A DNA stretch of 64,000 nt from Variovorax paradoxus. Its GTDB lineage: Bacteria; Pseudomonadota; Gammaproteobacteria; Burkholderiales; Burkholderiaceae_C. The stretch is taken from positions 1,860,001-1,924,000 of the forward strand of contig CP063166.1 in assembly GCA_016806145.1 (NCBI GenBank). The letters are read 5' to 3'. Below are positions 1 through 64,000 of the stretch, piece by piece; the first letter of the stretch is position 1, and each line of letters begins with the position of its first letter. The translations under genes and the position numbers were made by a program. A model generated the notes under the pieces. It did not search any database and was not told the origin of the DNA. It saw only the letters and a program-made list of their open reading frames with translations.

Positions 1-1
1 C

Positions 2-373
2 GAGGACGAACTCACCGACCGCAGCGAGAAGTTCCTCGCCAGCGAGCTGGTGCGCGAGAAGCTGTTCCGCCTCACCGGCGACGAGCTGCCCTACACCTCG
101 ACCGTCGTCATCGACAAGTTCGAGGAGGAAGCGCCGCAGAAGAAGGGCCACAAGCGCCTGCTGCGCATCGCCGCCACCATCGTGGTGGAGCGCGACAGCC
201 ACAAGGCGATGGTGATCGGCGACAAGGGCGAGCGCATCAAGCGCATCGGCATGGAAACCCGCGTCGAGCTCGAGAAGCTGGCCGACGCCAAGGTGTTCCT
301 CGAACTCTGGGTCAAGGTGCGTTCGGGCTGGGCCGACGACGAGGCCCGCGTGCGCTCGTTCGGCTACGAATGA
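2..373 (+). CDS. era: GTPase Era, C-terminal part (5' end outside window)
   Basis: This is the last ~123 residues of the ribosome-assembly GTPase Era; the reading frame is open to the left edge. The G domain is missing from the window. What remains is the end of the linker and the type-II KH RNA-binding domain, recognisable from [20 protein letters not shown], whose GDKGERIK core is the KH GxxG-type loop, and from the closing [17 protein letters not shown]. In the family this domain binds the 3' end of 16S rRNA during 30S maturation. recO starts one base after the stop codon, matching the usual rnc-era-recO-pdxJ-acpS order of betaproteobacteria. Identification is firm for a partial gene. Confidence 0.95.
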
Positions 374-374
374 A

Positions 375-1148
375 GTGGCCGCCGCCCACCGCGTTTCGCA
401 CGAACCGGCCTATGTGCTCCATCGCTACGACTGGAGCGAGTCGAGCCTGATCCTCGAGGTCTTCACCCGCCACCACGGGCGCATCGCGCTCGTGGCCAAG
501 GGGGCGAAGCGGCCGAGCTCCAACTTCCGCCCGGTGCTGCTGCCGCTGCAGCCGCTGGAGATCAACTACGGCGGCGACGCCGAGATCCGCACCCTGAAGG
601 GCGCCGAGTGGATGGGCGGCCACGTCATGCCCACCGGCGACGCGCTGCTGTCGGGCTACTACCTCAACGAGCTGCTGCTGCGCCTCTTGGCGCGCGACGA
701 CGCGCACGAGGCCCTGTTCGATGCCTACGGCGGCGTGGTGCAGGTGCTGGCCGGCGACCACGGCGGTGCCCAGGCCGCCACCCAGGCCGCCGCGCTGCGC
801 GCCTTCGAGTTGCTGCTGCTGCGCGAGGTCGGCCTGCTGCCGCAGCTCGACGTGCAGACCCTCACGCTCGAGGCGCTCGAGGCCGGCACCCGCTACGCCC
901 TGGTTGCCGAGGCCGGCCTGCGCGCCGCGGCCGACGACGAGGCCGCGCTGGCCGGCACCGACTGGCAGCGGCTGCAGGCCGCGCTCGACGACCGCGCGCC
1001 GTTCACGGCCACGCTGCGGCTGGTCGCGACCCTGAGCAACGGCAGCAACAGCGCGCTGCGCAACCAGCTGCGCGTGCTGCTCAACTACCATTGCGGCGTG
1101 TCCACGCTGCGCACGCGGCAGTTGATGAGAGATATCCAAGCACTATGA
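375..1148 (+). CDS. recO: DNA repair protein RecO
   Basis: RecO mediates RecA loading onto SSB-coated single-stranded DNA in the RecFOR recombinational repair pathway. The 257-residue product has the family length. The N-terminal OB-fold signature [17 protein letters not shown] (near residues 20-36) followed by LVAKGAKRP is characteristic, and the rest is the helical RecO C-terminal domain. The start is a GTG one base after the era stop, so translation is probably coupled. The last codon and stop overlap the pdxJ ATG by four bases (ATGA). No zinc-binding cysteine cluster is visible, as in many proteobacterial RecO proteins. Confidence 0.95.
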
Positions 1149-1921
1149 GCACTTCCTCTGCCTCGGCCGGCACCACCGCGCTGTCGGTCAATCTCAACAA
1201 GGTCGCGTTGGTGCGCAACACGCGCCACCTCGGCATCCCGAGCGTGACGCGGGCCGCCACCCTGTGCCTGCAGGCCGGCGCCCAGGGCATCACCGTGCAT
1301 CCGCGCCCCGACGCGCGCCACATCCGCGCGCACGACGTGCACGACCTGTCGGCGCTGCTGGCGAAAGACTGGCCGGGCATCGAGTTCAACATCGAGGGCA
1401 ATCCGTTCCAGAACCTGATGGACTTCGTGCGCGAGCTGCGTCCCCACCAGGCCACCTTCGTGCCCGACAGCGAAACCCAGTCGACCAGCGACCATGGCTG
1501 GACCTTCCCCGACGACGCCGAGCGCCTGCGCCCGCTGATCGCGGAAGCCCGTGCGCTGGGCGTGCGCGTCAGCCTGTTCATGGACCCGATCCCCGAGATG
1601 ATGGCCGCGGCCAAGGCCGTCGGCGCCGACCGCGTCGAGCTCTACACCGAATCCTTCGCGGCCTCGCGCGGCACGCCCGACGAGCAGGCCGTGCTCGAGC
1701 GCTACGCGGCCACGGCGCGCGCCGCGCTCGCCGCCGGCCTGGGCCTGAACGCCGGCCACGACCTGAGCCGCGACAACCTCACGCCCTTCCTGAAGGCGGT
1801 GCCCGGCGTGCAGGAGGTCTCGATCGGCCATGCCTTCGTGGCCGACGCGCTCGAGCTCGGCTACGAGGCCGCCACGCGCGACTACCTGCGCTGCATCGCC
1901 GAGGCCCACGCCGCCGCATGA
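1145..1921 (+). CDS. pdxJ: Pyridoxine 5'-phosphate synthase
   Basis: PdxJ condenses 1-deoxy-D-xylulose 5-phosphate with 3-amino-2-oxopropyl phosphate to give pyridoxine 5'-phosphate, the last ring-forming step of the DXP-dependent vitamin B6 pathway. The product has 258 residues, close to the family norm. Diagnostic segments are [15 protein letters not shown] near the N terminus, [13 protein letters not shown] with the catalytic His, EFNIEG and ATFVPDSE. The chosen ATG overlaps the recO stop (ATGA). A short Ser/Ala-rich lead of about 13 residues precedes the conserved strand. The gene ends in another ATGA overlap with acpS, so the whole run behaves as one operon. Confidence 0.96.
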
Positions 1922-2325
1922 TCTACGGCATCGGCACCGACATCTGCGACGTCCGCCGCATCGCCGCGACCTTCGAGCGCCAGGGCGAGCGCTTCGCGCG
2001 CCGGGTGCTCAGCGACGCCGAATTCGCGGTCTGGAAGGCGCGCAGCGAGCGCTGGCCCAAGCGCGGTCTCAGCTACCTCGCCACCCGCTTCTCGGCCAAG
2101 GAGGCCTTCAGCAAGGCCATCGGCATGGGCATGCGCATGCCGATGAGCTGGCGGCTGTGCGAGATCGCCAACCTGCGCAGCGGCAAGCCGGTGATCGTGC
2201 TGCACGGCGAGCTCAAGACCTGGTTCGAGGCGCAGAACCTCACGGCCCACGTCACCGTCACCGACGAAACCGAATACGCCGCGAGCTTCGTGGTGGTCGA
2301 ACGCAAGGATGGGCCCGCGCCATGA
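1918..2325 (+). CDS. acpS: Holo-[acyl-carrier-protein] synthase
   Basis: AcpS transfers 4'-phosphopantetheine from CoA to the serine of apo-acyl carrier protein and so activates fatty-acid synthesis. The 135-residue product carries the two family signatures: [14 protein letters not shown] at the N terminus (Mg-binding Asp) and [12 protein letters not shown] (Glu/Lys of the active site). It overlaps pdxJ by four bases and is overlapped by nagZ in the same way. This placement after pdxJ is standard in proteobacteria. Nothing unusual is seen. Confidence 0.96.
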
Positions 2326-3410
2326 GTGCGAAGACCGAGGAACTGCTTCTGTCGCCGCTGGTCGTCGATGTGGCCGGCACGGCGCTGACCGACGACGACC
2401 GCCGCCGCCTCGTGCATCCGCGCGTGGGCGGCGTGATCCATTTCGCGCGCAACTGGGAAAGCCGTGCGCAGATGACCGCGCTCAATGCCGAGATCAAGGC
2501 GATCCGGCCCGACCTGCTGATCTGCGTCGACCACGAGGGCGGGCGGGTGCAGCGCTTTCGCAGCGACGGCTTCACCCACCTGCCGACGATGCAGTCGCTG
2601 GGCGAGCTCTGGATGCGCGACGCGATGCAGGCCACCCAGGTCGCCACCGCGGCGGGCCAGGTGCTGGCCGGCGAGCTGCGCGCCTGCGGCGTCGACTTCA
2701 GCTTCGCTCCGGTGCTCGACCTCGACCATGGCCGCAGCACCGTGATCGGCACGCGCAGCTTCCACCGCGATCCGCGCGTGGTCGCGCTGCTGGCCAAGAG
2801 CCTGATGCACGGCATGCTGCTCGCGGGCATGCGCAACTGCGGCAAGCACTTTCCGGGACACGGCTGGGTCAATGCCGATTCGCATGTCGAGATCCCGGTC
2901 GACAGGCGCAGCCTCAAGGCCATCCTGGCCGACGACGCGCGGCCCTACGACTGGCTCGGCGGCGCGCTGGCGGCGGTCATGCCGGCGCACGTGATCTATC
3001 CGAAGGTCGACAGCCGGCCCGCGGGCTTCTCGCCGCGCTGGCTGCGCGAGATCCTGCGCGGCCGCTTCGGCTTCGACGGCGCCATCTTCAGCGACGACCT
3101 CAGCATGGAGGCCGGCCGCTACATCGACGGCGAACTGCTGAGCTTCGCCGACGCGGCGCTGGCTGCGCTCGGCGCCGGCTGCGATCTCGCACTGCTGTGC
3201 AACCAGAGCATCGGCGAGGGCCGGCCACTCGACGAATTCCTCGACGGCTTCGAGGCCGCCGAACGCGCCGGCCGCTGGCAGCCCGGTGCCGAGGCGCGCG
3301 CCAGCGAGGCACGGCGCCGCGGCCTGCTGCCGCAGGGCGAGGCCATCGATTGGCAAGCGCTCACGAGCTCGCGCGGGTATCTCGATGCGCGCCGCCTGCT
3401 CGACAGCTAG
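2322..3410 (+). CDS. nagZ: Beta-N-acetylhexosaminidase (GH3), peptidoglycan recycling
   Basis: NagZ is a cytoplasmic family-3 glycoside hydrolase that removes N-acetylglucosamine from anhydromuropeptides during cell-wall recycling. The 362-residue product has the single TIM-barrel domain of the NagZ subgroup. It includes [10 protein letters not shown] (substrate-binding Asp/Arg), the KHFPGHG signature with the catalytic His loop, and FSDDLSMEA, which holds the nucleophile Asp. The ATG overlaps the acpS stop. No signal peptide is present, consistent with a cytoplasmic enzyme. It is the last gene of the era-recO-pdxJ-acpS-nagZ run; the following gene starts 46 bases downstream and is unrelated. 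Confidence 0.95.
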
Positions 3411-3456
3411 CGCCACGTCCTCGGCGCCCACGGCGGTCCGTCGCCCGGAGTGACCC

Positions 3457-4806
3457 ATGCCCCTGTGCCTCAGCCTGTTCCAGCACGCGGACGAGGCGGT
3501 GCTGCGCAACCACGCGCACTACTGCCGCCTGTTCGGCTATCCGCACCAGTGGGCCGACACCGAGCGCATCGCCCATCCGGCGCTGCGCGCGAGCGCCCGG
3601 TACAGCCAGATCCTGCGCCACCTGCGCACGCTGGCCGAGGGTGACTGGCTGCTGTTCCTCGACGGCGACTCGGTGGTGTTCCATCCGGTCGCGGTCGAGG
3701 CGCTGATGCAGGGGCGCGATCTCGTCGTGCTCGAGGGGCCATCGACCGGCGACCGCGCCGGTCCGGCCATGACCAACATGCTGGTGTTGCGCAACACGCC
3801 GGCCAACCGCGCGCTGCTGCACCAGCTGATCGTCGACGCGGGCCACGTGGTGGCGCTCGAATCGCCGCGGCTCGACGAGACCGCGCGCCTGGCGCCGGCG
3901 GGCCTGCTGCCCTGCAACAGCGTGCTGGCCGAGGCCTACGTCAACGTCTCGTGGCGCGTCTCGCAGTGGCACGAGGCGCGGGTCTTCGTGGTGAACCTCG
4001 CCGCGCTGCCGGTGCCATTGCCCGTTGGCGGCTGGCGCGACGAGATCCTGCACGACCTGAACCTGCAGGCGCTGCTGGTGCGCGAGGTCAACGGCGCCCT
4101 GATGCAGGGCCGGCCGGTGCTGCAGCCGCCCGCCTATCCGGCGCTGTCCGACGAGGCGTGCACCAGCATCAACCCGCAGGCGCGCATCGCCTTCGTCACC
4201 CTCTACACCCACCACATCGCCACCTACGCGCGCGTGTCGGAGCACAACGTGCGCCGCTACTGCGAGCGCCACGGTCATGCGTACCACGTGTACCGCGCGC
4301 TGCCCGAGGCGATCGGGCCCGGCATCAACGGCTCGTGGGTGCGCACCTGGCTGCTGCAACAGCACCTGCAACAGCACGACTGGGTGATCTGGATCGATGC
4401 CGACGTGATCTTCCGTAATCAGGCACGCCCGTTCGAGCCGCTGCTGCAGGGCCGCGAGCTGCTGCTGGCCAAGGACGTCGGCGCCTGGCAGTTCAATTCG
4501 GGCGTCATGGGTTTTCGCAACACGCCGGCCAACCTCGCGCTGCTGCAGCGCATCTGGGCGCGCATCGGCGAGGTGGCCGACAAGTCCCAGGTCTACAGCA
4601 GCCTCGGCGACCAGCACTACACCAACGAGGTGCTGAAGGAGGAGGGCCTGCTCGGCGAGCACAGCGTGCTCGACAACCTGAGCCTCAACACGCCGCCGCC
4701 GCTGGCCGACGAGGACACGCTGCTGGTCCATTTCGTGAGCCTGTCCGAGCCCTACCGCTCGGTGTACATGGCGGCCATGGACGCCGCCTCGCAGAAGAGC
4801 CGCTAG
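3457..4806 (+). CDS. Putative glycosyltransferase with two tandem GT-A-like domains
   Basis: The 449-residue protein has no signal peptide. It appears to contain the same nucleotide-sugar-binding domain twice. The first copy has GDWLLFLDGDSVVFHP (DGD at residues 69-71), then NMLVLRNTPANRALLHQL. The second has HDWVIWIDADVIFRNQ (DAD at 314-316), then GVMGFRNTPANLALLQRI. The second half also carries LAKDVGAWQFNSGVMGF, which resembles the GMA12/MNN10 galactosyl/mannosyltransferase family (GT34). DxD motifs bind metal and the sugar-nucleotide diphosphate in GT-A enzymes. Donor and acceptor are unknown. It lies between nagZ and another transferase, so an envelope-glycan or protein-glycosylation role is possible. 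That is inference. Confidence 0.75.
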   Translation: MPLCLSLFQHADEAVLRNHAHYCRLFGYPHQWADTERIAHPALRASARYSQILRHLRTLAEGDWLLFLDGDSVVFHPVAVEALMQGRDLVVLEGPSTGDRAGPAMTNMLVLRNTPANRALLHQLIVDAGHVVALESPRLDETARLAPAGLLPCNSVLAEAYVNVSWRVSQWHEARVFVVNLAALPVPLPVGGWRDEILHDLNLQALLVREVNGALMQGRPVLQPPAYPALSDEACTSINPQARIAFVTLYTHHIATYARVSEHNVRRYCERHGHAYHVYRALPEAIGPGINGSWVRTWLLQQHLQQHDWVIWIDADVIFRNQARPFEPLLQGRELLLAKDVGAWQFNSGVMGFRNTPANLALLQRIWARIGEVADKSQVYSSLGDQHYTNEVLKEEGLLGEHSVLDNLSLNTPPPLADEDTLLVHFVSLSEPYRSVYMAAMDAASQKSR

Positions 4807-4937
4807 CCGCGGGCCGTGGGCCGCGGGCGATCAAAGCCCGCGCAACCGTGCAGTACCTGACAGCGCGGCGCCCGCCTCGCAAGGGGGGCTCCTGTACAGT
4901 CGTACGCCCCGGAACAGCAGCGAGCAGAAGCAGCGCC

Positions 4938-5747
4938 ATGGCCGAAGCGAACAAGATCTCCCTGCGCGACCTCGACCTCGTCGTGTCGTACCGCGAGGCC
5001 AGCGAGGAGCGGCGCGAGAACCTCTACACCGTGCTCGCGCACCTGCGGCACACCTACACCGACTACCGGCTGTGGCTGCTCGAGGCCGCGGCCACGCCGA
5101 GCTTCGACTGGCGCCGGCTCGGCGATCCGAACATCCGGCATGTCTTCGTTCCGCACGACGGCCCGTTCCCCAAGTCGATGCTCTACAACACCGGCGTGCG
5201 GCTCGCGCGCAGCCCGGTGATCTGCTTCCACGATGCCGACTCGATCGCCCAGCCGCAGTCGCTGCGGGCCTGCGTCGACGCGCTGATGGAAGGGCAGGAC
5301 AGCGATGCGCTGTGCCCCTACTGGTCGGTGATCAACGTCGCCGGCGCGCTCAAGCAGGGCTTCATGGCCGACCCCGACTATGGCCGCCTGGCCGCGATCG
5401 ATCCGCAGCAGCTGCCCGAGGACGCGATCGTGCTCTACCCCAATGCCAATGGCGGCATCGTGCTGTTCAAGCGCGACGAGTACATCCGCGTGGGCGGCTA
5501 CAACGCGCGTCTCGAGGGCTGGGGCGGCGAGGACGACGAACTGCTGCGCCGCGCCTCGCGGCTCGGTGTGCGCTGGCACTCGATGAACGTGCCGATGTTC
5601 CACCTGCACCACGACTCGGCCTCGCGCGGCGAGCACGTCGAGCGCATCCGCGGCACCGAGAACGCGCGCGCGCCGGAGGCGATCGCCGACATGTCGCAGC
5701 AGGAGGTCGAAGCGCTGGCCGCCGAGCTGTCGGCCTTCTTTCGCTGA
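4938..5747 (+). CDS. Putative GT-A glycosyltransferase (galactosyltransferase-like)
   Basis: The 269-residue protein has the features of GT2/GT7-type transferases: an N-terminal DLDLVVSYRE strand, VICFHDADS with a DxD at residues 99-101, and GWGGEDDELLRRA at 194-206. The last is the acceptor-side motif of the galactosyltransferase C-terminal domain (GT7/GT27). MFHLHHDSA near the C terminus could supply the metal-binding His. I chose the ATG at 4938 because the alternative upstream start adds 30 residues without homology-like character. It follows the tandem-domain transferase by 131 bases, and its stop is 15 bases from that of the convergent metallopeptidase gene. Substrate is not determinable here. 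Confidence 0.72.
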   Translation: MAEANKISLRDLDLVVSYREASEERRENLYTVLAHLRHTYTDYRLWLLEAAATPSFDWRRLGDPNIRHVFVPHDGPFPKSMLYNTGVRLARSPVICFHDADSIAQPQSLRACVDALMEGQDSDALCPYWSVINVAGALKQGFMADPDYGRLAAIDPQQLPEDAIVLYPNANGGIVLFKRDEYIRVGGYNARLEGWGGEDDELLRRASRLGVRWHSMNVPMFHLHHDSASRGEHVERIRGTENARAPEAIADMSQQEVEALAAELSAFFR

Positions 5748-5762
5748 GCGAGGCGCCGCCGG

Positions 5763-6278
5763 TCAGGTCGCGGCGGTTTCCCACAGGCGCGCACCGCCCG
5801 CGTCGATGTGCGTCAGGTACAGCCGCAGGTCGAACTCCAGCTGGTGGTAGTCCGGCTCCATGTGCGTGCACAGCGCATAGAAGGCCTTGTCGTGATCGCG
5901 CTCCTTCATGTGCGCGAGCTCGTGCACGACGATCATGCGCAGCCACGGGGCAGGCACGGCCTTGAACAGGTTCGCGACGCGGATCTCCTGCTTGGTCTTG
6001 AGCTTGCTGCCCTGCACGCGCGACACGGTGGTGTGGGTGCCCAGCGCATGGCGGATCACGTGCAGTTTGCTGTCGAAGACCACCTTCGACAGCGGCCCGG
6101 CCTTGCGCATGAACTCGTTCTTGAGGCCGGTCGTGTAGAGGTAGAGCGCCTGGTCGGTCTGCACGGCATGCGCGCCCTCGGGATAGCGTTCGCGCAGCCA
6201 GGCGCCCAGGCGCTCCTCGTCGAGCAGCCGGCGCACCTGCGCCTGCAGCGTCGTCGGATAGGCCGAGAGGTACTTCAT
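5763..6278 (-). CDS. YgjP-like metallopeptidase (M48-type, DUF45)
   Basis: The 171-residue cytoplasmic protein contains the zinc-protease signature HELAHMKERDHDKAFY: HELAH at residues 119-123 with a third candidate ligand at H129, then an aromatic-rich helix. This is the YgjP/SprT-like DUF45 arrangement, often annotated as a predicted metal-dependent hydrolase. YTTGLKNEFMRKAG and VIRHALGTHTTVSRVQGSKL are typical of the betaproteobacterial members. The ATG at 6278 begins at MKYLSAYP; upstream codons in frame look non-coding. It is transcribed after the yegD-like gene with a 50-base gap. The substrate of this family is not established. Confidence 0.82.
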   Translation of the reverse strand: MKYLSAYPTTLQAQVRRLLDEERLGAWLRERYPEGAHAVQTDQALYLYTTGLKNEFMRKAGPLSKVVFDSKLHVIRHALGTHTTVSRVQGSKLKTKQEIRVANLFKAVPAPWLRMIVVHELAHMKERDHDKAFYALCTHMEPDYHQLEFDLRLYLTHIDAGGARLWETAAT

Positions 6279-6328
6279 GCGCGATGGCGCGATCGATGGC
6301 GCGACCGATGACGTGGAGGGCCCCGCGC

Positions 6329-7588
6329 TCAGCGCGCCGCGAAGGCCAGCCCCGAGGCCACGCCGCCGAACAGGTCGCCCTCGACCAGCGGCACGCCCGC
6401 GAAGCTCTTGCGCAGCGCCTGCTGGAAGGGCCGCAGCGCCGACGAGCCGCCGGTGAGATAGATCGCGTCGAGCTCGTTGCTGCGCAGGCCGGCGCGCTTG
6501 ACGCAGGCATGGGCGCAGGCGATCACCGCCTCGAACTGCGCCGCGAGCTGCTGCGCCATGTCGGCGGGCGACAGGCTGGCCGTGAGGCCGGGCTCGGCGC
6601 AGTCGAGGTCGATGACGGCGGGTGCGTCGCTGACCGAGGCGTCGATCTTGGCCTGCTCCACCGCGCCGAGCACGCGGTGGCCATGGCGCTCGTCGAGCAC
6701 CGCCATGAGCCGGTCGTGCAGCCGGGTGTCGGCATAGCTGGTGCGCAGCTCGCGCGCCTGCCGGGTGGCCTTGGCGAGGTACAGCCAGTTGATCAGGTGC
6801 CACGACGAGAGGTCGAAGAACACCTTGCTCGGCACCTCGCGGCCCTGCGGCCCGTGGTGGCCGAAGCCCAGCAGCGGCATCACGCGGTCGAGGTTGAGCC
6901 GCTGGTCGTAGTCGGTGCCGCCGATGTGCACGCCGGTGGTGGCCAGCACGTCGTCGCCACGCTCCTCGCGCGCGGCGCGCTCGGGGCCCAGGCGCACCAC
7001 GGTGAAGTCGGAGGTGCCGCCGCCGATGTCGACGATCAGCACCAGCGATTCCTTGCGCACGCGCTGCTCGTAGTCGAAGGCGGCCGCGATCGGCTCGAGC
7101 TGGAAGGCGATGTCGCGGAAGCCCGCGGCGCGCGCGGCGGCGCGCAGGCTCTGCTCGGCACGCTCGTCGCGCTTGCTGTCGTCGTCGACGAAGTGCACCG
7201 GCCGGCCGATCACCACGCGCTCGGGCAGGCGGCCCATCTCGCGCGCGGCACGCTCGGCCATCTCGCGCAGGAAGCGCGCGATGATGTCCTCGAAGCTAAC
7301 GAGGCCGTCGAAGATCGCGGTCTTCTCCTGCATCAGCGGGCTGCCCAGCAGGCTCTTGAGCGAGCGCATCAGCCGGCCTTCGACACCGGCCAGGTAGAGC
7401 GCGATCGCGTCGCGGCCGAAGTGCGTGCTGCGGTCTTCGGCGTTGTAGAAGATCGCGGTGGGCAGGGTGGTGGCCGCGCCTTCGATCGGCAGCAGCCGGG
7501 TGGCGCCCGCGATGCGGCAGGCGACGGCCGAATTCGAGGTTCCGAAGTCGATGCCGATCGCGGTGGCGTTCGCGGTCGCGGTGCTCAA
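6329..7588 (-). CDS. yegD: Hsp70-family chaperone, YegD-like
   Basis: The 419-residue protein has an actin-like ATPase of the Hsp70 superfamily: [12 protein letters not shown] at residues 11-22 (phosphate 1), [15 protein letters not shown] (phosphate 2) and [16 protein letters not shown] (adenosine loop). It lacks most of the substrate-binding region of DnaK (about 640 residues) and matches the short YegD class. The start is TTG at 7588-7586, which overlaps the lysS stop (TTGA), so expression is likely coupled to lysS. No J-protein or GrpE partner is nearby. The physiological client is unknown. Confidence 0.85.
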
Positions 7589-9135
7589 GATTCCCTGCGC
7601 AGCGCGGGGAACAGGATCACGTCGCGGATGCTCGGCGAGTCGGTCAGCAGCATCATCAGGCGGTCGATGCCGATGCCGCAGCCGCCGGTGGGCGGCATGC
7701 CGTACTCGAGCGCGCGCACGAAATCGTGGTCGTAGTACATGGCCTCGTCGTCGCCGCCGTCCTTGGCCGCCACCTGCGCGTTGAAGCGCGCGGCCTGGTC
7801 CTCGGCGTCGTTGAGCTCGCTGAAGCCGTTGCCGAACTCGCGGCCCGTGATGTAGAGCTCGAAGCGCTCGGTGACCTCGGGGCGCTCGTCGTTGGCACGC
7901 GCCAGCGGCGAGATCTCGGTCGGGTGCTCCATGATGAAGGTCGGCTGCCAGAGCTTCTCTTCGACCGTCTCCTCGAAGTACATCACCTGCAGGCTGGCCA
8001 GGCTGCGCTGCGAGAGCTTGTCCTTCTCCTCGCTCAGGCCGAGTTTGCGCAGGGCGTTGACGAGCCAGGCGCTGTCGTCGACGCCGTCGCCCGCATCGGT
8101 GTGCTTGAGGATCGCCTCGCGGATCGTCAGGCGCTCGAAGGGTTGCGTCAGGTCGACGGGCTTGCCCTGGTAGGTGAGTTGCTGCGTGCCCACGGCCTTG
8201 TCGGCGATGGTGCGGATCAGCGTCTCGGTGAAATCCATCAGGTCGCGGTAGTTCCAGTAGGCCGCGTAGAACTCCATCATCGTGAACTCGGGGTTGTGCC
8301 GCACCGAGATGCCCTCGTTGCGGTAGCTCCGGTTGATCTCGAACACGCGCTCGAAGCCGCCGACGATCAGGCGCTTGAGGTAGAGCTCGGGCGCGATGCG
8401 CAGGAACATCTCCTGGTCGAGCGCGTTGTGGTGCGTCTTGAAGGGCTTGGCGTTGGCGCCGCCCGGAATGGGGTGCAGCATCGGCGTCTCGACCTCGAGG
8501 AAGTCGTTGGCCACCATGAATTCGCGCAGCGCGCTCACGGCCTTGCTGCGCGCGGTGAAGCGCACGCGCGCCGACTCGTCGGTGATCAGGTCGACGTAGC
8601 GCTGGCGGTACTTCTGTTCCTGGTCGGCCATGCCGTGGAACTTGTCGGGCAGCGGGCGCAGGCTCTTGGTGAGCAGGCGCAGCGTCGTGACCTTGATCGA
8701 CAGCTCGCCGGTCTTGGTCTTCATCAGCGTGCCTTCGGCGCCGAGGATGTCGCCGAGGTCCCAGCGCTTGAATTCGGCATAGACCTCTTCGCCGACCGCG
8801 TCGCGCGTGACGTAGAGCTGGATGCGGCCGGTGGCGTCCTGCAGGGTCGCGAAGCTGGCCTTGCCCATCACGCGCTTGAGCATCATGCGGCCGCCCACGC
8901 TCACGGCGACGTTCTGCGCCTCGAGCGCTTCGGCTTCGACGGCGCCATGCGCCTCGACGAGCGCGGCGGCGCGGTGGCCCGGCTTGAAGTCGTTGGGGAA
9001 CGCGACGCCCTTGCCTTCGGTCTGCGCGGTGCGCAGCAGCTTGAGCTTCTCGCGGCGTTCGGCGATGAGCTGGTTGTCGTCGACGGCGGGCGTGGTCGCG
9101 GCCGGAGCAGGGGTGGGCGGCTGTTGTTCGGACAT
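7585..9135 (-). CDS. lysS: Lysyl-tRNA synthetase, class II
   Basis: LysS charges tRNA-Lys with lysine. The 516-residue product has the class-II layout: an N-terminal OB-fold anticodon-binding domain ([16 protein letters not shown], near residues 80-95), then the catalytic core with motif 2 ([18 protein letters not shown]) and motif 3 ([17 protein letters not shown]) near the C terminus. The first ~30 residues are a Pro/Ala-rich, probably disordered tail ([18 protein letters not shown]), a common extension in Comamonadaceae. Its stop overlaps the TTG start of the yegD-like gene. The 172 bases upstream (9136-9307) hold no gene. Confidence 0.97.
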
Positions 9136-9307
9136 GGGGAGGCGGTGGGGGAGGCGCGCGCAGGGAAATTCGGCGCGAAAGGCGGGATTTTAGCCCAGGC
9201 GATGGCGCGCGAATTCCGGCGAACCCGTCGCCCGCCTTGCGCCATCAGCTATCAAATTCGAAGCGCGAAACGAAGCGGGGCGGGCGCTGTGGCCCTGCGC
9301 CCGTCGT

Positions 9308-9961
9308 TCAGGCGATGCCCGTGCGCGCCAGCAGATCGCCGACCAACTCGAGCCGCATCAGCGGGCTCTCGAGCTCCATCAGCCGCTGCCGCAGCTCGAG
9401 CTGCATCGGCACCAGCTCGCACCAGCGGTTGGCGACCCAGCCGCAGTCGTCGTAGCGGTAGGGCGCGCCGATCGGCAGGCGCACCGGCGGCGAGCCGGTG
9501 GCGTCCTGCGCGCGCTTGCGTTCCTCGAGCGTGTCGACCAGGCGGCGCAGCGCGGTGGCGGTGTGCCGCAGGTCCTCGGGGATCTCGAGCGCGACGTCGT
9601 CGGCGAGGATCGCGACGTCGGCGATCCACAGGCCGTGCTTCTGCAGTTCGCTGTGGCGCACGCGAAAGCGCTGCGTGCCCACGCACTCGATCTGCAGCAG
9701 GCCGCTCTGCGGCGATTCGAATTCGCGGATCACGGCCAGCGTGCCGACCTCGGCGAAGCGCTCGGCCTGCGCGCCGGCCTTGCGCACCTCGGTGCCGCTC
9801 GTGAGGTTCACCACGCCGAAGGGCACGCCGCCCTTGCGGCACTTGCCGATCATGTCGAGGTAGCGCACCTCGAAGATGCGCAGCGGCAGCAGGCCGCCGG
9901 GGAAGAGGACCGTGCCGAGCGGGAACAAAGGCAGGGAGTTCAGAAGGGGTTGTGTCGTCAT
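9308..9961 (-). CDS. LON substrate-binding domain protein (no protease domain)
   Basis: The 217-residue protein matches only the N-terminal substrate-recognition domain of Lon proteases, starting with LPLFPLGTVLFPGGLLPLRI and RYLDMIGKC. It has neither the AAA+ nor the Ser-Lys protease part, so it is one of the stand-alone LON-domain proteins common in proteobacteria; their role is not well defined. I prefer the ATG at 9961 (MTTQPLLN) over two upstream in-frame starts because AAGG lies 7 bases before it. It diverges from yggT with 49 bases between the start codons. lysS follows 172 bases downstream on the same strand. Confidence 0.85.
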   Translation of the reverse strand: MTTQPLLNSLPLFPLGTVLFPGGLLPLRIFEVRYLDMIGKCRKGGVPFGVVNLTSGTEVRKAGAQAERFAEVGTLAVIREFESPQSGLLQIECVGTQRFRVRHSELQKHGLWIADVAILADDVALEIPEDLRHTATALRRLVDTLEERKRAQDATGSPPVRLPIGAPYRYDDCGWVANRWCELVPMQLELRQRLMELESPLMRLELVGDLLARTGIA

Positions 9962-10010
9962 CGAAGAGCCTTGCGTGGCTATCATCGCACTCCGCTCCAC
10001 CTCGCGCGCC

Positions 10011-10565
10011 ATGCTCTATCAGATCCCATCGTTCCTCCTCGACGTGATCGTCGGCCTGCTCGGCGGCGCCTGCCTGCTGCGGCTCTACATGCAGTACCAC
10101 CGCGTGCCCTTCGGCAATCCGCTGGGCCGCTTCATCTTCGCCATCACCGACTGGATCGTGCTGCCGCTGCGGCGCCTGCTGCCGGCCGTCAAGAAGTGGG
10201 ACCTCGCGAGCGCCGTGGCCGCCTGGCTGCTGGTGATCGCCAAGTTCCTCGTGCTGTGGCTCTTGATCGGCAACCTCGGGCGCATCGGCGCGCTGCCGCT
10301 GGTGTCGTTCATCGGCCTGCTGCAGCTCGCCGTGTCGGGCCTGACCGCGCTGCTGGTGGTGTACGCGGTGCTCTCGTGGGTGCCGGGCGCCTCGCCGATG
10401 CTGCTCGACCTGATCTCGCGCCTGGCCGAGCCGCTGGTGCGGCCGTTCCGCCGCGTCATTCCGCTGCTCGGCGGCGTCGACCTGTCGCCGCTGGCCGCGA
10501 TCGTCGTGCTGCAGGTGATCGCGATCGTGCTCAACAACCTGCTGGTGCTGGCCTACCGGCTCTGA
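10011..10565 (+). CDS. YggT family integral membrane protein
   Basis: The 184-residue, strongly hydrophobic protein has the two-domain YggT architecture. Each half has membrane helices followed by a short conserved amphipathic motif: YHRVPFGNPLGRFIFAITDW with LPLRRLLP in the first half, and LSWVPGASPMLLDLISRLAE with PLVRPFRRVIP in the second. About four to five membrane segments can be counted (for example residues 5-28, 60-85, 95-120 and 150-178). Family members are linked genetically to osmotic stress, ion homeostasis and septum placement, but no reaction is known. The gene is convergent with accD, with a shared hairpin terminator between them. Confidence 0.85.
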   Translation: MLYQIPSFLLDVIVGLLGGACLLRLYMQYHRVPFGNPLGRFIFAITDWIVLPLRRLLPAVKKWDLASAVAAWLLVIAKFLVLWLLIGNLGRIGALPLVSFIGLLQLAVSGLTALLVVYAVLSWVPGASPMLLDLISRLAEPLVRPFRRVIPLLGGVDLSPLAAIVVLQVIAIVLNNLLVLAYRL

Positions 10566-10583
10566 CCGTTCGCGGGCCCCATG

Positions 10584-10617
10584 AAAAAAGCGCCCGGAAC
10601 CGCGAGGTTCCGGGCGC
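10584..10617 (-). terminator. Intrinsic terminator between yggT and accD
   Basis: A perfect 12-bp stem (GCGCCCGGAACC, 10590-10601, pairing with 10606-10617) closes on a 4-base loop. On the minus strand it is followed by six T residues (A6 at 10584-10589), so it best serves accD. The plus strand after the stem reads TTCGTCTTT, so it may also stop yggT transcripts. This is a textbook bidirectional arrangement between convergent genes. Confidence 0.85.
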
Positions 10618-10641
10618 TTCGTCTTTCGGGAAGCCGGGACT

Positions 10642-11514
10642 TCAGCTCACCGCATCCGCGGGCTGGCGCAGCAGCATCGCGAGCGTGCTGGCAATGGTCT
10701 TGCGCAGTTCGCGGCGATCGCTGATGAAGTCGATCGCGCCCTTGGTCTGCAGGAACTCGGCGCGCTGGAAGCCTTCGGGCAGGGTCACGCGCACGGTCGA
10801 TTCGATCACGCGCGGGCCGGCGAAGCCGATCAGCGCCTTGGGCTCGGCGATCACCACGTCGCCCATGAAGGCGAAGCCCGCCGACACGCCACCCATGGTC
10901 GGGTCGGTCAGCACGCTGATGTAGGGCAGGCCCTTCTTCGCGAGGCGCGTGAGCGCGGCGTTGGTCTTGGCCATCTGCATCAGCGACAGCAGGCCTTCCT
11001 GCATGCGCGCGCCGCCGGTGGCGGTGAAGCAGATGAACGGCACCTTCTGCTCGATCGCGGTCTCGACGCCGCGCACGAAGCGCTCGCCGACCACGCTGCC
11101 CATGCTGCCGCCCATGAATTCGAACTCGAAGCAGGCGACCACCACGCTGATGCTGTGGACCGAGCCGCCCATGACGACCAGCGCGTCGGTCTCGCCGGTG
11201 TTCTCCAGCGCTTCCTTGAGGCGCTCGGGGTACTTGCGGCTGTCCTTGAACTTGAGCGCGTCGACCGGCAGCACTTCCTGGCCGATCTCGTAGCGGCCCT
11301 CGGCATCGAGAAACGCGTCGAGGCGCGGACGCGCGCCGATGCGGTGGTGGTGGCTGCAGCTCGGGCAGACGTTCTGGTTGTGCTCGAGATCGGTCTTGTA
11401 GAGCACCGTCTCGCAGGCCGGGCACTTGATCCACAGGCCCTCGGGCACCTGGCGGCGCTCGGCGGGGTCGGTCTGGGCGATCTTGGCGGGTAGCAGTTTT
11501 TCAAGCCAGCTCAT
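10642..11514 (-). CDS. accD: Acetyl-CoA carboxylase carboxyltransferase subunit beta
   Basis: AccD is the zinc-containing beta subunit of the carboxyltransferase that moves the carboxyl group from biotin to acetyl-CoA, giving malonyl-CoA. The 290-residue product starts [12 protein letters not shown]. It has a C4 zinc ribbon (C31, C34, C50, C53) followed by the crotonase-fold core with [14 protein letters not shown] and [16 protein letters not shown] chose the ATG at 11514 rather than 11520 because AGGA is correctly spaced only for the inner ATG. It lies 103 bases downstream of trpA, the usual trpFBA-accD order in proteobacteria. Confidence 0.97.
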
Positions 11515-11558
11515 GGGCATTCCTAGGTTCGCGCGAAGGCGGGAGAGCCTTCGGGGCC

Positions 11559-11603
11559 GTCAGTGCCCCTTTCGTGCTTTTCGCATGACGAAAGGGGCCT
11601 GAC
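11559..11603. repeat. Strong inverted repeat between trpA and accD
   Basis: Eleven-base arms (11565-11575 and 11588-11598) pair perfectly around a 12-base loop. A further five-base pair (11559-11563 with 11599-11603) lies outside after a one-base bulge. It fills the trpA-accD gap. Neither strand has a T-run after the stem, so a classical intrinsic terminator is unlikely. It could be an mRNA processing or stabilising hairpin that separates accD from trpFBA expression. Confidence 0.7.
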
Positions 11604-11617
11604 GAGGGCAGCGGCGA

Positions 11618-12462
11618 TTATCGGCCAGCCGCATTCTTCGCGGTAGCCGCCGGCAAGGCATCGAGCGCTTCGCGGATGCCCGCGAGGAATTCATGCACCG
11701 CGGGCACCACCTTCTCGCGCGGCTGGCCGTCGATCAGCTGGATGATCTTGGTGCCGATCACGACCGCGTCGGCCGCCGAGCCCACCGCCTGCGCGGTGCC
11801 TGCGTCGCGGATGCCGAAGCCCACGCCGACCGGGATGCCCACGTGCTGGCGGATGCGCGGGAGCATGCGGCCGACCGCCTCGGTGTCGAGGTGGCCGGCG
11901 CCGGTCACGCCCTTGAGCGACACGTAGTAGACGTAGCCGCTCGCGATGCGCGCGACCTGCGCCATGCGCTCGTCGGTGCTGGTGGGCGCCAGCAGGAAGA
12001 TCAGGTCGATGCCGGCTTCGCGCAGATCGGCGGCGAACTGCTCGCACTCCTCGGGCGGGTAGTCGACCACCAGCAGGCCGTCGACGCCGGCCGCGGCCGC
12101 ATCGCGGATGAAGGCGTGCTTGCCGTGCACGAGGTCGTAGCGCTCGACCGGGTTGGCATAGCCCATCAGCACCACGGGCGTGTTCGTGTCCTTCGCGCGG
12201 AAGGCCGCGACCATCGCCAGCACCTGCTTCATGCCGATGCCCAGTGCGAGCGCGGCTTCGCCGGCCTGCTGGATCACCGGGCCGTCGGCCATCGGGTCGG
12301 AGAAGGGCACGCCGAGCTCGATCACGTCGGCACCGGCCGAGACCATGCCGTGCATGAGCTCGGGCGTGATGTCGGCGAAGGGGAAGCCGGCCGTGACGTA
12401 AGGAATGAGCGCGCGGCGCCCGTCCTTCTTCAGCGCTTCGAAGGTGGCTGCGATGCGGCTCA

Positions 12463-12463
<1 letters not shown>
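11618..12463 (-). CDS. trpA: Tryptophan synthase alpha chain
   Basis: TrpA cleaves indole-3-glycerol phosphate to indole and glyceraldehyde 3-phosphate, and passes indole to TrpB through the inter-subunit tunnel. The 281-residue TIM barrel has [11 protein letters not shown] near residue 18, the catalytic-Glu motif [17 protein letters not shown] near 47-63, and the phosphate-binding GVGFGIRD in the C-terminal half. Its ATG overlaps the trpB stop by four bases. The last 15 residues are an Ala-rich tail. It belongs to the trpF-trpB-trpA-accD cluster. Confidence 0.97.
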
Positions 12464-13740
<1,277 letters not shown>

Positions 13741-13788
13741 GGTTCTCGATCGTTGGGCCGCGGCCCGGTCGACAACCGGGTGCGGCGG

Positions 13789-14490
13789 CTAACTGGAGAA
13801 GGACGAGGCGTCGGCCGCTCTCACGGCGGCGACGAATTGCCGGATCTTGCCGGCGTCCTTCAGGCCCTTGTTCCCGGGACCGTCGATCTCGACGCCCGAG
13901 CTCACATCAACGGACAGCGTCTTGCAGCGTGTCCGCAGCGTGCGAATGCCATCGCCCACGTTTGCAGGTGTGAGTCCACCACTCAAGACGAGGTGAGCGT
14001 CGACGGCGGGTGGAAGAAGTGACCAATCGAATGCCTTGCCGCCACCGCCATAACCGTCGACATGGGCGTCGAGCAGGATGGCCTGGGCGTTTGAGAAATC
14101 GGATGCGTATTTTACGAGGTCGAAGCGGGCGCCGGCCTCGCCGAGGGGAATGCGGGCCGCGCGCATGAAGCGGAAGCGGCCGTTTCCGCTCGCCGCGAGG
14201 CAGTCGGCGGGCGTTTCATCGCCATGGAACTGGGCGATGGCACCCGGCACCCGGGCCAGGGCGGCGATGGCCTCGGCGGGTTGCGCATCGACGAACAGCA
14301 GCACCGGCGTGACGAAGGGCGGCAGGCGCGCGGCCAGCACGGCCGCGCGTTCGGGCGCGATGGCGCGCGGGCTCTTCGGGTAGAGCACGAAGCCGACGGC
14401 ATCGGCGCCGGCTTCCACGGCGGCATCGAGGTCGGCTTCGCGCGTGAGGCCGCAGATCTTGATGCGGGTGCGCGGCGGGAGAAGGCTCAT
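13789..14490 (-). CDS. trpF: Phosphoribosylanthranilate isomerase
   Basis: TrpF isomerises N-(5'-phosphoribosyl)-anthranilate to the deoxyribulose derivative in tryptophan synthesis. The 233-residue TIM-barrel protein begins with [20 protein letters not shown], which contains the catalytic Cys (C13). It ends with the phosphate-binding [14 protein letters not shown] and the catalytic-Asp strand [16 protein letters not shown]. It stands alone rather than fused to trpC. The ATG overlaps the truA stop by four bases (14487-14490), a common truA-trpF coupling. Confidence 0.96.
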
Positions 14491-15299
14491 GGCGGGCCAT
14501 CATAGGCCGCGCGGTCGGCCTCGAAGGTGGCCTCGGCCGGCAGACCCCACTTGGCGTCGTACAACGGGCCGAGGAAGTACAGCCCGTCGGGCGAGAAGGT
14601 CGGTGCCGCCGCGTCGCGGCTGCGTGCCGCGAGCACCTCGCTGATCCACGCGGGCGACTCGGCGCCCCGGCCCACGCGCACCAGGCAGCCCATGAGGTTG
14701 CGGATCATGTGGTGCAGGAAGGCATCGGCCTCGAACTCGAAGTGCCAGCGGCAGCGCTCGCCCTCGCCGTGGCGCGTGATCTCGATGCGCCGCAGGTTCT
14801 TGACCGGCGAGCGCGCCTGGCAGGCCGAGGCGCGGAACGAGCTGAAATCGTGTTCGCCGATCAGCAGCGCGGCCGCGGCGCGCATCGCGTCGCCATCGAG
14901 CAGGTTCATCGACCAGCCGACCCGGCCCGCATCGAGGCTGGGACGCACCGGCGATTGCGAGAGCACGTAGACGTAGCGCCGCGCGAGGGCGCTGGCGCGG
15001 CAGTGGAATTCGGCCGGCACCGGGTGCGCCCACTGCACCGCGATGTCGTCGGGCAGGTAGCGGTTGGTGCCGCGCATCCAGGAGAAGGGTTCGCGCTGCA
15101 CCTCGGTGTCGAAGTGGATCACCTGCATCAGCGCATGCACGCCGGTGTCGGTGCGACCGGCGCACAGCGTGGAGATGCGCTGCGCGGCGAACTGGGACAG
15201 GGCCTTCTCGAGCTTGTCCTGCACCGTGCGGCCCGAGGACTGGCTCTGCCAGCCCTCGTAGGCCTGGCCGTTGTAGCGGATGCCGAGCGCCAGCCTCAC
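14487..15299 (-). CDS. truA: tRNA pseudouridine(38-40) synthase
   Basis: TruA converts uridines 38-40 of the tRNA anticodon stem to pseudouridine. The 270-residue product has the family's N-terminal strand LGIRYNGQAYEGWQSQ and the catalytic motif CAGRTDTGVHALMQV with Asp51. FHCRASALARRYVYVL and FLHHMIRNLMG are also diagnostic. It starts 32 bases after the end of fimV and overlaps trpF. The fimV-truA-trpF order is typical of this group. Confidence 0.97.
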   Translation of the reverse strand: MRLALGIRYNGQAYEGWQSQSSGRTVQDKLEKALSQFAAQRISTLCAGRTDTGVHALMQVIHFDTEVQREPFSWMRGTNRYLPDDIAVQWAHPVPAEFHCRASALARRYVYVLSQSPVRPSLDAGRVGWSMNLLDGDAMRAAAALLIGEHDFSSFRASACQARSPVKNLRRIEITRHGEGERCRWHFEFEADAFLHHMIRNLMGCLVRVGRGAESPAWISEVLAARSRDAAAPTFSPDGLYFLGPLYDAKWGLPAEATFEADRAAYDGPP

Positions 15300-15331
15300 G
15301 AAACCAGATGCAGGAGGCCGGCGCCGCGCGC

Positions 15332-18135
15332 TCAGCGCAGCTCGGCGAGCAGTTGCCGGGCCTGCGACTTGAGTTCGCCGGCGCTTTCGGCTTCGACTTC
15401 CTCGACCAGCGAGCGCGCGCCTTCGACGTCGCCGATGGCCTGCAGCTCGCGCGCCAGCGACAGCTTGACGGCATGCGGGCTCTCGTCGTCTTCATCGGCC
15501 GAGGCCGACGGCGCGGCATGGTCGGTGCCGTTGCCCGCGCGGGCCGGCAGGCCGGCCAGGGCGCTCATGTCGAACTCGATGAAGCCCGAGTCGGCGGGCA
15601 GGCCGGCACCGCCGCGCAGCACGGCCGGGCGGGTGTTGTCGGCGTCGTTGAGCGAGCCGGGCAGGGTGTCGAGCTGCAGCGCGCCGGGGGCGGTGTCGAA
15701 ATCGTTCTCGAGATCGACCGTCGGTTGCGCGCCGACGCTGGCCGACGGCGGTGTCGTCGGTTGCGCGGCCGGGGCGGGCGCGTAGGCCGACTTCGGCAGG
15801 CTGGCGCCGACCGGTGCGAGCGGCGGCGGTGCGGGCGGCTGGCTCAGGTCCAGGTCGAAATCGAGCGGTGCCACCGAGGGCACGAAGGCCGGAGCGGCCG
15901 ACACCGGGGCCGGGGCTGGCGCGGGCTTGGCGGCGGCCGGCGGGCGGGCCGATGCGGCCGCCAGCGCGGTGGCCAGGGCGGCGCTCTCGGCGGGCGTGGC
16001 ACTGCGCGGCGTGCCCGATTCGTACAGCGGGTTGCCCGGATCGAGTTCCTTGCCCATGTCGACCACGCGGGTCCAGTCGGCGCCGTTGCCGCCGGTCAGC
16101 TTGTGCACCTCGGTGGCCAGGCCCTCGTAGGCGCGCAGGTCGCGGCGCTTGGCGTGGATCTCGAGCAGTTTCAGGTGGATCGCGGTGCGGTCGGGGTTCA
16201 CGCGCAGCGCTTCGCGCAGGATTTCCTCGGCCTGCAGGTCGCGGCCATAGGCCAGGTAGACGTCGGCCTCGGCCACCGGGTCGACGTCGCCGGCGTCGAG
16301 CTGGCTCGGCGAGTACGACAGCGACGAGACGGTGGAGTCGCCGCGGTTCTTGGTGTCGACCGATTCGCCACCGCTGGCGCCGAAGAAGGAGTCCTTGGGA
16401 ATGCGGCTCTCGAGGAACACGCTCTCGCTCATTTCCTCGCGCCGGCGGCCCAGCACGCGGTAGAGCAGGAAGCCGATCAGCAGCGCGATCAGCGCGATGC
16501 CGCCCAGCATCAGCGGGTTGTCGAGCAGTTCGTCGAGGAAGCTGCGCTCGGGCGGCGGAGGTGGCGGTGCCACGACCTTCTTGGGGGCTGGCTTGGGCGC
16601 GGTCGCCGCGGCGCTGGCGGCGGGGCTCGGGGTGGGAGCACCGGTGGCTGCAGCGCCTTCGGCGGGGGTGGCGGCCGCGGCGGCAGGGGCAGGCGCAGTG
16701 GCTGGCGCGGCTTCGGCGGCGGGCGCCGTTGCGGCCGGTGCCGGCGTGACCGGCGGCGTGGCTGCCGCGGCGGGTGCCGGCGCAGGTGCTGCGGCGGGTG
16801 CGGGGCTCGGGCCGCGGGCGCCACGGTGGCGGCCGGGCCGGCGACCGGCACCGGGATGCCAGGCGTCGCGGCGGGGGCAGCGGGAGCGGCAGCCGGTGCG
16901 GCCGTGGGCGCTGCCGACGGCGCCGCGGCGGTCGAGCCGCCGGCGGCCTTGAGCTTGTTGAGCTCCTCGATGTTCTTCGACAGTTCGGCGACGCGGTTGC
17001 TGCGATCCTGCGCCTGCCGGGTTTGCGCGACCTTTTCCTCGGCGGCGCGCGCGGTGGCGCCGCCTTGCGAGATGGTGAGCTTGTCGGGCGCGGTGGCCGT
17101 GGCGTTGCGGTCCTCGACATTGGCCTGTACCCGGCCGCCGGCGCGGCGGCTCGCGGCGGCCACGTTCGAGGTCGGGGCGTTCTCGGCCAGCCGCTGGCGG
17201 TAGGCGCCGAAGTCGCGGCTTTGGGCCGTGACCGTGCGGCGGGCTTCCGCGGCCGGCACGGCGCCGGCCTCGGCGGCGCTCGGCAGGTCGAGCACGGCGC
17301 CGGCCCGGATGCGGTTGACGTTGCCGCCGATGAAGGCATCGGGGTTGGCCATCAGCAGCGCGACCAGCATCTGGTCGAGCGAGATGTCGGCTGGCTTGTT
17401 GGCCGCCGCGATCTTGCCGGCGGTGTCGCCGCGCTGCACCGTGACCTGTTCGCCGCTGCCCGCGGGGCGGGGCGAGGACGCGGCGGGGGCGGTGGGCGCC
17501 GCAGGTGCCGCGGAGGTGGCCGCGGACGGCGCCGGAGCAGCGGTGACAGGTGCGGGCGCGGTGGCCGGTGCGCGGCGCGTGCGCGCGACGACCGGGGCGG
17601 AGCGTTCGACGGGCGCCGCGACGCGCGGCGACACGGGGGCGATCGGCGTGCCGGCATCGGCCGCGGGACGCGCGGCCGGCGGATCGAGCAGCACGGTGTA
17701 GTCGCGCACGATGCGGCCGGTGCTGCCGTTGGCCTCGAGCAGCAGGTCGATGAAGGGATCGTTGAGCGGACGATTGCCGTTGAGGCGCACCACGTACTGG
17801 CCACCGGCGCGGCGCTGCAGCGTGGCACGCACGTCGCTCAGTGCCGGGTTGTAGGGCACGCCGGCCGTCTTGAAGGCTTCGGCGGTCGCCACGTTGATCT
17901 TGAGGCTCTCGGCCTCGGCCGCCGTGATCTCGGTGACGTCGATCTCTGCCCGCAGTGGCTCGCCCAGCGCCGACTGCACCTTGAGCGGACCCAGCGCCAG
18001 CGCGCTGGCATCGGTGCTGGCCAGACCCATCGCCACGGCCACCGCCGCACTCAGGACGGACAGACGGACGCCGTTCAGGGGAAGGGAGGGGCGAGCGGCC
18101 GATGGGCGGGCCGCGGGCAACAGATGTCTTGTCAT
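15332..18135 (-). pseudogene. fimV: FimV/HubP-type polar protein, interrupted by an apparent frameshift
   Basis: FimV-type inner-membrane proteins organise the cell pole and type IV pili or secretion. The N-terminal frame (from 18135) has a signal segment (VLSAAVAVAMGLAST), the FimV N-terminal domain beginning ALGPLKVQSALGEPLRAEID, a LysM-like stretch (VTVQRGDTAGKIAAANKPAD) and a coiled coil (SNRVAELSKNIEELNKL). It runs into an Ala/Pro linker and goes out of frame around 16799-16815. The C-terminal part lies in another frame: a membrane helix (LMLGGIALIALLIGFLLYRV), an acidic cytoplasmic region and a TPR-like segment (LAYGRDLQAEEILREALRVN), ending at 15332. One missing base in the GC-rich linker would rejoin them (about 930 residues). 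A sequencing error is as likely as a real mutation. Confidence 0.85.
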
Positions 18136-18303
18136 GCTGATAGGGGGCGGCTCAGGCCCAGAAATTGTAAGAGGACGTTAGCATCATCACCCCCTACTGA
18201 CAAGGCAATGCGCCCGTTCTACCCAGTGCGCGCATACTTACGATCACATCTTCTGTCGCCTTTCGGCAACAAGGGGGTAGGCAACGGGCGCGAACTCCCC
18301 CCA

Positions 18304-19446
18304 TCAGGCTTCCAGCAGGATGCGCAGCATGCGGCGCAGCGGTTCGGCGGCGCCCCAGAGGAGCTGGTCGCCGATGGTGAAGGCGCCGACGTACTCCGGG
18401 CCCATCGCCAGCTTGCGGATGCGGCCGACCGGGATGCCCATGGTGCCGGTCACGGCCACGGGCGTCAGGTCCTGCAGCGTGGCTTCGCGGGTGTTCGGCA
18501 CCACCTTCACCCAGGCGTTGTCGGCGGCGATCATGGCTTCGATGTCGGCCACGGGCACGTCCTTCTTGAGCTTGAAGGTCAGCGCCTGGCTGTGGCAGCG
18601 CATGGCGCCGATGCGCACGCAGAAGCCGTCGACCGGCACGGCCGCGGTGCCGAAGCCCGCGCCCTGGCCGAGGATCTTGTTGGTCTCGGCGCCGCCCTTC
18701 CACTCTTCCTTCGACATGCCGTCGCCCAGGTCCTTGTCGATCCAGGGGATCAGCGAGCCGCCCAGCGGCGCGCCGAAGTTGGCGGTCTCGGCCGCGCTCA
18801 GGTTCTGCTGCTTGTGCAGCACCTTGCGGTCGATCTCGAGGATGGCGGACTTGGGGTCGTCGAGCAGCGAGCGGACCTCGGCGTTGAGCGTGCCGAACTG
18901 CGTCAGCAGCTCGCGCATGTGCTGCGCGCCGCCGCCCGAGGCGGCCTGGTAGGTCATGCTGGTCATCCACTCGACCAGGCCGGCCTTATAGAGCGCGCCC
19001 ACGCCCATCAGCATGCAGCTCACGGTGCAGTTGCCGCCGATCCAGTTCTTGCCGCCGTTGGTGAGCGCGTTCTGGATCACGGGCAGGTTGACCGGGTCGA
19101 GCACGATGACCGCGTCGTCCTTCATGCGCAGCGTGGAGGCGGCGTCGATCCAGTGGCCGTTCCAGCCGGCGGCGCGCAGCTTGGGGAACACCTCGGTCGT
19201 GTAGTCGCCACCCTGGCAGGTGATGACGATGTCGCACTTCTTCAGGGCCTCGATGTCGTGCGCGTCCTTGAGGGCGGTTTCGTTCTTGGCCATCGCCGGG
19301 GCCTTGCCGCCGGCGTTGGAGGTCGAGAAGAAGACCGGCTCGATGAGGCCGAAGTCGTTTTCGGCCTGCATGCGGTCCATCAGGACCGAGCCGACCATGC
19401 CGCGCCAGCCCACGAGGCCGACCAGAGGTTGAGATGCGTTCGCCAT
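18304..19446 (-). CDS. asd: Aspartate-semialdehyde dehydrogenase
   Basis: Asd reduces aspartyl phosphate to aspartate semialdehyde for lysine, threonine, methionine and diaminopimelate synthesis. The 380-residue product has the NADP-binding start [14 protein letters not shown], the catalytic-Cys motif GGNCTVSCM (C140) and the [15 protein letters not shown] segment. It is the Gram-negative type of the family. It lies between leuB and fimV on the same strand, with a 93-base gap to leuB and 168 bases to fimV. This is the normal leuB-asd-fimV order of Comamonadaceae. Confidence 0.97.
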
Positions 19447-19539
19447 TTGAGTGTGCCCTTTAAGAAAAAAGAAAGTCGCTGGTTTCTCTTTGCGCCCGAC
19501 TCGTCAGGAGCCGGGTGGGCGTGACGAAGCGGGCTGCGG

Positions 19540-20640
19540 TTAGCCGGTAATCGTCTTTTTGGTGATCGAGGCCGAGAGTGCCGCCACCACGGCGTCGCCC
19601 ATCTCGATGGTGCCGACCTTGCGGGTGCCCTCCGACCAGATGTCCCCCGTGCGCAGGCCCGAGGCCAGCACATGCTTGACCGCCGACTCGATCCGGTCGG
19701 CAGCTTCGGCTTGGTTGAGGGAGAAACGGAGCATCATGGCAGCGGACAGTATTGTAGCGAGGGGATTGGCAACCCCTTTGCCCGCAATGTCGGGCGCGCT
19801 GCCGTGGCTGGGCTCGTACAGGCCCTGGTTGCTGGCATTGAGCGAGGCCGAGGGCAGCATGCCGATCGAGCCGGTGAGCATCGCGGCCTCGTCCGAGAGG
19901 ATGTCGCCGAACATGTTGCCGGTGACCACCACGTCGAACTTCTTGGGCGCCTTCACGAGCTGCATCGCGGCGTTGTCGACGTACATGTGGTCGAGCTCGA
20001 CGTCCGGATAGTCCTTGCCGACTTCGGTCACCACGTCCTTCCAGAACTGGAAGGTCTCGAGCACGTTGGCCTTGTCGACGCTGGTCACGCGCTTGCTGCG
20101 CTTGCGGGCGGCCTCGAAGGCCACGCGCGCGATGCGCTCGATCTCGGGGCGCGAGTAGCGCATCGTGTCGAAGGCTTCCTCGGCGCCGGGGAAGTGCCCG
20201 TCGGCCGCGGTGCGGCGGCCGCGCGGCTGGCCGAAGTAGATGTCGCCGGTCAGCTCGCGGATGATGAGGATGTCCAGGCCCGCGATCAGCTCGGGCTTGA
20301 GGCTCGAGGCGTCCACCAGCTGCTCGTAGCAGATGGCCGGGCGGAAGTTGGCGAACAGGCCGAGGTTCTTGCGCAGGCCCAGGATGGCCTGCTCGGGGCG
20401 AAGCGGCCGGTCGAGCTTGTCGTACTTCCAGTCGCCCACCGCGCCGAACAGCACCGCGTCGGACTCCTTGGCGAGCTTGAGCGTCGACTCGGGCAGCGGA
20501 TGGCCGTGGGCCTCGTAGGCGGCGCCGCCGACCAGGGCGGTCTCCAGCTCGAACTTCAGGTCGAGCGCCTGGAGCACCTTGACGGCTTCCGCCACGATTT
20601 CGGTGCCGATGCCGTCACCAGGGAGAACTGCGATTTTCAT
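19540..20640 (-). CDS. leuB: 3-Isopropylmalate dehydrogenase
   Basis: LeuB oxidises and decarboxylates 3-isopropylmalate in leucine synthesis. The 366-residue product starts [15 protein letters not shown]. It has [14 protein letters not shown] in the active-site region, [16 protein letters not shown], and the NAD-binding [19 protein letters not shown]. The start is the conserved ATG at 20640, 35 bases after the leuD stop. It completes the leuC-leuD-leuB operon. Confidence 0.97.
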
Positions 20641-20675
20641 TGGGTGGTTGTCGAAGGAAGTGAAACGGGAAACGC

Positions 20676-21332
20676 TCAGGCGTTGGCGAGCATCGTGTGC
20701 GCGAGCCAGGGCTTCTGCGCCAGCCGCTCGGCCTCGAAGGCCTTGATCTTGTCCTTGTGGCGCAGCGTGAGGCCGATGTCGTCCAGGCCGTTGATCAGGC
20801 AGTACTTGCGGAAGGCCTGCACGTCGAAGGCGAGCTCCTGGCCGTCGGGCTTCACCACCACCTGGCGCTCGAGGTCGATGGTCAGCGAGTAGCCCGGGAA
20901 GGCGAAGGTCTCGTCGAACAGCTGGGCCACCTGCGCCTCGGGCAGCACGATCGGCAGCAGGCCGTTCTTGAAGCTGTTGTTGAAGAAGATGTCGGCGTAG
21001 CTCGGCGCGATGATGGCGCGAAAGCCGTACTGGTCGAGTGCCCACGGCGCATGCTCGCGCGACGAGCCGCAGCCGAAGTTCTTGCGCGCCAGCAGCACCG
21101 AGGCGCCCGCGTAGCGCGGCTGGTTCAGCACGAAGTCGGGGTTCGGCTTGCGGCTGGCCGGGTCCTGGCCGGGCTCGCCCGGGTCGAGGTAGCGCCATTC
21201 GTCGAACAGGTTCACGCCGAAGCCGGTGCGCTTGATCGACTTGAGGAACTGCTTCGGAATGATCGCGTCGGTGTCGACGTTCTCGCGGTCCATCGGGGCC
21301 ACGAGACCCTTGTGCACGGTGAATTTCTGCAT
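20676..21332 (-). CDS. leuD: 3-Isopropylmalate dehydratase small subunit
   Basis: LeuD is the swivelling-domain subunit of isopropylmalate isomerase and works with LeuC. The 218-residue product starts [20 protein letters not shown]. It has the swivel-domain signature [16 protein letters not shown] and the [13 protein letters not shown] loop. The gap to leuC is only 14 bases. No small entericidin-type gene sits between leuC and leuD here. Confidence 0.97.
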
Positions 21333-21346
21333 GTCTTGTCTCCTGG

Positions 21347-22768
21347 TCAGGCGAAGGTGCGCACGTCGACGAAATGGCCGTGCACGGCGGCCGCGGCGGC
21401 CATGGCCGGGCTCACGAGGTGGGTGCGGCCGCCCGCGCCCTGGCGGCCTTCGAAGTTGCGGTTGCTGGTCGAGGCGCAGCGCTCGCCGGGCTCGAGCCGG
21501 TCGGCGTTCATCGCCAGGCACATCGAGCAGCCGGGCTCGCGCCATTCGAAGCCCGCGGCCTTGAAGATCTGGTCGAGCCCTTCGCGCTCGGCCTGTTCCT
21601 TCACCACGCCCGAGCCGGGCACCACCAGCGCCAGCTTCACGTTCTTCGCGACCTTCTGGCCGAGCTTCTTCACCACGGCCGCGGCCTCGCGCATGTCCTC
21701 GATGCGGCTGTTGGTGCACGAGCCGATGAACACCTTGTCGATGAAGATGTCGTTCATCTGCTTGTTCGGCTCCAGGCCCATGTAGACCAGCGCGCGCTCG
21801 ATGGCGCCGCGCTTGCTGCTGTCCTTTTCCTTGTCGGGATCGGGCACGCGGCCGTCGATCGCCACCACCATCTCGGGCGAGGTGCCCCAGGTGACCTGCG
21901 GCTTGATCTGCGTCGCGTCGAGCTCGACCACGGTGTCGAACTTCGCGCCGGGGTCGGACTGCAGCGTGCGCCAGTAGGCCGCGGCCTGGTCCCATTCGAC
22001 GCCGCTGGGCGCCATCGGGCGCCCCTTGATGTAGGCGATGGTCTTCTCGTCGACCGCCACCAGGCCCGCGCGCGCGCCGGCCTCGATCGCCATGTTGCAC
22101 ACCGTCATGCGGCCTTCCATGCTGAGGTCGCGGATGGCCGAGCCGGCGAACTCGATCGTGTAGCCGGTGCCGCCGGCGGTGCCGATCTTGCCGATGATGG
22201 CCAGCACGATGTCCTTGGCCGTGCAGCCCAGGGGCAGCTTGCCCTCGACCTTCACGAGCATGTTCTTCGCCTTCTTGCCCAGCAGCGTCTGCGTGGCCAT
22301 CACGTGCTCGACCTCGCTGGTGCCGATGCCGTGCGCGAGCGCGCCGAACGCGCCGTGGGTGGAGGTGTGCGAATCGCCGCAGACCACCGTCATGCCCGGC
22401 AGCGTGGCGCCGGTCTCGGGGCCGATCACGTGCACGATGCCCTGGCGCTTGCTCAGGAACGGGAAGAACGCGGCGGCGCCGAACTCGGCGATGTTGTGGT
22501 CGAGCGTGGTGACCTGTTCCTTGCTGGTCGGGTCGGCGATGCCTTCGTAGCCGCGCTCCCAGCCGGTGGTCGGCGTGTTGTGGTCGGCCGTGGCCACCAC
22601 CGAGCTGATGCGCCACAGCTTGCGGTCGGCTTCGCGCAGCCCTTCGAAGGCCTGCGGGCTGGTGACCTCGTGCACCAGGTGGCGGTCGATGTAGAGGATC
22701 GCGGTACCGTCGTCCTCGGTGTGGACGACGTGTTCGTCCCAGATCTTGTCGTAGAGCGTGCGTGCCAT
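21347..22768 (-). CDS. leuC: 3-Isopropylmalate dehydratase large subunit
   Basis: LeuC carries the [4Fe-4S] cluster that interconverts 2- and 3-isopropylmalate in leucine synthesis. The 473-residue product has the aconitase-family motifs [20 protein letters not shown], the cluster-Cys segment [17 protein letters not shown] and [11 protein letters not shown] chose the ATG at 22768 ([15 protein letters not shown]); an in-frame upstream extension of 29 residues has no family counterpart. A LysR gene ends 43 bases upstream on the same strand and is a plausible regulator. Confidence 0.97.
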
Positions 22769-22811
22769 GTCGGTCTCTTCTCTTTCGTGGGGAAATGGAT
22801 TGTCTTGGGTT

Positions 22812-23777
22812 TCAGGCCGCGAGCCGGTCGGCTTCGGCCTCGGCGGCGGCTGCATGCAGGTGGTTCACCAGCGTGCGGGCCGCCACCGGCAGCGTGGAGA
22901 AATCGCGCGCCACCAGCCGGATCTCGCGCGCGGCCCAGGCGTCGGACAGCGCCACGCTGACCAGCCCGCGGCCGATGCCGTCCTGCATCAGCTCGAAGGC
23001 GCGCTGCGGCATCACGCCGATGCCCAGGCCGTTCTGGATCATCCGGCACATCGCATCGAGGCCGGTGACGTGGATGCGCAGCTTGACGCTGCGGCCCGCG
23101 AGCAGCGCGGCCTCGTGCATCGCCACGTAGATCGAGCTGTTGGTGTGCAGGCCCACGTGGTCGTAGTCGAGCGCGGCGATGAACTCGATCGCACCCTGGT
23201 CGGCCAGCGCGTGGCCCGCGGGCACGATCAGCGCGAGGCGGTCGTGCCGGTAGGGCAGGCTCTGCAACTCGCCCGCGCCGCCGGCCACGTGGCACACGCC
23301 GAGGTCGGCCGCGCCTTCCTGCACCGCGCGGATCACCTCGGTGCTCAGGTGTTCCTCGAGGTCGATCTTGATCGCCTCGTGGGCGCGCGTGAACACGCCC
23401 AGGTCTTCCGGCAGGAACTGCACGATGGCCGAGATGTTGGCGTGCACCCGCACGTGGCCGCGCACGCCGTCGGCGTACTCGCTGAGCTCGCCCTGCATCT
23501 TCTCGAGGCTGTAGAGCACCGAGCGGGCGTGGTGCAGCAGGCTCTCGCCGGCCGGCGTCAGGTCGACGCCGCGCGCATGGCGGTAGAGCAGGGTGGTGCC
23601 GAGCGTGGCCTCGAGGTCCGACAGCCGCTTGCTGATCGCCGAGGCGGCGATGAATTCGCGCTCCGCGGCGCGGCCGATGCTGCCCAGTTCGCACACGGCC
23701 ACGAACAGCTGCAGCGACGTGAGGTCGATGCGGCGGGCGAAGTTGCGTTCGGACGTGCTCATGGGGGGCTTGGGCAT
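22812..23777 (-). CDS. LysR-family transcriptional regulator
   Basis: The 321-residue protein has the LysR winged HTH at residues 17-75 ([20 protein letters not shown] then [20 protein letters not shown]). A two-lobed effector-binding domain follows, with segments such as [18 protein letters not shown] and [16 protein letters not shown]. It is the first gene of the leuC-leuD-leuB strand. Comamonadaceae commonly have a LysR gene in this place, so control of leucine genes is possible, but the effector is unknown. The start could be the internal ATG at 23762 ([11 protein letters not shown]), five codons downstream. Confidence 0.85.
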
Positions 23778-23934
23778 CGCATCTGGCGATGAGTCGGCTA
23801 TTTTCTCCTTATTTTTTCGCCATGGTCATCGTGATGAGAGATGGCTTCATTGCCCGGAAGCGACGGGTGCCGTTCGCAAATGCGTGGTCTGGCATACCAT
23901 CAATTGTTAGTAAGTGTTGCAAGGACACAGGGGC

Positions 23935-24924
23935 ATGACCCACTCCGCTGCCGACGACAAGCCGCCGCCTCGTGCCGATCGCAGGATGCTTCCGGCCGAT
24001 CCGACATCGGAGGAGGCCCGCCTGCGCTACGAGATGCCGCCGGCAGGTCCGCGCGTGCAGCATGTGCGGCGCCATCTTCCGCCCACGCTGCTGGCCGAGC
24101 CGCGCGTGATCAAGGCCGTGCGCCGCATCGAGCAGGACCTTCCGCACGACCACCAGCTGGCCGAACTCGCGCGCGCCAATGGTTTGAGTCCTTTCCATTT
24201 CCACCGCCTGTTCGCCGAGGTGATGGGGGAGGCCATGAGCGGCTTCATCCGGCGCCAGCGCCTCGACGCCGCGGCGATCCGGCTCGCGGCCAGCGAACTC
24301 TCGATGCTCGAGATCGGCACCGTGGCGGGCTACGGCAGCCTCGCGGCGTTCTCGCGCGCGTTCCAGCGCCAGTTCGGCGTCGCCCCGACCGTCTACCGGC
24401 CCGCCGCGCGTGCGGCGGTGCGGCCGCCGGTGCCCGAGCAACTGGCGATGGCCGACCGCGTGCGGCTCGAGCGCTGGGAGATCCGGCCGCTGGTCGGTCT
24501 GCGCTTCCACGGCGGCTATGACCAGGCGGAGTGCTATTGGGCGCGCTTCGCCGACGAGGTGCGGCTGCGGCTGGGGCTCGACCCCGACACGCTCGAGTGC
24601 TACGCGCTGATCCGTGACAACCCCTTGATCACGCCGCAGGGGCTGATCCGCTACGACTGCTGCTTCGCCGACCCGGGCTTGCCCGAGGAATTGCCCGCGC
24701 CGTTCGCGCGTCTGCCGCCGATGCAGATCAGCCGCTGTGCCACGCTGCTGCTCGAAGCACCGTACCGCAAGGTGTTCGCGGCCTATCGCGCGATCGCGAA
24801 TGTCTGGACCGCGCGCCACGGCGAGCATTTCGCCGAGGCGCCAGCGATGGAGCGCTACCACGCCCCGCCGTGGCGGCGCATGGGACAGGTCCAGTCGTTC
24901 TCGATCATGGTGATGCTGATCTGA
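23935..24924 (+). CDS. AraC-family regulator with GyrI-like effector domain
   Basis: The 329-residue protein has an AraC-type double HTH at about residues 50-150 (LAELARANGLSPFHFHRLFA, then IGTVAGYGSLAAFSRAFQRQ). A GyrI/Rob-like small-molecule-binding domain follows from about residue 160 (RWEIRPLVGLRFHGGYDQA to the end). I chose the ATG at 23935, preceded at 9 bases by AAGGA; an upstream GTG at 23914 is in frame but lacks a ribosome-binding site. It is co-directional with, and 135 bases upstream of, the type Va autotransporter gene. It is therefore a candidate activator of that gene; this is inference. Confidence 0.85.
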   Translation: MTHSAADDKPPPRADRRMLPADPTSEEARLRYEMPPAGPRVQHVRRHLPPTLLAEPRVIKAVRRIEQDLPHDHQLAELARANGLSPFHFHRLFAEVMGEAMSGFIRRQRLDAAAIRLAASELSMLEIGTVAGYGSLAAFSRAFQRQFGVAPTVYRPAARAAVRPPVPEQLAMADRVRLERWEIRPLVGLRFHGGYDQAECYWARFADEVRLRLGLDPDTLECYALIRDNPLITPQGLIRYDCCFADPGLPEELPAPFARLPPMQISRCATLLLEAPYRKVFAAYRAIANVWTARHGEHFAEAPAMERYHAPPWRRMGQVQSFSIMVMLI

Positions 24925-24977
24925 GTCGCAGCCACGGATTTCCGTCGTTTTTCCCCGACGACCGCAAGCGCGATCAA

Positions 24978-25035
24978 ATCCGCACGCGCACTCGTTCCCA
25001 CACTTCCGGCGTGCGGATCGTCCGGATCCGCACGC
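24978..25035 (+). promoter_or_regulatory. Inverted/direct repeat in the autotransporter leader
   Basis: GCGTGCGGATC (25009-25019) and GATCCGCACGC (25025-25035) form a perfect 11-bp inverted repeat with a 5-base spacer. It ends 24 bases before the autotransporter ATG. The core ATCCGCACGC of the right arm also occurs as a direct repeat at 24978-24987. The arrangement suits either an operator for the neighbouring AraC-type protein or a leader-RNA hairpin. Function is inferred. Confidence 0.55.
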
Positions 25036-25059
25036 ACCAGAAGCACAGGGAGCGAGGGC

Positions 25060-28000
25060 ATGAACAACATCCATTGCAGCGTCTGGAACGCTGCGCTCGG
25101 CGCGTGGGTCGCCGTTTCCGAACTGTCGCGGCGACGCGGTCGGCGCCCTTCGGCGACACGGGTTGCGGCCGGCCTGCTGACGTTCGTGGGCCTGCTGGCC
25201 GATCCCGGCGGGGCGTGGGGGCAGCCGGCCGGCGGCAACGCGCCCGCCGTCAGCGGCGGTACCGGCGGGCGTGGCGGTCCTGGCAATGGCGGCGGCGCCG
25301 GAGGCGGCAACGTCGGCGAATATCCGACCAGCAACGGTCAGGCGTCGGCGACCGGACATGGCGGTGCCGGCGGCAACGGCGCGGCGGGCGCCGGTGGCGC
25401 CGGCGGGTCGGTCGGCGCCACCGCAGTGACGGCCGGTGCGACGAGCGGGGGCCATGGCGGCAACGGGCTGTCCGATCCCGATCCCTTCTATGGCGGTGGC
25501 GGCGGTGGCGGCGGCGGCGCGGCGGTCTACTACACGACCGCCGGTGCCCTCACGGTGACTGGCGCGACCACCCTGCTCGGCGGCAATGGCGGCGATGGTG
25601 CGCCGGCCCGCCTCAGCGGCGGTGGTGGCGGCGGCGGCGCGGGACTGCAGGCCACGGCCGCGGGGCTCGTGCTGGACAACCTGGGCGGCCGCATCGCCGG
25701 CGGCAACGGCGGTGCGGGCGCCAACGGGCAGTGGGCCGGCGGCGGAGGTGGTGGCGGCGATGCCATCGTGCTGCAGGGCGGCGGCGCGACGGTTCGCAAT
25801 GGCGGCATCGCCACCGGTGGCGCTGGCGGCGCCGCCCTTTGGGGCGGCTTCGGCATCGCGGCCGCGGGCGGCGAGGGCGGTGCCGGCCTGGCGCTCGAAT
25901 CGAACGGCAACACCCTGAGCAATACCGGCACCCTGGCCGGCGGCGCGGGCGGTGCCTCGAATGGGCAGAACGGGATCGGCGGCGCGGGGCTGCGCATCCG
26001 GGGCGACGGCAATGCCGTCGTCAACAGCGGCAGCCTGCTCGGCGGTCTCGCGGGCGACCGCGTCACGCGCGGCGATGCGGTGCGCATCAGCGGCAACGAC
26101 AACACGCTCGAACTGCGCGCCGGCTCCGCGATCGCCGGCACACTGGTGGCGAACGGCAGCGGCAACCTGCTGCGCCTGGCCGGCGACGCGACCGACGCCA
26201 CGACCTCGCTGGCCGCCGCGAGCTACCGCGGCTTCGCCGGCTACGAGAAGACCGGTGCCGGCACCTGGACACTGGTCGGCGGCACGGGCGAGCGCACGCC
26301 CTGGCGGGTGCTGGGCGGCGCGCTCTCGATCGCCGACGACGCCGCCCTCGGCAGCGCCGATGGCGCGCTCACGCTCGACGGCGGAACGCTGCGCGTGACC
26401 GGCGACACGGCGGGCACGCGCGGCGTCACGCTCGGCAAGGCCGGCGGCGTGTTCGACGTCGATCGGGGCCGCACGCTGGGCCTGAACGGTGCCGTGATCG
26501 GCGCGGGCGGCCTGCGCAAGAGCGGCGCGGGCACCTTGCAGTTGGGCGCGGCCAACGGCTACGCGGGCGGTACCGACGTCGCGGCGGGTTCGCTGCGGGC
26601 ACTGGTCACGGGCGCGCTGGGCACGGGGCCGGTGTCGGTCGCGGGCAATGCCTCGCTGGCCTTCACCGACAAGGCCGACGCGGGCAAGCTCGCGATCACC
26701 GTGGCCGCGCGCGGCGGTGCGCCGACCGACAACGGCGGCTTCCTCGCGTTCAGCGACAGCAGCTCGGCCGGCAATGCGACCATCACGGCGAACAAGGACG
26801 CCGCGGTCGAGTTCCGCGACAGCTCGAGCGCGGGCAATGCGGTGATCGAGAACCGTGGCGGCATCACCACCCTGTGGTTCAACGCGAACGCAGGCAAGGC
26901 GCAGATCACCAACTTCGATGGCGGACAGATCAACCTGCTCGACGATGCGAGCGCCGGACAGGCGCGCTTCGTCAACGAGAGTGGCGGCCTGATCGACCTG
27001 TTCGACCGCGTCAGCGCGGACCAGGCGACGGTGGTGAACAACGCGGGCGGGCGGCTGCGTATCGGCAACCTGACGAACGCGGGGGTGGGCATTGGCTCGC
27101 TCGAAGGCGCGGGCAGCGTGCTGTTGGGCGCGAAGGCGCTGACCACGGGCGGGTTGAACACCAGCACGACGGTGTCGGGCACGATCAGTGGTGCGGGCGG
27201 TTCGCTCGTCAAGGTGGGCAGCGGCACGCTGACGCTCACGGGCGCGAACACCTACACCGGCGGTACCACCGTCGGTGCGGGCACGCTGAGCGTGAACAAC
27301 AAGAGCGGCAGTGCGACGGGTACGGGTGCCGTGCAGGTGCAAGCGGGCGCGACGCTCGCTGGCAGCGGCAGCATCGCGGGCGCGGTCACCATCGACAAGG
27401 GCGGCATCCTCGCGGCGGGCAACAGCCCTGGCACGCTGACGCTCGGTGCGCTCACGCTCGCGGGTGGCTCCACGCTGAACTACGAACTCGGTCAAGCCGG
27501 TGTTCCAGGCGGCGCGCTCAACGACCTGATCAATGTCACGGGCAATCTGCAACTCGATGGCACCTTGAACATCGCGCAATCCGCTGGCGGCAGCTTCGGC
27601 CCGGGCTTGTATCGCTTGATGAGCTACGGCGGCAGCTTCACCGACAACGGCCTGGACATCGGCACGGTGCCGGGCTCGGCCAAGGTGGCCGACCTGCAGG
27701 TGCAGACCTCGGTGGCGAACCAGGTCAATCTGGTGAACCGCGCGGGCCTGTCGCTGAACTTCTGGGATGGCGGCGACAGCACGAAGTACAACGATGGCCA
27801 GATCGCCGGCGGCAGCGGCACCTGGCGCGTGGGCAATCCGCAGCCCTCGATGGATGCCTGGGCCGACATGGACGGCAAGGTCAACGCCAACTGGGCGCAG
27901 AACCAGTTCGCGGTGTTCGGCGGCAAGGCTGGCACCGTGACGGTGGATGCGGCCGGCGGCGCGGTGCGCATCGCGGGTGCGCAGTTCGCCACCGATGGCT

Positions 28001-30312
28001 ATGTGGTGCAGGGCGATGGCATCGTGGTGGACAACGCCAACTCGGTGATCCGCGTGGGGGATGGCACTGCTGCAGGTGCGACCATGACCGCGACCCTCAA
28101 TGTTGCGCTCAGCGGCACGGGCGGTATCTCGAAGGAGGATGCCGGCCGGTTGATCCTCGGTGGCACGAACACCTACACGGGCGGCACGACGGTGAAGGGT
28201 GGCGTGCTGCAGGGCAGTGCGACGAGCCTGCAGGGCAATATCGTCAACAACGCGGAAGTCGCGTTCGACCAGGGCAAGACGGCTGGCACCTATGCGGGCA
28301 CGATGAGCGGCACGGGCAAGCTGCGCAAGATCGGCACCGGGACGCTGACGCTGGCCAGTGCCAACAGCTACAGCGGCGGCACGCTGGTCGATGCGGGCAC
28401 GCTCGCCACCGAGGTGACAGGCGCACTCGGCAGCGGCGCGGCAAGCGTTGCATCGGGCGCCACGCTGCAGTTCGGCGGCAAGGCCGACGCGGGCAAGCTC
28501 GCTATCGCCAATGCAGGCACCTTGCGTCTGCAAGACACTGCGAGCGCTGCAGGCGCCACGGTGACCAATGCAGCGGGTGGCCAGGTGCGCATCGACCTGA
28601 CGACCACTGGGACGAGCATCGGCTCGCTTGGTGGTGCAGGCGATGTGGTGCTCGGCACCAAGGCGCTGACCACCGGTGCGCTCGGCACTGACAACACGAT
28701 CTCTGGCGCTATCACCGGCACGACGGGCTCGCTCGTCAAGGTTGGCGCAGGCACGCTCACACTCGCAGGCTCTGCAACGTACGCAGGCGAGACCCGCGTG
28801 ACCGGCGGCACTCTTAAGGCAGGCGCCACCAACGCCTTCAGCGCCGCATCGAGCGCTGTGGTCGCCAGCGGCGCCACGCTCGACCTCGGTGGCTTCAGCC
28901 AGAAGATGGCCGGCCTGACCAACGCGGGCACGGTCTCCTTGCTCGGCACGGTCCCGGGCACCACGCTCACCTTGACTGGTCCCTACGTTGGCAACAACGG
29001 CGTGCTGCGCCTCGGCGCGAAGCTCGACAACCCGGGCATCGCAGACCGCTTGGTACTCGACGGCGCATCCGCCAGCGCCAGCGGCAAGACGACAGTGCAA
29101 GTCACCAACCTCGGCGGCCTGGGCGCCCGCACCAGCGGCGCGGGCATCGAGCTGATCAGCGCCAGGAACGGCGCCACCACCACCGCGCAGACCAGCAAGG
29201 ACGCCTTCGTGCTCTCGGGCGGTCGCGTTGACGCCGGTGCCTACGAGTACCGTCTGTACGCGGGCGATGCGGGCGGCGAGGGCGAGAACTGGTACCTGCG
29301 CACTGAAGCAGAACCCGGTACCTCGCTGCCGACCTACCGCGCTGAGGCCTCCCTCTTCGCGGCACTTCCCAACCAACTGCGCCAAAGCAACCTCGGCATG
29401 CTCGCCAGCCTGAGCCAGCGCATCGGCGACGACGACGTGCGCGGCAGCGGCGGTGCAAGCACCACGAGCGTGGACGGCAGCAACCGCCGAGCCTGGGGCC
29501 GTCTGATCTCCACCGACATGGACATCCGCCAGGGCGGCACCGTCTCGCCGCATGCCGAGGGCCGCGTGAGCGGGCTGCAGGCCGGTACCGACCTGTGGGC
29601 CAATGCGAACTGGCGCGCGGGCATCTACGTGGGCCAGCTCGAGGGCGACACGCGTGTCAGCGGCTTCAGCAGCGGTCTCCTGAACGGCGCTGCAGGCCGC
29701 AACGACCTGCGCAGCCAGTACCTGGGCCTGTACGGCACCTTCACGAGCGACGATGGCTTCTATGCGGACACGGTGCTGCAGGCCGGCCGCCATCGCTACA
29801 CGGTGCAGCCGCAACTGAGCGCCGGTGTCACAGGCAAGGGCAACAGCTTCCTGGCCTCGATCGAGGTGGGCAAGGCCTTCGCGCTGGGCACGGGCGGCTG
29901 GTCGGTGGAGCCGCAACTGCAGCTGATCCACCAGCGCCTGCGCCTGGACGACGTGGCGATCCCCGGTGCGCTGGTGCAGCAGGACGCCGACAGCAGCTGG
30001 ACCGCACGCGCTGGTGTGCGCATCAAGGGCAGCTTCGCGACGGGCGCTGGCACGCTGCAGCCGTATGCGCGCCTGAACGTCTACCGCAGCTCGAAGGGCA
30101 ACGACATCGCGCGCTTCGTGAACCCGGCGGCGATCACGCCGGTGGGCGCGCCGATCGGCGGCACGAGCACCGAACTGGCCGCGGGCTTCACGCTGGCATT
30201 GAGCCAGCGCAAGAGCCTGTATGGCGAGCTGGGCAAGCAGTGGGCTTCAGGTGGCGTGGCGCGCGTCGGCAGCTCGATCAATGCAGGGGTGGGTGTGCGC
30301 GTGAAGTGGTAA
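25060..30312 (+). CDS. Type Va autotransporter with ESPR signal and PATR-type repeats
   Basis: This is a 1,750-residue self-secreting outer-membrane protein. Residues 1-25 form an extended signal region (ESPR: VWNAALGAWVAVSE), followed by a hydrophobic segment and likely cleavage near residue 53. Residues ~57-310 are extremely Gly-rich (GG/GGxG runs). The passenger continues as a beta-helix with passenger-associated repeats, e.g. GTLTLTGANTYTGGTTVGAG near 720, GRLILGGTNTYTGGTTVKGG near 1027 and GTLTLASANSYSGGTLVDAG near 1092. The C-terminal ~280 residues, from RRAWGRLISTDMD, are the autotransporter barrel and end VGVRVKW with the usual aromatic terminus. No protease triad or catalytic domain was recognised, so an adhesin or aggregation role is likely. 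It sits between leuC/lysR and gltA. Confidence 0.92.
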   Translation: MNNIHCSVWNAALGAWVAVSELSRRRGRRPSATRVAAGLLTFVGLLADPGGAWGQPAGGNAPAVSGGTGGRGGPGNGGGAGGGNVGEYPTSNGQASATGHGGAGGNGAAGAGGAGGSVGATAVTAGATSGGHGGNGLSDPDPFYGGGGGGGGGAAVYYTTAGALTVTGATTLLGGNGGDGAPARLSGGGGGGGAGLQATAAGLVLDNLGGRIAGGNGGAGANGQWAGGGGGGGDAIVLQGGGATVRNGGIATGGAGGAALWGGFGIAAAGGEGGAGLALESNGNTLSNTGTLAGGAGGASNGQNGIGGAGLRIRGDGNAVVNSGSLLGGLAGDRVTRGDAVRISGNDNTLELRAGSAIAGTLVANGSGNLLRLAGDATDATTSLAAASYRGFAGYEKTGAGTWTLVGGTGERTPWRVLGGALSIADDAALGSADGALTLDGGTLRVTGDTAGTRGVTLGKAGGVFDVDRGRTLGLNGAVIGAGGLRKSGAGTLQLGAANGYAGGTDVAAGSLRALVTGALGTGPVSVAGNASLAFTDKADAGKLAITVAARGGAPTDNGGFLAFSDSSSAGNATITANKDAAVEFRDSSSAGNAVIENRGGITTLWFNANAGKAQITNFDGGQINLLDDASAGQARFVNESGGLIDLFDRVSADQATVVNNAGGRLRIGNLTNAGVGIGSLEGAGSVLLGAKALTTGGLNTSTTVSGTISGAGGSLVKVGSGTLTLTGANTYTGGTTVGAGTLSVNNKSGSATGTGAVQVQAGATLAGSGSIAGAVTIDKGGILAAGNSPGTLTLGALTLAGGSTLNYELGQAGVPGGALNDLINVTGNLQLDGTLNIAQSAGGSFGPGLYRLMSYGGSFTDNGLDIGTVPGSAKVADLQVQTSVANQVNLVNRAGLSLNFWDGGDSTKYNDGQIAGGSGTWRVGNPQPSMDAWADMDGKVNANWAQNQFAVFGGKAGTVTVDAAGGAVRIAGAQFATDGYVVQGDGIVVDNANSVIRVGDGTAAGATMTATLNVALSGTGGISKEDAGRLILGGTNTYTGGTTVKGGVLQGSATSLQGNIVNNAEVAFDQGKTAGTYAGTMSGTGKLRKIGTGTLTLASANSYSGGTLVDAGTLATEVTGALGSGAASVASGATLQFGGKADAGKLAIANAGTLRLQDTASAAGATVTNAAGGQVRIDLTTTGTSIGSLGGAGDVVLGTKALTTGALGTDNTISGAITGTTGSLVKVGAGTLTLAGSATYAGETRVTGGTLKAGATNAFSAASSAVVASGATLDLGGFSQKMAGLTNAGTVSLLGTVPGTTLTLTGPYVGNNGVLRLGAKLDNPGIADRLVLDGASASASGKTTVQVTNLGGLGARTSGAGIELISARNGATTTAQTSKDAFVLSGGRVDAGAYEYRLYAGDAGGEGENWYLRTEAEPGTSLPTYRAEASLFAALPNQLRQSNLGMLASLSQRIGDDDVRGSGGASTTSVDGSNRRAWGRLISTDMDIRQGGTVSPHAEGRVSGLQAGTDLWANANWRAGIYVGQLEGDTRVSGFSSGLLNGAAGRNDLRSQYLGLYGTFTSDDGFYADTVLQAGRHRYTVQPQLSAGVTGKGNSFLASIEVGKAFALGTGGWSVEPQLQLIHQRLRLDDVAIPGALVQQDADSSWTARAGVRIKGSFATGAGTLQPYARLNVYRSSKGNDIARFVNPAAITPVGAPIGGTSTELAAGFTLALSQRKSLYGELGKQWASGGVARVGSSINAGVGVRVKW
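25240..25990 (+). repeat. Gly-rich low-complexity region of the autotransporter passenger
   Basis: GGC/GGT-rich codons encode about 250 residues dominated by Gly-Gly-X and Gly-Ala-Gly patterns (e.g. GGGGGGGGAAVYYTTAG). It lies immediately after the signal region. It resembles glycine-rich stretches of PE_PGRS-like or other autotransporter passengers and is probably flexible or forms a polyglycine-type fold. It also creates long open frames on the opposite strand that are not genes. Confidence 0.8.
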
Positions 30313-30320
30313 CGGACCGC

Positions 30321-30359
30321 GCCAAAAGAAATGCCGCCCGGCTTGCGCCAGAGCGGCAT
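30321..30359 (-). terminator. Possible terminator downstream of gltA
   Basis: A 7-bp stem (30331-30337 with 30353-30359) has a 15-base loop and is followed on the minus strand by TTTCTTTTGG. It lies between the convergent autotransporter and gltA genes. The loop is long and the T-run is interrupted, so the call is tentative. Confidence 0.45.
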
Positions 30360-30394
30360 CGGTCCGCCCGGAGGCGGCATTCAGTCGAAGCGGA

Positions 30395-31705
<1,311 letters not shown>

Positions 31706-31717
31706 TTCGGGTTTCTT

Positions 31718-32095
31718 TCAGAGGATTGTTCGAGAGGGCGAGGAGGAAGAGGTCGTGGAGGCTGCGGGCCGCTGCGCACCGTCGGCGCGCATCAGCTGCA
31801 GAAGCTCGACCACCTCGGCCCCGGCCCATGCGGGCTCGGGCTCCTTTCTACGAAGGAGAAGATCGAGCAAATCGTTGTCCGAGAGGTCCATCAGAACCTC
31901 CATCGCGCCGGCCTGGCCGACGGTGATGCGAGATTCGTGCCGCTCGAAGAAGCGGGCGATGAACAGATCGTTTTCGAGCAGGCCGCGCCGGCAGCGCCAC
32001 TTGAGCTTGCTGAGCGCTCGTTCTCCGAGCGGCTCGGCCGCCGCGCTTCCCGAAGAAAGCGCCGAGGGCGATGGGGTGCCGGGCAAAGCAGCCAT
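31718..32095 (-). CDS. sdhE: Succinate dehydrogenase flavinylation factor SdhE
   Basis: SdhE (YgfY/SDHAF2-like) promotes covalent attachment of FAD to SdhA. The core KLKWRCRRGLLENDLFIARF contains the conserved RGxxE motif required in the family, followed by FERHESRITVGQ and a helical DLLDLLL segment. At 125 residues it is longer than the usual 80-90, with extra Ala/Ser-rich sequence at both ends (~25 N-terminal, ~20 C-terminal). An internal start would shorten it, but none is obvious. It lies 6 bases after sdhB and 12 before gltA, so it is made with its substrate complex. Confidence 0.92.
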   Translation of the reverse strand: MAALPGTPSPSALSSGSAAAEPLGERALSKLKWRCRRGLLENDLFIARFFERHESRITVGQAGAMEVLMDLSDNDLLDLLLRRKEPEPAWAGAEVVELLQLMRADGAQRPAASTTSSSSPSRTIL

Positions 32096-32101
32096 GTCGG
32101 G

Positions 32102-32803
32102 TCAGATGGCGCGACGCACCATCAGTTCCTTGATCTTGCCGATGGCCATGGTGGGGTTCAGGCTCTTCGGGCACACGTCGACGCAGTTCATGATCGTGTG
32201 GCAGCGGAACAGGCGGTACGGGTCCTCGAGGTTGTCGAGGCGCTCGGCGGTGGCTTCGTCGCGGCTGTCGGCGATGAAGCGGTAAGCCTGCAGCAGGCCG
32301 GCCGGGCCCACGAACTTGTCGGGGTTCCACCAGAAGCTCGGGCAGCTCGTCGAGCAGCTCGCGCACAGGATGCACTCGTACAGGCCGTTGAGCTCCTCGC
32401 GCTCTTCGGGCGACTGCAGGCGTTCCTTCTCGGGCGGCACGGTGTCGTTCTGCAGGTACGGCTTGATCGAGTTGTACTGCTTGAAGAACTGGGTCATGTC
32501 GACGATCAGGTCGCGGATCACCGGCAGGCCGGGCAGCGGCTTGAGCACGACGGTGCCCTTGAGCGTGTTCATGTTGGTCAGGCAGGCCAGACCGTTCTTG
32601 CCGTTGATGTTCATCGCGTCGGAACCGCAGACGCCTTCGCGGCACGAGCGGCGGAACGACAGCGTCGGATCCTGCGCCTTGAGCTTCATCAGGGCGTCGA
32701 GCAGCATGCGTTCGTGGCCGTCGAGTTCGATCTCGATGGTCTGCATGTAGGGCTTCGCGTCCTTGTCCGGGTCGTAGCGGTAGATCTGGAATGTGCGCTT
32801 CAT
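32102..32803 (-). CDS. sdhB: Succinate dehydrogenase iron-sulfur subunit
   Basis: SdhB passes electrons from FADH2 in SdhA to quinone through three Fe-S clusters. The 233-residue product has the [2Fe-2S] ligands in SCREGVCGSDAMNINGKNGL. The [4Fe-4S] motif is CILCASCSTSCP and the [3Fe-4S] region is CHTIMNCVDVCPKSLNP. It starts MKRTFQIYRYDPDKDAKP, and the order sdhA-sdhB with a 48-base gap is standard. Confidence 0.98.
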   Translation of the reverse strand: MKRTFQIYRYDPDKDAKPYMQTIEIELDGHERMLLDALMKLKAQDPTLSFRRSCREGVCGSDAMNINGKNGLACLTNMNTLKGTVVLKPLPGLPVIRDLIVDMTQFFKQYNSIKPYLQNDTVPPEKERLQSPEEREELNGLYECILCASCSTSCPSFWWNPDKFVGPAGLLQAYRFIADSRDEATAERLDNLEDPYRLFRCHTIMNCVDVCPKSLNPTMAIGKIKELMVRRAI

Positions 32804-32851
32804 CGTTGTGACCTTGTGAATGCTTTTACGTGGCTGATCATTGGCTGGCGC

Positions 32852-34660
32852 TTAGAAGGTGCGAACCTTCGGCGGAACCGAGGCGACCGTGAGCGGCTGC
32901 AGCTTGACGGGCTTGTAGGAGAGGCGGTTGTCGGCGCTGTACCAGAGCGTGTGCTTCATCCAGTTGGCATCGTCGCGGCCCAGCGGTGCGACCGGATCGT
33001 CGGCCGGGCGCTCGTAGTCCTCGACGGTGTGGGCACCGCGGCATTCCTTGCGGGCCGCGGCCGAGACCATGGTGGCCTGCGCCACTTCGATCAGGTTGTC
33101 GACTTCCAGCGCTTCGATGCGCGCGGTGTTGAACACCTTGGACTTGTCCTTCAGGCCGATGGCCTTCACGCGCTCGCGCACTTCGGCGATCTTGACCACG
33201 CCTTCGTCCATCGAGGCCTGCTTGCGGAACACCGCGGCGTGCTGCTGCATGGTGACGCGGATCTGGTTGGCCACGTCCTGCGCGTATTCGCCGCCGGTGG
33301 AGTTCTGCAGTTCGTTGAGGCGCTCGAGCGTGCGGTCGGCGGCATTGGCCGGCAGCGGCTTGTGTTCCTTCAGCTTGTCGTTGAACTCGACGATGTGGTT
33401 GCCGGCCGCGCGGCCGAACACCAAGAGGTCGAGCAGCGAGTTGGTGCCCAGGCGGTTGGCGCCGTGCACGCTCACGCACGAGCATTCGCCCACGGCGTAC
33501 AGGCCGTTGACGACGGCGCTGTTGTCCTCGCCCTTCTGGATCACGACCTGGCCGTTGATGTTGGTCGGGATGCCGCCCATCTGGTAGTGGATGGTCGGCA
33601 CCACGGGGATCGGTTCCTTGGTGATGTCGACGTTGGCGAAGTTGACGCCGATCTCGTACACCGAAGGCAGGCGCTTGTGGATGGTCTCGGCACCGAGGTG
33701 GTCGAGCTTCAGCAGCACGTAGTCCTTGTTGGGACCGCAGCCGCGGCCTTCCTTGATCTCCTGGTCCATCGAGCGCGAGACGAAGTCGCGCGGTGCCAGG
33801 TCCTTCAGCGTGGGCGCGTAGCGCTCCATGAAGCGTTCGCCGTTGCTGTTGAGCAGGATCGCGCCTTCGCCGCGGCAGCCTTCGGTCAGCAGCACGCCCG
33901 CGCCGGCCACGCCGGTCGGGTGGAACTGCCAGAACTCCATGTCCTGCAGCGGGATGCCCGAGCGCGCGGCCATGCCGAGGCCGTCGCCGGTGTTGATGAA
34001 GGCGTTGGTCGAGGCCTGGAAGATGCGGCCCGCGCCGCCGGTGGCCAGCAGCACGGTCTTGGCCTGCAGGATGTGCAGGTCGCCGGTTTCCATCTCGAGC
34101 GCGGTCACGCCGACCACGTCGCCTTCGTCGTCGCGGATCAGGTCCAGCGCCATCCATTCGACGAAGAACTGGGTGCGGGCCTCGACGTTCTTCTGGTAGA
34201 GCGTATGCAGCATCGCGTGGCCGGTGCGGTCGGCCGCGGCGCAGGCGCGCTGCACGGGCTTCTCGCCGTAGTTGGCCGTGTGGCCGCCGAACGGACGCTG
34301 GTAGATCGTGCCGTCGGGGTTGCGGTCGAAGGGCATGCCGAAGTGCTCGAGCTCGTACACGACCTTCGGTGCTTCGCGGCACATGAACTCGATCGCGTCC
34401 TGGTCGCCGAGCCAGTCGGAACCCTTGATCGTGTCGTAGAAGTGGTAGTGCCAGTTGTCCTCGCTCATGTTGCCGAGCGAGGCGCCCACGCCACCTTGCG
34501 CGGCGACGGTGTGCGAACGGGTGGGGAACACCTTGGAGAGCACGGCCACGTTGAGGCCCGCGCGCGCCAGTTGCAGCGAGGCGCGCATGCCGGAACCGCC
34601 GGCACCGACGATCACGACGTCGAACTTGCGCTTGGTGATTTGTTCTTTTGTGTAGGTCAT
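32852..34660 (-). CDS. sdhA: Succinate dehydrogenase flavoprotein subunit
   Basis: SdhA oxidises succinate to fumarate at a covalently bound FAD. The 602-residue product starts MTYTKEQITKRKFDVVIVGA, with the dinucleotide-binding fold GAGGSGMRA. HTVAAQGGVGASLGN contains the His that is flavinylated in the family. The catalytic region includes HPTGVAGAGVLLTEGCRGEG and GERFMERYAP. I chose the ATG at 34660; an 18-residue upstream extension in frame would run into sdhD and lacks family similarity. Confidence 0.98.
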   Translation of the reverse strand: MTYTKEQITKRKFDVVIVGAGGSGMRASLQLARAGLNVAVLSKVFPTRSHTVAAQGGVGASLGNMSEDNWHYHFYDTIKGSDWLGDQDAIEFMCREAPKVVYELEHFGMPFDRNPDGTIYQRPFGGHTANYGEKPVQRACAAADRTGHAMLHTLYQKNVEARTQFFVEWMALDLIRDDEGDVVGVTALEMETGDLHILQAKTVLLATGGAGRIFQASTNAFINTGDGLGMAARSGIPLQDMEFWQFHPTGVAGAGVLLTEGCRGEGAILLNSNGERFMERYAPTLKDLAPRDFVSRSMDQEIKEGRGCGPNKDYVLLKLDHLGAETIHKRLPSVYEIGVNFANVDITKEPIPVVPTIHYQMGGIPTNINGQVVIQKGEDNSAVVNGLYAVGECSCVSVHGANRLGTNSLLDLLVFGRAAGNHIVEFNDKLKEHKPLPANAADRTLERLNELQNSTGGEYAQDVANQIRVTMQQHAAVFRKQASMDEGVVKIAEVRERVKAIGLKDKSKVFNTARIEALEVDNLIEVAQATMVSAAARKECRGAHTVEDYERPADDPVAPLGRDDANWMKHTLWYSADNRLSYKPVKLQPLTVASVPPKVRTF

Positions 34661-34676
34661 GGTGGGGAGGAGGTCG

Positions 34677-35042
34677 TCAGATTTTCCAAAGCACTTGAAT
34701 GGCCCAACCCGCACAACCGACCAGCCAGACGATGGTGAAGATCTGGAGCACGAGGCGGATCGCGACGGGCTGGACGTAGTCCATCCAGATGTCGCGCATG
34801 CCGACCCACACGTGATAGAGCAGCGACACGATGACGCAGAAGGTCAGGACCTTCATCCACTGGGCGGCGAAGATGCCGGCCCACAGGTCGTAGCCGATCG
34901 GGCCGCGCGTGAAGATCAGCTGCGCCAGCAGGATGATCGTGAAGAGCGCCATCAGGGCGCCCGTGACGCGCTGGCTGAGCCAGTCGCGCAGACCGTAGTG
35001 CGCGCCGACGACGATGCGCTTGGAGCCGTAGTTCACAGACAT
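34677..35042 (-). CDS. sdhD: Succinate dehydrogenase membrane anchor subunit
   Basis: SdhD anchors the SdhAB dimer and contributes to the quinone and haem b sites. The 121-residue product has three hydrophobic helices: TGALMALFTIILLAQLIF, MKVLTFCVIVSLLYHVWVGM (with the His expected near haem) and VLQIFTIVWLVGCAGWAIQV. WLSQRVTGALMALF is typical of the group. It starts at the ATG at 35042, 13 bases after sdhC. A longer in-frame version would overlap sdhC. Confidence 0.94.
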   Translation of the reverse strand: MSVNYGSKRIVVGAHYGLRDWLSQRVTGALMALFTIILLAQLIFTRGPIGYDLWAGIFAAQWMKVLTFCVIVSLLYHVWVGMRDIWMDYVQPVAIRLVLQIFTIVWLVGCAGWAIQVLWKI

Positions 35043-35055
35043 TTCAGGCTCCTTC

Positions 35056-35502
35056 TCAGTACAGGCCGAACAGCTTGGCGCCAAGCACGATGGTCAGCAG
35101 GACGCTCGCGGCCAGCGTGAAGATGGCCGAGCTCTTGCCGAACTCCTTGGTCACGGCCTTGTGGCTCACGTCCATCCAGAGGTGGCGCACGCCGGCGATG
35201 AAGTGGTGCAGGTAGGCCCAGATCAGCGCGAGCACGACGAGCTTGAAAAACCAGCCCGGAACGAAGCCAAGGCCGCTGTTGAAGGCGGCCTTGAACTTGG
35301 CGAACGAATAGTCGGACGAGAGCGAGGTGTCGAACATCCAGATGATGAACGGCAGCAGCAGGAACATCAGCGCGCCGCTGACGCGGTGCAGGATCGACAC
35401 GATGCCCGCGGGAGGCAGACGGTAGGTCGTGAGATCGGTGAAGGCGTTGATGTTGCGGAATTCGCGACGCCGTGGTGTGGAGGAGGATGCAAGCTCTGTC
35501 AT
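35056..35502 (-). CDS. sdhC: Succinate dehydrogenase cytochrome b556 subunit
   Basis: SdhC is the haem-b membrane subunit. The 148-residue product has the N-terminal signature LTTYRLPPAGIVSILHRVSG and three helices, including ALMFLLLPFIIWMF and VVLALIWAYLHHFIAGVRHL, whose His residues are the haem-ligand region. The start at 35502 (MTELASSSTPRRR) gives a slightly long, basic N terminus. It is the first gene of sdhCDAB-sdhE-gltA. The 228-base gap up to the gntR stop should hold the operon promoter. Confidence 0.95.
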   Translation of the reverse strand: MTELASSSTPRRREFRNINAFTDLTTYRLPPAGIVSILHRVSGALMFLLLPFIIWMFDTSLSSDYSFAKFKAAFNSGLGFVPGWFFKLVVLALIWAYLHHFIAGVRHLWMDVSHKAVTKEFGKSSAIFTLAASVLLTIVLGAKLFGLY

Positions 35503-35730
35503 GGAGGGGCTTTCGTGGCTTGTTGATTGACTTGTTCTGAGAGCGAACGCTTTTGTTTTCTCTTCGGGAAATGCAAACAACGCAAAATTCTATTGCAATG
35601 CACCATCGCGCATCGGTCGCGCTCGCGTCGACGCACCGCGGCAGTCGGATGCTCTTGACTTCATAGCATCTTGCGCGCGCCGCGCGGCGGCTCGAAGCGT
35701 ATTCGTTACGTGGTCCATCGTGAGGCGCAT

Positions 35731-36492
35731 TCAGCCTAGCTGGTTGCGATAGTGGTGCGTGTCGGTGCGATAGAGGCCGCGGCGCAGCTCCATCGGCATG
35801 TCGTGGTAGGTGTGGGCGACGCGTTCGACGCTCAGCAGCGGCATCTGCAGCGAGACGTCGAGCAGTTGCGCCTGCTCGGCATCGGGCAGCACCGCGCGGA
35901 TTTTTTCCTCGGCGCGCACCATGCGCACGCCGAACTCGGTTTCGAACAGCGCGTACATCGGACCGGGCCAGGCGCGCAGCCGCTCGGCCGTGAGGCCCTT
36001 GAACGGCGTGCCCGGCAGCCACAGGTCCTCGAGGATGGTCGGCACACCGCCGTAGGCGAGCACGCGCCGCACCTGCAGCACGGCGTCGCCGGTGCGCAGG
36101 CCCAGCGCGCGTGCCACGTCGGCCGAGGCGCGCAGGCGCTTGCAGTCGACGATGGTGCGCTCGGCCGGGCCCTCGGCATTCGGATGGCCGGTGTCGGGCA
36201 CCAGCTTCAGGAAGCGGTACTGCACATGCTGCTCGGCATGCGTGGCGACGAAGGTGCCCTTGCCCTGGCGCCGCACCACGAGGTTCTCGGCCGCGAGCTC
36301 GTCGATCGCCTTGCGCACCGTACCCTGGCTGACGCGGAAGCGCACGGCCAGGTCCATCTCGCTGGGGATCGGCTCGCCCGGCTTCCACTCGCCCGCCTGC
36401 AGGCTCTGCAGGATCAGGGTCTTGATCTGCTGGTAGAGCGGGCTGAACGAGGGCGTCGTGGGCTCGTCGAGGGTGGTGGTGGGGCTGTTCAT
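35731..36492 (-). CDS. GntR/HutC-family regulator with UTRA domain
   Basis: The 253-residue protein has an N-terminal GntR winged HTH at residues 18-85 (PLYQQIKTLILQSLQAGEWK, SEMDLAVRFRVSQGTVRKAI). A UTRA effector-binding domain of the HutC subfamily follows (from about residue 100, ending VAHTYHDMPMELRRGLYRTD). It lies upstream of sdhC on the same strand and diverges from mdh. The perfect palindrome between its start and mdh is a likely operator. In this gene order it is usually considered a TCA-cycle regulator; that role is inferred from position. Confidence 0.88.
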   Translation of the reverse strand: MNSPTTTLDEPTTPSFSPLYQQIKTLILQSLQAGEWKPGEPIPSEMDLAVRFRVSQGTVRKAIDELAAENLVVRRQGKGTFVATHAEQHVQYRFLKLVPDTGHPNAEGPAERTIVDCKRLRASADVARALGLRTGDAVLQVRRVLAYGGVPTILEDLWLPGTPFKGLTAERLRAWPGPMYALFETEFGVRMVRAEEKIRAVLPDAEQAQLLDVSLQMPLLSVERVAHTYHDMPMELRRGLYRTDTHHYRNQLG

Positions 36493-36533
36493 GGCAGGGC
36501 GTGGGTAAGCGCCGTGGCGGAACCCGGAGGATA

Positions 36534-36545
36534 TCTTATATAAGA
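36534..36545. promoter_or_regulatory. Palindrome TCTTATATAAGA, candidate GntR operator
   Basis: This is a perfect 12-bp palindrome in the gntR-mdh divergent spacer, 42 bases from the gntR start. A half-site-like CATAAGAC (36546-36553) follows directly. AT-rich palindromes of this size are typical of GntR binding sites. It overlaps sequence that could serve as a -10 element for either direction, so autoregulation plus control of mdh is plausible. Confidence 0.6.
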
Positions 36546-36700
36546 CATAAGACGGGCCTCATCGAATCGGCTTAAAATGCCCGCCGTTCCCGCGCCGCGG
36601 CCGTCCGGCCCTTTTCGGACCTCCCGACCGCCCCGCGAGACTTCCGCCGCCGCGTTTCGCGCGTGCGCCGACACCGTCACATCACTTCTGGAGTCTTCCC

Positions 36701-37687
36701 ATGAGCAAAAAGCCCGTCCGCGTTGCCGTCACCGGTGCCGCCGGTCAAATCGGTTATGCCCTGTTGTTCCGTATCGCGTCCGGCGAAATGCTCGGCAAGG
36801 ACCAGCCGGTCATCCTGCAATTGCTCGAAATCCCCGACGAGAAGGCCCAGAAGGCGCTCAAGGGCGTGATCATGGAGCTCGAGGACTGCGCCTTCCCGCT
36901 GCTGGCCGGCGTGATCCCCAGCGGCGATCCGCTGGTGGCCTTCAAGGACGCCGACTACGCGCTGCTCGTGGGTGCCCGTCCGCGCGGCCCCGGCATGGAG
37001 CGCGCCGACCTGCTGGCCGCCAACGCGCAGATCTTCACGGCCCAGGGCAAGGCGCTCAACGCCGTCGCCAGCCGCGACGTCAAGGTGTTGGTGGTCGGCA
37101 ACCCCGCCAACACCAACGCCTACATTGCGATGAAGAGCGCGCCGGACCTGCCGCGCAAGAACTTCACCGCCATGCTGCGCCTGGACCACAACCGCGCCGC
37201 CAGCCAGATCGCCGCCAAGACCGGCACGGCAGTGGGCGACATCGAGAAGCTCACCGTCTGGGGCAACCACTCGCCCACGATGTACGCCGACTACCGCTTC
37301 GCCACCGTCGGCGGCAAGAGCGTCAAGGACCTGATCAACGACCAGGTCTGGAATGCCGACACCTTCCTGCCCACCGTCGGCAAGCGCGGCGCCGCGATCA
37401 TCGAAGCGCGCGGCCTGTCGTCGGCCGCCTCGGCCGCCAACGCCGCCATCGACCACATGCGCGACTGGGCCCTGGGCTCGAACGGCAAGTGGGTCACGAT
37501 GGGCATCCCGTCGGACGGCCAGTACGGCATTCCGAAGGACGTGATCTTCGGCTTCCCGGTCACCACCGAAAACGGCGAGTACAAGCTGGTCGAAGGCCTG
37601 GCCATCGACGAATTCAGCCAGGAACGCATCAACAAGACGCTGAAGGAACTGCAGGACGAGCAGGCCGGCGTCGCCCACCTGCTGTAA
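36701..37687 (+). CDS. mdh: Malate dehydrogenase
   Basis: Mdh oxidises malate to oxaloacetate with NAD. The 328-residue product belongs to the cytosolic-type/group-2 bacterial malate dehydrogenases. It has the Rossmann signature [20 protein letters not shown], the substrate Arg loop [15 protein letters not shown], and [12 protein letters not shown] followed by the catalytic-His segment [17 protein letters not shown] lies 7 bases before the ATG. It diverges from the GntR gene and is followed 13 bases later by tam. Confidence 0.98.
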
Positions 37688-37700
37688 GCCAGGCACCGGC

Positions 37701-38483
37701 ATGCTCGACTGGAACCCCGCGCTCTACCGTCGCTACGAGGACGAGCGCACCCGCCCCGCGCAGGAACTCCTGGCGCGGGTGCCTCTGGCGGAGGCGACCC
37801 GCGTGGTCGACCTCGGCTGCGGTCCGGGCAACTCCACCGAGCTGCTGGTCCACCGGTTCCCGAAGGCCCAGGCCCTCGGCACCGACAACTCCGAAGCCAT
37901 GCTGGTCAGCGCGCGCGAGCGCCTGCCCGGCGCGCGCTTCGAGTTGAGCGACATCGCGACCTGGGCGCCTTCCGCGGAAGCGGCGCCCGACCTCATCTAT
38001 GCGAATGCGTCGCTGCAATGGGTGCCCGATCACGAAACGCTGATCCCGCGCCTGTTCGACGCGCTCGCCCCCGGCGGCGTGCTGGCCATCCAGATGCCCG
38101 ACAACCGCCAGGAACCCACGCACCGCCTGATGCGCGCGCTCGCGGCCGAAGCGCCCTGGGCCGAGCCCATTGGCGATGCCGACCGGCTGCGCACCAGGCT
38201 GCTGCCGCTGGACGGCTATTACGACCTGCTGGCGCCGCGCGCGGTCAACGTCGATGTCTGGCACACGATCTACCAGCACCGCATGGCCGATGCCGCCTCC
38301 ATCGTCGAATGGGTGCGCGGCACGGGCCTGAAGCCCTTCGTCGATCGGCTGCCGCCCGACCTGCAGGCCAGCTACCTGGCCGAATACGAGCGCCGCGTGA
38401 ACGAGGCCTACCCGGCACGCACCGACGGCAAGCGGCTGCTGGCCTTCCCGCGCATGTTCATCGTGGCGCAGAAGAAGGCGTGA
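37701..38483 (+). CDS. tam: Trans-aconitate 2-methyltransferase
   Basis: Tam methylates trans-aconitate, a spontaneous by-product that inhibits aconitase, using S-adenosylmethionine. The 260-residue protein has the class-I methyltransferase motif VVDLGCGPGNS at residues 35-45. The Tam-specific segments are ANASLQWVPDHETLIPRL and GVLAIQMPDNRQEPTHRLMR. Its neighbours are mdh on one side and a CitE-like lyase, then acnB, on the other, which supports a role beside aconitase. The stop overlaps the GTG of the next gene. Confidence 0.9.
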   Translation: MLDWNPALYRRYEDERTRPAQELLARVPLAEATRVVDLGCGPGNSTELLVHRFPKAQALGTDNSEAMLVSARERLPGARFELSDIATWAPSAEAAPDLIYANASLQWVPDHETLIPRLFDALAPGGVLAIQMPDNRQEPTHRLMRALAAEAPWAEPIGDADRLRTRLLPLDGYYDLLAPRAVNVDVWHTIYQHRMADAASIVEWVRGTGLKPFVDRLPPDLQASYLAEYERRVNEAYPARTDGKRLLAFPRMFIVAQKKA

Positions 38484-39493
38484 GCACCGTGAGCGAACGC
38501 ACCCCCGCCCATCCCGCCGCCGTGCTGCTCGGCGCGCAGGCCGGCGCCGTCAGCCTGCCGGTGTGCGACCACTACAGCGGCGTCGAGGCGCGCATGAAGA
38601 AGAGCCTCGCGCTCCAGGCCGAGATGGCCGAGGAGTTCGGCGCCTGCGTGTTCGACGTCACCCTCGACTGCGAGGACGGCGCCCCGGTGGGCGGCGAGGC
38701 CGAGCATGCGGCGCTGGTCACCGAGCTCGCGCTGGCGGCCAGGCCCGGCATGCGCGTCGGCGTGCGCGTGCACCCGGTCGACCACCCGGCCTTCGCGGGC
38801 GACGTGATCACCATCGCGGGCCGCGCCGGCCAGCGGCTCAGTCACCTGATGGTGCCGAAGGTCGAGTCGGTGGCCGATGTCGAGCAGGCCGTGGCCGCGC
38901 TCGACGCCGCCGATGCCGAGACGCTGCCGCTGCATGTGCTGATCGAATCGCCGTTCGCGGTGCACAACGCCTTCGACATCGCGGCCCATCCGCGCGTGCA
39001 GTCGCTGAGCTTCGGCCTGATGGACTTCGTCTCGGCCCACGCCGGCGCCATCCCCGCCGAAGGCATGGGCGCCGCGGGCCAGTTCACCCATCCGCTGGTG
39101 GTGCGCGCCAAGCTGGCGATCGCCTCGGCCGCGCATGCGCACGGCAAGGTGCCCTCGCACTGCGTGGTGACCGAGTTCAACGACCTGGACGCCATGCGCA
39201 CCGCAGCCCGCAAGGCGGCCCGCGAATTCGGCTACACGCGCATGTGGAGCATCCATCCGAACCAGATCCGGCCGATCCTCGAGGCCTTTGCGCCCGACGA
39301 GGCGCAGATTCAAATTGCCACAAATATCCTGGTCAAGGCGGCGGCCGCGGATTGGGCGCCGACACAAATTGATGGCACATTGCACGACCGCGCGAGCTAC
39401 CGTCATTTCTGGCAGGTACTGACGCGTGCCCACGCAACAGGGCGCGCGTTGCCGCCAGAGGCCAAGGCCTGGCTGACGCCCGCGGTCTCCTGA
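38480..39493 (+). CDS. HpcH/HpaI aldolase / citrate lyase beta-like protein
   Basis: The 337-residue TIM-barrel protein resembles CitE-like lyases, which act on acyl-CoA esters such as malyl- or citramalyl-CoA. Visible motifs are FDVTLDCEDGAP (metal/substrate Asp-Glu), VRVHPVDHPAF, LMVPKVESVADVEQAV and the metal-binding LHVLIESPFAVHNAF. MWSIHPNQIRPI near the C terminus matches the subfamily. No CitD/CitF partners are present, so a stand-alone CoA-ester lyase is more likely than true citrate lyase. The GTG at 38480 overlaps the tam stop; a second GTG at 38489 is an alternative start. Confidence 0.8.
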   Translation: MSTVSERTPAHPAAVLLGAQAGAVSLPVCDHYSGVEARMKKSLALQAEMAEEFGACVFDVTLDCEDGAPVGGEAEHAALVTELALAARPGMRVGVRVHPVDHPAFAGDVITIAGRAGQRLSHLMVPKVESVADVEQAVAALDAADAETLPLHVLIESPFAVHNAFDIAAHPRVQSLSFGLMDFVSAHAGAIPAEGMGAAGQFTHPLVVRAKLAIASAAHAHGKVPSHCVVTEFNDLDAMRTAARKAAREFGYTRMWSIHPNQIRPILEAFAPDEAQIQIATNILVKAAAADWAPTQIDGTLHDRASYRHFWQVLTRAHATGRALPPEAKAWLTPAVS

Positions 39494-39525
39494 AACCTCC
39501 GAATCAGCCTCAAGGAAACCCTCAC

Positions 39526-40101
39526 ATGAAGAAAATCGCCCTGATCGCCGCAGTGGCCCTGGCTCTGCCGTTCGGTGCCCTGGCCCAGAGCAGCAGCACG
39601 CCCGCCAAGCCGGCCGCTGCCAAGCCCGCCGCCAAGTCCACCGAAGCCAAGAAGGCCCCGCCCAAGCGCCAGGTCACCCGCAAGGCCGCCAAGGCCGTCG
39701 AGGAGGTCACGCCGATCAGCGACGACACCAACGTCGTGCTCACCGAGTCCGACCTCGAGGTCGCCAAGCGCGTGTCGACCGGCAAGGCCCAGTGCGAGCT
39801 CGGCGCCGACGTGACCGTGACCGAGGACGAGAAGAAGCCCGGCTTCTTCACCGTGACCACCAAGGGCCTGCGCTATCGCATGCACCCGGTCGAAAGCCGC
39901 ACCGGCGCCATCCGCCTCGAAGACCCCCGCGCTGGCGCCATGTGGCTGCAGCTGGGCAACAAGTCGATGCTGATGAACCAGAAGGCTGGCCTGCGCATCG
40001 CCGACGAATGCCAGACCCCGGCCCAGATCGCCTTTGCCGAAGAGATGAAGAAAAACCCGCCGAAGAGCCTTTTCGAAGGCGCTGACGGCGACAAGAAGTA
40101 A
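39526..40101 (+). CDS. Conserved periplasmic protein of unknown function
   Basis: The 191-residue protein has a clear Sec signal peptide ([20 protein letters not shown], cleavage likely after ALA at residue 20). A Lys/Ala/Pro-rich linker covers residues 22-58, followed by a compact domain with [19 protein letters not shown] and [20 protein letters not shown]. Two Cys residues in the mature part could form a disulfide. It lies between the CitE-like gene and acnB. I do not recognise a named family; it looks like a conserved Comamonadaceae secreted protein. Confidence 0.78.
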
Positions 40102-40213
40102 GTCGACCCCACGAGGGGCGGCGCGGCTCTTGCTTGCCGACCGGCGAAAGCCGGACGGCGGGTCGAACACCGCGCCGCATGCCCTCCAGCCCCAAGTTTC
40201 CGGAGAAAAGAAG

Positions 40214-42799
40214 ATGTTGCAAGCCTACGTTGACCATGTCGCCGAGCGCGCCGCGCTCGGTATCCCGCCGCTGCCCCTGAGCGCGAAGCAGACCTCTGAA
40301 GCGATCGAGCTCCTCAAGAGCGCGAACGACAAGGACGGTGCCTTCCTGCTCGACCTGCTGACCCACCGCGTGCCCGCGGGCGTGGACGACGCCGCCAAGG
40401 TCAAGGCCAGCTATCTCGCGGCCGTGGCGCATGGCACCGAGAAGAGCGCGTTCATCACGCGCGCCCGTGCCACCGAACTGCTCGGCACGATGCTCGGCGG
40501 CTACAACATCAGCCCCATGATCGACCTGCTGGACGACGCCGAAGTCGGCGCCGTGGCGGCCGAGGGCCTCAAGAAGACGCTGCTGATGTTCGACCAGTTC
40601 CACGACGTCAAGGAAAAGGCCGACAAGGGCAACGCCAATGCCAAGGGCGTGCTGCAGAGCTGGGCCGATGCCGAGTGGTTCACCAGCCGCCCCGAAGTGC
40701 CCCAGAGCATCACCGTCAGCATCTTCAAGGTGGCTGGCGAAATCAACACCGACGACCTGTCGCCCGCGCCCGACGCGACCACCCGTCCCGACATCCCGAT
40801 GCACGCCCTGGCGATGCACAAGAACGCGCGCCCCGGCATCGTTCCGGAAGAAGACGGCAAGCGCGGCCCGGTGAAGTTCATCGAGGACCTGCGCGCGCGC
40901 GGCCACCTCGTGGCCTACGCCGGCGACGTGGTCGGCACGGGTTCGTCGCGCAAGAGCGCCACCAACTCGGTGCTGTGGTTCACCGGCGAAGACATCCCGT
41001 TCGTGCCCAACAAGCGTTTCGGCGGCGTCTGCCTCGGCGGCAAGATCGCGCCGATCTTCTACAACACCATGGAAGACTCGGGCGCGCTGCCGATCGAGTT
41101 GGACGTGGCGCAGATGAACATGGGCGACGTGGTCGAGCTGCGTCCCTACGAAGGCAAGGCCCTGAAGGATGGCCAGGTCATCGCCGAATTCCAGGTCAAG
41201 AGCGACGTGCTGTTCGACGAAGTGCGCGCCGGCGGCCGCATTCCGCTGATCATCGGCCGCGGTCTCACGGCCAAGGCGCGCGAAGCGCTGGGCCTACCGG
41301 TCTCCACGCTGTTCCGCCTGCCGCAAAGCCCGGTCGACACCAAGAAGGGCTTCTCGCTCGCGCAGAAGATGGTCGGCCGCGCCTGCGGCCTGCCCGAAGG
41401 CCAGGGCGTGCGCCCGGGTACCTACTGCGAACCCAAGATGACCTCGGTCGGCTCGCAGGACACCACCGGCCCGATGACGCGCGACGAGCTGAAGGACCTG
41501 GCCTGCCTGGGCTTCTCGGCCGATCTCGTGATGCAGTCGTTCTGCCACACGGCGGCGTACCCGAAGAAGGTCGACGTCAAGATGCACCACGAACTCCCCG
41601 AGTTCATGGCCAACCGCGGCGGCGTTTCGCTGCGCCCGGGCGACGGCGTGATCCACAGCTGGCTCAACCGCCTGCTGACCCCCGACACCGTGGGCACGGG
41701 CGGCGACAGCCACACGCGCTTCCCGATCGGCATCAGCTTCCCCGCGGGCTCCGGCCTCGTGGCCTTCGCGGCCGCCACCGGCGTGATGCCGCTGGACATG
41801 CCCGAGTCGGTGCTGGTGCGCTTCAAGGGCAAGATGCAGCCCGGCGTCACGCTGCGTGACCTGGTCAACGCGATCCCGCTGTACGCCATCAAGAGCGGCC
41901 TGCTGACGGTCGAGAAGAAGGGCAAGAAGAACATCTTCTCGGGCCGCATCCTCGAGATCGAGGGCCTGCCCGACCTCAAGGTGGAACAAGCCTTCGAACT
42001 GAGCGACGCCTCGGCCGAACGCTCGGCCGCCGGCTGCACGGTGCACCTGAACAAGGAACCGATCCAGGAGTACATCAACAGCAACATCACGCTGATGAAG
42101 TGGATGATTGCCGAGGGCTATGCCGACGCGCGCACGCTGCAGCGCCGCATCGCCGCGCAGGAAGCCTGGCTCAAGGATCCGCAACTGCTCAAGGGCGACG
42201 ACGACGCCGAGTACGCGGCGGTCATCGAGATCGACCTGGCCGACATCCACGAACCCATCGTGGCCTGCCCGAACGACCCCGACGACGTGAAGACGCTGTC
42301 GGACGTGGCCGGCGCCAAGATCGACGAAGTGTTCATCGGCTCGTGCATGACCAACATCGGCCACTTCCGCGCCGCGTCGAAGCTGCTCGAAGGCAAGCGC
42401 GACATCCCGGTCAAGCTGTGGATCGCACCGCCGACCAAGATGGACGCGCAGCAGCTGACCGAGGAAGGCCACTACGGCGTGTTCGGCAATGCCGGTGCCC
42501 GCACCGAAATGCCGGGCTGCTCGCTGTGCATGGGCAACCAGGCCCAGGTGCGCGAAGGCGCCACGGTCATGTCGACCAGCACTCGCAACTTCCCGAACCG
42601 CCTGGGCAAGAACACCAACGTGTACCTGGGCTCGGCCGAACTGGCCGCCATCTGCTCGCGCCTCGGCCGCATCCCGACCCGGGAAGAGTACATGGCCAGC
42701 ACCGGCGTGCTCGATGCGTCCAGCGCGCAGATCTACCAGTACCTGAACTTCGACAAGATCGAGGACTACAAGGGCGTGGCGGATTCGGTCACGGCCTGA
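40214..42799 (+). CDS. acnB: Aconitate hydratase B
   Basis: AcnB interconverts citrate and isocitrate through a [4Fe-4S] cluster and is the main TCA-cycle aconitase. The 861-residue product starts [20 protein letters not shown] with the HEAT-like AcnB N-terminal domain. The swivel domain ([20 protein letters not shown]) comes before the catalytic domains, which is the AcnB order. Cluster cysteines are in [14 protein letters not shown] and [14 protein letters not shown] chose the ATG at 40214 with GGAGAAAAG just upstream. A terminator follows 40 bases after the stop. Confidence 0.98.
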
Positions 42800-42839
42800 G
42801 CCCGATTGACGGCCGGACCGTTTCGGCCGGCATCGACGA

Positions 42840-42864
42840 AGCCCCGCACCCGCGGGGCTTTTTT
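42840..42864 (+). terminator. Intrinsic terminator of acnB
   Basis: An 8-bp stem AGCCCCGC/GCGGGGCT (42840-42847 with 42852-42859) has a 4-base loop and is followed by a six-T run (42859-42864). It closes the mdh-tam-acnB strand and marks the boundary with the adhesin island. Confidence 0.88.
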
Positions 42865-42885
42865 CATGGCGCGTGCGCCAGGGCG

Positions 42886-42915
42886 GTCAGGTCAGGTCAG
42901 GGCAGGGCAGGGCAG
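42886..42915. repeat. Pentanucleotide tandem repeat
   Basis: Three copies of GTCAG (42886-42900) are followed without a break by three copies of GGCAG (42901-42915). They lie just outside the 3' end of the GT-A-like gene, between its stop and the acnB terminator, so length changes would not alter a protein. It marks the left edge of the island. Confidence 0.7.
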
Positions 42916-42920
42916 GGCGC

Positions 42921-43784
42921 TCAGAGCGCCGGCGGGCGGTTCGGGCTCAGGTACTGCGTGCCCCTGAGTTCCATCGCCGCGCCCGCGGGACCACCCACCG
43001 CATTCGGCAGCGAGGTCATGAGCGAGGTCGCGAAGTCGCCGCGATAGAGCTTCGCGCCCTGATGCGTGAGGTTGGAGTTGGCGTCGATGTGGATCGCCTC
43101 GCCCAGGCCCGACCAGAGGCGGCAGAAGCCGTAGTCCTCCGAGAGGTAGCGGCGCGTCACGGGGTCGACCATCACGTCGAAGAAACGGTAGTGCAGGCCG
43201 AGGTCGGCCTCGCCGATGCTGTCGGGCACGTAGCTGAGCTCGGGGTAGCTTGCCATCAGCCGCTCGAACACGCCGCGCTTGATCGCCATGAAGCCCGTGG
43301 GCGCCTCGGTCATCTTCATGAAGCCGTCGGGCTGGACCTCGAGCTCGACCTTGCCGCTGGCTTCCGAGGCGCCCGCGTTGACGGTGTAGCGCGTGAAGGT
43401 GGCGTCGAACTGCGCGCGCGTGGTGCCGGCCGCGACGCCTTCTTGCGGCCAGTCCTCGCGCTTGAGCGGATAGACGCCGGCCGCGATGTCGTGGTCCGAG
43501 AGCAGCAGCCGGAACGCCGCTTGCGCCGAGAAGCCGATGTCGGCGTCGATCCAGAACAGGTGGGTCCATTCCGGGTTGGCGAGGAACTGTGCCACGCAGT
43601 TGTTGCGCGCCCGGGTCACGAGGCTTTCGCCCTGGTGGAACAGCACCTGCATCCGCATGCCGGCGCGCTCGGCCTCGATCGCGAAGTTCATCATCGACAT
43701 CACGTAGTTCTGGAAGAACTTGCCGTCGTGGCTCGGCGTGACGACCACGGGGAAGAAGCGTTGGAGAGCTGAGGGTTCGAGCAT
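42921..43784 (-). CDS. Putative GT-A glycosyltransferase in adhesin island
   Basis: The 287-residue protein begins VVVTPSHDGKFFQNYVMSM, a typical N-terminal strand of GT-A enzymes. It carries the metal/sugar-nucleotide motif HLFWIDADIGF with DAD at residues 80-82. ARNNCVAQFLANPEWTHLFW and EAPTGFMAIKRGVFERLM resemble Anp1-type or other family-2-like transferases. There is no signal peptide or membrane helix, so it acts in the cytoplasm. It follows the DUF2827-family gene by 11 bases and forms a two-gene operon divergent from the giant adhesin. Attachment of sugar to the adhesin before export is the inferred role; donor and acceptor are unknown. Confidence 0.75.
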   Translation of the reverse strand: MLEPSALQRFFPVVVTPSHDGKFFQNYVMSMMNFAIEAERAGMRMQVLFHQGESLVTRARNNCVAQFLANPEWTHLFWIDADIGFSAQAAFRLLLSDHDIAAGVYPLKREDWPQEGVAAGTTRAQFDATFTRYTVNAGASEASGKVELEVQPDGFMKMTEAPTGFMAIKRGVFERLMASYPELSYVPDSIGEADLGLHYRFFDVMVDPVTRRYLSEDYGFCRLWSGLGEAIHIDANSNLTHQGAKLYRGDFATSLMTSLPNAVGGPAGAAMELRGTQYLSPNRPPAL

Positions 43785-43795
43785 GGCGGCTCCGG

Positions 43796-44932
43796 TTATC
43801 GGGCGGGGCGCTGCATCAGGCCGAGCAGCAACGTGTTGTACACCTCGGTGGCGGCCGCGCTGCCGGGCAGGTAGCGCGCGATGAGGCCGCGCTGGCGCTC
43901 GCGGTAGGCGAGCGACTGCGCATCGTGCGCGTCGATCGCCTCGAGCACGCGCGCGCTGCCCGCGGCCACGTCGTTGTCCGGGTAGTAATAGCCGAGGTCC
44001 GCGCAGAGATGGGCGTTGTGCACCAGCGGATAGCCCTGCCAGCAGGTCTCGAGGTAGAAGTAGTTGAGCGGGTTCTCCCACTGGTGCGAGATCACGATGT
44101 CGGTGTTCTGCGCCAGGAAGGTCGGCGTGTCGTGCCGGCCCAGGAACACGGCCTTGTGCTCGCGCACCAGGTCGAGCTGGTTCATCAGCGTGATGAACTC
44201 CATGTTCTCGCGCGCCATCTTCTCGGCGTTGGCCACCTGCAGCAGCGCGATCGCCTCGGGCCGCGCGCGGTGGGCCAGTTCGGCGACCAGGATCGGGTAG
44301 AGGCAGAACTTCACCACGTTGATGTTCGGCTCCATCACGCTGAGGCGCCGCGGGCCGACGCGCGGCTGGTAGAGGCCGTCCTCGGGCAGCCCGCGCGTGC
44401 GTTCCTCGAGGAACACCGGACTCCAGACGAAGGGCACGGCGCGCGCCTCGATCCGGCGCAGCACCTCGAAGTAGGGCTGGCTGATGCGCGCCACCTGCGG
44501 AACCATCCAGATGTCGTCGTAGCGCTGGTTGACGAACAGGTTGCGGCCCCACAGCGGCTTGTCGAACAGCATCGACTCCATCGCATGCACGTACTCGAAG
44601 CCGCAGCAGTACGACACCAGCCGCGCGCCGCGCTGCTTGAGGTAGTCGGTCTGCAGCGCGTCGATCTGGCCGCCGAGCTCGATCAGCACGTCGACCTCGT
44701 CCTTGGCGCCCTCGAAGTTGGTCGTGGGCCAGCGCGCCTGGTCCCAGGGCAGGGCCGGCGTGATCGGCGTGGCCGTGGTGTTGACCAGCACCACCGAGGC
44801 CACGCCCGGGCAGTGCTTGAGCGCCTCGGCCAGGAACACGGCGTTCTGCTTGATGCCGTTGTTCCAGAGGGTTTCGGCTTCGTGGTGAAGACCGATGGTG
44901 ATGCCGATGCGCAGGGAGCTGTTTGAATTCAC
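43796..44932 (-). CDS. DUF2827-family protein, copy 1 (GT-B-like)
   Basis: The 378-residue protein starts RIGITIGLHHEAETLWNNGI and shares three signatures with two paralogues at 55.5-57.8 kb. These are FVWSPVFLEER, VMEPNINVVKFCLYPILVAE and, near residue 285, HQWENPLNYFYLETCWQGYP followed by LVHNAHLCADLGYYYP. The last resembles the C-terminal donor-binding segment of GT-B glycosyltransferases (Glu, short helix, then GxPLV). Family assignment to DUF2827, known mainly from Burkholderia-type bacteria, is from memory of the motif pattern. It is the first gene of a two-gene unit divergent from the adhesin. Protein O-glycosylation is an inference. Confidence 0.78.
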   Translation of the reverse strand: MNSNSSLRIGITIGLHHEAETLWNNGIKQNAVFLAEALKHCPGVASVVLVNTTATPITPALPWDQARWPTTNFEGAKDEVDVLIELGGQIDALQTDYLKQRGARLVSYCCGFEYVHAMESMLFDKPLWGRNLFVNQRYDDIWMVPQVARISQPYFEVLRRIEARAVPFVWSPVFLEERTRGLPEDGLYQPRVGPRRLSVMEPNINVVKFCLYPILVAELAHRARPEAIALLQVANAEKMARENMEFITLMNQLDLVREHKAVFLGRHDTPTFLAQNTDIVISHQWENPLNYFYLETCWQGYPLVHNAHLCADLGYYYPDNDVAAGSARVLEAIDAHDAQSLAYRERQRGLIARYLPGSAAATEVYNTLLLGLMQRPAR

Positions 44933-44986
44933 TTTTGTTATTTAATTGTTAACTGACGCCATGCCCGGCTTGGGTCGAGAAATAGA

Positions 44987-45012
44987 TCACGGATGAATAA
45001 ATTGATCCGTGA
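44987..45012. promoter_or_regulatory. Inverted repeat upstream of DUF2827 copy 1
   Basis: Perfect 8-bp arms TCACGGAT and ATCCGTGA are separated by 10 bases (GAATAAATTG). The site lies 55 bases upstream of the DUF2827 copy 1 start and about 435 bases upstream of the adhesin start. Its size and spacing suit a dimeric repressor or activator site. Confidence 0.5.
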
Positions 45013-45256
45013 ACAAGTTCCATCTTTGGGGCGTATCGAGCGCGCTTTTCACCCACTGCCCGCTACCAGTCTTCATGCCATTCAATGTGAATAAATTCCG
45101 CATCGTCGAGGAAAAAGTCTTTGTAAAACAAGGGCTTGTGTTGAGGCGAAAGACTTCTCCAAGGGCTGGCGAGATTCTATGTTTTCGGCGCTTCTGCCAC
45201 CTTTGGGAGACAATTGTTAATCAATGTGGATGCTAATTTTTGCGTGTTTTTTGTGA

Positions 45257-45289
45257 ACTAAATCATCGAAGCTTTTTGAGTGATTTAGT
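45257..45289. promoter_or_regulatory. Inverted repeat upstream of the giant adhesin
   Basis: Perfect 9-bp arms ACTAAATCA and TGATTTAGT have a 15-base centre that includes AAGCTTTTTGAG. The repeat sits about 160 bases before the adhesin ATG in the most AT-rich part of the spacer. It may be a protein-binding site or an RNA hairpin in a long leader. Confidence 0.5.
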
Positions 45290-45446
45290 GCACTTCGTTC
45301 TGAATGTAAACAAGTATGTACATTCCACCGCTCTTGTGAACAGCGCGGTGATTGGGATCTCGACGACGAGTGCCAAGCACGACCCTTCCCATTTTTCCAA
45401 GGACCTCGCGCGCCGGTCCTGAGATTCCACACGCAGTTGGCAGTCA

Positions 45447-48400
45447 ATGAATAAGTCATACAGAAGTATCTGGAACGAGTCACTTGGCGCCTGGGTGGCC
45501 GCTTCGGAAATCACTTCCGCCCGGGGCAAGCGCAGCAGCTCGGCTGCGGTGATCTCGGGTGCCGTGCTGAGCGTCGCCCTCGCGTCCTTCGGCTTGATGG
45601 GGAGCGCGAACGCCTACATCGTCGGACCGCCGAACGGCGCCTGCAACACGGGCGCGAACACCGGTCCCGACGGCAAGGCCTACCCGGCGACGGTCGACCC
45701 GGTCGACGGTTCCGGCGTGTACTCGACCGTGGTCGGCGGCTGCTCGGCCAACGGCGGCGGCTTCCTGGGCGTCACGATGTTCGGGTCGTTCACGACCGCG
45801 CGCGGCAAGGGCTCCAGCATGTTCGGCATGGGATCGACGGCCGGGCAGTACGCCTCGGCCTTCGGCCTCCAGGCCAACGCCTTCGGCATCGCCAGCATCG
45901 CGATGGGCCAGAACGCCCTTGCGGCGAGCAACAACAACATCGCGATCGGCGCGGGCGCGAACGCGGCGGCGATCAGCGCGGGCACGGCCATCGCGATCGG
46001 TGCCAACGCCGTCGCCTCGTCCAGCACCACGGTCGGGGATTCGCTGGCCATCGGCACCGGCGCCAAGGCCACGGCGCAGGACGCGGTGGCGATCGGCGGC
46101 CAGGCCAACGCGAGCGGCACCAACGCCCTGGCCATCGGTGGCAACGACGGTGGCGCGAGCGGCACCAATTCGTCGGCCATCGGCGTGGGCTCCAACGCAA
46201 CCAGCAACTACGCGACGGCGGTGGGCGCCGGCGCGACCGCGAGCGGCACCGGCGCGACGGCCATCGGCGCCAGCAGCACCGCCGCGGCGCGCGCGCTGGG
46301 CAACAACTCGGTGGCGATCGGGGGCCAGGCCGTCGTCGGCAGCGCGGCCGATGCGGGCATCGCGATCGGCCTCAATGCCAATGCGCAGTCGAATGCCACC
46401 CTGGCCCTGGGAAGCGGTGCCAGCGTGGGAGCCGGCGCGGATTCGGGCATCGCCATCGGCGCGAATGCGAGCGCGACCAACAAGACGAACAACCTGGCGG
46501 TCGGTGCCGGCGCCAAGGCGAACGGCGGCGGCGCGACGGCCATCGGCGCCGGCGCCAATGCCGCCTTCGGCAACGACATGGCCTTCGGCACGAACGCGAT
46601 GGCCCGCGGCGATGCGAGTTCGCTGGCGCCTTCCACGGCCTTCGGCAACAACGCCAACGCCTGGGGCGGCAGTTCCACGGCGTTTGGCGTGTTCGCACAG
46701 GCCTGGGGCAAGACTTCGGTGGCCTTCGGCTATTCCTCGAACGCCGGCGCGGAGAACGCCCTGGCGGTCGGCACCCTGGCGAACGCCTACGGCAATCGCA
46801 GCACCGCCATCGGCGCGGGGGCCACGGCCACCGGCGATTTCTCCTCGGCCCTGGGCCGCACGGCGAGCGCTACCGCCGCCGGCGCCCTGGCACTCGGAAC
46901 GAATTCCGTCGGCGGCGCATCTGCCGCCGCAGCCGATGCGATCGCCATCGGCGGCCAGTCCAGCGTCGTCGCGGCGGCAACCTCGGGCATCGCGCTCGGT
47001 CGCGGCGCGATCGTCAACGGTGCCTTCGGCATTGCCCAGGGCGATGGCGTCGTCAGTGGCGCCACGGGGCAGAACGTCGCCATCGGTGCGTCGGGCACGA
47101 CCGCGAACGCCGGCACGGCCGCGGGTGGCGCGGTGGCCATCGGTCGCGGCCAGAAGGCCACGGGCGACGGCGCGGTCGCCATCGGCGATCCCAATGTCTC
47201 GAACGGCACCGGCGCCGTGACGATGGGTGCCAACAACACCGCCGCCGGCAGCCTGGACGGCGCGACCGCGGCGAGCGGCGTGGTGGCCATCGGCAATGCC
47301 AACAATGCGATCGGGCAGGGTTCGGTCGCGCTGGGCAACAAGTCCAGCGCCAGCGCCGCCGGCACGCTCGCCGTCGGCGACGCGGCCAGCGCATCGGCCG
47401 CCAATGCCATCGGTGTCGGCACCGGCGCGAACGCCGCGGCCGCGGCCGCCGTCGCCATCGGGCAAAGCGCGCTGGCCTCGGGCAACGCCAGCGTCGCGCT
47501 GGGCTCGGGTGCGCGCTCGATCGCCGACGGCGCCATCGCGATCGGCAAGAACGCCGCCATCGGCTCGAACACCGACGTCAACGCCATCGCGATCGGCACC
47601 AACGCGAACAGCTGGGGCGGCAGCATCGCTCTGGGCACCGGTGCGTCCGCCGATCAGATCGGCACCTCGGCCCAGAACGCCTCGATCGCGATCGGCGGCA
47701 ATGCCACGACCGATGACCGCACGACCCGCAGCATCGCGATCGGCAACGGCGCCGTCGTCAAGTCGGCCGACCTGTCGGTCACCGACGCCGCCATCGCCTT
47801 CGGCGCCAACGCCGTGGCGCTGGGCTCGAACGCCGTGTCGATGGGCACGGGTGCCAACGCCGCCTACGCCAGCAGCGTCGCGCTGGGCGCGGGCAGCGTG
47901 ACGGGCGCCAAGGGTCCGACCGGCACCGGCTTCCTGACGGGCACCGCCGCCCCCGCCTCCGAAGTCTCGGTGGGCTCGTCGTCCGCCCTGCGGCGCATCA
48001 CCAATGTCGCCGACGGCGCGGCGCTGCAGGACGCCGTGACGGTGGCGCAGCTGAGCACGGGCATGAGCACGACGGCCAGCAGCATCGGCAGCCTGTCGAC
48101 GTCGACCTCGACGGGGTTGAGCACGGCCACGAGCAGCATCGGAAGCCTCTCCTCGGGGCTGAGCACGACGAACAGCCGGGTGTCGAGCTTGTCGACGTCG
48201 ACCTCGACGGGGCTGAGCACGGCGGCCAGCAGCATCGGCAGCTTGTCCACGTCGACCTCTACGGGGCTGAGCACAGCAACCAGCTCGATCGGTAGTCTCT
48301 CCACGTCGACGTCCACGGGATTGAGCACGGCCACGAGCAGCATCGGCAGCCTGTCGTCGGGCTTGAGCACGACGAACAGCAGCGTTTCGAGCTTGTCGAC

Positions 48401-51400
48401 CTCGACGTCGACGGGGCTGAGCACAGCCACCAGTTCGATCGGCAGCCTCTCCACCTCGACTTCCACGGGTTTGAGCACGACGAACAGCAGCGTGTCGAGC
48501 CTGTCCACGTCGACGTCGACGGGGTTGAGCACCGCGACCAGTTCCATCGGTAGCCTCTCGACTTCGACTTCGACCGGCTTGAGCACCGCCACGAGCAGCA
48601 TCGGTAGTCTGTCGACGTCGACCTCCACTGGCTTGAGCACGGCAAACAGCCGCATCGATGGCCTGTCGACCGGACTGAGCACCACGACCAGCAGCATAGG
48701 CAGTCTGTCATCGGGCTTGAGTACGACGAACAGCAGTGTGTCGAGCTTGTCGACCTCCAGTTCCACCGGGTTAAGCACGGCCACGAGTTCGATCGGCAGC
48801 CTGTCGACCTCCACGTCCACGGGCTTGAGCACCGCCACGAGCAGCATCGGTAGCTTGTCCACCTCGACCTCGACAGGTCTGAGCACCGCAACCAGCTCGA
48901 TCGGCAGCCTCTCGACTTCGACGTCCACGGGTCTGAGTACCGCGACGAGCAGTATCGGTAGCTTGTCCACGTCGACCTCGACAGGCCTCAGCACCGCAAC
49001 GAGTTCCATCGGCAGCTTGTCGACCTCCGCGTCGACGGGGCTGAGCACCGCAACCAGCTCGATTGGCAGCTTGTCTTCGGGTCTGAGCACGACGAACAGC
49101 AGTGTGTCGAGCCTGTCGACGTCGACCTCCACGGGTCTGAGCACGGCTACGAGCAGCATCGGCAGCCTGTCCACATCGACGTCGACCGGCTTGAGCACGG
49201 CGACCAGCAGCATCGGCAGCCTCTCGACTTCGACGTCGACTGGCCTGAGCACGGCAACGAGTTCGATCGGCAGCTTGTCGACCTCGACCTCGACGGGCCT
49301 GAGCACTGCGACCAGCTCGATCGGCAGCCTTTCGACCTCGACCTCCACGGGTCTGAGCACGGCGAACAGCCGCATCGATGGCCTGTCGACCGGACTGAGC
49401 ACCACAACGAGCAGCATCGGCAGTCTGTCGTCGGGCCTGAGCACGACGAACAGCAGCGTGTCGAGCTTGTCGACTTCCAGCTCCACCGGCTTGAGCACTG
49501 CAACGAGCTCCATCGGCAGCCTCTCGACGTCGACGTCCACGGGCTTGAGCACTGCGACCAGCAGCATCGGCAGCCTGTCGACCTCCACCTCGACGGGTCT
49601 GAGCACCGCCACCAGCTCGATCGACAGCCTTTCGACATCGACTTCGACGGGCCTGAGCACGGCAACGAGCAGCATTGGCAGCCTCTCGACCTCGACGTCG
49701 ACTGGCTTGAGCACGGCCACGAGTTCCATCAGCAGCCTGTCGACTTCGACCTCCACGGGTCTGAGCACCGCGACGAGCAGTATCGGCAGCTTGTCCACGT
49801 CGACCTCGACAGGCCTGAGCACTGCGACCAGCTCGATCGGCAGTCTGTCGACCTCGACGTCCACGGGTCTCAGCACCGCAGCGAGTTCCATCGGCAGCCT
49901 CTCGACCTCCACCTCGACCGGTCTGAGCACTGCAACGAGTTCCATCGTTAGCTTGTCCACCTCGACCTCCACGGGCCTGAGCACCGCGACCAGCAGCATC
50001 GACAGCCTTTCGACCTCGACATCGACCGGGCTGAGCACTGCGACGAGTTCGATTGGCAGCCTGTCCACGTCGACTTCGACGGGTTTGAGCACGGCGACCA
50101 GCAGCATCGACAGTCTCTCGACTTCCACGTCGACCGGCCTGAGCACCGCGACGAGCTCCATTGGCAGCTTGTCCACGTCGACCTCCACGGGTCTGAGCAC
50201 GGCGACCAGCAGCATCGGTAGCTTGTCGACCTCGACATCGACCGGGTTGAGCACGGCAACGAGCTCGATCGGCAGTCTGTCTACGTCCACTTCGACGGGT
50301 CTGAGTACGGCGACCAGCAGCATCGGCAGCCTCTCGACTTCGACGTCCACCGGCTTGAGCACGGCAACGAGCTCCATCGGCAGCTTGTCGACCTCGACCT
50401 CCACGGGTTTGAGCACTGCCACCAGCAGCATTGGCAGCCTTTCGACCTCGGCGTCCACCGGCTTGAGCACAGCAACGAGCTCTATTGACAGTCTGTCGAC
50501 TTCCACCTCGACCGGGTTGAGCACGGCGACAAGCTCGATCGGCAGCTTGTCGACGTCGACCTCGACGGGCCTGAGCACGGCAACGAGTTCGATCGGCAGC
50601 CTGTCCACCTCGACCTCTACGGGTCTGAGCACCGCGACGAGCAGCATCGACAGCTTGTCGACCTCGACGTCGACTGGTCTGAGTACGGCAACGAGCTCGA
50701 TTGGCAGCCTGTCTACATCGACGTCGACCGGCTTGAGCACGGCGACCAGCAGCATCGACAGCCTGTCGACTTCGACGTCGACCGGTCTGAGCACTGCGAC
50801 GAGCTCCATCGGTAGCCTGTCCACCTCCACCTCCACGGGCCTGAGCACGGCGACCAGCAGTATCGACAGCCTGTCGACCTCGACCTCCACTGGCTTGAGC
50901 ACCGCGACGAGTTCGATCGGCAGCCTCTCGACCTCCACGTCGACTGGTCTGAGCACGGCAACGAGCTCTATCGACAGCCTGTCGACTTCGACCTCCACGG
51001 GTTTGAGCACCGCGACCAGTTCGATCAGTAGCCTGTCCACGTCCACGTCGACCGGTCTGAGCACGGCGACCAGCAGCATCGGTAGCTTGTCGACCTCCAC
51101 GTCGACCGGATTGAGCACGGCGACAAGCTCCATCGGCAGCTTGTCGACGTCGACCTCGACGGGCTTGAGCACGGCCACGAGTTCCATCGGTAGCCTGTCC
51201 ACCTCGACCTCCACGGGTCTGAGCACCGCGACCAGCAGTATCGACAGCTTGTCGACCTCGACGTCGACCGGCTTGAGCACGGCGACGAGTTCGATCGGTA
51301 GCCTGTCCACGTCGACTTCGACGGGTCTGAGCACCGCGACGAGCAGCATCTATAGCCTGTCGACCTCCACGTCGACCGGCTTGAGCACGGCAACGAGTTC

Positions 51401-54400
51401 GATCGGCAGCCTGTCCACATCGACGTCGACCGGCTTGAGCACCGCGACGAGCAGCATCGATAGCCTGTCGACCTCGACGTCGACTGGCTTGAGCACGGCA
51501 ACGAGTTCGATCGGCAGCCTGTCTACATCGACGTCGACCGGCTTGAGCACGGCGACGAGCAGCATCGGCAGTTTGTCGACCTCCACGTCGACGGGGCTTA
51601 GCACTGCGACAAGCTCCATCGGTAGCCTGTCCACCTCGACCTCCACGGGCCTGAGCACCGCGACCAGCAGTATCGACAGCTTGTCGACCTCGACGTCGAC
51701 TGGCCTCAGCACTGCAACGAGCTCCATTGGCAGCCTGTCGACGTCGACCTCGACAGGTCTGAGCACCGCGACCAGCAGCATCGACAGCTTGTCAACATCG
51801 ACTTCGACTGGCCTCAGCACGGCAACTAGCTCGATCGGCAGCCTGTCGACCTCCACGTCGACGGGTCTAAGCACCGCGACGAGCAGCATCGGCAGCCTGT
51901 CCACTTCGACGTCAACTGGCCTCAGTACGGCCGCGAGCAGCATTGGCAGCCTCTCGACCTCTACGTCCACTGGCTTGAGCACGGCGACGAGTTCGATCGG
52001 CAGCCTCTCGACCTCCACGTCGACTGGACTGAGTACGGCAACGAGCTCTATCGACAGCCTGTCGACTTCGACCTCCACGGGGTTGAGCACGGCAACGAGC
52101 TCGATCGGCAGCCTGTCGACTTCCACGTCGACCGGTCTGAGCACCGCGACGAGCAGCATCGATAGCCTGTCGACTTCGACGTCGACTGGCTTGAGCACGG
52201 CAACGAGCTCCATCGGTAGCCTCTCGACGTCGACCTCGACAGGTCTGAGCACGGCAACAAGCTCCATCGGCAGCCTGTCGACCTCCACGTCGACGGGTCT
52301 GAGCACCGCCACGAGCAGCATTGGCAGCCTGTCGACGTCTACGTCGACCGGTTTGAGCACAGCAACGAGTTCGATCGGCAGCCTATCCACGTCGACCTCG
52401 ACGGGCCTGAGCACCGCAACCAGCAGCATCGATAGCCTGTCGACGTCCACGTCGACCGGTTTGAGCACGGCAACGAGCTCGATCGGCAGCCTGTCCACCT
52501 CGACTTCGACGGGCCTGAGCACCGCGACCAGCAGCATCGACAGCCTGTCAACTTCGACCTCGACTGGCTTGAGCACGGCCACCAGCGGCATCGACAGCCT
52601 GTCGACCTCGACATCGACGGGCCTGAGCACCGCCACGAGCTCGATTGGCAGCCTGTCCACATCGACGTCGACCGGCTTGAGCACGGCGACCAGCAGCATC
52701 GACAGCCTCTCGACTTCGACGTCGACCGGCCTGAGCACGGCAACGAGCTCGATCGGTAGCCTGTCCACATCGACATCGACCGGCCTGAGCACCGCCACCA
52801 GCGCTATCGGTAGCCTGTCGACTTCGACCTCAACGGGCTTGAGCACTGCGACGAGTTCTATCGGCAGCCTCTCGACCTCGACGTCTACCGGCCTCAGCAC
52901 GGCGACGAGTTCGATCGGTAGCTTGTCCACCTCGACCTCGACAGGCCTGAGCACCGCCACGAGCAGCATCGATAGCCTGTCCACGTCCACTTCGACGGGC
53001 CTGAGCACAGCGACCAGCAGCATCGGCAGCCTCTCGACCTCGACGTCCACCGGCTTGAGTACGGCCACGAGCTCCATCGGCAGCTTGTCGACTTCGACCT
53101 CCACGGGTCTGAGCACCGCGACCAGCAGCATCGGCAGCCTCTCGACCTCCACCTCGACCGGTTTGAGCACAGCGACAAGCTCCATAGGTAGTTTGTCCAC
53201 CTCAACCTCCACGGGTCTGAGCACTGCAACGAGCAGCATCGACAGTCTCTCGACCTCGACGTCTACTGGCCTCAGCACGGCAACGAGCTCCATCGGCAGC
53301 TTGTCGACCTCGACGTCGACTGGCCTGAGCACTGCGACAAGTTCGATTGGCAGCCTGTCCACATCAACCTCGACCGGTCTGAGCACGGCTACGAGCAGCA
53401 TCGGCAGCCTCTCGACCTCGACGTCGACCGGCCTCAGCACGGCGACGAGTTCGATCGGCAGCTTGTCCACGTCTACCTCGACGGGCCTGAGCACCGCCAC
53501 GAGCAGCATCGGCAGCCTTTCGACTTCCACGTCGACTGGCTTGAGCACGGCCACGAGCTCCATTGGTAGCTTGTCGACTTCGACCTCCACGGGCCTGAGC
53601 ACCGCGACCAGCAGCATCGGCAGCCTGTCAACCTCGACCTCCACGGGTCTGAGCACCGCGACGAGCAACATCGACAGCCTCTCGACCTCGACCTCGACCG
53701 GCCTGAGCACGGCGACCAGCTCCATCGGCAGCCTGTCCGTCGGCCTGAGCACCGTGAGCAGCGGCATCGGCAGCCTGTCGATCGGCCTGAGCACGACGAA
53801 CAGCACCGTGAGCAGCCTGTCGACATCCACCTCGAGCGGGCTGAGCACGGCGACGAGCAGCATCAACAGCCTGTCGACATCCACCTCGAGCGGCCTGAGC
53901 ACGGCAACGAGCAGCATCAACAGCCTGTCGACGTCCACCTCGAGCGGCCTTAGCACGGCAACGAGCAGCATCAACAGCCTGTCGACATCCACGTCGAGCG
54001 GGCTGAGCACGGCGACCAGCAGCATCAACAGCCTGTCGACCTCCACCTCGACCGGTCTGAGCACGGCCACGAGCAGCATCGGCAGCCTGTCGACCGGCCT
54101 GAGCACCGCGACCAGCAATATCGGCAGCCTGTCGTCGGGCCTGAGCACGACGAACAGCAACGTCTCCAGCCTGTCGACCTCGACCTCGACCGGCCTGAGT
54201 ACCGTCACCAGCGGCCTCGGCAGCCTGTCGAGCGGGCTGAGCACGACGAACAGCAACCTCAGCAGCCTGTCGACGAGCATCAGCGGGTCGGTCAGCGGCA
54301 TCGGCAGCCTGTCGACGGGGTTGAGCACCACCAACAGCACCGTCACCAACATCTACAACAACGGCACGAAGTACTTCCACGCCAATTCGACGGCAGGCGA

Positions 54401-55397
54401 CTCGCAGGCCATCGGCCAGGAGTCGGTGGCGATCGGACCGCAATCGGTCGCGAGCGGCGCGAACTCCTTCGCCGCGGGCAACGGCGCGAAGGCGACGGCC
54501 GACGGCGCGGTGGCGGTGGGCTTCGGGGCGCAGGCCACGGGCACCAACGCGATCGCGATCGGTACCGGGGCACTGGCCACCGGCTCGCAGGCGATCGGTG
54601 CGGACTCGCGCGCCGGCAACGGCGGCGTGGCCCTGGGCGACAGGGCGGATGCGGGCGGCACGGTGGCGAGCCAGGTGCCGAACGTCTCCAAGGGCACGGC
54701 CATCGGCTTCGGCGCGGTGGTCCAGCAGACCGGCGGCGTGGCCCTGGGCTCGGGCTCGAAGTCGACCACGGGCGCGGGCGTGGCCGGCTACGTGCCAGGC
54801 AGCGCCAACGCGGCGCAGGAGGCGGCGATCAAGGCCACCACCAGCACGCAGGGCGCGGTGTCGGTGGGCGATGCGGCCAATGGCCAGTTCCGCCAGATCA
54901 CCGGCGTGGCCGCGGGCTCGGCCGACAGCGACGCCACCAACGTGGCGCAGCTCAAGGCGGCGTCGGCGGCATCGAAGGCCAGCAGCGTGCAGTACGACAC
55001 CAACCCCGACGGGTCGGTCAACTACAACCAGATCACGCTGGGCGCCGGCCAGGCGCCGGGCGGCACGCGCATCGGCAACGTGGCGCCGGGCATCCTGCCG
55101 GGCGACGCGGTCAACGTGCAGCAGTTGAACGACGTGCGCAACCAGATCGGCGACGTGGCGCGCGTCGCCTACTCGGGCACGGCGATGGCGTTCGCGATGT
55201 CGGGCACCTACCTGCCGACGCTCTACCCGGGCGAGAAGACCGTGGGCGTGGGCCTGGGCAGCTACAAGGGCTACAGCGCGGTGGCGCTGACCTTCAAGGC
55301 GCTGTCGGACGACGGCAAGATGTCGTGGGGCGCGGGCCTCTCGACCACGGGCAAGGAATGGGGCATCAACGCCGGCATCGGCTGGAAGTGGAAGTAG
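45447..55397 (+). CDS. Giant trimeric autotransporter adhesin (type Vc, YadA-like)
   Basis: The 3,316-residue protein has an ESPR signal (SIWNESLGAWVAASE, hydrophobic part to about residue 55). A YadA-type left-handed beta-roll head covers ~120-818 (repeats such as NALAIGGNDG, TAIAIGANAVA, GAVAIGD) and a neck ~840-870 (RRITNVADGAALQDAVTVAQ). A stalk of ~2,100 residues (to ~2965) is built mainly from the 18-mer GLSTATSSIGSLSTSTST. A second head (~2970-3140), neck (ITGVAAGSADSDATNVAQL) and YadA anchor follow, ending GINAGIGWKWK. Such proteins trimerise and mediate adhesion or autoagglutination. The stalk is about two-thirds Ser/Thr, an obvious O-glycosylation target given the flanking transferase-like genes. 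A terminator follows 31 bases after the stop. Confidence 0.95.
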   Translation: MNKSYRSIWNESLGAWVAASEITSARGKRSSSAAVISGAVLSVALASFGLMGSANAYIVGPPNGACNTGANTGPDGKAYPATVDPVDGSGVYSTVVGGCSANGGGFLGVTMFGSFTTARGKGSSMFGMGSTAGQYASAFGLQANAFGIASIAMGQNALAASNNNIAIGAGANAAAISAGTAIAIGANAVASSSTTVGDSLAIGTGAKATAQDAVAIGGQANASGTNALAIGGNDGGASGTNSSAIGVGSNATSNYATAVGAGATASGTGATAIGASSTAAARALGNNSVAIGGQAVVGSAADAGIAIGLNANAQSNATLALGSGASVGAGADSGIAIGANASATNKTNNLAVGAGAKANGGGATAIGAGANAAFGNDMAFGTNAMARGDASSLAPSTAFGNNANAWGGSSTAFGVFAQAWGKTSVAFGYSSNAGAENALAVGTLANAYGNRSTAIGAGATATGDFSSALGRTASATAAGALALGTNSVGGASAAAADAIAIGGQSSVVAAATSGIALGRGAIVNGAFGIAQGDGVVSGATGQNVAIGASGTTANAGTAAGGAVAIGRGQKATGDGAVAIGDPNVSNGTGAVTMGANNTAAGSLDGATAASGVVAIGNANNAIGQGSVALGNKSSASAAGTLAVGDAASASAANAIGVGTGANAAAAAAVAIGQSALASGNASVALGSGARSIADGAIAIGKNAAIGSNTDVNAIAIGTNANSWGGSIALGTGASADQIGTSAQNASIAIGGNATTDDRTTRSIAIGNGAVVKSADLSVTDAAIAFGANAVALGSNAVSMGTGANAAYASSVALGAGSVTGAKGPTGTGFLTGTAAPASEVSVGSSSALRRITNVADGAALQDAVTVAQLSTGMSTTASSIGSLSTSTSTGLSTATSSIGSLSSGLSTTNSRVSSLSTSTSTGLSTAASSIGSLSTSTSTGLSTATSSIGSLSTSTSTGLSTATSSIGSLSSGLSTTNSSVSSLSTSTSTGLSTATSSIGSLSTSTSTGLSTTNSSVSSLSTSTSTGLSTATSSIGSLSTSTSTGLSTATSSIGSLSTSTSTGLSTANSRIDGLSTGLSTTTSSIGSLSSGLSTTNSSVSSLSTSSSTGLSTATSSIGSLSTSTSTGLSTATSSIGSLSTSTSTGLSTATSSIGSLSTSTSTGLSTATSSIGSLSTSTSTGLSTATSSIGSLSTSASTGLSTATSSIGSLSSGLSTTNSSVSSLSTSTSTGLSTATSSIGSLSTSTSTGLSTATSSIGSLSTSTSTGLSTATSSIGSLSTSTSTGLSTATSSIGSLSTSTSTGLSTANSRIDGLSTGLSTTTSSIGSLSSGLSTTNSSVSSLSTSSSTGLSTATSSIGSLSTSTSTGLSTATSSIGSLSTSTSTGLSTATSSIDSLSTSTSTGLSTATSSIGSLSTSTSTGLSTATSSISSLSTSTSTGLSTATSSIGSLSTSTSTGLSTATSSIGSLSTSTSTGLSTAASSIGSLSTSTSTGLSTATSSIVSLSTSTSTGLSTATSSIDSLSTSTSTGLSTATSSIGSLSTSTSTGLSTATSSIDSLSTSTSTGLSTATSSIGSLSTSTSTGLSTATSSIGSLSTSTSTGLSTATSSIGSLSTSTSTGLSTATSSIGSLSTSTSTGLSTATSSIGSLSTSTSTGLSTATSSIGSLSTSASTGLSTATSSIDSLSTSTSTGLSTATSSIGSLSTSTSTGLSTATSSIGSLSTSTSTGLSTATSSIDSLSTSTSTGLSTATSSIGSLSTSTSTGLSTATSSIDSLSTSTSTGLSTATSSIGSLSTSTSTGLSTATSSIDSLSTSTSTGLSTATSSIGSLSTSTSTGLSTATSSIDSLSTSTSTGLSTATSSISSLSTSTSTGLSTATSSIGSLSTSTSTGLSTATSSIGSLSTSTSTGLSTATSSIGSLSTSTSTGLSTATSSIDSLSTSTSTGLSTATSSIGSLSTSTSTGLSTATSSIYSLSTSTSTGLSTATSSIGSLSTSTSTGLSTATSSIDSLSTSTSTGLSTATSSIGSLSTSTSTGLSTATSSIGSLSTSTSTGLSTATSSIGSLSTSTSTGLSTATSSIDSLSTSTSTGLSTATSSIGSLSTSTSTGLSTATSSIDSLSTSTSTGLSTATSSIGSLSTSTSTGLSTATSSIGSLSTSTSTGLSTAASSIGSLSTSTSTGLSTATSSIGSLSTSTSTGLSTATSSIDSLSTSTSTGLSTATSSIGSLSTSTSTGLSTATSSIDSLSTSTSTGLSTATSSIGSLSTSTSTGLSTATSSIGSLSTSTSTGLSTATSSIGSLSTSTSTGLSTATSSIGSLSTSTSTGLSTATSSIDSLSTSTSTGLSTATSSIGSLSTSTSTGLSTATSSIDSLSTSTSTGLSTATSGIDSLSTSTSTGLSTATSSIGSLSTSTSTGLSTATSSIDSLSTSTSTGLSTATSSIGSLSTSTSTGLSTATSAIGSLSTSTSTGLSTATSSIGSLSTSTSTGLSTATSSIGSLSTSTSTGLSTATSSIDSLSTSTSTGLSTATSSIGSLSTSTSTGLSTATSSIGSLSTSTSTGLSTATSSIGSLSTSTSTGLSTATSSIGSLSTSTSTGLSTATSSIDSLSTSTSTGLSTATSSIGSLSTSTSTGLSTATSSIGSLSTSTSTGLSTATSSIGSLSTSTSTGLSTATSSIGSLSTSTSTGLSTATSSIGSLSTSTSTGLSTATSSIGSLSTSTSTGLSTATSSIGSLSTSTSTGLSTATSNIDSLSTSTSTGLSTATSSIGSLSVGLSTVSSGIGSLSIGLSTTNSTVSSLSTSTSSGLSTATSSINSLSTSTSSGLSTATSSINSLSTSTSSGLSTATSSINSLSTSTSSGLSTATSSINSLSTSTSTGLSTATSSIGSLSTGLSTATSNIGSLSSGLSTTNSNVSSLSTSTSTGLSTVTSGLGSLSSGLSTTNSNLSSLSTSISGSVSGIGSLSTGLSTTNSTVTNIYNNGTKYFHANSTAGDSQAIGQESVAIGPQSVASGANSFAAGNGAKATADGAVAVGFGAQATGTNAIAIGTGALATGSQAIGADSRAGNGGVALGDRADAGGTVASQVPNVSKGTAIGFGAVVQQTGGVALGSGSKSTTGAGVAGYVPGSANAAQEAAIKATTSTQGAVSVGDAANGQFRQITGVAAGSADSDATNVAQLKAASAASKASSVQYDTNPDGSVNYNQITLGAGQAPGGTRIGNVAPGILPGDAVNVQQLNDVRNQIGDVARVAYSGTAMAFAMSGTYLPTLYPGEKTVGVGLGSYKGYSAVALTFKALSDDGKMSWGAGLSTTGKEWGINAGIGWKWK
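45815..47900 (+). repeat. YadA-type head repeats
   Basis: This region has tandem degenerate 14-16-residue repeats with the core A-(I/V)-A-I-G-x2-A-x-A, e.g. NNIAIGAGANAAAI, DAVAIGGQANASG and NSVAIGGQAVVGSA. They form the left-handed beta-roll of TAA heads, usually the host- or surface-binding part. The unit length is uneven, with occasional insertions of 5-10 residues. Confidence 0.85.
48632..49491 (+). repeat. 720-bp segmental duplication inside the stalk
   Basis: The block around GLSTANSRIDGLSTGLSTTT plus GLSTTNSSVSSLSTSSSTG at 48632-48771 recurs at 49352-49491, offset by exactly 720 bp (240 residues). The rare RIDG motif occurs only in these two blocks. The copies differ at scattered synonymous sites, so the duplication is not very recent. 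Confidence 0.8.
53820..54035 (+). repeat. Four near-identical 54-bp units (INSL type)
   Basis: Units at 53820-53873, 53874-53927, 53928-53981 and 53982-54035 encode STSTSSGLSTATSSINSL with only a few base differences. They are much more alike than the main array units, which suggests recent amplification. They lie close to the C-terminal end of the stalk. Confidence 0.85.
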
Positions 55398-55428
55398 GCC
55401 ACAGGGAGAGAAAAAAGCCCCATGGGAA

Positions 55429-55464
55429 GGCTCCCGCGCCAGGGGTGCGGGAGCCCCCTTTTTT
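55429..55464 (+). terminator. Intrinsic terminator of the giant adhesin
   Basis: A 9-bp stem GGCTCCCGC/GCGGGAGCC (55429-55437 with 55447-55455) has a 9-base loop and is followed by CCC and six T residues. Six A residues (55411-55416) precede the stem. It separates the adhesin from the downstream DUF2827 pair, whose first ATG is only 19 bases further on. Read-through or a promoter inside the 3' end of the adhesin must therefore supply those genes. Confidence 0.85.
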
Positions 55465-55482
55465 GAGGGACACTCATCGTCC

Positions 55483-56628
55483 ATGCGCATCGGTATCTCG
55501 GTCCTCACCCACGCCGGCCAGAACATCTGGGAGAACGGCATGGGGCAGAACGTGCTGTTCCTGGCCCGGCTGCTGCAGCAGATCCCCTTCGTCGAATCGG
55601 TCACGCTGATCGACGCGGGCGACCAGTCGGCGATGCCGCCGCAGGTCGACCTCGCGGCGCGCGGGCTCGCGATCGGCCGGGCGCGCGAGCTCACCGATGC
55701 GCTCGACGTGGTGTTCGAGATGGCGGGCGCGCTCGAGGTCTCGTGGCTGTCGTACTTCCGCGCGCGCGGCGGGCGCGTGGTGTTCCATTGCGTGGGCCAG
55801 CCCTTCGTGTCGCTGGCCGAGCCGATCGTGTTCTCCGACAAGGGCCACTTCAGCCGGCCCGACCGCTGCGACGAGGTCTGGCTGCTGCCCAAGGACGAAA
55901 CCTTCGCGCCGATGATGCGCGTGTACAACCGCTGCCCGGTGAACGTGGTGCCCTACCTCTGGTCCCCCGAGTTCCTCGCGCAGCGCGTGGCCGAGGTCGA
56001 GGCGGCGGGTTTCCGCTTCGGCTACGCGCCGCGCACGGCCGAGCAGCCGGGCTTGCGGGTCGCGATCTTCGAGCCCAACATCTCGGTGGTGAAGGCCGGC
56101 ACCCTGCCGATGCTGATCTGCGACGGCGCCTACCGCGCCGACCCGAAGGCGGTGAACTGGATGCATGCGCTCAACACGCTGCACATGAAGGACCACCCGA
56201 CCATGCTCTATCTCGCGAACTCGCTCGACATCGTGCGCGAGCACAAGGCGATCTTCCATGGCCGGAACGACTTCGCGGGCTTCATGGTGCAGCATGCCGA
56301 CGCGGTGGTCTCGCACCAGTGGCAGAACGACCAGAACTACAGCTACCTCGACGCGCTCTACGGCAACTACCCGCTGGTGCACAACTCGCCCTGGCTGCGC
56401 GACGCGGGCTACTACTACCCGGGCTTCGAGGTCGGCGCGGGCGTCGAGCAGCTGCTGAACGCGGCGCGCCATCACGATGGGCAACTCGACGACTACAGGG
56501 CGCGCTCGCAACGCGTGTTCGACGCGCTCGATCCGCTGGCGCGCGCCAATGTCGAGGGCTATGCGCAGCGGCTGCTGCAGCTCGTGGGCGGCGACGCGAG
56601 CTTCCGCGTCGGAGGTGCCGCGCGATGA
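55483..56628 (+). CDS. DUF2827-family protein, copy 2 (GT-B-like)
   Basis: The 381-residue paralogue of copy 1 starts RIGISVLTHAGQNIWENGMG. It shares YLWSPEFLAQR, IFEPNISVVKAGTLPMLICD and, from residue 278, HQWQNDQNYSYLDALYGNYP followed by LVHNSPWLRDAGYYYP. It has no signal peptide. It starts 19 bases after the adhesin terminator and overlaps copy 3 by four bases (ATGA). The three copies are clearly divergent, suggesting different donors or acceptors, such as successive sugars of one glycan. A transferase function is inferred. Confidence 0.78.
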   Translation: MRIGISVLTHAGQNIWENGMGQNVLFLARLLQQIPFVESVTLIDAGDQSAMPPQVDLAARGLAIGRARELTDALDVVFEMAGALEVSWLSYFRARGGRVVFHCVGQPFVSLAEPIVFSDKGHFSRPDRCDEVWLLPKDETFAPMMRVYNRCPVNVVPYLWSPEFLAQRVAEVEAAGFRFGYAPRTAEQPGLRVAIFEPNISVVKAGTLPMLICDGAYRADPKAVNWMHALNTLHMKDHPTMLYLANSLDIVREHKAIFHGRNDFAGFMVQHADAVVSHQWQNDQNYSYLDALYGNYPLVHNSPWLRDAGYYYPGFEVGAGVEQLLNAARHHDGQLDDYRARSQRVFDALDPLARANVEGYAQRLLQLVGGDASFRVGGAAR

Positions 56629-57755
56629 ACGCCATGCCCGACAAGCTGCGCGTCGGCGTCTCGATCTTCATCCGCAAGGGCGAGCAGAGCCTGTGGGAGA
56701 ACGGCGTCTACCAGAACTGCCTGTTCCTCGTGATGCTGCTGCTGCGCTCGCCGCGCGTGGCCAGCACGGTGCTCGTGGCCGGCGGCGGCGACGGCGCGCC
56801 GGCCGATGCGGCCGGCTTCCTGGCCGATTCGCCGGTGCCGATCGTCGACATGGCGACCGCCGCGCAGGAACTCGACGTGATGATCGAGATGAGCGCCCAG
56901 CTCGGGCGCGACTGGGCCGTGGCCTTCCGCGAACGCGGCGGCAAGATCGTGTCGATGCGCGTGGGCAACGACTACGTGATCGACATCGAGCGCATGATCT
57001 TCGACAAGCCGCATGGCCTGCTGCTGACGCTCGCGCCCTACCACGAGGTCTGGACGCTGCCCGAGTACGAGGCCACCTGCAAACCCTATTTCGAGGCCGC
57101 GTTCCGCACGCCGGTGCGCCTGATGCCGCACCTGTGGAGCCCGATGGTGCTCGAGCGCGCCCTGGCGCGCAGCGGCGGCGGCAAGCCCTTCGCCTACGAG
57201 CCCGGACGCCGGCACTGGCGCGTGGCGATCTTCGAGCCCAACATCTGCATGGTGAAGACCAGCTTCATCCCGATGCTGGGCTGCGAGGCGGCGCACCGCG
57301 CGCAGCCCGACCTGATCGAGCGCCTGTGGGTCTACAACAGCTTCCACCTGCGCGAGAAGCCGCAGTTCGTCGGCTTCGCCCAGAGCCTGGACCTGGTGCA
57401 GCACGGGCTGGCCTCGTTCGAGGGGCGCTTCCCGGTCTACCAGGTGGTGCCGCCCAACGTCGACTGCGTGTTCGCGCACCACTGGGAGAACGGCCAGAAC
57501 TACCTCTACTACGAGGCGCTGTACGGCGGCTATCCGCTGGTGCACAACTCGCACCTGATCGGCGACTGCGGCTACCGCTACCAGGGCTTCGACTGCGAGG
57601 AGGGCGGCCGCGCGCTGCGGCGCGCCTTCGCCGAGCACGACGCCGACCTGCCCGGCTACCGCGAGCGCGCGCGGGCGCTGCTCGAGCGGCTCGATCCCGA
57701 GGGCGAGGAGAACGTGCGCATCTACACCGCCGCGATCGAGGCGCTCTACGCCTGA
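56625..57755 (+). CDS. DUF2827-family protein, copy 3 (GT-B-like)
   Basis: The 376-residue paralogue starts LRVGVSIFIRKGEQSLWENG. It shares HLWSPMVLERA, IFEPNICMVKTSFIPMLGCE and HHWENGQNYLYYEALYGGYP (HHWEN at 285-289) followed by LVHNSHLIGDCGYRYQ. Its ATG overlaps the copy 2 stop, so the two are translationally coupled. The next gene, for a small secreted protein, starts 26 bases after its stop, forming a likely three-gene unit downstream of the adhesin. Confidence 0.78.
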   Translation: MNAMPDKLRVGVSIFIRKGEQSLWENGVYQNCLFLVMLLLRSPRVASTVLVAGGGDGAPADAAGFLADSPVPIVDMATAAQELDVMIEMSAQLGRDWAVAFRERGGKIVSMRVGNDYVIDIERMIFDKPHGLLLTLAPYHEVWTLPEYEATCKPYFEAAFRTPVRLMPHLWSPMVLERALARSGGGKPFAYEPGRRHWRVAIFEPNICMVKTSFIPMLGCEAAHRAQPDLIERLWVYNSFHLREKPQFVGFAQSLDLVQHGLASFEGRFPVYQVVPPNVDCVFAHHWENGQNYLYYEALYGGYPLVHNSHLIGDCGYRYQGFDCEEGGRALRRAFAEHDADLPGYRERARALLERLDPEGEENVRIYTAAIEALYA

Positions 57756-57781
57756 ACGCGGCCGACTTCGGAACGACCCCC

Positions 57782-58405
57782 ATGACCCCGACATCGCTTC
57801 TCCTTCGTCTGCTGCCGTGCGCCGCGGCCTGCACCCTGACGGCCACCGCCTTCGCGCAGGGCGTGCTCGTGCCCCAGGCACCGCCCGCGCCGCCGCAGGA
57901 CGTGCTGACGCGCGCGGCCACCAGCGTGGGCGTGAAGCGCTGCCTGCCGGCGATCACGCGGCTGTCCTCGCTGACCGTGCAGGGCAGTCGCAGCCACGAC
58001 GTGTTGCTCGACTGGGACCGCAAGCGCCCCGACAGCGGCCCGGTGTTCTCGCTGATCGGCATCGAGTTCCCGAATGCGGGCGTGGCGGGCTCGATCACCG
58101 CGATCCCCGACGACAGCGGCGCCTGCACCGTGGCGGCCGAACGCATCTCGGTGGCACCCTTCACCTGCGCGAGCATCGCCCAGCAGGAGCTGCCGAACTA
58201 CCGCGCGACCAGGCTGCTGCCGGTCTACACGGTCTACACCGACGACAAGGAGCCGACCTCGTCGGTGTCGCTGATCGATTCGCCGCCGGGCTGCCTCGTG
58301 ATCCGGCGCTATGTCGAATACGGCTGGCGCGAGCCGACTGCCGCGGCAGCGGCCCCGGCGGCCGCGCCCGCACCGGCCGCGCAGCAGGCACCGAAGCGGC
58401 GCTGA
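57782..58405 (+). CDS. Secreted protein of unknown function with four cysteines
   Basis: The 207-residue protein has a signal peptide (LLLRLLPCAAACTLTATAFA, cleavage after AFAQ or AFA near residue 25). The mature domain is about 150 residues with four Cys (in VKRCLPAI, SGACTVAA, FTCASI and PGCLVI) that could form two disulfides. An Ala/Pro-rich tail ends it. No family was recognised. It follows DUF2827 copy 3 by 26 bases on the same strand. It may be a periplasmic accessory of the adhesin locus or an unrelated passenger. Confidence 0.7.
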   Translation: MTPTSLLLRLLPCAAACTLTATAFAQGVLVPQAPPAPPQDVLTRAATSVGVKRCLPAITRLSSLTVQGSRSHDVLLDWDRKRPDSGPVFSLIGIEFPNAGVAGSITAIPDDSGACTVAAERISVAPFTCASIAQQELPNYRATRLLPVYTVYTDDKEPTSSVSLIDSPPGCLVIRRYVEYGWREPTAAAAAPAAAPAPAAQQAPKRR

Positions 58406-58543
58406 GCCGCGCGGCGCCGGGCGCGCCGGCAATGCAAGCCCGTCTCCGACACGCGCGGTCGTCCTCGGCCGGCCGTCCCCGGGCCCCTGCGGCCGCACCA
58501 TGGCTGAGCGCCGCGCGCCTGCCTCGCGGCGAAGGAGACACGC

Positions 58544-60829
58544 ATGCCGCTGGCCTCGTTGATCGGCCGCTGGGCCATGAAGCCTTTCTCGAAGGCGCTG
58601 CCGCCGCTGGGCGACACCGAACGCGCCGCGCTCGAGGCGGGCACCGTCGGTTTCGAAGGCCAGTTGTTCGCCGGCCGCCCCGATTTCGACGCGCTTGCGG
58701 CCTTCGGGCCCAACCGTCTGACCGAGCGCGAACAGGACTTCATCGACCGCGAGGTGCGCACGCTGTGCGCGATGCTCGACGACCATGCGATCGACGAAGC
58801 GAAGGACCTGCCGCCCGAGGTGTGGCGCCACCTGCGCGAAAAGCGCTTCTTCGGGATGATCATTCCCGAGGAGTTCGGCGGCCTCGGCTTCGGCCACCAC
58901 GCCCATGCGACGGTGGTGGCGCGCATCGCCACCGTCAACGTCGCTACCGCGGTCACGGTGATGGTGCCCAACTCGCTCGGCCCGGCCGAGCTGCTGCTGC
59001 GCTACGGCACCGACGATCAAAAGCACCACTACCTGCCGCGCCTGGCCGATGGCCGCGAGCTGCCGTGCTTCGGCCTGACCTCGCCCTACGCGGGCTCCGA
59101 TGCCGCCTCGATCCCCGACCGCGGCGTGCTGGTGGAGCGCGAGTTCGAGGGCCGGCCAACGCGCGGCTTCCTGGTCGACTTCGACAAGCGCTACATCACG
59201 CTGGCGCCCGTGGCCACCGTGGTCGGCCTCGCTTTCCACGCGGTCGACGAGAGCCGGCCCGAGGGCCAGCGCGATCTCGGCATCACCTGCGCGCTGATCC
59301 CGGTGCCGCACGCGGGCATGGAGATCGGCCGGCGCCATCGTCCGATGGACAGCGCCTTCATGAACGGCCCGATCCACGGCCGCCAGGTCTTCGTGCCGAT
59401 GGACTGGGTGATCGGCGGCGAGCCGCAGGTCGGCCAGGGCTGGCGCATGCTGATGGAGTGCCTGGCCGCGGGCCGCGCCATCTCGCTGCCCGCGCTCGGC
59501 TCGGCGATGCAGCAGACCGCGCTGTTCGTGAGCAACGGCTATGGCCGCATCCGCGAGCAGTTCGGCCTGCCGGTGGGCAAGTTCCACGCGGTGGCGGGGC
59601 TGGTGGCGCAGATGGCGGCTGAGCTCTATGCGAGCGATGCCGCGCGCCGCTTCACCGCCTGCGCGCTCGACGCCGGCGAACGGCCCAGCGTGGCAAGCGC
59701 GATCCTCAAGGTGCAGCTGACCGAGGCCGGCCGGCGCGCGGTCAACCACGGCATGGACATCCTCGGCGGCAAGGGCATCATCTCCGGCCCCTCGAACCTG
59801 CTGGGCGTGGCCTACCGGCAGGCGCCGATCGCGATCACGGTGGAAGGCGCCAACATCCTCACACGCGCGCTGATCGTGTTCGGCCAGGGCGCGGTGCGCT
59901 GCCATCCGCACGTGCTCGACGAGATGGCCGCGGTGCAGGCGAACGACGAGACCGCGCTCGGCAAGGCGCTGATGGCGCATGGCGGGCACGTGGCGCGCAA
60001 CCTCTGGCACAGCCTGTTCGGCGCGCCGGTGCTGGGCCGCCCGCCCGAGGCGCTGGCGCCCGAGGCCCGGCTGATCGCGCGCATGAGCGCCAAGTACGCG
60101 CTCACCGCCGACCTCGCCATGGGCATGCTCGGCGGCAAGCTCAAGCGCATGGAACTGCTGTCGGCGCGGCTCGGCGACGTGCTGGCCCATCTGTACCTGG
60201 CGAGCGCCTGCGTCTGGCGCTACGGCGTGGAGGCGGCGCCCGAGATGCTGCCCTTCGCGCAGGCCGCGATCCGCGTGCAGCTCGACCAGGCGGCGGCGAT
60301 CCTGCACGACCTCTATGCCAACCTGCCCACGCCGGGCCGGCGCTTCATCGGCGCGCTGGTGCTGCGGCGCACCGCGCACCTGGCGCCGCTGCGCGACGTG
60401 CAGCTGCTGGCGCTGGCCGAGACGCTGCGCACCCGGCCCGACGTGGTCGCTCGGCTGGTGCCCGATCTCAGCGAACCCGCGGCCGGCGGCCTGCGCGACC
60501 TGATGAGCGCGCTGGAACTCGGCGACCGGCTCGGCGACGAAACCGCGGCGCTCAACAAGGTGCTGCGGCGCACGAACTCGCTCGAGGCCGCGGCCCGCAC
60601 GGCGGCCGATCCGGCGCTCGCGCTGGCCTATCTGCGCGCGGCCGACAAGGTGATCCAGGTCGACGACGTGCCGGGGCCGAAGGCGCGCGACGAGGAAGAG
60701 GCGGGGGCAGGCGCGCTCAGCCCGCCGCGCCAGCCTGCGCCTTCGCCTGCGCAACCAGGGCCGGCAGCGCCGCCGCCGTCTGCGCATCGGCCGGAAAGAA
60801 CGACTCCACCGCGAGTTCCTGCAACGTGA
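58544..60829 (+). CDS. fadE: FadE-type acyl-CoA dehydrogenase
   Basis: FadE catalyses the first dehydrogenation of fatty-acid beta-oxidation. The 761-residue product has the long FadE layout: an acyl-CoA dehydrogenase core (IIPEEFGGLGFGHHAHATVV, GLTSPYAGSDAASIPD, HGMDILGGKGI, and the FadE-type VEGANILTRALIVFGQGAVR). A DUF1974-type C-terminal domain follows (ILHDLYANLPTPGRRFIGAL to DKVIQVDDVPG). The last ~40 residues after EEEAGAG are Pro/Ala-rich and overlap the convergent XRE gene by 113 bases. The conserved part ends before that overlap, so the tail looks like read-through of a lost stop. The ATG at 58544 follows GAAGGAG closely. Confidence 0.92.
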   Translation: MPLASLIGRWAMKPFSKALPPLGDTERAALEAGTVGFEGQLFAGRPDFDALAAFGPNRLTEREQDFIDREVRTLCAMLDDHAIDEAKDLPPEVWRHLREKRFFGMIIPEEFGGLGFGHHAHATVVARIATVNVATAVTVMVPNSLGPAELLLRYGTDDQKHHYLPRLADGRELPCFGLTSPYAGSDAASIPDRGVLVEREFEGRPTRGFLVDFDKRYITLAPVATVVGLAFHAVDESRPEGQRDLGITCALIPVPHAGMEIGRRHRPMDSAFMNGPIHGRQVFVPMDWVIGGEPQVGQGWRMLMECLAAGRAISLPALGSAMQQTALFVSNGYGRIREQFGLPVGKFHAVAGLVAQMAAELYASDAARRFTACALDAGERPSVASAILKVQLTEAGRRAVNHGMDILGGKGIISGPSNLLGVAYRQAPIAITVEGANILTRALIVFGQGAVRCHPHVLDEMAAVQANDETALGKALMAHGGHVARNLWHSLFGAPVLGRPPEALAPEARLIARMSAKYALTADLAMGMLGGKLKRMELLSARLGDVLAHLYLASACVWRYGVEAAPEMLPFAQAAIRVQLDQAAAILHDLYANLPTPGRRFIGALVLRRTAHLAPLRDVQLLALAETLRTRPDVVARLVPDLSEPAAGGLRDLMSALELGDRLGDETAALNKVLRRTNSLEAAARTAADPALALAYLRAADKVIQVDDVPGPKARDEEEAGAGALSPPRQPAPSPAQPGPAAPPPSAHRPERTTPPRVPAT

Positions 60830-61580
60830 TGTCGACCGGCGTGCCGAAGATGGTGGTGGTGCTGATGAAGCTCAGCACGCCGTTGGGCGTCACGAGCTGG
60901 AACGGCACCACCACGCCCGACAGCTCGCCGCCCGCGGGCGGGGTGTCGTGGCCGACGTGGGGCACGGGGTAGGCCGCGAGTTCGTCGTGCAGTTCGACCA
61001 GCACGCGGTCGCCGGTGGCGGCGATCTGCTGCTGCAGCCGTTCGAGCAGGTGGGTGCGCCACTGCGCGAGGTTGGCGATGCGCGAGGCCAGCCCGTCGGG
61101 CCGCAGGCTCAGGCGCAGCACATTGACCGGCGGCTTCAGCAGGTCGGCCGAGGCGCCTTGCATCAACAGCGGCACCAGCGCGTTGTAGGCCACGAGGTTC
61201 CAGTGGCGGTCCACCGCCAGCGCGGGAAAGGGCTCGTGCCCCTTGAGCACCAGGTCGACCGCGCGGCGCGCCGAGGCCATGGCCGGGTCGTCGAGCGAGC
61301 GCTGGCGGTACATCGGCGCGAAGCCCGCGGCCACCAGCAGCGCGTTGCGCTCGCGCAGCGGCACGTCCAGCCGCTCGGCCAGCCGCAGCACCATCTCGCG
61401 GCTCGGCGCGGCGCGGCCGGTTTCCACGTAGCTCAGGTGCCGGGTCGAGACCTCGGCCTCCTGCGCCAGGTCGAGCTGGCTCAGGCGGCGGTGGGTGCGC
61501 CAGTGCCGCAGGTGCACGCCGAAGGGGTCGCGCGCGCCCGGCTGGCCGGGCTTCGTGGGGTGGGGGCGGGGGGTGTTCAT
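60717..61580 (-). CDS. XRE-family regulator with MmyB-like ligand-binding domain
   Basis: The 287-residue protein has an HTH of the Cro/C1 type at residues ~20-80 (LRHWRTHRRLSQLDLAQEAE, STRHLSYVETGRAAPSREMV). A PAS-like MmyB/MLTR ligand-binding domain follows (DRHWNLVAYNALVPLLMQGA to the end). Its 3' end overlaps fadE. It diverges from a small membrane-protein gene across a 139-base spacer that contains a 21-bp palindrome, so autoregulation with control of the neighbour is likely. The effector is unknown; family members often bind fatty-acid-like molecules. Confidence 0.85.
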   Translation of the reverse strand: MNTPRPHPTKPGQPGARDPFGVHLRHWRTHRRLSQLDLAQEAEVSTRHLSYVETGRAAPSREMVLRLAERLDVPLRERNALLVAAGFAPMYRQRSLDDPAMASARRAVDLVLKGHEPFPALAVDRHWNLVAYNALVPLLMQGASADLLKPPVNVLRLSLRPDGLASRIANLAQWRTHLLERLQQQIAATGDRVLVELHDELAAYPVPHVGHDTPPAGGELSGVVVPFQLVTPNGVLSFISTTTIFGTPVDITLQELAVESFFPADAQTAAALPALVAQAKAQAGAAG

Positions 61581-61613
61581 GGGGCCGCATTCTGGCGCGC
61601 GGGCCGCGCATCG

Positions 61614-61634
61614 CCATGACCTGGCAGGTCATGG
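61614..61634. promoter_or_regulatory. Palindromic operator candidate CCATGACCTG-G-CAGGTCATGG
   Basis: Ten-base arms (61614-61623 and 61625-61634) match perfectly around one central base. The site sits between the divergent XRE regulator (start 61580) and the membrane-protein gene (start 61720). A perfect palindrome of this length in such a spacer is strong evidence for a dimeric regulator site. Confidence 0.75.
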
Positions 61635-61719
61635 ACGCTGTGCGCCGGTCCCGGAATCATCGACCCCAACGCAGCGAGATCCTCTTGCGGCGTACCACCC
61701 GAACCGAAGGAGAAACCTC

Positions 61720-62145
61720 ATGACCGCACGTTCCACGCTCTTCGCCTCGCCGCGTTTCCTGCCCCGCGTGATGTGGGCCGACGCCGCCTCCTGCGCCGGC
61801 ACCGGCGCGCTGCAGGTCGCTGTCACCGACACCCTGGCGCGCCTCACCGGCCTGCCGGCCGCGCTGCTGCTGGGCAGCGGCGTGTTCCTGCTGGCCTATG
61901 CCGCCGCGGCCGCCCTCATGGCCAGCCGTGCGACCCCGCCGCGCACGCTGATCGGCGTGGTCATGCTCGGCAACCTGGGCTGGGCCGTGGGCTGCGCCGC
62001 GCTGCTGGCCGGCGGCCTGTTCCCGGTGACCGCGCTGGGCGTGGCCTGGGTGCTGGCGCAGGCGGTGTGCGTGCTGGTGCTGGCCGAGCTGCTATGGAGC
62101 GGGCTGCGCGCGAGCCGGCCGGCGGCGCGGATGGCGCTGGCCTGA
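61720..62145 (+). CDS. Small integral membrane protein
   Basis: The 141-residue protein has three to four hydrophobic helices: LPAALLLGSGVFLLAYAAAA, TLIGVVMLGNLGWAVGCAAL, ALGVAWVLAQAVCVLVLAEL, and a weaker one near residues 20-38. There is no signal-peptide cleavage site. AAGGAG (61707-61712) lies 7 bases before the ATG. It diverges from the XRE gene and is probably its regulatory target. The function is not recognised; it resembles small uncharacterised membrane proteins common in Variovorax and Burkholderia. A terminator follows. Confidence 0.78.
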   Translation: MTARSTLFASPRFLPRVMWADAASCAGTGALQVAVTDTLARLTGLPAALLLGSGVFLLAYAAAAALMASRATPPRTLIGVVMLGNLGWAVGCAALLAGGLFPVTALGVAWVLAQAVCVLVLAELLWSGLRASRPAARMALA

Positions 62146-62169
62146 ACGCCTTCCGCCCTCAGGCCGTCG

Positions 62170-62194
62170 AGGCGCCCCGCGAGGGCGCCTTTTT
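62170..62194 (+). terminator. Intrinsic terminator after the small membrane protein
   Basis: An 8-bp stem AGGCGCCC/GGGCGCCT (62170-62177 with 62183-62190) has a 5-base loop and is followed by TTTT. It separates the gene from acnA. Confidence 0.82.
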
Positions 62195-62336
62195 CATGGC
62201 CGCGCGAGGGGGCTTTTCGTCCCTGGCCGCCATGGCCTTCCGCCCCCGCCGATGCGATGCCTGACTACAGCAATTGACATTCATCCCTGCTAACCTTTGA
62301 GGCGCTTCACGAACACATTCCCAAGGAGTTCCACAC

Positions 62337-64000
<1,664 letters not shown>

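What the first reader, a model, noticed from the sequence alone, without database searches (positions are those of the whole stretch)
42921..58405. Candidate dedicated glycosylation locus for a giant trimeric autotransporter
A 3,316-residue TAA whose stalk is about two-thirds Ser/Thr is bracketed by four transferase-like genes: a GT-A-like DAD protein plus DUF2827 copy 1 upstream, and DUF2827 copies 2 and 3 downstream. The whole block lies between acnB and fadE/acnA. Ser/Thr-rich repeats with clustered transferases are the pattern of known glycosylated adhesins in other bacteria (serine-rich repeat adhesins, AIDA-I/BAHT systems). DUF2827 with a TAA would be a different enzyme set. Presence and order are seen; the glycosylation role is inference.
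Basis: partly seen in the sequence, partly recalled or inferred. Interest (0 to 1): 0.88.

Follow-up and report, generated by a model that had tools for sequence, protein, structure and literature searches.

The report
Adhesin stalk and its three-enzyme kit
Beside the gene for a giant hair-like surface adhesin with a serine/threonine-packed shaft sits a conserved set of three unstudied enzyme genes that probably coat the shaft with sugars; relatives of these genes lie next to sugar-transfer genes and fibre-like genes in viral sequences too.

Summary
In detail: a 3,316-aa trimeric autotransporter (TAA; stalk 65% Ser/Thr) is flanked by one GT-A-like gene and three DUF2827 genes, plus an unreported secreted protein (57782-58405). 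The genome is Variovorax-like. DUF2827 is not random with respect to TAAs. In 80 related loci a TAA lies within 3.5 kb in 65, and the three copies form three old clades, one of each in 50 of 80 loci. Across three genome samples, Ser/Thr 'SLST' stalks occur in 27 of 35 genomes with a DUF2827 match and 0 of 290 entries without (a few entries repeat; one of the 27 holds only fragments). Beside the kit, other genera carry GT34-like and TPR+GT9-like genes; in uncultivated viral contigs DUF2827 often follows fibre-like genes, with GT genes in some. Best reading: cytosolic glycosyltransferases that O-glycosylate Ser/Thr-rich trimeric stalks before export, a candidate further enzyme class for autotransporters besides BAHT and NGT. 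Against: no glycan seen, DUF2827's fold unproven (weak GT-B signal; structure prediction off), eight loci with the kit and no TAA nearby. New variant of a known kind.

The parts
42921..43784 (-). GT-A-like protein, 287 aa, WIDADIGF (DxD-like) motif; putative accessory sugar transferase
   Evidence: in 18 of 80 related loci, all labelled Variovorax; phage relatives, listed ones at 29-35% identity, one annotated putative glycosyltransferase; PHROG 1574, unknown function; no Pfam or NCBIfam family at E<=1
43796..44932 (-). DUF2827 copy 1 (clade 1)
   Evidence: PF10933 5.1e-142; tree clade of 99 sequences from 96 loci, some loci held twice
45447..55397 (+). Giant trimeric autotransporter adhesin, 3,316 aa
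   Evidence: ESPR, YadA_stalk, YadA_anchor
48090..54317 (+). Ser/Thr-rich SLST stalk (residues 882-2957), 18-residue repeat, likely acceptor
   Evidence: 65.4% S+T; L/I/V/M periods 9.0, 3.6, 2.57 and 3.0, all fractions of 18; no K, E, Q, P, W, F, C, H
55483..56628 (+). DUF2827 copy 2 (clade 2), 85 bp after the TAA stop codon
   Evidence: PF10933 2.1e-120
56625..57755 (+). DUF2827 copy 3 (clade 3), overlaps copy 2 by 4 bp
   Evidence: PF10933 8.3e-138
57782..58405 (+). 207-aa protein with a signal-like N-terminus and four invariant Cys; probable periplasmic helper of the kit (role inferred)
   Evidence: Alignment A2 of 20 sequences; 21 of 80 related loci; no Pfam or NCBIfam family at E<=1, no significant PDB relative

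Best explanation
The three DUF2827 proteins are a cytosolic set of glycosyltransferases. They act, with clade-specific accessory transferases (here the GT-A-like protein), on the hydroxyl groups of the Ser/Thr-rich coiled stalk of the TAA before or during its Sec export, which the ESPR may slow. The 207-aa secreted protein helps the loaded chain through the periplasm. The glycan coat would stiffen, protect and space a shaft that is otherwise nearly uncharged. Shown: gene order, domain families, conservation, co-occurrence with SLST stalks, GT neighbours. Inferred: catalysis, cytosolic place, O-linkage, the sugar, order of action of the three copies, helper role.
For: (1) TAA within 3.5 kb of DUF2827 in 65 of 80 loci. 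(2) SLST stalk and DUF2827 by genome: genus sample of 61, 23 SLST+ all with a DUF2827 match, 33 DUF2827-negative all SLST-negative; pooled 27 of 35 against 0 of 290 entries, Fisher about 1e-32 (some DUF2827-negative genomes are counted twice). (3) Within the genus 16 of 17 adjacent TAA ORFs have a 200-aa stretch with >=60% S/T, against 3 of 19 non-adjacent or 4 of 20 with one first dropped; those four lie in G187, G194 and G207, all with a DUF2827 match, so action in trans fits. (4) Three old paralogue clades kept together: one of each in 50 of 80 loci. (5) Neighbours in other genera look like GTs: PF05637 (GT34) in 5 of 5 at E<=0.5, best 1.7e-12 (PDB 2p6w 6e-6); PF01075 (GT9) in 9 of 11 TPR-protein C-terminal parts at E<=0.5, best 6.7e-7. 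(6) Viral contigs: GT2-like gene 13 bp (median) from DUF2827 in 18 of 46 groups; GT25/GT8/GT34 domains beside others. (7) A genome of another order (G664) has one DUF2827 about 140 bp after a TAA (ESPR, anchor, PDB hits to Hia) with a different Ser-rich repeat. (8) 87 identical 17-mers are written in 86 different 51-nt sequences, which suggests that the peptide is kept by selection.
Against: No glycan data. DUF2827 has no significant PDB relative by profile and no second Pfam family in number. hhalign to a GT4 profile is weak: P 0.007, probability 5.5%; with the first profile 2 of 88 ordinary families score as high, with the wider one 1 of 88. Eight of 80 loci hold DUF2827 genes and no TAA or S/T-rich ORF in the stretch held, up to about 10 kb a side (L026, L051, L064, L072, L074, L079, L080, L083). 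G170's adjacent TAA has no S/T-rich stalk (33%), and G169's single copy follows a classical autotransporter. Eight genomes have a DUF2827 match and no SLST hit. G194 has an SLST TAA but only DUF2827 fragments. Most GT9 hits of the TPR proteins are weak (the one shown in full is 0.18, below cut-off). In viral contigs the upstream ORF reaches 30% S/T in a 100-aa window in only 13 of 40 groups. The hydropathy maximum of DUF2827 (1.4-1.75) does not tell it from the secreted protein (1.65), so the cytosolic place rests on the lack of a signal-like N-terminus by eye. Genomes in the samples are related, so P values overstate the evidence.
Confidence: 0.72

Rival explanations
1. DUF2827 proteins are cytosolic holdases or export chaperones of the long stalk, or another modifying enzyme that is not a glycosyltransferase; the neighbouring GTs make something else.
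For: Three paralogues kept together could be a hetero-oligomeric chaperone; no recognised catalytic family; the GT-B similarity is matched by one or two ordinary families in 88.
Against: Residues kept in all aligned sequences include polar, enzyme-like ones: E85 and E201 in A1 (62 sequences), and K208, N290, Y291, H305, N306 also in the bacterial-plus-viral set A6 (74 sequences). Neighbours change by clade but are repeatedly transferase-like.
Confidence: 0.15
2. The DUF2827 and GT genes build a polysaccharide (LPS or capsule) and the TAA is only a neighbour.
For: The genome's fourth copy is about 1.8 kb from a Wzy_C O-antigen ligase gene; G007, G308 and four Collimonas loci have the kit with no TAA beside it.
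Against: SLST stalks track DUF2827 even when unlinked; adjacency recurs across genera; DUF2827 also follows a classical autotransporter and fibre-like viral genes.
Confidence: 0.07
3. Co-occurrence reflects common descent of one mobile or inherited cassette, with no functional link between stalk type and enzymes.
For: Samples are phylogenetically related; DUF2827 occurs on Burkholderia plasmid records (18 records).
Against: The non-adjacent SLST TAAs found lie in genomes with a DUF2827 match; gene order differs between genera; an unrelated Ser-rich stalk goes with DUF2827 in another order.
Confidence: 0.06

Closest known systems
BAHT heptosyltransferases (Aah, TibC) with AIDA-I, TibA, Ag43
   Same: Enzyme encoded beside, or in trans to, an autotransporter; Ser/Thr acceptors; cytosolic action (PMC8151025, passages seen)
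   Different: Acceptors are beta-helix passengers of classical autotransporters; the DUF2827 copies match no NCBIfam model of that kind at E<=1
NGT / HMW1C-like N-glycosyltransferases (HMW1; TAAs of Kingella and Aggregatibacter)
   Same: Cytosolic modification of type V proteins, TAAs among them (PMC8151025 passages and a reference title)
   Different: Asn acceptors; GT41 enzymes (recalled); here the acceptors would be Ser/Thr
EmaA of Aggregatibacter actinomycetemcomitans
   Same: A glycosylated TAA
   Different: Glycosylation depends on the LPS pathway (reference title), not on an enzyme set beside the adhesin
Serine-rich repeat adhesins with Gtf and accessory Sec (recalled)
   Same: Ser-rich repeats and clustered GTs
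   Different: Gram-positive, accessory Sec system; not looked for here beyond the family scans
FlmG-type TPR + GT-B flagellin O-glycosyltransferases
   Same: Architecture of the TPR+GT9-like neighbours in Paraburkholderia and Burkholderia (PMC7591256 passages)
   Different: Substrate is flagellin; no such gene between acnB and the acyl-CoA dehydrogenase gene in this window
SLST-repeat TAAs BoaA/BoaB and BCAM2418 of Burkholderia
   Same: Same stalk signature; O-glycosylation of the BCAM2418 repeats was already suggested (PMC7142374 passages; PMC2955633 passages)
   Different: No enzyme is named in the passages seen (12 of 24 places of PMC7142374), and neither paper holds the term DUF2827

Membership tests
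Trimeric autotransporter adhesin (type Vc) | C-terminal YadA anchor | tested here: met
   PF03895 9.4e-12
Trimeric autotransporter adhesin (type Vc) | Signal peptide (here with ESPR) and coiled stalk | tested here: met
   PF13018, PF05662
DUF2827 (PF10933) | Full-length profile match over the curated cut-off | tested here: met
   Three copies over 361-362 of 362 positions
GT-B glycosyltransferase (DUF2827) | Two Rossmann-like domains with a C-terminal donor site | tested here: inconclusive
   hhalign to a GT4 donor domain P 0.007, 110 columns; 60 column shuffles mean 11.1, max 15.9 against 26.0; 1 of 88 ordinary families as good, over 32 columns; 2 of 88 with the first profile; no significant PDB hit
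GT-A glycosyltransferase (42921-43784) | DxD motif after an N-terminal nucleotide-binding fold | tested here: inconclusive
   WIDADI aligns with the DAD of the GT34-like profile, P 0.013; no Pfam hit and no significant PDB hit
BAHT heptosyltransferase | Match to the family by sequence | tested here: not met
   No such NCBIfam hit at E<=1 for the three copies; that a BAHT model is in the library is recalled
BAHT heptosyltransferase | Heptose on Ser/Thr by an iron-containing dodecamer (text and reference title) | not testable with these tools
   Needs biochemistry
NGT (HMW1C-like) | Asn acceptor and sequence match | tested here: inconclusive
   The stalk has 19 Asn among 2,076 residues, a poor N-glycan target; no NGT profile was run beyond the Pfam and NCBIfam scans

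The most novel reading that the evidence does not exclude
DUF2827 is an undescribed protein O-glycosyltransferase family devoted to trimeric coiled fibres. A three-paralogue set made long ago coats SLST-type TAA stalks in Betaproteobacteria, single copies serve other autotransporters, and viral members coat tail-fibre-like proteins, so the same chemistry is shared by bacterial adhesins and phage fibres.
Probability: 0.5. Interest if true: 0.9.

Novelty: new variant of a known kind. Interest (0 to 1): 0.8.

Why it matters
[quoted passage not shown] DUF2827 would be a further one, with a simple acceptor (an 18-residue repeat with 12 hydroxyl residues in its commonest form). It would explain the SLST stalks of Burkholderia adhesins, whose O-glycosylation was only suspected, give a function to an unstudied family, and may link adhesin and phage-fibre modification. 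The co-occurrence makes the idea directly testable in a soil bacterium.

Tried and rejected
Structure prediction of DUF2827 and of the secreted protein: tool off. PDB profile searches for DUF2827, the secreted protein and the GT-A-like protein: nothing significant. Pfam scan of 62 DUF2827 sequences for GT families: none. hhalign to a PF13524-seeded set: P 0.09-0.25, not significant. hhalign of DUF2827 to the TPR-GT9 part: P 0.03-0.05, in different places, not informative. DUF2827 copy 1 in GenBank phages: no match. The idea that one motif ([SNA][VI][DGSN]S[LIM]) is the acceptor: enriched in ORFs upstream of viral DUF2827 (6.6 per 1000 residues, present in 19 of 40; 0.27 in 519 other ORFs), but it was chosen after seeing them and is absent from the G664 stalk, so it is not claimed.

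Rows dropped and limits: L159 (no ESPR or anchor hit) was left out and restored. L137, L139, L141 and L142 had no adjacent TAA ORF to score. Linked and unlinked TAAs were picked by hand from the listed anchor hits, favouring long ORFs; several linked ORFs are parts cut by contig ends or stops. Searches are one genus sample; one search does not list all matches. In some searches only the best candidates per genome were scored. Named loci and unnamed same-genus genomes overlap: at least seven loci of L123-L142 share contig length with L016, L019, L022, L023, L025, L026, L027, so counts that use both hold repeats; the k of 80 counts use L009-L088 only. Order and family samples share at least G007, G056, G101 and G141, so 290 holds at least 3 repeats. 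Of 89 decoy families the self-family was removed to leave 88; one decoy is itself a TPR-GT9 protein.
Full report
WHAT IS THERE. The window is part of contig 1 of a 9.4 Mb genome; the nearest named loci are Variovorax at 85-89% protein identity. Between acnB (40130-42799) and an acyl-CoA dehydrogenase gene (58544-60829) lie, in order: a GT-A-like gene (-), DUF2827 copy 1 (-), the TAA (+), DUF2827 copies 2 and 3 (+), and a 207-aa protein with a signal-like start (+). An aconitase A/IRP1-like gene follows at 62337.

THE STALK. Residues 882-2957 of the TAA hold 1,357 Ser+Thr in 2,076 residues and 87 exact copies of one 17-mer. Hydrophobic residues repeat with periods 9.0, 3.6, 2.57 and 3.0, all fractions of 18; Lys, Glu, Gln, Pro, Trp, Phe, Cys and His are absent and there is one Tyr. 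A nearly straight 18-residue (7+11) coiled coil is my inference. The 87 identical peptides are encoded by 86 different 51-base sequences with 54% third-position identity; overall nucleotide identity is 81%, more than the 67% expected if codons were independent. So the copies share descent, have diverged at silent sites, and the peptide seems held by selection. All 26 SLST hits of the genome lie in this one of its four TAAs.

CONSERVATION OF THE KIT. One scan of genome contigs gave 80 loci (the best 80 of 120 relatives, so near relatives). In 65 of 80 a TAA signature is within 3.5 kb. Of the other 15: four have it at 4.1-5.8 kb (L031, L035, L062, L087); L082 has an SLST TAA at 2.6 kb that my anchor profile missed; L020 and L058 lie near contig ends; eight have none in the stretch held. 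A tree of 260 sequences (some loci held twice) puts copies 1, 2 and 3 in three clades of 99, 80 and 77 members (support 0.84, 0.98, 1.0; four sequences outside). Of the 80 loci, 50 have exactly one of each, 4 have one extra, 3 have two, and 23 show copy 1 alone, as would follow where a long TAA or a contig end separates the copies. So the triplication seems to predate the split of these genera, which argues for three different tasks.

STALK AND ENZYME GO TOGETHER. Genus sample, 61 genomes: 28 with a DUF2827 match (G194 and G198 by fragments, G169 by one copy), 54 with YadA anchors, 23 with SLST stalks; all 23 have a DUF2827 match. Among TAA-positive genomes 23 of 27 with and 0 of 27 without DUF2827 have SLST (Fisher 3e-11). 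Order sample, 150 genomes: 3 with DUF2827, 2 with SLST, both among the 3. Family of G007, 116 genomes: 6 with DUF2827 (one fragment), 4 with SLST, all among the 6. Pooled, with G000 and G007 counted once: 27 of 35 against 0 of 290; the 290 holds at least three genomes twice. DUF2827 without an SLST hit: G169, G170, G184, G198, G204, G113, G264, G289. G194 has SLST but only two facing DUF2827 end-fragments between the GT-A-like and 207-aa protein genes, a remnant of the kit. In the genus, 16 of 17 adjacent TAA ORFs and 3 of 19 non-adjacent ones have a >=60% S/T stretch, 4 of 20 with the dropped L159. In the 80 loci, 48 of 67 TAA ORFs (many cut by contig ends) reach 50% S/T in 200 residues.

A phylum sample of 398 genomes found DUF2827 in six. 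Besides the own genome these are G180 (kit with adjacent TAA pieces), G007 (kit, SLST TAAs elsewhere), G629 and G631 (SLST-type TAA beside the kit and a TPR-GT9-like gene) and G664 of another order. In G664 a single DUF2827 follows by about 140 bp a 1,796-aa TAA (ESPR 2e-12, anchor 2.5e-17, PDB hits to Hia and other TAAs) with a Ser/Ala-rich repeat unrelated to SLST.

WHAT KIND OF ENZYME. Neighbours say transferase. The GT-A-like gene sits in 18 of 80 loci, all labelled Variovorax. In Paraburkholderia and Burkholderia five loci have a GT34-like gene (PF05637 in 5 of 5, best 1.7e-12; PDB 2p6w, a PBCV-1 glycosyltransferase, 6e-6). Thirteen ORFs of a TPR family occur within 7 kb of DUF2827 in 10 loci, with GT9-like C-terminal parts in 9 of 11 tested at E<=0.5, best 6.7e-7, others weak; FlmG, a flagellin O-glycosyltransferase, has that architecture (PMC7591256 passages). 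In uncultivated viral contigs (80 loci kept of 132 relatives, 46 groups at 90% identity) a family of coiled, fibre-like ORFs lies 78 bp (median) from DUF2827 in 50 of 80 loci. Forty of 46 groups have some upstream same-strand ORF; 17 of these share the fibre family's RSKQI start, and at least five are not fibre-like by eye (L218, a GT34 gene; L270, L285, L288, L289). 'Fibre-like' rests on the repeats and on nearby collagen-like genes (44 loci); two members of these neighbour families had no Pfam hit. A GT2-like gene lies 13 bp away in 18 of 46 groups (PF00535 5.5e-7), and an ORF with GT25, GT8 and GT34 domains, or GT34 genes, adjoin DUF2827 in five loci. These contigs are called viral by their collection only; GenBank phages gave no match to copy 1. 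DUF2827 itself: the donor-site-like end (F.GR..., D.VVSHQWEN..NY.YL.A.Y.GYPL.HN) aligns in register with a GT4 profile over 110 columns (score 26.0; shuffled mean 11.1, SD 1.5, max 15.9), yet P is 0.007 and one of 88 ordinary families scores as well, over 32 columns; with the first profile two of 88 did. I take GT-B as likely, not shown.

OTHER PARTS OF THE KIT. The 207-aa protein (four invariant Cys) is in 21 of 80 loci; a secreted protein that is DUF4019 in the member tested is in 14 of 80, and a lipoprotein family that is OmpA-type in the member tested is in 10 of 80. Export or anchoring help is inference.

NOVELTY. The DUF2827 full-text search found one paper, a cysteine database (listing only). 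Searches for glycosylated TAAs, Burkholderia TAAs and SLST repeats turned up a suggestion of O-glycosylation (PMC7142374) but no enzyme for it in the listings and passages I saw. The review PMC8151025 (passages) names NGT and BAHT. I therefore class it a new variant of a known kind: dedicated cytosolic glycosylation of an autotransporter, with an unstudied enzyme family.

Noticed in passing
L218-L297 (uncultivated viral contigs): DUF2827 relatives near coiled, fibre-like genes, collagen-like genes and, in some, GT2, GT25/GT8 or GT34 genes.
   Followed up: partly
L141:6672-10627 (genome G169): Single DUF2827 directly after a classical autotransporter (PF03797, PATR), not a TAA.
   Followed up: partly
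L208:6711-8600 and L209:7081-8034 (genomes G194, G198): Remnant of the kit: two DUF2827 C-terminal fragments face each other with no TAA between; both begin near profile position 296.
   Followed up: partly
L142:8670-9791: The genome's fourth DUF2827 stands about 1.8 kb from a Wzy_C O-antigen ligase gene.
   Followed up: no
L205, L206, L207 (Burkholderia plasmids): YadA-type genes, an OmpA-family gene, two or three DUF2827 genes and TPR genes on plasmids; in L206 followed by type VI secretion genes.
   Followed up: partly
L125 (genome G196): A DUF2827-adjacent TAA ORF of 6,194 aa, 55% Ser+Thr.
   Followed up: no
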